Virus record (IMG/VR): IMGVR_UViG_3300034061_002643
Span: 1 to 25,421 of that record
Length of the DNA: 25,421 nucleotides
Origin: a virus
Strand: one strand, 5' to 3'
In this document: positions 1 to 25,421 of the stretch, piece after piece
How positions within the stretch are numbered: position 1 is the first letter of the stretch
How the letters are laid out: each line of letters starts with the position of its first letter
Made by a program: the position numbers and the translations under genes
The notes under the pieces: generated by a model
What the model saw: only the letters and a program-made list of their open reading frames with translations
Database searches by the model: none
What the model was told of the DNA's origin: nothing

Positions 1-72
1 GGTAGGATTTGAACCTTTTGAGACGTCCTCTTGGTTATGAGCCAAGCGAGCTGACCGCTGCTCTACTCCACA
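1..72 (-). tRNA. tRNA-Met(CAT), 3' end cut by window edge
   Basis: The minus strand shows an anticodon hairpin with stem CTTGG/CCAAG and loop CTCATAA (anticodon CAT), a D stem GAGC/GCTC preceded by TA, and a T loop TTCAAAT. The 5' acceptor strand would be TGTGGAG; its partner lies beyond base 1. The stretch between the anticodon stem and the T loop is longer than in a class I tRNA, and the T stem pairs at only about three positions, so the fold is imperfect. CAT could mean elongator Met, initiator Met or a lysidine-modified Ile tRNA; the missing 3' end prevents a choice. Confidence 0.75.
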
Positions 73-77
73 ACAAT

Positions 78-395
78 TTAATACGAACTAAACGAAACAC
101 TCATTCTTTCGAAATCAACTTCTTCTGGATTGATTTGTGAAAGATCGAATCCTTCAACTTCAAAAACCTTTTCGGTCAATGTATGTTCCATTCCACAAGA
201 TCCATTACAAGAACAACCTGAGGAATAGCACCACAAAATCTTTCCTTCCGAATTAACTCCAATTCCTTCATAGTCATGGTGGCCATAACCGTGATCTTCG
301 TTACAAATTTCTTTTACAATAACGCATTCCTCATCATCGAATGAAGACTTTGGTAGTGTATTGTAATTTTCAACAACATATTTAATGATATCCAT
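78..395 (-). CDS. Small cysteine-containing phage protein in the tRNA cluster
   Basis: This 105-residue acidic protein has no family I recognise. Its middle carries a cysteine cluster (CSCNGSCG, residues about 61-68) after an aspartate/histidine-rich stretch (HGYGHHDYEG), which could bind a metal ion. It starts at an ATG preceded by GAGGAA at good spacing, so it has its own ribosome binding site. It lies between tRNA-Met and tRNA-Tyr on the same strand and is probably made from the tRNA-cluster transcript after processing. Function is unknown; that it is a real gene is likely from the start signal and the full open frame. Confidence 0.75.
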   Translation of the reverse strand: MDIIKYVVENYNTLPKSSFDDEECVIVKEICNEDHGYGHHDYEGIGVNSEGKILWCYSSGCSCNGSCGMEHTLTEKVFEVEGFDLSQINPEEVDFERMSVSFSSY

Positions 396-413
396 TATTC
401 CTCACAAATTTTA

Positions 414-501
414 TGGTGGAAGCCGTGAGATTTGAACTCACAATCCCCTTGGGGAAATGGTTTTACAGACCACCGCAGCTAACCGTATCTGCCTGACTTC
501 C
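414..501 (-). tRNA. tRNA-Tyr(GTA)
   Basis: The minus strand folds as a class II tRNA. The acceptor GGAAGTC pairs with GGCTTCC, the anticodon loop is CTGTAAA (anticodon GTA), the long variable arm is a CCCC/GGGG hairpin typical of bacterial Tyr, and the T arm is GTGAG-TTCAAAT-CTCAC. Discriminator A and CCA are encoded. Confidence 0.95.
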
Positions 502-502
502 A

Positions 503-658
503 TTAATCTTTTCTAAAAACAAACTCAGTACAATCGCAAGTTAAACATTTCTTTTTGGTGTTTGGTATAATTTTACCACAATCACCTATTGGATATTTAT
601 GATCTTTTCTTTCATGACCGCATATACATGGATCATATTTAGTGCAATTAACTATCAT
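503..658 (-). CDS. Small four-CxC/CxxC zinc-ribbon-like protein
   Basis: This 51-residue protein starts MIVNCTKYDPCICGH and has paired cysteines near both ends (CxC-GH early, then C-LTCDC late), so it may fold around a zinc ion. I chose the ATG at 658 rather than a longer frame, because the longer frame runs into tRNA-Glu. A promoter (TTGACA, 17 bases, TATAGT) stands with its -10 box exactly six bases before this ATG, and there is no Shine-Dalgarno. Transcription would therefore start at or next to the A of the ATG, giving a leaderless mRNA. Function unknown. Confidence 0.75.
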   Translation of the reverse strand: MIVNCTKYDPCICGHERKDHKYPIGDCGKIIPNTKKKCLTCDCTEFVFRKD

Positions 659-664
659 AGATAT

Positions 665-693
665 ACTATAACGTATTTTAGTTTGCTTGTCAA
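665..693 (-). promoter_or_regulatory. Consensus sigma70-type promoter, leaderless geometry
   Basis: On the minus strand TTGACA (688-693) and TATAGT (665-670) are separated by 17 bases. The ATG of the small zinc-ribbon-like gene begins seven bases after the -10 box (six between), where the transcription start is expected. It lies inside the tRNA cluster, so it is also an internal promoter for the tRNAs to the left. Confidence 0.7.
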
Positions 694-697
694 TATT

Positions 698-774
698 TGG
701 TATGGTCGACGGGATTTGAACCCGCAATCCCCACCTTGAAAGGGTGGTGGCTTAACCAATTTGCCTACGACCAT
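698..774 (-). tRNA. tRNA-Glu(TTC)
   Basis: Acceptor ATGGTCG pairs with CGACCAT. The anticodon arm is CCACC-CTTTCAA-GGTGG (anticodon TTC) and the T arm is GCGGG-TTCAAAT-CCCGT. Discriminator A and CCA are encoded. Confidence 0.95.
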
Positions 775-791
775 ATATGTTTAAATATTTT

Positions 792-870
792 TGGTGGCTC
801 CGCCCGGATTCGAACCGGAATCTTATGCTCTTCAGGCATATGCTGCATACCAATCCAGCTACACAGAGCC
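792..870 (-). tRNA. tRNA-Phe(GAA)
   Basis: Acceptor GGCTCTG pairs with CGGAGCC with one wobble. The anticodon arm is TATGC-CTGAAGA-GCATA (anticodon GAA) and the T loop is TTCGAAT. Discriminator A and CCA are encoded. Confidence 0.95.
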
Positions 871-968
871 ATTAAAATTTTGCGCTTCTCAGTGGATTTC
901 ACTATAGTTCCGAATCTTGACTAGATACCTTGAGTTCAGTATCAATCGCACGTCTATCACTAAGAATT

Positions 969-1042
969 TGGTGGAATCTGTCAGAATCGAACTGACATCG
1001 CCTGAATGCAAATCAGGAGTTTTTCCATTAAACTAAGACCCC
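969..1042 (-). tRNA. tRNA-Ala(TGC)
   Basis: Acceptor GGGGTCT pairs with AGATTCC using two G-U pairs. The anticodon arm is CCTGA-TTTGCAT-TCAGG (anticodon TGC) and the T arm is GTCAG-TTCGATT-CTGAC. Discriminator A and CCA are encoded. The 98 bases between this and tRNA-Phe hold no clear tRNA fold. Confidence 0.93.
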
Positions 1043-1047
1043 AAAAG

Positions 1048-1121
1048 TGGAGGTTGATTGTAGAATTGAACACCAGATTTTCCGTAGACAGCGGAATATT
1101 TTACCACTAAACTAATCAACC
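1048..1121 (-). tRNA. tRNA-Asp(GTC), with odd T stem and discriminator
   Basis: Acceptor GGTTGAT pairs perfectly with ATCAACC. The anticodon arm is TTCCG-CTGTCTA-CGGAA (anticodon GTC), and CCA is encoded. Two things are unusual: base 73 is T where bacterial tRNA-Asp has G, and the T stem (TGGTG/CTACA) has two mismatches. It may be poorly charged or in decay, though the rest of the fold is intact. Confidence 0.85.
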
Positions 1122-1174
1122 AAACTTACTATAATATTTAGTATACTTCTTTTAGAACATTTCGTCAAACTCTT

Positions 1175-1348
1175 TTACCATTTTGTTAAAGAAAAAAGAA
1201 CGATACTACCATCACGATCAATACCAAACTGCATATCTTTGAATGTAAAGAACCACACTTCAAACAGATTTGAGTATTCAAGATCTGGAATCACTTCAGA
1301 TAAACCAATTTCTTGAAGAGAAGAAATTACATCGTCATTAGGTTTCAT
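1175..1348 (-). CDS. Small hypothetical protein between tRNA-Asp and tRNA-Cys
   Basis: An open frame of 57 residues begins MKPNDDVISSLQEIGLSEV and ends SLTKW. It starts at the ATG at 1348, seven to eight bases after a clear AAGGAT ribosome binding site. The composition is acidic at the N-terminus and aromatic in the middle (EVWFFTFKD), as in a folded globular protein. I do not recognise a family. It is one of three small genes placed among the tRNAs on the same strand. Confidence 0.65.
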   Translation of the reverse strand: MKPNDDVISSLQEIGLSEVIPDLEYSNLFEVWFFTFKDMQFGIDRDGSIVLFSLTKW

Positions 1349-1368
1349 AATTATCCTTTATTATAACT

Positions 1369-1442
1369 TGGAGCACTGTGATGGAATCGAACCATCGTTA
1401 ACTGTTTTGCAGACAGTTACCTAGCCTCTCGGACAACAGTGC
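1369..1442 (-). tRNA. tRNA-Cys(GCA)
   Basis: Acceptor GCACTGT pairs with ACAGTGC. The anticodon arm is ACTGT-CTGCAAA-ACAGT (anticodon GCA) and the T arm is GATGG-TTCGATT-CCATC. Discriminator T, the normal identity base for Cys, and CCA are encoded. Confidence 0.95.
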
Positions 1443-1452
1443 AAAAATTGTT

Positions 1453-1527
1453 TGGTGGGATCGGTGAGGCTCGAACTCACAACTCCAGACTTAAAAGGTC
1501 TGTACTCTACCATTGAGTTACGATCCC
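1453..1527 (-). tRNA. tRNA-Lys(TTT)
   Basis: Acceptor GGGATCG pairs with CGATCCC. The anticodon arm is CAGAC-CTTTTAA-GTCTG (anticodon TTT) and the T arm is GTGAG-TTCGAGC-CTCAC. Discriminator A and CCA are encoded. Confidence 0.95.
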
Positions 1528-1610
1528 AAAATTTCTTTCATCACTTTCACATTTGATATTCACACAAACATTGAACCAACCTGACCATCAGTTTTGGATA
1601 CTTAAAATTA

Positions 1611-1696
1611 TGGAGGAGGATGATAGCATCGAACTATTATCCCTAGAGATACTACGGTTTTCAAGACCGTGCGGGGAGCCAACCCCAGCATCCTCC
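1611..1696 (-). tRNA. tRNA-Ser(TGA)
   Basis: This is a class II tRNA. Acceptor GGAGGAT pairs with ATCCTCC, the anticodon arm is ACGGT-CTTGAAA-ACCGT (anticodon TGA), there is a long variable arm, and the T loop is TTCGATG. CCA is encoded. Base 73 is T, whereas bacterial tRNA-Ser normally has G. Confidence 0.92.
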
Positions 1697-1702
1697 AATA
1701 TT

Positions 1703-1777
1703 TGGCTCCCCGGGCAGGACTCGAACCTACAACATCCTGGTTAACAGCCAAGCGCTCTACCATTGAGCTACCGAGGA
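1703..1777 (-). tRNA. tRNA-Asn(GTT)
   Basis: Acceptor TCCTCGG pairs with CCGGGGA. The D stem is GCTC/GAGC, the anticodon arm is CTTGG-CTGTTAA-CCAGG (anticodon GTT), and the T arm is GTAGG-TTCGAGT-CCTGC. Discriminator G and CCA are encoded. Confidence 0.95.
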
Positions 1778-1867
1778 ACAACTTAAAAAGGCCCGAACTG
1801 GGATCTCACGGGTATTCTCTGCATGCCGAGTTATTTCCCTATCGTTCCATAGAAGGTAACCATACAT
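1757..1867 (-). other. Possible micro-ORF (36 codons) running into tRNA-Asn
   Basis: The 125 bases between tRNA-Asn and the Arg-like tRNA have no clear tRNA fold. On the minus strand they read open from the ATG at 1867 as MYGYLLWNDREITRHAENTR and onward, and stop within tRNA-Asn. The first 28 residues look protein-like; the last eight are tRNA sequence. No Shine-Dalgarno is seen. It could be the remnant of a gene cut by tRNA insertion, or chance. Confidence 0.2.
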
Positions 1868-1902
1868 AGCACCATTTTCTATTGTCTATCCAGTTCAAAA
1901 TT

Positions 1903-1986
1903 TGGTAGCCCTGGGAGGAGTTGAACCTCATGCCGTCCGCCCAACTCTAAGGATCGGTTTAGAAGACCGATGTCGGGTTCAGGGCC
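1903..1986 (-). tRNA. tRNA-Arg(TCT)-like RNA without a normal D arm
   Basis: Acceptor GGCCCTG pairs with CAGGGCT (one G-U), followed by A and encoded CCA. The anticodon arm is TCGGT-CTTCTAA-ACCGA (anticodon TCT), and the T arm is GAGG-TTCAACT-CCTC. Only nine bases lie between the acceptor and the anticodon arm, so there is no D arm. Instead CCCGAC in that position can pair over six bases with GTTGGG in a long variable region, enclosing the anticodon arm. It is the first tRNA after the cluster promoter. It could be a functional odd tRNA, a decayed tRNA or another tRNA-like RNA. Confidence 0.6.
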
Positions 1987-2037
1987 AAAACTTGTAACAA
2001 GTGAGAGGATCAACTTCATCAACTCAATCACTTATTT

Positions 2038-2066
2038 ATTATACTTCATTTTACTACTTTCGTCAA
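2038..2066 (-). promoter_or_regulatory. Near-consensus sigma70-type promoter of the tRNA cluster
   Basis: On the minus strand TTGACG (2061-2066) and TATAAT (2038-2043) are separated by 17 bases. The promoter points at the tRNA cluster, and the first tRNA-like gene begins about 45 bases after the expected start. This suggests early transcription by host RNA polymerase. Confidence 0.8.
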
Positions 2067-2070
2067 CCCA

Positions 2071-2146
2071 GGCGATTCTTTACCAAACTGATAGTTCACG
2101 CATTGTTCAATGAACTTCCATGCGTAGATCAGGATAAAGAATCGCC
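2071..2146 (-). ncRNA. Candidate structured RNA: 76-nt interrupted hairpin
   Basis: The outer 12 bases (2071-2082 and 2135-2146) are perfect inverted repeats, GGCGATTCTTTA with TAAAGAATCGCC. Inside are CTGAT/ATCAG and ACGCAT/ATGCGT stems in register. A second pairing, AGTTCA (2093-2098) with TGAACT (2111-2116), competes with the ACGCAT stem, so the tip could switch between two forms. It contains no open frame and no T tract, so it is not an ordinary terminator. It sits directly upstream of the tRNA promoter and downstream of a weaker promoter. T4 also makes small stable RNAs of unknown role in its tRNA region. The strand is inferred from its neighbours. Confidence 0.5.
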
Positions 2147-2192
2147 GATCACTTAATTTAGATATTCAGTTGTCAAAGAACTTTACTTATTT

Positions 2193-2222
2193 AGTTTACT
2201 ACTTTTTACTTCTTTTCGTCAA
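2193..2222 (-). promoter_or_regulatory. Possible promoter upstream of the hairpin RNA
   Basis: TTGACG (2217-2222) is followed after 18 bases by TAAACT (2193-2198) on the minus strand. The -35 box is the same as in the tRNA promoter but the -10 box is weaker. It would transcribe the hairpin RNA and continue into the tRNAs. The rest of 1987-2260 holds no gene that I can see. Confidence 0.4.
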
Positions 2223-2260
2223 GCACTTTTTGTGAATTTTTGTTTCAAAAATTTTTTACA

Positions 2261-2473
2261 TTAATCTTCTTCGGTGTAGAGTTCGATATCTTCACGAAGA
2301 ATTTTTGTTGCATGGATAGGTTCATCAGTCTGATCTACTCCAATAGCCCAAATTTCTTCATTGATTTCAACTACACGCCAACCAGTCCATTTCATTTCAC
2401 GACAAGGTTCAACTCCTCCAATAACTTTTGTCTGTTTCTCATAATACGCATTCATTACTTCATTTTCAGTCAT
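2261..2473 (-). CDS. Small acidic hypothetical protein
   Basis: A 70-residue acidic protein (MTENEVMNAYYEKQTKV..., ending YTEED) with no family I recognise. It starts at the ATG at 2473 after an AAGGATT ribosome binding site. It begins nine bases after the stop of the gene at 2483-2680, so the two form an operon read from that gene's leaderless promoter. The pair of tryptophan-containing strands (KWTGWRVVEI, EEIWAIGV) suggests a small beta-rich fold. Confidence 0.7.
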   Translation of the reverse strand: MTENEVMNAYYEKQTKVIGGVEPCREMKWTGWRVVEINEEIWAIGVDQTDEPIHATKILREDIELYTEED

Positions 2474-2482
2474 TTGTAATCC

Positions 2483-2680
2483 TTAAAAGAATCGAACGGT
2501 TCGGAGATTGTATTCATCGCAAGTTAGAATTCCGAGATTCGTTTCGACGACAAAATTCTCGCCATCGAAGGATACGCAATAATCTGTAACAGAACCAGAG
2601 AATCGAACCAATTGTCCGATCCTAGCAGCCCGAACCTGATCATCAGTAATTTCGAACCACGGCGCACTTGCCATTTCCAT
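2483..2680 (-). CDS. Small hypothetical protein with leaderless start
   Basis: A 65-residue protein beginning MEMASAPWFEITDDQV, followed by beta-strand-like segments (GQLVRFSGSV, YCVSFDGENFVVETN). I do not recognise the family; the pattern suggests a small beta barrel. There is no Shine-Dalgarno. A promoter TTGACT-17-TATAAT ends six bases before the ATG, placing the expected transcription start at the start codon. It is the first gene of a two-gene operon. Confidence 0.75.
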   Translation of the reverse strand: MEMASAPWFEITDDQVRAARIGQLVRFSGSVTDYCVSFDGENFVVETNLGILTCDEYNLRTVRFF

Positions 2681-2686
2681 ACAACC

Positions 2687-2715
2687 ATTATACCTTTTCA
2701 GATTTTGGAAGTCAA
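2687..2715 (-). promoter_or_regulatory. Sigma70-type promoter, leaderless geometry
   Basis: TTGACT (2710-2715) and TATAAT (2687-2692) are 17 bases apart on the minus strand. The sequence TATAATGGTTGTATG runs straight into the start codon at 2680. Confidence 0.75.
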
Positions 2716-2728
2716 GCGATTTTGGAAA

Positions 2729-3016
2729 TTAATTTCCGAAAATCACTTTTCCTTCCAGGACGATCTTTCCATCAGATGTAGGAACGAGCAAACCATCGTT
2801 CATCAGAATCTTGAGAGGAGCAGCGGAACGAAGTTTTTCGAAATAATCCTCCACAGTATAATGCTTTATGAGCACGTTCATGAACTTTGTCTTCGTGACG
2901 GGAGCCTTTCTGTAGCGGAAACGAGCCACACAAACCTGGTTGCCGTTCAGATCGTAGTTCAGATAGTTGAACTGTAATCCTTTAATGTACGAAAATTTGC
3001 TTCGTTCGAATTTCAT
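2729..3016 (-). CDS. Small basic hypothetical protein with leaderless start
   Basis: I chose the ATG at 3016 (MKFERSKFSYIKGLQFNYLN), giving 95 residues, because a TATAAT box ends exactly six bases before it. The open frame continues further upstream but would contain the promoter. The protein is basic in its first half (RFRYRKAPVTKTK) and ends with a beta-rich part (DGKIVLEGKVIFGN). No family is recognised. The promoter and first codons (TATAATGGTTCTATGAAA) are identical over 18 bases to those of the plus-strand gene at 3418. Confidence 0.7.
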   Translation of the reverse strand: MKFERSKFSYIKGLQFNYLNYDLNGNQVCVARFRYRKAPVTKTKFMNVLIKHYTVEDYFEKLRSAAPLKILMNDGLLVPTSDGKIVLEGKVIFGN

Positions 3017-3022
3017 AGAACC

Positions 3023-3051
3023 ATTATAGCGTACTCGATCGACCGAAGCAA
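3023..3051 (-). promoter_or_regulatory. Promoter with leaderless geometry, weak -35
   Basis: TATAAT (3023-3028) lies six bases before the ATG at 3016. A TTGCTT at 17-base spacing (3046-3051) is the best -35 candidate, matching the consensus only at TTG plus one more base. Confidence 0.6.
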
Positions 3052-3095
3052 TCTTTTTTGAAATTTTTATTGCCTTTAGAATCAATGACTTGCAG

Positions 3096-3332
3096 TTAAC
3101 TAATTGAAAACACATGAGATATTCTTTTCTTCATGCATGCGTATGCATCCGCCGTTTCAATATGAAAAATGTACTTCGGCTTGGGATCCCTTTCCTGGGC
3201 TTCCGAAATGGTTCGGTATACCAAGGGTATACCGTCCTGGCCGATCGTTCCTGTGAGGAATGATTTTGGACACAGGCTGCATCCAAAATCATAAAGCCTA
3301 TTGGCTACGAAGAATATTCTCTTTGTTTTCAA
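3096..3332 (-). CDS. Small hypothetical protein, probable TTG start
   Basis: The frame begins with TTG and reads MKTKRIFFVANRLYDFGCSL; it has no upstream ATG. At 78 residues it looks like a real short phage protein: a hydrophobic first strand (RIFFVANR), a CSLC pair, then a segment on requesting data (IPLVYRTISEAQERDPKPKY) and a C-terminal helix. The ribosome binding site is weak and I see no leaderless promoter at this start, so the start is uncertain. It is divergent from the gene at 3418. Function unknown. Confidence 0.5.
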   Translation of the reverse strand: MKTKRIFFVANRLYDFGCSLCPKSFLTGTIGQDGIPLVYRTISEAQERDPKPKYIFHIETADAYACMKKRISHVFSIS

Positions 3333-3383
3333 TTACTTGCTGCAAATTATTGAAAATAAATAGAATATAGTTCAGAAAAAACT

Positions 3384-3411
3384 TTGATCTATTGTTCGTT
3401 CGAGGTATAAT
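3384..3411 (+). promoter_or_regulatory. Promoter with leaderless geometry on the plus strand
   Basis: TTGATC (3384-3389), 16 bases, then TATAAT (3406-3411), with six bases to the ATG at 3418. The 18 bases from the -10 box onward match the promoter/start of the minus-strand gene at 3016. Confidence 0.7.
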
Positions 3412-3417
3412 GGTTCT

Positions 3418-3729
3418 ATGAAAGCTTATCGAAATATTCGGTTAACTGAATGTCCAGATATCGCAGATATCCAATACGAAGGGCGAAAGACCTCTGTTGG
3501 TCGGATTCTTAGAGGAGAGAAGGCGGTCCCTCGCTACAAGAACGGTATTGTTGGATATGCTGATGGTACTCCTGGAATCGACCTCAATGCCGATAAGATC
3601 GTCCACAACGATCGTGGTTACTGCCGTCCCAAAAAGAAGAAGTCGGTCCGTCGTTATTTGAAGCGCAAAGACAAAGCGATGGAAATGAAGTTCCAAAAAA
3701 ACTCTGAAAATTTTTCTCAGAACGATTGA
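3418..3729 (+). CDS. Basic hypothetical early protein
   Basis: This 103-residue protein has a middle region with many glycines and aspartates and a strongly basic C-terminal tail (PKKKKSVRRYLKRKDKAMEMK, residues about 71-91). Such tails often contact nucleic acid, but no domain is recognised, so DNA or RNA binding is only inference. The start is fixed by the promoter six bases upstream; there is no Shine-Dalgarno. Its last codons overlap the -35 box of the next gene's promoter. Base composition here is much less AT-rich than in the glycosyltransferase region. Confidence 0.7.
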   Translation: MKAYRNIRLTECPDIADIQYEGRKTSVGRILRGEKAVPRYKNGIVGYADGTPGIDLNADKIVHNDRGYCRPKKKKSVRRYLKRKDKAMEMKFQKNSENFSQND

Positions 3730-3755
3730 CATTTTCCGATCAAATAGAGTACACT
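3726..3755 (+). promoter_or_regulatory. Promoter with leaderless geometry
   Basis: TTGACA (3726-3731), 18 bases, then TACACT (3750-3755), with six bases (AATAAT) before the ATG at 3762. The -10 box is weaker than in the other cases. Confidence 0.55.
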
Positions 3756-3761
3756 AATAAT

Positions 3762-4844
3762 ATGAAGAAACGCTTCTCAAATTCTAACGAAGTCTACTGG
3801 GGCAAAGAACCCGAAGCAAAAGATTTCGTGGATCCTCTTTCGCCGAACTTTCGCACTTTTCTTCTTGAATCTCTGGCGTGGTACAACTACTCCACGACTT
3901 CGGAAAAGAAGAAGAGATGGTTTATTGACTGGGTGAAGGCCACTCGTCCGAAGGCGAATCACGCTGCTCTTGAAGTCATAAATGATGGCGCCTTCACTAC
4001 TGCTGGTGCTCTGGCTCGGATGCATTCTCGTGGACTAACTGAATCCGATTACATTAACCGAAAACTCGCTGGTTGGGTTTCGGACTTTATTACCGAAGGC
4101 GAAGGAATCCTTCGTGCGAAGTCTGTTCAGAAAGAAACCAAGAAGAAGCTTGTTGAAGCCGATCCTCGTCTGTCGAATATGATTAATTCGCTAGATGAAG
4201 AATTGGATCGTCTTATCAAGAATAACTATAAACCGACGGGATTCAATATGGATTATTGGATTCGTCTGAATACTCCTTCTCCGGCTCATCATGCTGCGAT
4301 TAAAGATCACTTCATGAAACTTCTTGAAGAGATTACGAATGAAGATGATGAGCAGATTGCAGAAGCTTACTCTCATCTTAATGAGAAACAATTCAATAAT
4401 CTGGTTGAATTCGTTCTCGATATTGTTTCTACGAAGAAGATTCGGAAGACTCGGGTCGTTCGTAAGAAGAAGACCGCTTCTCCTGTGAAACAAGTTTCTA
4501 AGATGAAGTATGCTGATATCGATCCGGATACTGGTGTTAAATCTGTTTCTCCCACCGACATTCCTGGTTCTAAGGTAGTCTGGGTTTGGAATAAGAAGTA
4601 TCGGATGCTTGGCGCTTATTATGCTCAGGATGGTGCTGAAATCGCAGTGAAGGGTACGACTCTTCTAAACTTCGACGAAGAGATTTCTGTCTGGAAGAAG
4701 ATTCGTAAACCGGAAGTAATTATCCCTCAGATGATCTCCGCAGGAAAACCTGCAATGAAAAAAATCTTCGAAGGAATCGCTTCTAAGTCTTCTAAGATGA
4801 CCGGTCGAATTAACTCTGATACTGTGATCTTGAAGATCTCGTAA
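3762..4844 (+). CDS. Conserved-looking hypothetical phage protein, 360 residues
   Basis: I chose the ATG at 3762 (MKKRFSNSNEVYWGKEPEAK) because the promoter ends six bases before it; the frame upstream contains the promoter. The N-terminal two thirds are helical and charged. A very basic linker (about residues 230-250, KKIRKTRVVRKKK) follows, then a C-terminal domain rich in beta strands (GSKVVWVWNKKYRMLGAYYA, AEIAVKGTTLLNF) and a repetitive end (KPAMKKIFEGIASKSSKM). This could be a nucleic-acid-associated protein, but I do not recognise a family and assign no function. Confidence 0.75.
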   Translation: MKKRFSNSNEVYWGKEPEAKDFVDPLSPNFRTFLLESLAWYNYSTTSEKKKRWFIDWVKATRPKANHAALEVINDGAFTTAGALARMHSRGLTESDYINRKLAGWVSDFITEGEGILRAKSVQKETKKKLVEADPRLSNMINSLDEELDRLIKNNYKPTGFNMDYWIRLNTPSPAHHAAIKDHFMKLLEEITNEDDEQIAEAYSHLNEKQFNNLVEFVLDIVSTKKIRKTRVVRKKKTASPVKQVSKMKYADIDPDTGVKSVSPTDIPGSKVVWVWNKKYRMLGAYYAQDGAEIAVKGTTLLNFDEEISVWKKIRKPEVIIPQMISAGKPAMKKIFEGIASKSSKMTGRINSDTVILKIS

Positions 4845-4864
4845 TAATAAATAAAGATAGGAAT

Positions 4865-5113
4865 ATGACTCACAACGAAACTGTAAATTATCTTGTACTC
4901 CAGGGCTGGGAGTATGATGCGAATGCTGGTGATGGCTTCGCTTTTCGACCTAATTGGTATGATGAGGATATCGATGAACAAGAATGGTTCACTATTGACC
5001 AAGCTCTTGAAATCGAAAAGATTAATGATCCAGAATCTTATCGAGAATATGATATGGTTCAGAATCTGAATTCTAGATACGCTTGTATGTTCTCTCAATA
5101 TATGGAGTCGTAG
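4865..5113 (+). CDS. Small acidic hypothetical protein
   Basis: An 82-residue, strongly acidic protein (MTHNETVNYLVLQGWEYDAN..., ending FSQYMES), rich in aromatic residues. The ATG follows AGATAGGAAT, a usable ribosome binding site. Three TAA/TAG-type stops between it and the upstream gene leave a 20-base gap, so it is probably read on the same transcript. The next gene starts immediately after its stop. Function unknown. Confidence 0.7.
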   Translation: MTHNETVNYLVLQGWEYDANAGDGFAFRPNWYDEDIDEQEWFTIDQALEIEKINDPESYREYDMVQNLNSRYACMFSQYMES

Positions 5114-5329
5114 ATGATTCTCGGTTGGGTTATTACAAAGACTCATTCCTCTGGCGTAACAGAAGTTTACGCCAGAGATTATAAAGAATCATGTTTTGGA
5201 TATTTTACGCCGAAGATTTCTGAATCTTATATCTTTCGAAATCGTTCGGCTGCTGAGTTAGAATTTAAGAATTATATAACTATTGTTTCGGAATCATTTG
5301 AACTGGTTCCGGTAGAAGCTTATATCTAA
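5114..5329 (+). CDS. Small hypothetical protein, coupled to the upstream gene
   Basis: A 71-residue protein starting MILGWVITKTHSSGVTEVYA. Its ATG directly follows the TAG of the upstream gene, with GGAG seven bases before, so translation is probably coupled. Its stop overlaps by four bases the stop of the convergent minus-strand glycosyltransferase gene. There is therefore no room for a separate terminator between the two opposing operons. No family recognised. Confidence 0.7.
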   Translation: MILGWVITKTHSSGVTEVYARDYKESCFGYFTPKISESYIFRNRSAAELEFKNYITIVSESFELVPVEAYI

Positions 5330-6234
5330 CTCAAGAAATTAACCCAACCTAGGATGTGTTTTTCCCAATCATAGTTCTCTCTTGCGAACTCTTGAATGTC
5401 GAGGCATTTTTTATTATATGCTTCTGGATTCTTTTGATAATATTCAATAGATTCTTTCAGAGCAGAACAATATTGATCCTCTTCAGGATAACCCATAGGA
5501 AGAACTACACCACCACCTTTAGGTCCATAATCTTCGAAATATCCAACTGGTGTTGATAAGACTAATCTTCCTGCTGCAGCTGCTTCCATAGAAGGCAATC
5601 CAGCAGATTCTTCAATAGAAGACACTGCCAATGCATCGATTGAGTTATAATAACCTGGCATACACATCCAGTTATAGAAATTATGTTCCACTAATTTAAC
5701 TTGTGGAATTTCTGTTGCAGTCTGTTTAACTAGATGACCACGTTTAATCTCTACATCGAAGAAATTCTTAGTCTCTTTCGCCCCACCATATCCTAACTTC
5801 TCAAGTTTTTCCGAAGGTTTCCTATAGAAGGAGTCGAAATGAATTCCAAAAGGAATTACATCAGGAATTCTTTCGACTCCAAATTCTGCCGCTTTATTCT
5901 TCAATACATTAGAAACTACACCAAATTTTTTAATTTGATTGTAGAAGAGATTACCGAAATCTCTTCTAGCAAGAAGCATATCCCACTGTCCATGAGCAAC
6001 TGTTGCTAATTTTTCAGGTGGAATTCCTAGTCTGTTCAGATGAACAATCGCTTCCGGATTAGTAACGAATAGATCGTAGGAGTCGTTTAATAAACGAATT
6101 TCATCAGGAGTATAGTGTTGTGTCCAATCAAGCAGATTGGCAATAATTCCATACTTGTATAACTCTTTCTCTAATCCTCTGTGGATTGCAGCAAATGCCC
6201 ATCTAGATTGTGTGTAGAAAATAACTTTCTTCAT
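5326..6234 (-). CDS. GT4-like glycosyltransferase
   Basis: This 302-residue protein looks like a GT-B fold, family 4 glycosyltransferase. The C-terminal half has the typical nucleotide-sugar motif as SSIEESAGLPSMEAAAAG (about residues 208-225), with the E-x7-E type pair, followed by a conserved PVG turn. The N-terminal half begins VIFYTQSRWAFAAIHRGLEK, a first beta strand and helix suited to acceptor binding. GT4 enzymes are usually retaining and use NDP-sugars; donor and acceptor are not predictable here. It is the last gene of the long minus-strand glycan operon and starts directly after the stop of the upstream gene. Confidence 0.8.
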   Translation of the reverse strand: MKKVIFYTQSRWAFAAIHRGLEKELYKYGIIANLLDWTQHYTPDEIRLLNDSYDLFVTNPEAIVHLNRLGIPPEKLATVAHGQWDMLLARRDFGNLFYNQIKKFGVVSNVLKNKAAEFGVERIPDVIPFGIHFDSFYRKPSEKLEKLGYGGAKETKNFFDVEIKRGHLVKQTATEIPQVKLVEHNFYNWMCMPGYYNSIDALAVSSIEESAGLPSMEAAAAGRLVLSTPVGYFEDYGPKGGGVVLPMGYPEEDQYCSALKESIEYYQKNPEAYNKKCLDIQEFARENYDWEKHILGWVNFLS

Positions 6235-6972
6235 TTATGAAGCAACCTTATCACCTAATAACATTTTGAATCCATTATTATAAGCATATTTGAAATATTT
6301 CGCCATATGAGGAATTCCACCATTTCCAGCTGTAGCTACTGCGTCGCCACCATATTCCCATCCTTTCAATGATCCCCACATTTCTCTATCTGATAATGGA
6401 TGTGGCGGAACCCAAGTCTTGTATTCAGAATACTTCTGAAGCATCCAAGAGAAATGCATATCTTCACCAACTGAGAATTCGTGATTAATAGGAGGCAATT
6501 CTCTACAAAAATGAGTGATCATATCTCTATGGAAGAACCAAGCGTGACCACCATAATCAACCATTTCTGCTTTTTCGTTGGGGTTATCCCAACCAATACG
6601 TTTCTCATATCCAAAATTGGAATTATTGATAATTACACCAATAGTTGTGTGAAGTCCAGGATGATTCTTCTGAGTCTCTAAACAATTCTCGAACCACTTC
6701 TTACCTGGAATAGTATCATCATCGAAAATACAAACCCAATTTGTTCTAGCATTCAAAGCATAATAGAATCTAGACCATACTCCAAAATTTGTGTTTGAAA
6801 TAGAAGAAACACATTTATTAATATATGTATTATCGTATTGAACTCCTGGCATCGAATTCTGCCAATACATAATATGCTTCGGCTGAATTGTTGATGTTGT
6901 TACAGCATCAAATTGTTCTTTTAAATTTTCAGGCCGTCTATATCCATTTAGCACCACAGTTATATCATTCAT
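6235..6972 (-). CDS. Glycosyltransferase, GT-A fold (GT2-like)
   Basis: A 245-residue protein with an N-terminal strand VVLNGYRRPENLKEQ and a DDD metal/nucleotide-binding motif (CIFDDDTIPGKKWF, aspartates 84-86). This is the classic arrangement of GT-A glycosyltransferases that use an NDP-sugar and a divalent ion. A second acidic site (VGEDMHFSWML, about residue 168 onward) would fit the catalytic base region. It follows the GT-D gene by four bases and is read in the same operon. The exact family within GT-A is uncertain. Confidence 0.75.
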   Translation of the reverse strand: MNDITVVLNGYRRPENLKEQFDAVTTSTIQPKHIMYWQNSMPGVQYDNTYINKCVSSISNTNFGVWSRFYYALNARTNWVCIFDDDTIPGKKWFENCLETQKNHPGLHTTIGVIINNSNFGYEKRIGWDNPNEKAEMVDYGGHAWFFHRDMITHFCRELPPINHEFSVGEDMHFSWMLQKYSEYKTWVPPHPLSDREMWGSLKGWEYGGDAVATAGNGGIPHMAKYFKYAYNNGFKMLLGDKVAS

Positions 6973-6976
6973 TTTA

Positions 6977-7687
6977 TTAAGAACCCCATGTACAAGTTAA
7001 TTTTGAGTGAAAAGAATCTGGTTGATAGTAACCTCTAATATTTATATCTGAACCCAACCAAGGATGTAATGTTGAACCAATATCAAGATATGTATTATTT
7101 TGATTGGTTTCCCATAGACTTTGAGATAATATCTTACCCAAAGGACCACAAGCAAATAAGAAGATCTTATTACTTGATCGCATATTTTTAATAAAATCTA
7201 TAACAGCCAAATCATTTACCCAAGCATTATAACCAACACCAATAAATGTGCAAGGAAATGGAAGATTGTCTACTTGTGATTTACTATTAGCAATCAATAC
7301 AATATCTTTCTTCTTGAATTCAGGTATAAAATTATCTACGAAAAATTTATAATTGGAATTTACGAAGATATTAGCAAAAGTTAAATTATCTTCATGTTGA
7401 CCGCTCACATCTTTCATATTTTGAAAATTCGCTTGTCCTTGACAACATGGACAAACTATTCCGACATAATAATTTGGATCTCTGTATGTAAATGATTTAT
7501 GTAAAAGCGATCTTGCAATTTCATATTGTGGCTCAGGACCATTAGTCATCCATTCCCCATAACCAGATGCAATGGTCTCTTTTCTTAGTGCAATCATTTC
7601 ACCGTCACCGAATCTGGCTAACGCAAAATGTTCACCGGAATTAATTTTATTTAGAAATTTTTCTATTTCATGATTAAAGTATTTCAT
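6977..7687 (-). CDS. GT-D fold glycosyltransferase (DUF1792-like)
   Basis: The N-terminal motif ALARFGDGEMIALR (residues 22-35) matches the signature of the GT-D fold (DUF1792) glycosyltransferases, where the D-x-E pair (D28, E30) binds metal and nucleotide-sugar. The length, 236 residues, is in the usual range. Central strands (KKDIVLIANS, KIFLFACGPLG) fit the Rossmann-like core. In the streptococcal member this fold extends a protein-linked glycan, so a role in glycan extension is reasonable here. The start overlaps the upstream GT2 gene by four bases (ATGA), indicating coupled translation. Confidence 0.75.
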   Translation of the reverse strand: MKYFNHEIEKFLNKINSGEHFALARFGDGEMIALRKETIASGYGEWMTNGPEPQYEIARSLLHKSFTYRDPNYYVGIVCPCCQGQANFQNMKDVSGQHEDNLTFANIFVNSNYKFFVDNFIPEFKKKDIVLIANSKSQVDNLPFPCTFIGVGYNAWVNDLAVIDFIKNMRSSNKIFLFACGPLGKILSQSLWETNQNNTYLDIGSTLHPWLGSDINIRGYYQPDSFHSKLTCTWGS

Positions 7688-8325
7688 ATATGGATTTTAT
7701 CTTGATTATTATTCCACCAATTTGTTTCATCTGAAATTATTTGTGGTAAGTTGTATTTATTGATTACCTCAGAATTACCTGATGTGATAGATATAGTATT
7801 GGAAACTGCTGAACCTCTTACAACATATAATCCGAATCTCTTCAGATTTATTAGGAGAAAAGTGTCACCCCACATTATTTTTAGTTGTTCCGGTATATGT
7901 TTGTATTTATGTTTATGTACAAACATCATACATCCAAAAGCAAATGGCCAGTCTTGAATCTGTTCTATTCTAGGTTCACCTTCATTATTGTAAATATCTA
8001 TACCAATCAATCCTACGGATAATAACAAATCTTCGTTAATTAAATTGAAAATAGATTTATCGAATGTAATATCATCATTAAGTAAACATATTGAGTTATT
8101 TTTAGATATATCAACTCCAAGATTCCAAGAAGGATTGACGAAGATATTTTGATGTTTATTGATAACAGTTATCTTGCAATTATTCAAAATATCCCATTTC
8201 GGGGTGTTAGTGGAATCATTGTTTATGATGATAATTTCATCTATCTGATCGACAGAAATCAGATCAAATAATAATGTTTGAGTTGTTTCACATTTCCAGA
8301 GAGTTGGTATAATTACAGTTATCAT
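7684..8325 (-). CDS. GT2-family glycosyltransferase, short
   Basis: A 213-residue GT-A protein. It opens with the typical GT2 strand MITVIIPTLWKCETTQTLL, continues with EIIIINNDS and has the metal-binding LLNDDITFD (D84-D85) after SWNLGVD. These are the family-2 hallmarks. It is shorter than many GT2 enzymes and appears to hold the catalytic domain alone, with no membrane segments, so it is cytoplasmic. It is coupled to the GT-D gene by a four-base overlap and starts four bases after the upstream gene. Confidence 0.8.
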   Translation of the reverse strand: MITVIIPTLWKCETTQTLLFDLISVDQIDEIIIINNDSTNTPKWDILNNCKITVINKHQNIFVNPSWNLGVDISKNNSICLLNDDITFDKSIFNLINEDLLLSVGLIGIDIYNNEGEPRIEQIQDWPFAFGCMMFVHKHKYKHIPEQLKIMWGDTFLLINLKRFGLYVVRGSAVSNTISITSGNSEVINKYNLPQIISDETNWWNNNQDKIHI

Positions 8326-8329
8326 AATA

Positions 8330-8944
8330 TTATCTCGTATTTCTATCTAGTTTGACGTATTCGTTATCGTGTGATAGTGCTTCAACATCATATATGAAAT
8401 GTATATTCTCTTCTCCGATTTTTGGAGCCAACCTAGAATATGTTGGATGTAGATCTGGACAATCTAATCTGTGTGGTTTTTCATACACATCTTGAACAGA
8501 TTCTATTAGAGGAAGAATATACTTTTTAGGGAATACACTAAAATATTGTGGATCTGCAGTATATCTATGATTATCCCACCATCCCTTTTCTCTGAAGAAG
8601 AAATTGAATTTTTCTGGATCTATATTATAATTGCTAATCGAGTCATTGAATAATATATCAAATCTTGTAGAAACAATCAGATCTATATCTTCTTCTATCA
8701 TCGATTCTAAAGATTTCTTATAAGTTGTTCTTAAATCAGAATTAGAATATTGGATTAATTGATGTTTCTTGGGTTTATATTTATCAATTAGTTCTTCTTG
8801 TGTTTCATTGTGATAAGTTGTTATATAAATATTCGGATTCTCAAAAGTATATATTAAATTCTTATTGATATTTTCGTATCCTCTTCGCCAATCCCGCCCT
8901 CTATCACCATATGATATTCCACACAAATTAATAGCAACACGCAT
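8330..8944 (-). CDS. Putative glycosyltransferase-like protein, paralogue of upstream gene
   Basis: I prefer the ATG at 8944 (MRVAINLCGISYGDRG), one base after the upstream stop; an ATG at 8962 overlapping that gene is also possible. The protein of about 204 residues shares its layout with the upstream neighbour: a first strand RVAINL, a middle YKP, and a motif DLIVSTRFDILF (R94, D96). This resembles uncharacterised families found among capsule and virion glycosylation genes. A glycosyltransferase role is inferred from motif and context, not from a clear family match. Confidence 0.6.
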   Translation of the reverse strand: MRVAINLCGISYGDRGRDWRRGYENINKNLIYTFENPNIYITTYHNETQEELIDKYKPKKHQLIQYSNSDLRTTYKKSLESMIEEDIDLIVSTRFDILFNDSISNYNIDPEKFNFFFREKGWWDNHRYTADPQYFSVFPKKYILPLIESVQDVYEKPHRLDCPDLHPTYSRLAPKIGEENIHFIYDVEALSHDNEYVKLDRNTR

Positions 8945-8945
8945 G

Positions 8946-9731
8946 TTAGTAAATATTGACATATCTTCTCAATTCCTCTTCAGTAAAACCATATTGTATT
9001 ATGTCAGAAATTTTCAATTTATTAGAAGCGATCATTGAAGTGTGTATATATCTTATCGGAGCCTGGTGTTCACCAGCAATAATATTATCATTTCTTATCG
9101 GAACTCTGATAATTTCTTGTATGTATTTAGGGAATAATTTGTGTTCTAATGGAGGGTTATTGGTTGAGATAGAATCCCATGCATCTTTAAATAATAGCAT
9201 ATTTTCATAATTCATTATGAAATGGAAATCGCCTCGATAATCTTGATAATTGTTTAGTGTTATGCAATTAACATCATATTCAGAAAGAATAACATTTTTC
9301 CATATTAGAATATCTGGTCGATAAAGGATAACGAGATCGTAACTAATTCCTTGAGTCTTAACCCATTCGTCTATCAATTCACAACCTAGCTTTATTGATA
9401 ACGAATGTGATGCGATGGCAAAGGAATTGTGATTGACTCTAGATTGTTCTAATTTAGATATTATGATTTCTTTGTATAAATTGTTATCTTCGAACTTATA
9501 TGCAACTGGTTTGTATAAACTTGTTAAATTTTCTTGTATGTCTGGATTCCATGAATGTATAAAGAAATCGAATTTATAGTCTGAATTCGGTTCTATGAAA
9601 TGTTTGACAATAGAATTATATGCTGCGACATAATTAATGTATTCGCCTTCTCTATATAATTGTCCAGGTAAATCGAATTTACCTGTGACTTTAGATACAG
9701 CACCTTTAATTAGAAAAGCTACTCGTTTCAT
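8946..9731 (-). CDS. Putative glycosyltransferase-like protein
   Basis: A 261-residue protein beginning MKRVAFLIKGAVSKVTGKF, with FDFFIHSWNPD near residue 56 and YDLVILYRPDILIW (R138, D140) in the middle. The last motif and the general plan match the next gene downstream, so the two are distant paralogues. The HSW and RxD motifs are of the kind seen in uncharacterised polysaccharide-cluster transferases. The start overlaps the cupin gene by four bases. Assignment rests mostly on context. Confidence 0.55.
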   Translation of the reverse strand: MKRVAFLIKGAVSKVTGKFDLPGQLYREGEYINYVAAYNSIVKHFIEPNSDYKFDFFIHSWNPDIQENLTSLYKPVAYKFEDNNLYKEIIISKLEQSRVNHNSFAIASHSLSIKLGCELIDEWVKTQGISYDLVILYRPDILIWKNVILSEYDVNCITLNNYQDYRGDFHFIMNYENMLLFKDAWDSISTNNPPLEHKLFPKYIQEIIRVPIRNDNIIAGEHQAPIRYIHTSMIASNKLKISDIIQYGFTEEELRRYVNIY

Positions 9732-10048
9732 ACCAAATATTTATCTCCAGGAGCACTCGGAACCTTAATACAAAGTATAGTACAATCTTCAACAAATATT
9801 GGTTCAGAAATTTCATTTGGTTGAATTATGAATATATTTCCTGAATTTAAAGTTCTATCTGCTATAATCATTTTACCTGAAATTAGAATATTATATTCCG
9901 TAGCAATTTTATGATAATGCGCTGGCCAGTATTCGTCTTTCTTGTGTGTGAGTATACCAATTTCAAAGCCTTTTGTTCTAATAATATTAGGTTCAAAATC
10001 ACCAACAACCCAACCACGAAAAAACTCAGATAAGTGTTTTATAATCAT
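9728..10048 (-). CDS. Small cupin-domain protein
   Basis: A 106-residue single cupin. The first motif appears as PAHYHKIATEYNILISG (H44, H46, E51, G58) and the second part as the strand pair IFIIQPNEISEP. The N-terminal segment RGWVVGDFEPNI is shared by small cupins often found beside sugar nucleotidyltransferases in surface-glycan clusters. Such cupins can be sugar isomerases or epimerases, or metal-dependent binding proteins; the third metal-ligand histidine is not obvious. It overlaps both neighbours by four bases, so it is made together with the nucleotidyltransferase upstream. Confidence 0.75.
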   Translation of the reverse strand: MIIKHLSEFFRGWVVGDFEPNIIRTKGFEIGILTHKKDEYWPAHYHKIATEYNILISGKMIIADRTLNSGNIFIIQPNEISEPIFVEDCTILCIKVPSAPGDKYLV

Positions 10049-10758
10049 AAGTTCCGTCTAATAAGATACTTTTCAAGATCTTCGGGAATACCTACAGCAT
10101 TATGCTGCTCATTTGGTATGTGATGAATACCAATCTCGTATCCTTTAGAAATTAGATAATTATATGAAGGACCAATATAAAATTCAGAATTATATCTTTC
10201 TCCATTCGAGATCATTTGTTCTGCACTCTCAACAAAATATCTACCACGTTTCCAATAATGAATTCCATTCAAGCTAATGTTGCTTATAACTTGTTTTTCT
10301 TTAACCTCAACAACACGCCCTTTAGTGTTTATTTTGGCATAACTATTTTTGTTAGAATTTTCATAATATGTCACTATAGTCCCATCATATAACTTACAAG
10401 TATTGAGAAAAGTTTTTCCATCCCAATTCATAATTTGATCGCAATTAGTAATAAGCAATTCAGTTTCGTTATCAATTAATTCTTTGGCTAGTAGTGCAGA
10501 ACAAGCCGGACCTTCTGTGGTGTAATCAATATCAATTATTCTGCAATCCGGTTTGATTTTTCTTAAAATTTTGTCTATGGCATATTCTTCAATATGCCAT
10601 TTTTGGACCACGAATATATAGTCGCCTTCTAAATCTAATGATTCGATTACATATTCAATAAGAGGTCTGTTATTTATTTTTATTAGAGGTTTAGGTAATG
10701 TATATTCTGTATTGTTGAATCTGGAACCTCTTCCAGCCATAGGAATAAGAATATGCAT
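10045..10758 (-). CDS. Sugar-phosphate nucleotidyltransferase (NTP_transferase fold)
   Basis: The protein (237 residues) starts with the signature loop MAGRGSRF (residues 7-14) followed by LPKPLIKI (PKPL 22-25), which bind the NTP and the sugar-phosphate. A later NCDQIM supplies the metal-binding aspartate. This is the nucleotidyltransferase superfamily of GlmU, RmlA and LicC; the 237-residue length and lack of an acyltransferase repeat put it with single-domain enzymes. It should activate a phosphorylated sugar or alcohol with NTP, releasing pyrophosphate. It sits between the methyltransferase and the cupin, so its substrate may come from the RLP pathway upstream. Confidence 0.85.
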   Translation of the reverse strand: MHILIPMAGRGSRFNNTEYTLPKPLIKINNRPLIEYVIESLDLEGDYIFVVQKWHIEEYAIDKILRKIKPDCRIIDIDYTTEGPACSALLAKELIDNETELLITNCDQIMNWDGKTFLNTCKLYDGTIVTYYENSNKNSYAKINTKGRVVEVKEKQVISNISLNGIHYWKRGRYFVESAEQMISNGERYNSEFYIGPSYNYLISKGYEIGIHHIPNEQHNAVGIPEDLEKYLIRRNL

Positions 10759-10760
10759 AA

Positions 10761-11399
10761 TTAGATTCTGTAAGCAATACTCAATCCATAATCGTCGTCG
10801 TGTTCAAAATATTTTTCTACTCTATACATACTTTCGTCTATTGCAGGTAGAAATACAACTGGACCAGGATGTGAATTTGTATCGTGGAAAATAACAATAC
10901 CATCTTCCGATAGCATGTCGGTATACAACCAATCATTGATTACCATATTAACCGAATGCCAACCATCGATTAACAAGATAGAAATTTTATCCATTCCAAT
11001 TTCTTCGGCATATTTACGAATTGTGGTTTGATTCGCCGAATTCTCACGAATAGTATACACTCTCTTCTCTTCATTATTCAAATAAGACTTATCATCTAAA
11101 TCAATACCTAGATATGGAATATTATCTGGTTTATTTGTCAATAACGCATTAGTGAAAGAACCTAGACCGTTTCTAGATACTCCTATTTCGATAATACCGT
11201 GCGTCATGTAATCTTTACACACCTTATCTACTAGATCATATGAGTTTTTGGTAATTTCTACATTATGTCCAGCAGTCCATGTAAAATTCCAATCATCATC
11301 GTTACTGTATTGAGACATCTGGGGTTTGAATTTCAATCCCTTAATATCTGTATTATGTTCTATGATGTTAATATAATGATTGTTGATAGTTATATTCAT
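10761..11399 (-). CDS. Class I SAM-dependent methyltransferase
   Basis: The order of motifs is that of a Rossmann-fold methyltransferase: IIEIGVSRNGLGS (residues 69-81, SAM glycine loop), YLGIDLD (96-102, acidic residue binding the ribose), ILLIDGWHS (141-149) and GIVIFHDTNSHPGP (167-180). The last two motifs resemble the family related to cephalosporin hydroxylase and to capsule methyltransferases. It probably O-methylates a sugar or a phosphate-linked group. The start overlaps the stop of the RuBisCO-like gene by four bases (ATGA), so the two proteins are translationally coupled, and the next gene starts two bases after its stop. Confidence 0.75.
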   Translation of the reverse strand: MNITINNHYINIIEHNTDIKGLKFKPQMSQYSNDDDWNFTWTAGHNVEITKNSYDLVDKVCKDYMTHGIIEIGVSRNGLGSFTNALLTNKPDNIPYLGIDLDDKSYLNNEEKRVYTIRENSANQTTIRKYAEEIGMDKISILLIDGWHSVNMVINDWLYTDMLSEDGIVIFHDTNSHPGPVVFLPAIDESMYRVEKYFEHDDDYGLSIAYRI

Positions 11400-12586
11400 C
11401 TAATAATTCCCCATTTCTCAATTGCAATTCTATATTCTTCGCCTTCATTTCCATCAATTGATTGTCTCATTGCCAATGCCCCAGAAAGTGTTCCTCCAGG
11501 ATGACCATGAACTGCTCCACCAGCATTTGCTAGATAATCAAATCCAACTAGATTAGTTATTTTTTGAATTAATCCTGGATGCATTCCACAACTCAATGCT
11601 GGAGCTGTATTACCAGCTCTGAGAATATCTAAACACTCTAGAATCTCGTCTGGGTCGTCGTTACTATATCCACCAACCATACCAGTTTGGATAGTATCAA
11701 CACCCATCAAAGTTGCTAATTTACAGATAACTGGCCAAGAAATACTGAAACGATGTGAAACGTCCGTGAATATTTTGGCACCACTACTCTGTAAATGTAA
11801 GAATAGGGGTAAGTTAGATTTTCTTATACTGTTATATACACCTAAACCACTATAAACATTGATGTGTACACCATTACCACCATTCTGATAAACTGAATTA
11901 ATTCTATCCATAACAACATGTGGATCACAATTAATTGTGTGACAGAAAATAACTTTTCTTGATTGTTTCGATAGATAATTTGCAATAATATCTACACGTC
12001 TCTCAAGTGGAGCACATAGAGGATTACTCATGATTTCATCTTCTTTAATAAAATCTACACCACCATCAACCATTTGCTTAACCATTTCTAATAGAACTTC
12101 TGGTGTAATTCCAATTTTAGGTTTAACAATACTACCGAATAATGGTTTATTGTATTGGTTTGTAAATTTTCTGATACCAGATAACCCAAATCTCGGACCA
12201 AGAAAAGATCCGGTGACAGAATCTGGTAGATGCAGGCGAACTAATCTACATCTTTGAATAATATTGATGTCTAAATGTCCACCCATTAATTGACATAATA
12301 GATGCGAAATACCATCAGTATCCCAATCAGTATTAATTATTGGAAATGCAATCTTTACGATACCTGAAGTACCATTAAGTAGAGTTGTTTCATCACCTAA
12401 AATCATACAAGAATGATTTTCGAACAGGTAATCAGTTTCCCATTCGTTCCTGACATTAGGATTACCTACACTCTGTCCTATTGCGATATTCCATGCTGCT
12501 TCTCTTAGATTAGTGGAAGATTCAACTAGATATTCAGCAATAATATATTTTTGATCGTCATCTAATTGTTCAACGAAAAGATTCAT
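11396..12586 (-). CDS. RuBisCO-like protein (form IV type)
   Basis: A 396-residue protein with the RuBisCO large-subunit architecture. Seen here: VESSTN (E22, aligning with spinach E60), GPRFGLSGIRK (130-140), IVKPKIGI (K155 and K157, as K175/K177), GGVDFIKEDE (K181, D183, E184, as the carbamylated K201 with D203 and E204), FLHLQS (H264, near H294), LSCGMHPG (S332, as S379) and AGGAVHGHPGG (355-365, phosphate loop). The loop-6 lysine K334 is absent (TGMVGGYSND, 301-310), the residue matching N123 appears replaced, and the HIHSG histidine is TIQTG. Metal binding and enolisation should be possible, CO2 fixation not. Known RLPs act as DK-MTP-1-phosphate enolase or on other keto-sugar phosphates. 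The substrate here is unknown; context points to glycan precursor synthesis. The start overlaps the GDPD-like gene by 17 bases. Confidence 0.9.
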   Translation of the reverse strand: MNLFVEQLDDDQKYIIAEYLVESSTNLREAAWNIAIGQSVGNPNVRNEWETDYLFENHSCMILGDETTLLNGTSGIVKIAFPIINTDWDTDGISHLLCQLMGGHLDINIIQRCRLVRLHLPDSVTGSFLGPRFGLSGIRKFTNQYNKPLFGSIVKPKIGITPEVLLEMVKQMVDGGVDFIKEDEIMSNPLCAPLERRVDIIANYLSKQSRKVIFCHTINCDPHVVMDRINSVYQNGGNGVHINVYSGLGVYNSIRKSNLPLFLHLQSSGAKIFTDVSHRFSISWPVICKLATLMGVDTIQTGMVGGYSNDDPDEILECLDILRAGNTAPALSCGMHPGLIQKITNLVGFDYLANAGGAVHGHPGGTLSGALAMRQSIDGNEGEEYRIAIEKWGIIR

Positions 12587-13046
12587 TTAGAATCACCTCA
12601 TACTTAGTAATATAATCTGAACAAATTCCAAAACAAGTTGACAATTTATTTGCATTGGATTCGTCGAAATTTAACTCAGGAAGAACATGAATTGAGTTAT
12701 CGATTATATTTATACTAGGATAAGCCCAAATAACTCCATTACTCGTTAATGTAGCAATATCAGAATCGTGTGTGAAATAAATTAGATCAGAATAACATTT
12801 ATTGAATAATGATAAACTCACTGTATCTTTACAGTGAGTCCACAATTTATCTTTTCTAGCCAATAACCAATCGATGTCAATCTTATGATGAGGATAATCG
12901 TGGCCCAGATATATTTCTGAATTATAGATTCTAACATCTATTTCAACATCATAACCGATAGAAATCGCATGATCAATATATCCTGGATCATTTTCGTAAC
13001 ATCTATCAGGTCCTGATAGATTACCACGATGAGATATAAATCTCAT
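12570..13046 (-). CDS. Short GDPD-type phosphodiesterase
   Basis: The N-terminus ISHRGNLSG...YEND (H6, R7, E18, N19) followed by DVEIDVRIY (E35, D37) and YLGHDY (H49) is the active-site pattern of glycerophosphodiester phosphodiesterases: the general acid/base histidines and the metal-binding acids. At 158 residues it is shorter than usual GDPDs (about 240 or more), so part of the TIM barrel is missing or minimal. It may cleave or transfer a glycerophosphate or other phosphodiester linked to a sugar. It follows the GT4 gene by four bases and overlaps the RuBisCO-like gene by 17 bases, so it belongs to the same step-sequence. Confidence 0.75.
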   Translation of the reverse strand: MRFISHRGNLSGPDRCYENDPGYIDHAISIGYDVEIDVRIYNSEIYLGHDYPHHKIDIDWLLARKDKLWTHCKDTVSLSLFNKCYSDLIYFTHDSDIATLTSNGVIWAYPSINIIDNSIHVLPELNFDESNANKLSTCFGICSDYITKYEVILNESFR

Positions 13047-13050
13047 ACTA

Positions 13051-14214
13051 TTACGCTCTCTTAATCCCTGCTGGATAATAACGATTCAACCATTCTAATT
13101 CATCCTGGTGATCGTCTTCCGCATACCAACCTTTTCCAGTATATACGTTATGAACCATGGTGAAATAATGTTCGTACATTCTAGCAACACGATCTAAAGA
13201 AAAGTTAGCCATTGCCCAATCTCTACAATCTTGTGGATTGATCTTGTCAATATTCTTAGCCGCCCAAGAGAATTCTGAGAATGAACGACAACGATAACCA
13301 GTTACTCCGTGTAAATTATTCTCTGCGTGTGAACCCCAATCTGTTGTGATAATAGGACAACCTGCAAAAAGAGCTTCGATAGATGCTCCACCAAAAGGTT
13401 CGTTGAACATAGAAGGAAGCCAGAATCCCTTCGCCTTAGAGAGTACCTTCTTTCTATCTTCTGCATTAAGGTATCCGATAACTTCGATCTGACCAGGAAT
13501 CTCTTTATATCCATGCTCCTCAAGAGAACCTTGTCCTGCGATCTTCAATTTCAACCCAAGTTTTTCACAGACTTGATAGGCAACATCAATACCCTTTCCA
13601 GGATAGATTCTACCCATGAATAGAAGATAATCATCTTTCTCTTTTGAAAATTCAAATTCATCTGGATCGAAATAATTAGGAATCACAGCATGATACCAGG
13701 ATTCTTTGCACTGACCAACAGCTTCATGACCACCAACAGCAGAACGAATGGCATATGATTCATAGATTCGCCAAGGAGAGAATTGGCCTGTAGCATATCC
13801 AATACCAGGCTCTACGATAATCATATCGTCTACAAACGCATCACATACTGGTTTATTACCCCATCCCCAGAAAGGTAGAATGAAATCGTTTGGTTGTTTT
13901 CTCTTTTGAATTTCTCTAATAGCGTTCTTATAGAAAGTTTGATAAGCATGGTCATTCATATCAAACTTAAAGAAATTCTTGCGCCAATCAAAATCACCAT
14001 ATGCTTTCTTAAAATCGTCATTGGTAACAACCGTAACATGTTCCGTACACTCTAGTTCGGAATCTTCGTGACCATAATGAATAACTTCGTGTCCACGTGA
14101 GACCATCATTTTCCCGAATTTGCGTGTCTTTTGTCCGTACGCACAAGCCGAAAATTCTGCATTAGTTACTACATGTGGTGGTGGTAGAATATGAAATCTA
14201 AACTTTTGACTCAT
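13051..14214 (-). CDS. GT4-family glycosyltransferase, first gene of the glycan operon
   Basis: This 387-residue protein has two Rossmann-like halves. The C-terminal half shows the GT4 markers: DYLLFMGRIYPGKG (about 191-204, start of the NDP-sugar domain) and LPSMFNEPFGGASIEALFAG (about 266-285, with the E-F-G-G-x-x-x-E nucleotide-sugar pattern), then CPIITTDWGS. It starts at the ATG at 14214 with a good AGGAGT ribosome binding site. A consensus promoter lies 17 bases before that site, so this gene opens the twelve-gene run. It is a probable retaining transferase using an NDP-sugar; donor unknown. Confidence 0.85.
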   Translation of the reverse strand: MSQKFRFHILPPPHVVTNAEFSACAYGQKTRKFGKMMVSRGHEVIHYGHEDSELECTEHVTVVTNDDFKKAYGDFDWRKNFFKFDMNDHAYQTFYKNAIREIQKRKQPNDFILPFWGWGNKPVCDAFVDDMIIVEPGIGYATGQFSPWRIYESYAIRSAVGGHEAVGQCKESWYHAVIPNYFDPDEFEFSKEKDDYLLFMGRIYPGKGIDVAYQVCEKLGLKLKIAGQGSLEEHGYKEIPGQIEVIGYLNAEDRKKVLSKAKGFWLPSMFNEPFGGASIEALFAGCPIITTDWGSHAENNLHGVTGYRCRSFSEFSWAAKNIDKINPQDCRDWAMANFSLDRVARMYEHYFTMVHNVYTGKGWYAEDDHQDELEWLNRYYPAGIKRA

Positions 14215-14230
14215 TATAACTCCTAATTCA

Positions 14231-14267
14231 ATTATAATATACTTGAGTATTTAGGTCAAAATTGACC
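14231..14267 (-). promoter_or_regulatory. Promoter of the glycan/RLP operon with overlapping palindrome
   Basis: On the minus strand TTGACC (14254-14259) and TATAAT (14231-14236) are 17 bases apart and point at the GT4 gene. The -35 box is one half of a perfect 14-base palindrome GGTCAAAATTGACC (14254-14267), which could be an operator. No late-promoter box is seen here, so the operon is probably transcribed by a sigma70-type holoenzyme. Confidence 0.65.
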
Positions 14268-14356
14268 AAATAAATTATACATGAGATAGAAATTTTCTAA
14301 TAATCTCTAACCCACTATCCATCTACTATGATTGACTAGTAAATGTCTAATCATAT

Positions 14357-14379
14357 TTATGCACTTTAAAAGTACATAA
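14357..14379. terminator. Inverted repeat after the collagen-like gene, possible terminator
   Basis: TTATGCACTTT and AAAGTACATAA form an 11-bp dyad with one G-U pair around one central base, starting 12 bases after the stop of the fibre-like gene on the minus strand. No T tract follows, so termination activity is uncertain. A second, bulged dyad lies nearby (about 14325-14355). I see no gene in 14215-14390. Confidence 0.35.
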
Positions 14380-14390
14380 TTATTCCAGCG

Positions 14391-14963
14391 TTATACTCCA
14401 AATGCGATCTTATATAAATCAATTTTAGTTGTAGATCCTGCTGCGGCGGATGCAATTAATCTTATATTTCCACCAGTGATATTGGTTGTATAAGTTACTA
14501 GAGGATTTGCTGAAGTATGTACTCTAGAGTATTCGGATATATTAGCTGTTGTTCCATTATGGATCAATAGAATTTCAGAACATTGGAAATTTGTGAGGTA
14601 TGAAACTTGTAATACATATTTCACTGTTCTGAATGTAGATATAGGCGATTCATCGATAACAGTTTCTGTAACACCAATATTTGTGATTCTTTTACCAGAA
14701 ATTAATGCTGGATCAATTGAAAGTTGTCCAGTCATTGTTAGTGTATTAGTTTCTTTGACCCATGTTAATCCTGTTGCCCCAACTACAGATGTATTATCTA
14801 GATACAACAATTCACGATTAGATCCAGAAAATGTTCCTGTCGCTCCAGTAAAACCAGTCGCACCTATTCCTGTAGAACCTTGATTACCTATTGTGCCCTG
14901 AGTTCCTATTGATGCAACTTTTACAGTCGTTGATGATGGTATTGTAACTGTTATATTTGACAT
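14391..14963 (-). CDS. Collagen-like virion protein, possible fibre
   Basis: This 190-residue protein has Gly-X-Y triplets (GTQGTIGNQGSTGIGATGFT, residues 21-40 and a little beyond) near the N-terminus, followed by a beta-rich C-terminal domain (about 80-190) with many Ser, Thr and Ile. Phage fibre and head-decoration proteins often have this collagen-like plus globular layout, and the partial gene at the right end of the window has similar GATG repeats. It is the last gene of the gp13-gp14-gp15 late run, one base after the Ig-like gene. Location on the virion is inferred; it could be a target of the glycosyltransferases next door. Confidence 0.7.
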   Translation of the reverse strand: MSNITVTIPSSTTVKVASIGTQGTIGNQGSTGIGATGFTGATGTFSGSNRELLYLDNTSVVGATGLTWVKETNTLTMTGQLSIDPALISGKRITNIGVTETVIDESPISTFRTVKYVLQVSYLTNFQCSEILLIHNGTTANISEYSRVHTSANPLVTYTTNITGGNIRLIASAAAGSTTKIDLYKIAFGV

Positions 14964-14964
14964 T

Positions 14965-15303
14965 TTACTTTGTTGCGTTTGGTTTAACTTCTACAATTCC
15001 TTCAATAACTCTAGTTACAATAGAACCATTTGTTATCTCAACATCATAAACATATCTACCCGATTTATATGTTGCAGTTTGTGTTGCAGTAGCTGATAAT
15101 GTTAATTTACCATCAGTTGGAGGAGAATCTATAGTAACAGTTAAAGGATATACGTTGAAATCCGAATAATATGATGTTCTTATTTTACAACTACCAGTAT
15201 ATCCAGTTAGATTCATCGATGAACCATCAGAATTATTTAATTCAATTGTTGTACTAAATGTAGCACCAGATTCTATCTTTAAATTAGTGTAACCTGCTGA
15301 CAT
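14965..15303 (-). CDS. Small Ig-like virion structural protein
   Basis: A 112-residue protein with alternating Thr/Ser-rich beta strands (YTNLKIESGATFSTTIELNN, then GYTGSCKIRTSY and GRYVYDVEITNG). It resembles the small all-beta virion proteins of phages with a baseplate/tail-tip N-terminal domain (BppU-N-like). It follows gp15 by nine bases with an AAGGAAAT ribosome binding site, and an AATAAATA box lies within the gp15 end upstream. Virion role is inferred from fold pattern and position. Confidence 0.6.
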   Translation of the reverse strand: MSAGYTNLKIESGATFSTTIELNNSDGSSMNLTGYTGSCKIRTSYYSDFNVYPLTVTIDSPPTDGKLTLSATATQTATYKSGRYVYDVEITNGSIVTRVIEGIVEVKPNATK

Positions 15304-15312
15304 GTAATTTCC

Positions 15313-16338
15313 TTAATATTCCGTAATAGTTGTATTTATTGTATAAACATCATCTCTATCTGCTGTAGATGGATTGACGGAAACTGTTGTTGTTACTAAT
15401 TTTTGTGTAGTATCTAATTCGTAAAAATTAGTAACAGCATTTTTAATAATCTTAGCATCAGAAATTGGTGGATAAATCCAAGAGTTTGCAACAAATGTTA
15501 ACGTCCATGTTAAAATTCTATCATCTTCTACTGATCCTTCATATTCATCTGATTGTGAAACTGATGTTAAAGTAATTTGCACATCCCTCTTCATATCAAT
15601 AGATGGTATATCGTTCAGAGTAATGGTATAAAAAGGAGTGAAATATGGAAGAATCTGTTCTATAATTTGTAGACCATCATCAATATATTTAACAAATAAA
15701 TTAACAGTAAATTCAAAATTATAAGGAACTGGATTATACTGTCCAATATATGTTGTTTTTAACGTAGAAATACCGGAACCTGGTGCGATTAAATCAATTG
15801 CTGTTCCGGCTTCAGCTAAAGATTTAGAAGAAGCGAGTTTAATTGTATTGTTAGTCGTCTTAATTGTGTAATAAGTTCCACCATCAAAAAATCCTGTTGC
15901 TCCAATTGAATTTCCAGATCCTTTAATATAAGTTACTGATTGACCAGTTCTTAAATTATGTGACGGGATAGTTATGGTATTTTCACTTACATTAACGGCA
16001 CTTGAAGCATTAAACGTCAAATCATTTTGTGGAACAAATATATTCTTTCCAATAGTTTGTTGTTTTCTTGTTGAATCATATGACATAGAAGTTAACTCAA
16101 ACGATAATCTTGGAAGAATAACTTTTACATCAACATAATTATCTCTTCTCTGAACATCTTGTTGCTGTAACATCGTGATGGTTTTATCTGCAGATGCGTA
16201 TGCAAGTGGAACTTTAATGGTTTTTTCTATCGATCCATCTTGATTATATCTTAAGACTCTTATATTATTAAATAGAGAACCAAAAGCTGCAGTCAGATTT
16301 CTAATTGTAGAGAAATAAAAGTTTGATGAATTTAACAT
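15313..16338 (-). CDS. 15: T4 gp15-like tail completion / sheath terminator, with inserted domain
   Basis: The N-terminal part (FYFSTIRNLTAAFGSLFNNI, VPLAYASADK, VILPRLSFEL) and the C-terminal part (QYNPVPYNFEFTVNLFVKYI, QIIEQILPYFTPF, WIYPP) match T4 gp15. That protein caps the tail at the head-proximal end and binds the neck proteins. T4 gp15 is 272 residues; this one is 341. The extra length lies mostly at residues about 108-197, a Thr/Ser/Gly-rich beta segment (HNLRTGQSVTY, GGTYYTIKTTNNTIKLASS) inserted just before QYNP. It would project from the connector. Its order after gp13 and gp14 is as in T4. Confidence 0.85.
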   Translation of the reverse strand: MLNSSNFYFSTIRNLTAAFGSLFNNIRVLRYNQDGSIEKTIKVPLAYASADKTITMLQQQDVQRRDNYVDVKVILPRLSFELTSMSYDSTRKQQTIGKNIFVPQNDLTFNASSAVNVSENTITIPSHNLRTGQSVTYIKGSGNSIGATGFFDGGTYYTIKTTNNTIKLASSKSLAEAGTAIDLIAPGSGISTLKTTYIGQYNPVPYNFEFTVNLFVKYIDDGLQIIEQILPYFTPFYTITLNDIPSIDMKRDVQITLTSVSQSDEYEGSVEDDRILTWTLTFVANSWIYPPISDAKIIKNAVTNFYELDTTQKLVTTTVSVNPSTADRDDVYTINTTITEY

Positions 16339-16361
16339 TTAATACACATATTCCTTTATAA

Positions 16362-17000
16362 TTAATTATTGATATTAGAAAAAGGATTTGACTCTGTGAA
16401 GTCTATTATAATATCGGATTTAGATTGTATTTTATCGTTCTTAGCAAATGGATCACCAATTCCTGTAGCACCATCATTATTATAAGTTACATTAACTTCA
16501 TCTGCTTCAGTACCAGTGTCAATAGTTTCATTAGAATATTTAAATACTTCGCAAGTTAGAATAAAATATTGTCTCGCCCCAAGAGGAAATAGAGGATTCT
16601 TATCATCAACATATTTAATTTCGAAAAGGGATCTTGCTGTAGGATACATTATAAGATCACCTTCGACTGGAAGAACCTTTCCTACAATAGATTCAAATCT
16701 TTCTCTAGAAACAATTAATCTTAATCTATCACCTAGAGTGAATCCAAATTTAGAAATTAAAGCTCCGTCCCCAAGAAATGCTTCATAATTCTCTATGTAC
16801 ATTTCTATTACAAAATTTCTCTCGAATTTAGATATATAATCTTCACGATATAATTCATCAACATTAACAATAGTTCTTGGTAAATAAACAAAATCACATC
16901 CTGCAATTTGTATAGATTCATTTACCAAAACTTGGAGAAGATTCTGTTCTTCTGTAGAACCTATACCACGACCGGATTGAAAAAATTTATTAGTTGGCAT
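16362..17000 (-). CDS. 14: T4 gp14-like neck protein
   Basis: Segments such as LLQVLVNESIQIAGCDFVYLPR, EGDLIMYPTARSLFEIKYVD and PLFPLGARQYFILTCEVFKY match T4 gp14 by order and spacing; in T4 the matching parts are VLVAESIQMRG, EGDLIYFPMDNSLFEI and QLGQNAIRKI. It is 212 residues, shorter than T4 gp14 (256), mainly through shorter ends. gp14 joins gp13 in the neck that links the head connector to the tail. It begins three bases after the gp13 stop. Confidence 0.8.
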   Translation of the reverse strand: MPTNKFFQSGRGIGSTEEQNLLQVLVNESIQIAGCDFVYLPRTIVNVDELYREDYISKFERNFVIEMYIENYEAFLGDGALISKFGFTLGDRLRLIVSRERFESIVGKVLPVEGDLIMYPTARSLFEIKYVDDKNPLFPLGARQYFILTCEVFKYSNETIDTGTEADEVNVTYNNDGATGIGDPFAKNDKIQSKSDIIIDFTESNPFSNINN

Positions 17001-17003
17001 GAT

Positions 17004-17768
17004 TTATCCAATAAATAGATCCAACGGTAATTGTAAATCTTTAGTGAGTCTTGTTTCTAATTTTTCTATTTCAGTTATAGCTTCTGAATATATTGCATCA
17101 CCATTAATTGTTATACCGCCTGGCAAATTCATATTTCCAAATTTCTTAAGATTCTCGCCCCATTGTCTTTTAATTAGAGCTGTAGCATATTCCTTAAGAA
17201 ATTCGTCAGCCCAAATATCGTTAAAAGTATTGATATCTAATTTCTTGTAAATTTTCAAAACAATATTGGATGTTTTCTCTTTTAATAAAGAGAGCGGTTC
17301 GTTGAATCTAATTCTATTTGTTTTTCTATTAAAGTTAAAAGAATTTAATGGTGATAATGACATCTGCATAGTAGCAAGATACGACTTCATAGAATCTAAA
17401 TAAGCTAAATTATTTCCTATAATATTTGTTGTATTATAGAAATCGTTCATATAGAACTGATATTGTGCATTAAATAGATCGCCACTACCAACTCCTGTAG
17501 AAACGTCATTACCGACAGGAAGTGCAGATATTACAGAAAATACTTTTTCATCTAGAGTAATATATCCATTAGTTACATCCGTATTAGTTATAGGAACAAT
17601 AAGATAATCTTCTTCAACGCCATCAAAATGATAATCAAAATATTTCGTTATGGCATCATCGATTCTATCATCAACTTGTTCTTCTGCAACATTTATTTCT
17701 ATTACAGGAAAACCTAGTCTTCTTAAACAGTAATCGGAAAATTGTTCTCTAGTTGTTGGCGTTGCCAT
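17004..17768 (-). CDS. 13: T4 gp13-like neck protein
   Basis: A 254-residue protein beginning MATPTTREQFSDYCLRRLGF, followed by VAEEQVDDRIDDAITKYFDYH, a pattern typical of gp13 neck proteins in T4-like phages. Later parts (LDSMKSYLATMQMSL, RIRFNEPLSLL, WADEFLKEYATALIKRQWGE) fit the family as well. In the virion it forms the ring that closes the filled head. It starts with an AGGAGT ribosome binding site just after a T4-type late promoter and is the first gene of the late run gp13-gp14-gp15-fibre. Confidence 0.85.
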   Translation of the reverse strand: MATPTTREQFSDYCLRRLGFPVIEINVAEEQVDDRIDDAITKYFDYHFDGVEEDYLIVPITNTDVTNGYITLDEKVFSVISALPVGNDVSTGVGSGDLFNAQYQFYMNDFYNTTNIIGNNLAYLDSMKSYLATMQMSLSPLNSFNFNRKTNRIRFNEPLSLLKEKTSNIVLKIYKKLDINTFNDIWADEFLKEYATALIKRQWGENLKKFGNMNLPGGITINGDAIYSEAITEIEKLETRLTKDLQLPLDLFIG

Positions 17769-17783
17769 TACATACTCCTATCT

Positions 17784-17797
17784 TATTTATATAAATA
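17784..17797. promoter_or_regulatory. Palindromic T4-type late promoter TATAAATA
   Basis: TATAAATA is present on both strands: on the minus strand (17784-17791) and, overlapping it, on the plus strand (17790-17797). The minus copy lies 16 bases before the gp13 ATG, with AGGAG in between, so it should drive the late virion genes. The plus copy points into the terminator and the antisense side of the next gene and may be fortuitous. Confidence 0.7.
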
Positions 17798-17800
17798 AAG

Positions 17801-17823
17801 AGGGAACTCTTAAAGAGTTCCCT
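17801..17823 (-). terminator. Rho-independent terminator
   Basis: A perfect 10-bp stem AGGGAACTCT/AGAGTTCCCT with a three-base loop, followed on the minus strand by CTTTATTT. It lies 22 bases after the stop of the gene at 17845-18201 and just before the gp13 late promoter, so it separates the two transcription units. Confidence 0.75.
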
Positions 17824-17844
17824 AAGAAATATGAACTTATAAAT

Positions 17845-18201
17845 TCAATCAGCAATAAAAAAACTTAATTGTGATAATTGCATTGGCGACAAATTAACTG
17901 ATTCCGGAAGAGACTCTACTTTAATAGGTTCTAGTGGAATCTCAATTTCTTCCTGTAGAAGAGGATTTAATTCTTCAACAAACATATTAAGATTTTCTTC
18001 AGTTACCACAACACTTCCTTCGTTCTCTACACCATATTTTTGCACTAACTTCTGTCTTGTTTCTTCTAGATTTGTGAGCTCAGAAGCTATTACTTTTAAA
18101 GCCTTAGAAATTCTGTATGCAATATTAATTGGTAAAGTGCAGTTTGATAGTGCAACCAACGCAGCTTCAGAATTTTTAAGTTGTCCTAATGTCAATTTCA
18201 T
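17845..18201 (-). CDS. Small phage protein (DUF1617-like)
   Basis: A 118-residue, mostly helical protein beginning MKLTLGQLKNSEAALVALSN, with LPINIAYRISKALKVIASEL and EETRQKLVQKYGVENEGSVV. This order (LGQLKNSE, AYRISK, ETRxKLVxKYG) is like small phage proteins of the DUF1617 type, whose function is unknown to me. It has a clear AGGAGAT ribosome binding site. A late promoter TATAAATA (18281-18288) lies about 80 bases upstream. It is likely a late gene, possibly virion-associated or an assembly factor. Confidence 0.65.
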   Translation of the reverse strand: MKLTLGQLKNSEAALVALSNCTLPINIAYRISKALKVIASELTNLEETRQKLVQKYGVENEGSVVVTEENLNMFVEELNPLLQEEIEIPLEPIKVESLPESVNLSPMQLSQLSFFIAD

Positions 18202-18280
18202 TTTATTATCTCCTAAATATAGTTATGCACTAAATTTCTCAGCACACCATTCTTTCGTCATGAATTAAATTCATCAAAAC

Positions 18281-18288
18281 TATTTATA
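18281..18288 (-). promoter_or_regulatory. T4-type late promoter TATAAATA
   Basis: An exact TATAAATA on the minus strand, about 80 bases before the ATG of the DUF1617-like gene. The leader between them could encode a short peptide (MNLIHDERMVC). It overlaps the Shine-Dalgarno region of the divergent hydrolase gene. Confidence 0.6.
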
Positions 18289-18298
18289 GGAGACAATT

Positions 18299-18712
18299 TT
18301 GATTAGAAATATAATAATTTCTATTGCTTTTTGCACGCTTGTTTTTAGCTATGATACAAGCAATAGAAATGTAAACTGTATGACACAAGCAATTTATCAC
18401 GAAGCAAGAGGAGAATCTTATATGGGGAAAATTGCAGTCGGACATATAATTCTAAACAGAATAAAAAAAGGATATGGAACGGATCCTTGTGAAATAGTTT
18501 CTAGTAAGAGACAATTTTCTTGGTATGGAAAAAACAATTCCATCAAAGAACGAGATAGATGGGATGAATGTTATAGATTATCAAAAAAGATTCTTGCAAA
18601 TGAAACTCAAGATCCAACCAAAGGATCTATATTCTTTCATGAGAAGAGTATCAACCCAGGTTGGAAATATAAGAGAATAGTAGTCATCGATAGTCATATA
18701 TTCTATAAGTAA
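18299..18712 (+). CDS. SleB-type cell wall hydrolase with signal peptide
   Basis: A 137-residue protein of the Hydrolase_2 / SleB-like family of peptidoglycan hydrolases. The catalytic-region motif is QAIYHEARGESYMGKIAVG (residues 30-48, E36 the likely catalytic acid), followed by HIILNRI and KRQFSWYG. Residues 1-18 (MIRNIIISIAFCTLVFSY) are a hydrophobic signal or membrane anchor, so the enzyme could act outside the membrane. The start is a TTG, placed six bases after AGGAGA. It could be a lysis-accessory, spanin-helping or virion-associated hydrolase; its placement next to late genes fits lysis. Confidence 0.75.
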   Translation: MIRNIIISIAFCTLVFSYDTSNRNVNCMTQAIYHEARGESYMGKIAVGHIILNRIKKGYGTDPCEIVSSKRQFSWYGKNNSIKERDRWDECYRLSKKILANETQDPTKGSIFFHEKSINPGWKYKRIVVIDSHIFYK

Positions 18713-18724
18713 TATACTTAAAAT

Positions 18725-18745
18725 CGCTACATACTAAGTATAGCG
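18725..18745 (+). terminator. Inverted repeat after the hydrolase gene, possible terminator
   Basis: CGCT/AGCG and ATACT/AGTAT nest with a two-base bulge, 13 bases after the hydrolase stop. No T run follows, so it is weak evidence for termination. The remainder of 18713-18796 holds no gene. Confidence 0.25.
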
Positions 18746-18796
18746 TAGAAAGTCAAGTTCGTCAAGTGAGATGATGTTGAATCTCAAAAAATCATA

Positions 18797-18825
18797 TTGA
18801 TGAATCATATGTTATATAGTATAAT
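18797..18825 (+). promoter_or_regulatory. Promoter with leaderless geometry for the primase operon
   Basis: TTGATG (18797-18802), 17 bases, then TATAAT (18820-18825), six bases (AGTTAT), then the ATG at 18832. There is no Shine-Dalgarno between the promoter and the start codon. Confidence 0.75.
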
Positions 18826-18831
18826 AGTTAT

Positions 18832-19848
18832 ATGAGTATATTGGTTGATTCAAAATATCTTTCGTTGATATCTCCTAAATTAGACTTATTTAAGAAGAAG
18901 TCTGAAGTCTTATGGAATTTTAGATGTCCATATTGTATGGATTCGAAGAAGAGAGAATCAAAGGCGAGAGGTTATGTCTACAGGAAACACAACGACCTCT
19001 TTTTTAAGTGTCATAATTGTGTGAAAGGCACAACGTTCTCTAATTTCCTTAAATTCTTAGACCCTGTTTTACATAAACAATATATATTCGAGAGATTCAC
19101 ATCAGGAGATACTCATCCAAATCATAATTACAAGAAACCAATCCTAGTTTCTTCTGATGCAAAAAACAAATTTCAGAAAAAAATCATAAATTATGATATC
19201 GGTTTGGAATCTATAAAGGATCTTCAAGACGGACATTACGCAAAAGAATATATTAGATCAAGAGAAATACCATCTGAGCATTGGAATAAATTGTTTTTTA
19301 CAAACGACTTTAAACAATATGTCGAATCTATTAATAAAGAAAAATCTAAGAACTTAAAACCAAAAGATCCAAGGATTGTGATTCCTTTCTTTGATAAAAC
19401 TGGTAAATTGATAGCAGTTCAAGGTCGTGCATTGGAAGACAGTATCGCAAGATATATTACAATTAAATTACACGAAGATAATGATAAAATATATGGTTTA
19501 GAACGTATAAATACAAATACAACTTTATGGATATTTGAAGGTCCAATTGATTCGTTATTTGTGAAAAATGCTCTGGCTACAGCTGGAGCTGAATTATCAA
19601 AATTAATAAAAGATTATCCTAAAGCAATATTCGTTTTTGATAATGAACCATCAAATAAACAGATTATTCAAAATATGAATTTTGTAATAGATTCTGGATG
19701 TAAAATTGTAATTTGGAAAAAAGAAAACAAATGTAAAGATGTCAATGATATGGTTCTTGCAGGTTTAGATATTGATTCAGAATTAACAGAATCGTCTTAT
19801 TCGGGGTTAGAAGCATTATTTAAATTTAATATTTGGAAGAAGGTGTGA
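18832..19848 (+). CDS. 61: T4 gp61-like DNA primase
   Basis: This 338-residue protein matches T4 gp61, the primase that works with helicase gp41 at the fork. The zinc-binding domain has C32, C35, C60 and C63 (RCPYCMDSKK, KCHNCVKG). The TOPRIM-like catalytic part includes RIVIPFFDKTGKLIAVQGRA, WIFEGPIDSLFVKNALATAG, FVFDNEPSNK and CKDVNDMV, which follow the T4 protein in order. Length is near the T4 value (342). It begins the nucleotide/replication operon and, with TATAAT six bases before its ATG, looks leaderless. The next gene starts one base after its stop. Confidence 0.9.
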   Translation: MSILVDSKYLSLISPKLDLFKKKSEVLWNFRCPYCMDSKKRESKARGYVYRKHNDLFFKCHNCVKGTTFSNFLKFLDPVLHKQYIFERFTSGDTHPNHNYKKPILVSSDAKNKFQKKIINYDIGLESIKDLQDGHYAKEYIRSREIPSEHWNKLFFTNDFKQYVESINKEKSKNLKPKDPRIVIPFFDKTGKLIAVQGRALEDSIARYITIKLHEDNDKIYGLERINTNTTLWIFEGPIDSLFVKNALATAGAELSKLIKDYPKAIFVFDNEPSNKQIIQNMNFVIDSGCKIVIWKKENKCKDVNDMVLAGLDIDSELTESSYSGLEALFKFNIWKKV

Positions 19849-19849
19849 C

Positions 19850-20218
19850 ATGTATACTTACAGTGCTAAGATTTTAAGAGTTATAGATGGCGATACAATT
19901 GAATCTGAAATTGATTTGGGGTTTGGAGTAAGTATTCGAAAGATTGTTAGATTGAATGGAATCGATACTCCAGAAAAAAATTCAAGGATCGTATCGGAAC
20001 GTGAATTGGCTGTAAAGGCGACAGCTAGAACTAAATATGCTTTAGAAAATAAAACAATAATTTTGAAAACGCAGTTAGATAAAGATGATAAATATGGGCG
20101 TGTCTTGGCTTATGTTTATGTGTCTGAGAAAGATGTTGAATCTAACCAATCGTTTAATATTAAGTTAATTCAAGAAGGATTAGCTTTTCCATATTCTGGA
20201 GGAAAGAAGAATGTATAA
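19850..20218 (+). CDS. Staphylococcal-nuclease-like (SNase) endonuclease
   Basis: A compact 122-residue SNase fold. It has the motifs VIDGDTIE (D13), VRLNGIDTPEKN (R34, D39, E42) and DKYGRVLAYV (R84). These match the catalytic Arg-Glu-Arg triad of staphylococcal nuclease, and D13 and D39 would bind Ca2+. There is no signal peptide, so it acts in the cell, perhaps on host DNA to feed the deoxynucleotide pool made by the genes downstream. The gene lies one base after gp61 and overlaps thyX by eight bases. Confidence 0.85.
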   Translation: MYTYSAKILRVIDGDTIESEIDLGFGVSIRKIVRLNGIDTPEKNSRIVSERELAVKATARTKYALENKTIILKTQLDKDDKYGRVLAYVYVSEKDVESNQSFNIKLIQEGLAFPYSGGKKNV

Positions 20219-20894
20219 GAAATATGAAGATATTCTTTCCGTTAAATTGATTTCCTACACACAACCAAATCCAGAAGAATTTTCACAAGGATTTATTGAT
20301 GATGGTATTCAAAATTTAATCTCTTATTGTGCCAGAGTTTCTAATCCCTCAAACCAAAACAATCTAGATACAGTCGATAAGCTACTTAATTATCTAATTA
20401 AGAATAAACATTGGTCTCCATTTGAGATGGTTGATGTTTGTCTTGAGATTACAAGCACCAGAGATATTGTACGTCAGATTCTAAGACATCGTTCTTTTTC
20501 ATTCCAGGAATTTTCACAAAGATATGCAGATCCAACAAAAGAATTAGATTTCTGTCTAAAGGAATGTAGACTTCAAGATACAAAGAATAGACAGAATTCA
20601 ATTCTAATTAATAATGATGAATTGGCTGAGATTTGGAAACAGTTACAAATACAAGTAATTGATATTGCTAAAGCTAATTATGAAAATGCAATTTCACAAG
20701 GTATTGCTAAGGAAGTAGCAAGAGTTATGCTACCGGAAGGTAATACAGTTTCAAGAATGTACATTAAAGGTTCTATTCGTTCCTGGATTCATTACATTGA
20801 AGTTCGTGATGGTAATGGTACACAGAAAGAACACCAATTAGTTGCACGTGCTTGTGCCGAAGCCATAAATAAAATTTTCCCTTATATTAAGTAG
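20211..20894 (+). CDS. thyX: FAD-dependent thymidylate synthase ThyX
   Basis: The signature ThyX motif is present as RHRSFSFQEFSQRY (residues 92-105). HWSPFEMVD (67-75) and the C-terminal MYIKGSIRSWIHYIEVRD with GTQKEHQLVA also fit the family. The enzyme makes dTMP from dUMP with FAD, NADPH and methylene-tetrahydrofolate; it replaces the unrelated ThyA found in T4. At 227 residues it is a normal length. A GGAGG ribosome binding site lies in the end of the nuclease gene, and the gene precedes nrdA by eight bases, so dTMP and dNDP synthesis are co-expressed. Confidence 0.95.
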   Translation: MYKKYEDILSVKLISYTQPNPEEFSQGFIDDGIQNLISYCARVSNPSNQNNLDTVDKLLNYLIKNKHWSPFEMVDVCLEITSTRDIVRQILRHRSFSFQEFSQRYADPTKELDFCLKECRLQDTKNRQNSILINNDELAEIWKQLQIQVIDIAKANYENAISQGIAKEVARVMLPEGNTVSRMYIKGSIRSWIHYIEVRDGNGTQKEHQLVARACAEAINKIFPYIK

Positions 20895-20902
20895 GAGTTT
20901 AG

Positions 20903-22681
20903 ATGTCAGAATATCTAGGTATTAATATTGACCGTTCAAGAGATTCTCTCTTTGATGAATTAGGTTTGAAGAGATTACAGGAATCGTATATGAGAGAAGA
21001 GGAAATCTCTCCACAAGAAAGATATGCATTCGTTGCAAAGACTTTCGGTTCTAATCCAGAACACGCACAAAGATTATATGATTATGCATCTAAACATTGG
21101 TTGAGTTTTTCTACACCAATTCTTTCTTATGGTAGAACAAAGAAAGGATTGCCAATTTCGTGTTATCTTGCCCATATACATGACTCAGCAGAAGGTTTAA
21201 TTGATACTCTAGCTGAAACTAATTGGTTATCTATGTTGGGTGGTGGAGTTGGTTTGGGTGTAGGAATGAGATCTTCTAGCGAAAAGTCTACTGGTGTTAT
21301 GGCACATATGAAAACTTATGATGCCTGTTCTCTAGCATACAGACAAGGAACAACTAGACGTGGATCATATGCTGCTTATCTTGATATCTCACATCCTGAT
21401 ATCATTAACTTCATGGAGATGAGAAAACCGACTGGCGATCCAAATATTCGCTGTCTTAATATGCATAATGCTGTTATGATCCCAGATTCTTTCATGCAAA
21501 TTATTGAACGATGTATGATTGATCCGAATGCAGATGATTCCTGGAATCTTATCGATCCGTCTTCAAAGGAAATTAAAGAAACGGTTTCAGCAAAGTATCT
21601 CTGGCAGTTACTTTTGGAATTGAGAATGATGACTGGTGAACCTTATCTGATGTTCATTGATACTGCAAATAATGCTCTACCAAGAGAACAATATGATAAA
21701 GGTCTAAGGATAAGACAATCGAATATATGTTCAGAGATCCATTTGTGTACGGATAAAGATCGAACAGCAGTATGTTGTTTATCGTCAATTAATATTTACA
21801 GATATGATGAGTTTAAGGATTATTTTGAACAGATTATTTCTGATGTTGCTGAGATGTTAGATAATGTCTTAACTAGATTTATTAATGATGCCCCAAAAAC
21901 AATTAAAAGAGCAAAATATAGTGCGATGATGGAGAGAGCAATTGGGATTGGAGTTTTGGGATATCATTCATATCTGCAATCTAAATCTATCCCATTTGAA
22001 TCAGTCGCAGCTAAGATCTTTAATAAAACTTTCTTTAAGACAATGAAAGAATATGCCGATGCAGCCAATCTAAGATTAGGAAAAGAACGTGGTGAGGCTC
22101 CGGATATGGTTGGTTCAGGAAAGAGATTTTCAAATTGCATTGCAATTGCACCAACTGCTTCCACATCCATCATCATGGGTAACATAAGTCCTTCTATCGA
22201 ACCTCTTAGAGCAAATGTATTCAGACAAGATACTCTGTCTGGTTCTTTTATTCACAGAAATCATGAACTAGAAAAAGTTCTTCTCAAAAAGAATGTTGAT
22301 ATGGAAGAAATCTGGAATTCAATAGTATTGAATGACGGATCAGTTCAACATCTAACTTGTCTGACAGATGATGAGAAGGAAGTGTTCAAGACAGCAATTG
22401 AAATCGATCAACGTTGGATTATTGAAAAAGCTGGTGATAGACAGAAATATATTGATCAAGGACAATCTGTCAATCTATTCTTCAAACCAGATACACACGT
22501 AAAATATCTTCATGCGATTCATTTCTTAGGATGGAAAGTTGGTTTGAAAGCATTATATTATTGTAGATCAGAAAAGATTAGAAAAGCCAATAAGATCTCA
22601 CAGAGAATCGATAGAAAGAGAATTGAAGATATTGATATCAAATCAATAGTCGAAGGAGAAGGGTGTATTGCTTGTGAATGA
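20903..22681 (+). CDS. nrdA: Class I ribonucleotide reductase large subunit, short form
   Basis: All key residues are visible: C87 (PISCYLAH) and C291 (VCCLSSIN) as the active-site redox pair, N274-C276-E278 (SNICSEIH) as the radical cysteine loop, Y552 and Y553 (ALYYCRSE) for radical transfer, and C588/C591 (EGCIACE) as the mobile C-terminal pair. At 592 residues it is much shorter than E. coli or T4 NrdA (about 750). It starts near where the 10-helix barrel begins, with no ATP-cone domain, so dATP feedback at the activity site is probably lost. It follows thyX by eight bases with a TAGGAG ribosome binding site. Confidence 0.95.
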   Translation: MSEYLGINIDRSRDSLFDELGLKRLQESYMREEEISPQERYAFVAKTFGSNPEHAQRLYDYASKHWLSFSTPILSYGRTKKGLPISCYLAHIHDSAEGLIDTLAETNWLSMLGGGVGLGVGMRSSSEKSTGVMAHMKTYDACSLAYRQGTTRRGSYAAYLDISHPDIINFMEMRKPTGDPNIRCLNMHNAVMIPDSFMQIIERCMIDPNADDSWNLIDPSSKEIKETVSAKYLWQLLLELRMMTGEPYLMFIDTANNALPREQYDKGLRIRQSNICSEIHLCTDKDRTAVCCLSSINIYRYDEFKDYFEQIISDVAEMLDNVLTRFINDAPKTIKRAKYSAMMERAIGIGVLGYHSYLQSKSIPFESVAAKIFNKTFFKTMKEYADAANLRLGKERGEAPDMVGSGKRFSNCIAIAPTASTSIIMGNISPSIEPLRANVFRQDTLSGSFIHRNHELEKVLLKKNVDMEEIWNSIVLNDGSVQHLTCLTDDEKEVFKTAIEIDQRWIIEKAGDRQKYIDQGQSVNLFFKPDTHVKYLHAIHFLGWKVGLKALYYCRSEKIRKANKISQRIDRKRIEDIDIKSIVEGEGCIACE

Positions 22682-22955
22682 ACCAAATTTTATTGAGGAA
22701 ATGATTCATCACTTCATTTCTTATCAATCTAAAAAATATAAGTTAGATATGATGGTCCATGAAATATTTGAACACGATCCAGAAAATTTTGATTTTGATG
22801 ACGATATAGAATTTGATTGGTTTAATAAATCAATTACATTAGATCTAAAAGGAAATTATCCAAAAGAAAAGTTTAAACCTTTGTTTGATCTTGGGATATC
22901 TATAATCATAATAAGAAAACATTTACTCGAAAGTATAACTCTAGTTCAGGAATAA
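22668..22955 (+). CDS. Small acidic protein between nrdA and nrdB
   Basis: A 95-residue protein in the frame starting at TTG 22668, nine bases after GGAG; GTG at 22674 is another possible start. It reads NEPNFIEEMIHHFISYQSKK, then an acidic run (HDPENFDFDDDIEFDW), then a basic, hydrophobic end. It overlaps the end of nrdA by 14 bases and stops one base before the nrdB ATG, so it is embedded in the reductase operon. No family recognised; a regulator or partner of the reductase is possible but not shown. Confidence 0.65.
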   Translation: MLVNEPNFIEEMIHHFISYQSKKYKLDMMVHEIFEHDPENFDFDDDIEFDWFNKSITLDLKGNYPKEKFKPLFDLGISIIIIRKHLLESITLVQE

Positions 22956-22956
22956 T

Positions 22957-23934
22957 ATGTCAAAGAAAAAGAATCAATTGCAATTGACTGATAAAAGATC
23001 TACATTCAAACCAATGAATTATCCTTGGTGTTTTGACGCCTGGAGAACACATGAACAAATGCATTGGTTGTGGACTGAAGTAGAAATGATGCAAGATATT
23101 AAAGATTGGAAGGAAAAGTTGTCTACTTCAGAAAAGACTTTCTTAACACATATCTTTCGTTTCTTTACACAAGGAGATATTGACGTCTCAGATGGATATG
23201 TCACAAATTATCTACCATTTTTTCCACAACCAGAAGTTCGAATGATGTTACTTGGTTTCGCTGCTCGTGAAGCAATTCACGTTGCCGCTTATTCTCATCT
23301 TGTTGAGACTCTTGGTCTACCAGAAACAACTTATAATGAATTCTTAGAATATACTTCTATGAAAGAGAAGCACGAATATATCTTCTCACATAAGGGCGAT
23401 GATATCAGAAGTATTGCTAAGAATATTGCAGTATTTTCTGCTTTTACAGAAGGAATGCAATTATTCTCTTCATTCGTTATGTTGCTTAATTTTGCAAGAC
23501 ACGGAAAGATGAAAGGAATGGGTATGATTATCCAATGGTCTCTGTTGGATGAAGATATGCATTCTGAATCAATGATTCGATTATTCAGAACTTTTATCGA
23601 AGAGAATAGAGAGATTTGGGACGATGAGTTGAAATCAGAAATCTATACCATCGCAACTAAAATGGTAGAATTAGAAGATCAATTTATTGATCTGGCATTT
23701 AGTATGGGTCCGATGGAGAATCTTACTCCCGAAGAAGTTAAGAAATATATTCGCTATATTGCAGATAAGAGATTAATCTCGATGGGTATGAAAGGAATCT
23801 TTAAAGTTAAGAAGAATCCTCTAACTTGGGTCGATGCGATGGTTGGAGTCGGTCACACAAGTTTCTTTGAGAATCGTTCTACAGATTATGCGAAGGGTGC
23901 TCTGACTGGATCTTGGGAAGATGTTTGGAAATGA
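22957..23934 (+). CDS. nrdB: Class I ribonucleotide reductase small subunit
   Basis: The di-iron site is complete: D74 (TQGDIDVSDG), E105-x-x-H108 (AAREAIHVAAY), E165 (AFTEGMQLF) and E199-x-x-H202 (LLDEDMHSES). The tyrosyl-radical residue is Y112, at +4 from H108 as in E. coli Y122. At 325 residues it is a usual length and ends with W near the C-terminus, as needed for radical transfer to NrdA. By residues it is of the tyrosyl-radical class rather than the Phe-substituted class Ic. Its last base pairs overlap the next gene by four bases (ATGA). Confidence 0.95.
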   Translation: MSKKKNQLQLTDKRSTFKPMNYPWCFDAWRTHEQMHWLWTEVEMMQDIKDWKEKLSTSEKTFLTHIFRFFTQGDIDVSDGYVTNYLPFFPQPEVRMMLLGFAAREAIHVAAYSHLVETLGLPETTYNEFLEYTSMKEKHEYIFSHKGDDIRSIAKNIAVFSAFTEGMQLFSSFVMLLNFARHGKMKGMGMIIQWSLLDEDMHSESMIRLFRTFIEENREIWDDELKSEIYTIATKMVELEDQFIDLAFSMGPMENLTPEEVKKYIRYIADKRLISMGMKGIFKVKKNPLTWVDAMVGVGHTSFFENRSTDYAKGALTGSWEDVWK

Positions 23935-24221
23935 CAATTGAAGAATTGATGCAATGGAACGAACAACTAGCAGATGAGATAACAGGTTCGGCTCTATATT
24001 ATGGTAACAATACTGCGGAAGATTTTCGAAAGATTATCCTGAAAATTATTAATCAATCGACTCAACGTGGATATTCTCTCGCCAAAATAGAATCTTTCAC
24101 AGAAGAACGTTGCTGGTGTCTATCTGCAGAATACGAAGATCATCCTTATAATCCTAATAAAAAAGTTGGAGAAATATGTGAAGTTTGTGGAAACTTAGTA
24201 GAGTCTGAATGGTATTTGTAG
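23931..24221 (+). CDS. Small hypothetical protein coupled to nrdB
   Basis: I chose the ATG at 23931 (MTIEELMQWNEQLADEITG), which overlaps the nrdB stop as ATGA; the frame extends further upstream inside nrdB. The 96-residue protein has a helical N-terminal half and a C-terminal part with cysteines (CWCLSAEY, ICEVCGNLVESEW), suggesting a possible metal site. Coupling to nrdB suggests the same expression timing. Function unknown. Confidence 0.65.
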   Translation: MTIEELMQWNEQLADEITGSALYYGNNTAEDFRKIILKIINQSTQRGYSLAKIESFTEERCWCLSAEYEDHPYNPNKKVGEICEVCGNLVESEWYL

Positions 24222-24227
24222 TAACAC

Positions 24228-24235
24228 AATAAATA
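24228..24235 (+). promoter_or_regulatory. Late-promoter-like box AATAAATA
   Basis: AATAAATA fits the NATAAATA form of the T4-type late promoter and lies seven bases before the ATG at 24243. This marks the change from the nucleotide operon to virion-type genes. Confidence 0.4.
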
Positions 24236-24242
24236 ATGGATA

Positions 24243-24875
24243 ATGCCTACATTATCCATTAATATTCCACTACAATATTGTCTGTTAAGAAAAGAATATC
24301 TCTATAATTTAGAAGATCGTTTTGGTGAATTTATTCCTTGCTCTGTGTTTGGTGTTACTTCAATACCAGCCAGAGCAATCACTTTTTCATGCATGATTAA
24401 TAATGGTGCACAAGTAGCCAGATTACCTATTTCTGCATTCTGTTGGAAAGAGACCGAACCACAACCACTTGAAGTTCTAGAACTTTGGGATTGTTTCTCA
24501 TACGATCTAACTTGTGTAGAATATGATTATCTTCGTGGAATGAGAGCATCTGCTTTCCTAAAAGATAAGTCTTGGTATGAAGGTGAATATTGTTTTACTC
24601 TAGATTGGTACGGCTCACCGACAGCAGAAAATCCAGGAGAAGGTGGATTTAAGACTGCTCACATCTTGAAGTTAGATAATGGTAATTTTGCTGCACAACC
24701 AAATAACAGAATCTGTTGGTTCGAACCATCATTTATTACGAAACCATATATAGATTGCGAAACAAAACCAGATTATAAAGTAAATGAACATATTTGGAAA
24801 TGTGAAGGACGATCGAAATGGTATACAGAAGATTCTGATAAATACTTTTACGATATAGTAAGAGGAAAAGATTAA
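24243..24875 (+). CDS. Hypothetical phage protein, probable virion gene
   Basis: A 210-residue protein rich in aromatic residues and cysteines (PLQYCLLRKEYLYNLEDRFG, FCWKETEPQPLEVLELWDCF, EGEYCFTLDWYGSP). I see no known domain; it seems beta-rich with several Trp. It starts after GGATA with the late-like AATAAATA box just upstream, and the collagen-like gene begins directly after its stop, so a virion or assembly role is likely by context. Confidence 0.6.
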   Translation: MPTLSINIPLQYCLLRKEYLYNLEDRFGEFIPCSVFGVTSIPARAITFSCMINNGAQVARLPISAFCWKETEPQPLEVLELWDCFSYDLTCVEYDYLRGMRASAFLKDKSWYEGEYCFTLDWYGSPTAENPGEGGFKTAHILKLDNGNFAAQPNNRICWFEPSFITKPYIDCETKPDYKVNEHIWKCEGRSKWYTEDSDKYFYDIVRGKD

Positions 24876-25421
24876 ATGGCTCAATACAGAAAAGATTTGC
24901 AAATTATAGACGATTCTCCACAAAGATACGAGATGTTTATGTTAGCGGATCGTTGGGGAAACCAAACAACTGATTCTAAATCAACAGTTAATGATGCTTT
25001 TGGTCGACAAAGAGTCTCTTCGCCATTTACGCTTTTCGATTCGCAACATAGATATGGTCCTAATGGTAAGTTCACTACTTATGTCAATAATGCTGTTGGT
25101 GCGACTGGGTTTTCCGGTGCAACAGGAATAGGAACATCGTATATAACACATTCAAGCGCAGAATCAGCTATTAATTTACATATTGGAACTGGTTCCGGTC
25201 ACTATATTATAAGAGAATCCAAAAATATTTTTCCTTATCAACCAGGAAAATCATTATTGATTTTAGAATCATTTGCATTTAATGAGCAAAAGACGAATCT
25301 AAGACAAAGAACTGGATATTTCGGTCACCAGAATGGTATCTATTTCGAGAATGATGGAACAGGAAATTGGATTGTTCTAAGATCATATTCTGGCGGCGGA
25401 GGCGGTGCCACTGGTCCTGTC
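24876..25421 (+). CDS. Collagen-like virion protein, 3' end beyond the window
   Basis: The frame opens at ATG 24876 (MAQYRKDLQIIDDSPQRYEM), directly after the TAA of the upstream gene, and runs open for 182 codons to the window edge. The N-terminus has AFGRQRVSSPFTLFDSQHRY (about residues 41-60), a pattern I associate with structural proteins of marine T4-like phages. Short collagen-like pieces (GATGFSGATGIG near 75-86, and GGGGGATGPV at the end) suggest that a longer Gly-X-Y fibre follows. It probably forms part of a tail fibre or other surface structure. Confidence 0.7.
   Translation, partial: MAQYRKDLQIIDDSPQRYEMFMLADRWGNQTTDSKSTVNDAFGRQRVSSPFTLFDSQHRYGPNGKFTTYVNNAVGATGFSGATGIGTSYITHSSAESAINLHIGTGSGHYIIRESKNIFPYQPGKSLLILESFAFNEQKTNLRQRTGYFGHQNGIYFENDGTGNWIVLRSYSGGGGGATGPV

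What the first reader, a model, noticed from the sequence alone, without database searches (positions are those of the whole stretch)
11396..12586. RuBisCO-like protein encoded in a T4-like phage
Seen: a full-length 396-residue RuBisCO-fold protein with K181, D183 and E184 in the metal/carbamate motif, K155/K157, E22 and the phosphate-binding GG..GHP loop, but no loop-6 lysine and a changed N123 site. Known: bacterial form IV proteins (RLPs) with a retained metal site enolise keto-sugar phosphates instead of fixing CO2. Inference: this phage gene does sugar-phosphate chemistry rather than carbon fixation. I am not aware of a described function for an RLP inside a phage glycan operon.
Basis: partly seen in the sequence, partly recalled or inferred. 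Interest (0 to 1): 0.92.

Follow-up and report, generated by a model that had tools for sequence, protein, structure and literature searches.

The report
Phage RuBisCO-like enzyme in glycan operons
A phage carries a relative of the CO2-fixing enzyme RuBisCO that has kept the metal-binding catalytic core but lost the CO2-fixing parts, and it travels with the same partner genes through many phages and scattered bacteria, most likely to make an unusual activated sugar for surface glycans.

Summary
The gene is on the MINUS strand (11396-12586, 396 aa), a full-length RuBisCO-fold protein in a tightly packed glycan operon near phage neck/tail genes. The metal/carbamate site (K181, D183, E184) and K155/K157 are kept. 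The E60, T65, N123, H294, R295 and loop-6 K334 sites are changed; "E22" is not the E60 site. It is no isolated oddity: scans gave 56 viral loci (54-100% identity) and 23 in bacterial/archaeal genomes. The 57 sequences treed form one clade with its own signature, outside the forms I-III, OiaX and MtnW rows. Nearly every well-flanked member has a nucleotidyltransferase within 4 kb (28 of 29 viral, 13 of 13 genomic), often with a cupin and a minimal GDPD-type phosphodiesterase; 0 of 19 other RuBisCO-family loci have any of these. Best reading: an Mg2+-dependent keto-sugar-phosphate enolase/isomerase whose product is nucleotide-activated for glycan assembly; the R. rubrum RLP-cupin pair is the nearest biochemical precedent. 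Substrate and product are unproven. It is a new RLP clade in the literature searched (possibly the orphan "IV-GOS" group; untested). Viral "rbcL" genes have been reported as carbon-fixation genes; some may be misread members of this family.

The parts
11396..12586 (-). RuBisCO-like protein (RLP), 396 aa: K155/K157, carbamylatable K181 with D183/E184, G103 at the N123 site, Q266/S267 at H294/R295, Q300 at H327, Y307 at K334
   Evidence: ribosome-binding site GAGGTG upstream of its ATG, inside the end of the previous gene
12570..13046 (-). minimal GDPD-type phosphodiesterase, 158 aa (phrog_34507); overlaps the RLP start by 17 nt
   Evidence: HRG, EN, ExD and HD motifs in 24 of 24 aligned members; model pLDDT 94.1; GDPD 1o1z Z 11.3, rmsd 3.2, 144 aligned; no Pfam match
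10045..10758 (-). sugar-1-phosphate-type nucleotidyltransferase, 237 aa (phrog_3980)
   Evidence: PF12804 E 4.3e-8, PF00483 E 4.7e-7; phrog_3980 E 1.1e-60; G9, T81, G83, D107, E154, K155 in 50 of 50 family rows
9728..10048 (-). single-domain cupin, 106 aa (phrog_24762)
   Evidence: no Pfam hit for the window copy; of 6 homologues scanned, 3 hit Cupin_7 or Cupin_2 at E < 0.01 (one over cut-off), 1 only a marginal Cupin_3, 2 nothing; HxH...E motif: H44 32/32, H46 31/32, E51 32/32 rows
10761..11399 (-). SAM-methyltransferase-like (Methyltransf_24, below cut-off); overlaps the RLP stop by 4 nt; a relative lies within 4 kb of the RLP in 20 of 29 well-flanked viral loci, 1 of 13 genomic
   Evidence: PF13578 E 1.1e-4
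13051..14214 (-). GT4-type glycosyltransferase (phrog_3408), head of the glycan operon
   Evidence: PF00534 E 1.4e-18; phrog_3408 E 4.4e-154
8946..9731 (-). operon gene of unknown function (phrog_13607)
   Evidence: no Pfam family; phrog_13607 E 2.2e-10, unknown function
8330..8962 (-). operon gene of unknown function
   Evidence: no family
7684..8325 (-). GT2-type glycosyltransferase
   Evidence: PF00535 E 1.1e-5
6977..7687 (-). GT-D-like protein (below cut-off)
   Evidence: PF22882 E 3.2e-4
6235..6972 (-). weak GT2-like protein
   Evidence: PF00535 E 0.0022, below cut-off
5326..6234 (-). GT4-like protein, last gene of the run (phrog_18799)
   Evidence: PF13692 E 5.8e-5, below cut-off; phrog_18799 E 5.6e-60, unknown function, and glycosyltransferase phrog_2170 E 2.5e-9

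Best explanation
The gene encodes a member of a distinct RuBisCO-like (form IV) family that makes a building block for glycans. Proposed mechanism: K181 is carbamylated and, with D183 and E184, binds Mg2+; the metal polarises the keto group of a phosphorylated keto-sugar; K155/K157 act as acid/base, so the enzyme enolises its substrate and reprotonates it elsewhere (a 1,3-type isomerisation). With the loop-6 lysine, E60, N123, H294 and R295 sites changed, no CO2 or O2 is added and ribulose bisphosphate is not the substrate. In most phage loci a small metal-type cupin nearby acts on the product. The neighbouring nucleotidyltransferase then activates the phosphorylated sugar, and the operon's glycosyltransferases and methyltransferase attach or modify it. 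The GDPD-like protein probably handles a phosphodiester in the same pathway. SHOWN: the family, its retained and changed residues, purifying selection, the conserved gene module, the phage context. INFERRED: carbamylation, the reaction, its order, the nucleotide used and the final glycan.
For: Residues K155, P156, K157, K181, E182, D183, E184 identical in 57 of 57 family members. Family signature G37-Q38-S39-x-G41-N42-P43 57/57, Q266 57/57, Y307 and C333 56/56 (one row truncated). One clade, support 100/99, apart from the forms I-III, OiaX and MtnW rows. dN/dS 0.027-0.226 in the 7 of 11 pairs that could be measured. Within 4 kb of the RLP: nucleotidyltransferase 28/29 viral and 13/13 genomic well-flanked loci, cupin 24/29 and 4/13, GDPD-like 21/29 and 10/13, against 0/19 for each at other RuBisCO-family loci. 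Glycosyltransferase, epimerase, methyltransferase and WavE neighbours. A LicD transferase gene beside a Legionella RLP + nucleotidyltransferase. Precedent: R. rubrum and R. palustris RLP isomerases feed a cupin enzyme (PMC4958253, PMC5893883; passages).
Against: No substrate, product or activity is known. No sugar kinase was named among the neighbour families seen (one search shows 25 of 76), so the phosphorylated precursor would have to come from the host. The cupin is missing near 9 of 13 well-flanked genomic and 5 of 29 viral members, so it cannot be obligatory. The R. rubrum cupin parallel is functional only; homology of the cupins was not tested. LicD was identified only at one Legionella locus (L078) and is on the opposite strand; cytidylyl specificity rests on nothing else. 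Nucleotidyltransferases are common in glycan loci, and the 19 control loci were not chosen as glycan loci, so the control shows a link specific to this family but not that the enzymes share one pathway. The nucleotidyltransferase and GDPD-like genes also occur together without an RLP in 16 Synechococcus phage records. One well-flanked viral member (L043) has none of the three partners within 4 kb. The R295 site is Arg in 1 of 57 rows, and the H327 site is still His in 22 of 22 genomic and 3 of 34 viral rows, so loss of RuBisCO residues is not complete.
Confidence: 0.62

Rival explanations
1. It is a methionine-salvage enzyme (DK-MTP-1-phosphate enolase, MtnW-like, or an MTRu-1-phosphate isomerase) used by the phage for sulfur or SAM recycling.
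For: MtnW is the neighbouring branch in the tree (97/85) and the best structure match by Z (2oem). In the 2oek MtnW row the E60 site is also Gly, the loop-6 lysine is also lost and the GG-x-x-H-G-H-P loop is shared. The RLP-cupin pair mirrors the MTA-isoprenoid shunt.
Against: Score 151.6 bits against a MtnW cut-off of 409, and 124 against 513.6. K157 kept, where the 2oek row has Met; N42 where it has Thr. Neighbours are glycan genes; no methionine-salvage gene was named among those scanned, though one search shows only 25 of 76 families. The tree program warns of long branches meeting at the MtnW join.
Confidence: 0.1
2. It catalyses carbon-carbon bond making or breaking (OiaX-like decarboxylation, or a non-canonical carboxylation) to build a branched or acidic sugar for the glycan.
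For: RLPs of the OiaX family are named 3-oxo-isoapionate-4-phosphate decarboxylases (NCBIfam), so the fold can do C-C chemistry. Both K155 and K157 (K175/K177) are kept as in real RuBisCO.
Against: OiaX score 139.4 against cut-off 700; the OiaX rows are a separate clade. The loop-6 lysine that stabilises the added CO2 in RuBisCO (recalled) is Tyr in 56 of 56. The H294 site is Gln in 57 of 57 and the R295 site Lys or Ser in 56 of 57.
Confidence: 0.13
3. A true CO2-fixing RuBisCO carried as a carbon-metabolism gene.
For: Viral rbcL genes have been listed as CO2-fixation genes in landfill viruses and also seen in random IMG/VR viruses (PMC12607003, passages). The form III NCBIfam model gives its best score (162.5 bits).
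Against: Below the 497.45 cut-off. Six active-site positions constant in 20 of 20 RuBisCO reference rows (E60, T65, N123, H294, R295, K334) are changed (R295 in 56 of 57). The tree puts it outside the forms I-III rows. No phosphoribulokinase or small subunit was named among the neighbours seen (capped).
Confidence: 0.02
4. A catalytically dead binding or regulatory protein on a RuBisCO scaffold.
For: Several known substrate-contact sites are changed.
Against: Metal and lysine residues identical in 57 of 57 across viruses, bacteria and archaea; low dN/dS.
Confidence: 0.06
5. The contig is a chimera of phage and bacterial DNA.
For: Bacterial homologues exist.
Against: Same gene order at 99-100% identity in L001, L002 and L041, and RLP beside more diverged neck genes in L037, L038 and L054-L056. 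31 of 34 viral sequences form their own clade. Phage replication and virion families occur among 57 flanking proteins of 14 other viral loci.
Confidence: 0.01

Closest known systems
MtnW (2,3-diketo-5-methylthiopentyl-1-phosphate enolase, RLP clade IV-YkrW)
   Same: Fold (2oem Z 42.6, rmsd 2.3, 367 aligned), metal site, K175 equivalent, lost loop-6 Lys, neighbouring branch in the tree
   Different: Own clade; keeps K177; Q266, Y307, C333, N42-P43 signature; glycan neighbours instead of methionine salvage
R. rubrum / R. palustris DeepYkr RLP (MTRu-1-P 1,3-isomerase) with its cupin
   Same: RLP and cupin in one pathway; enolisation/isomerisation of a ketose phosphate is the proposed chemistry
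   Different: No methionine-salvage context; nucleotidyltransferase is the constant partner; those RLP and cupin sequences were not compared
OiaX (3-oxo-isoapionate-4-phosphate decarboxylase)
   Same: Superfamily, metal site
   Different: Separate clade; none of the 15 OiaX-and-other reference rows has K177 and 13 of 15 keep K334; sugar-acid catabolic neighbours
Form III RuBisCO
   Same: Fold (best Foldseek match 3a12), K175, K177, K201, D203, E204
   Different: E60, T65, N123, H294, R295, K334 sites changed
Unplaced GOS RuBisCO homologues (2007) / 'IV-GOS' clade
   Same: Marine, outside the forms known then, N123 not well conserved (PMC1821046, passages); SAR11 members here
   Different: K177 is also listed there as poorly conserved across GOS sequences, but is invariant here; no IV-GOS sequence was available to test identity
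Cyanophage glycan operons (S-CAM9, B23, S-SM2, DSL-LC03, SynMITS9220M01)
   Same: Related nucleotidyltransferase and GDPD-like genes within glycan operons of Synechococcus phages
   Different: No RLP; HAD phosphatase, phosphatase or heptose-type genes annotated in four of the five, B23 the exception

Membership tests
RuBisCO-like proteins (form IV), broad sense | RuBisCO superfamily fold and sequence | tested here: met
RuBisCO-like proteins (form IV), broad sense | Loss of residues needed for RuBP carboxylation | tested here: met
   E60, T65, N123, H294 sites changed in 57 of 57, K334 in 56 of 56, R295 in 56 of 57
RuBisCO-like proteins (form IV), broad sense | No carboxylase activity | not testable with these tools
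   needs assay
Form I-III RuBisCO | Complete active-site set including K334 and N123 | tested here: not met
   N123 kept in 0 of 57 rows, K334 in 0 of 56
Form III RuBisCO | NCBIfam TIGR03326 above cut-off | tested here: not met
   162.5 bits vs 497.45
MtnW enolase | NCBIfam NF007095/TIGR03332 above cut-off | tested here: not met
   151.6 vs 409; 124 vs 513.6
MtnW enolase | Falls inside the MtnW clade | tested here: inconclusive
   next to, not inside, the MtnW rows, but only two rows and long branches
OiaX | NCBIfam NF042437 above cut-off | tested here: not met
   139.4 vs 700
DeepYkr RLP (MTRu-1-P isomerase) | Groups with R. rubrum Rru_A1998 | not tested
   no named sequence in hand
IV-GOS clade | Groups with the GOS sequences of 2007 | not tested
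   sequences not held; Tabita 2007 not held
GDPD phosphodiesterase (partner gene) | HRG/EN/ExD/HD catalytic motifs | tested here: met
   24 of 24 rows; motif assignment recalled
GDPD phosphodiesterase (partner gene) | GDPD fold | tested here: met
   1o1z Z 11.3, rmsd 3.2, 144 aligned; shortened barrel, no Pfam match

The most novel reading that the evidence does not exclude
This is the first RuBisCO-superfamily enzyme of nucleotide-activated sugar synthesis: a cassette (RLP, nucleotidyltransferase, GDPD-like and, in many, a cupin) that makes a rare keto- or branched sugar for surface glycans, shared by SAR11, other bacteria, DPANN archaea and many phages. It would supply a function for an orphan RLP clade known since 2007, and mean that some viral 'rbcL' genes counted as carbon-fixation genes are glycan genes.
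Probability: 0.5. Interest if true: 0.88.

Novelty: new variant of a known kind. Interest (0 to 1): 0.77.

Why it matters
RuBisCO-like proteins with a known role act mainly in methionine salvage or sugar-acid catabolism (partly recalled; a review passage also names an oxygenase of a keto-pentitol bisphosphate). A conserved clade tied to nucleotide-sugar genes would open a new branch of the superfamily's chemistry. It gives a concrete, testable cassette (present in the named strain Azospirillum oleiclasticum RWY-5-1-1, L074) for finding the function of an orphan clade. It also warns that automatic annotation of viral rbcL as CO2 fixation can be wrong.

Tried and rejected
Considered and rejected: true RuBisCO (changed active-site positions, tree), MtnW or OiaX membership (scores below cut-off), dead scaffold (invariant catalytic residues), chimera (repeated synteny).

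Led nowhere: PHROGs has no family for the RLP; tblastn against the 50,697-record phage collection found no RLP at E 1e-5. PDB sequence searches with one cupin and one GDPD-like protein gave only chance-level matches; the nearest solved relative of the nucleotidyltransferase of L060, 4evw, bears only a generic name. LicD was not among the 25 of 76 families shown for 94 same-strand neighbours, which is weak evidence of absence; the genes in the LicD position at L077 and L079 were not scanned. The idea that the cupin is obligatory was dropped. Host of the window phage: not settled; its nrdA is nearest to an Alcaligenes phage, with Pelagibacter phages among the next best, its neck protein to cyanophages at 42%.

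Limits: 33 of the 56 viral loci (plus the window) were put in the alignment and tree; short, near-identical and some other loci were left out. The viral and genome scans use short peptide patterns, so counts are lower bounds. Neighbour scans were partial: A3 held 94 of 108 candidate neighbours, A4 57 of 191 flanking ORFs; both family tables were capped at 25 families. My ORF caller is crude on GC-rich contigs, so (tblastn) replaces the gene-based counts, which were lower (viral nucleotidyltransferase 27 of 29, GDPD-like 16 of 29; genomic 12 of 13 and 8 of 13; cupin 24 of 29 and 2 of 13). 'Nucleotidyltransferase' means any tblastn homologue at E 1e-5, and may include ordinary sugar nucleotidyltransferases such as one in L063. 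Reference forms I, II and III are labelled by me from motifs and tree position; the OiaX rows were named by NCBIfam (four) or by the record (L138), the MtnW rows by NCBIfam (L150) and PDB (2oek). Literature: 10 searches of an open-access library only, read as listings. PMC1821046, PMC4958253, PMC5893883, PMC6302742, PMC10173188, PMC9875498, PMC11421388, PMC13059738 and PMC2211319 were seen as passages only; PMC12607003 as passages, outline with abstract, and one part of its reference list.
Full report
WHAT IS THERE. The reported stretch holds a 396-residue ORF on the minus strand. It matches Pfam RuBisCO_large at E 2.8e-34 and solved RuBisCOs and RLPs at E about 1e-33. It falls far below the cut-offs of the six NCBIfam models it matches, among them form III 162.5 of 497.45 bits, MtnW 151.6 of 409 and OiaX 139.4 of 700. 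The AlphaFold2 model (pLDDT 88.5) matches MtnW 2oem with Z 42.6, rmsd 2.3 over 367 residues and form III 2cwx with Z 41.2, rmsd 2.5 over 381 residues.

PHAGE CONTEXT. Upstream on the same strand lie a sheath stabilizer, a head-closure protein Hc2 and a neck adaptor Ad2; nrdA, nrdB and primase lie at 18832-23934 on the other strand. The RLP lies in a run of closely packed, partly overlapping genes on one strand: GT4, GDPD-like, RLP, methyltransferase-like, nucleotidyltransferase, cupin, and further glycosyltransferase-like and unknown genes. Its start overlaps the GDPD-like gene by 17 nt and is preceded by GAGGTG. The same order appears at 99-100% identity in L001, L002 and L041 (L002 ends at the nucleotidyltransferase), and L037, L038, L054, L055 and L056 have an RLP (partial in the last three) beside more diverged neck genes. 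A chimera is therefore very unlikely.

A FAMILY. A scan of viral contigs returned 56 loci, 54-100% identical. A scan of prokaryote genomes with the alignment returned 23 loci, in Pelagibacteraceae and another alphaproteobacterium, Crocinitomicaceae, Patescibacteria, DPANN archaea, Azospirillum, Elusimicrobia, Verrucomicrobia, Sphingobacteriales and Legionella. A profile of 34 viral sequences scores these 23 at 269 bits or more, and the next RuBisCO homologue at 196. In a 94-row tree the 57 members form one side of a branch with support 100/99, next to two MtnW rows (97/85); the program warns of long branches at that join. 31 of 34 viral sequences, the window included, form one clade (100/99); L042 and L043 sit with a Patescibacteria member and L044 apart. 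The family is sporadic in cells: 2 of 197 Pelagibacterales genomes, both already known, 1 of 198 Bacteroidota, the centre, 4 of 22 in one Legionella genus, centre included, 1 of 82 Azospirillaceae, the centre. The other matches in these searches score 131 bits or less and lie in the range of other RuBisCO relatives.

ACTIVE SITE. In 57 of 57 members K155-P-K157 and K181-E-D183-E184 are identical. In 20 of 20 reference RuBisCO rows the positions E60, T65, N123, H294, R295 and K334 are constant (spinach numbers recalled). Here they are Gly 57/57, Asn 57/57, Gly 57/57, Gln 57/57, Lys 31 / Ser 25 / Arg 1, and Tyr 56/56. The H327 site is Gln in 31 of 34 viral rows but still His in 22 of 22 genomic rows, so the viral and cellular enzymes may differ in detail. 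The signature of the family includes G37-Q-S-x-G-N-P43, D106-I107, H241, N243, Q266, S268-G269, M303, Y307, S332-C333-G334. dN/dS is 0.027-0.226 in 7 of 11 pairs; in the other 4 synonymous sites are saturated.

PARTNER GENES. After removal of RLPs 95% or more alike, 38 viral and 21 genomic loci remain; 29 and 13 have 2.5 kb or more on both sides. Within 4 kb, nucleotidyltransferase: 28/29 and 13/13; cupin: 24/29 and 4/13; GDPD-like: 21/29 and 10/13; all three: 18/29 and 3/13. Over all loci, nucleotidyltransferase: 35/38 and 19/21. The exception among well-flanked loci is viral L043, with none of the three. At 19 other RuBisCO-family loci (OiaX and OiaX-like, MtnW, forms I, II, III and four unclassed relatives) with about 4 kb on each side, none of the three was found (0 of 19 each); these controls were not chosen as glycan loci. 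Azospirillum L074 and Elusimicrobia L075 carry GDPD-like, RLP, cupin, nucleotidyltransferase in that order. The GDPD-like protein keeps HRG, EN, ExD and HD in 24 of 24 rows and its model fits GDPD 1o1z with Z 11.3, rmsd 3.2 over 144 residues. The cupin keeps HxH...E (H44 32/32, H46 31/32, E51 32/32). Families among 94 other same-strand neighbours include methyltransferases, epimerases, glycosyltransferases and WavE. In Legionella L078 a LicD gene lies beside the RLP and nucleotidyltransferase, on the opposite strand.

AGAINST A SIMPLE STORY. All 16 Synechococcus phage records with a GDPD-like match are among the 19 phage records with a nucleotidyltransferase match, and no record of that collection has the RLP. 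So these two genes have a role of their own, and the RLP may be an addition that diverts or supplies a substrate. The cupin is optional. No constant kinase was seen.

HOW IT PROBABLY WORKS. Known RLPs with this metal site enolise or isomerise phosphorylated keto compounds (recalled). In R. rubrum and R. palustris an RLP isomerises MTRu-1-P and a cupin acts on the product (PMC4958253, PMC5893883; passages). By analogy the RLP here isomerises a host keto-sugar phosphate, the cupin (where present) acts next, and the nucleotidyltransferase activates the product for the glycosyltransferases. Reaction, order, nucleotide and glycan are inference.

PRIOR KNOWLEDGE. The GOS survey reported groups of 65 RuBisCO homologues that cluster with no known form, and named N123, K177, D198, F199, H327 and G404 as poorly conserved across GOS sequences (PMC1821046, passages); K177 is invariant here. 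A clade IV-GOS is listed in a review (PMC10173188, passage). Identity with this family is plausible but untested. Landfill viruses, and random IMG/VR viruses, were reported to carry rbcL, classed as CO2 fixation; the one described as treed clustered with 'RbcL-like' proteins (PMC12607003, passages). Ten searches showed, in the listings and passages seen, no paper that describes an RLP in a phage or bacterial glycan operon; the library is open-access only and one search listed 20 of 21 papers.

VERDICT. Real, conserved, phage-borne, and a new clade with its own gene cassette within a known superfamily. Chemistry class likely, substrate unknown.

Noticed in passing
window 414-1777 (minus strand): Nine tRNA genes in a row (Tyr, Glu, Phe, Ala, Asp, Cys, Lys, Ser, Asn).
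   Followed up: no
window 20903-22681: nrdA is nearest to Alcaligenes phage vB_Af_QDWS535 (61%), with Pelagibacter phages (about 51-54%) among the next best, while the neck protein is nearest to cyanophages (42%): mosaic ancestry, host open.
   Followed up: partly
L047:9990-11190: The RLP of this 145-kb viral contig is broken by frame changes; either sequencing error or decay.
   Followed up: partly
L076 (Sphingobacteriales bin): Neighbours (GroES-like, radical-SAM-like, glycosyltransferase-like, judged by eye) look phage-like; this contig may be a phage binned with a bacterium.
   Followed up: no
L154-L158, Synechococcus phages: In these five isolated cyanophages the nucleotidyltransferase matches only part of a longer protein (apparent fusion) and sits near a GDPD-like gene without an RLP: a tractable lab system for the two partner genes.
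   Followed up: partly
L064-L069 (SAR11): Nucleotidyltransferase-like genes lie on both sides of the RLP; in L068 the upstream copy lacks the usual G-x-G-x-R start motif by eye and matches no Pfam family.
   Followed up: no
window 14391-14963 and 24876-25421: Two proteins with GATGFTGATG-type collagen-like repeats (by eye), one between the neck genes and the glycan operon.
   Followed up: no
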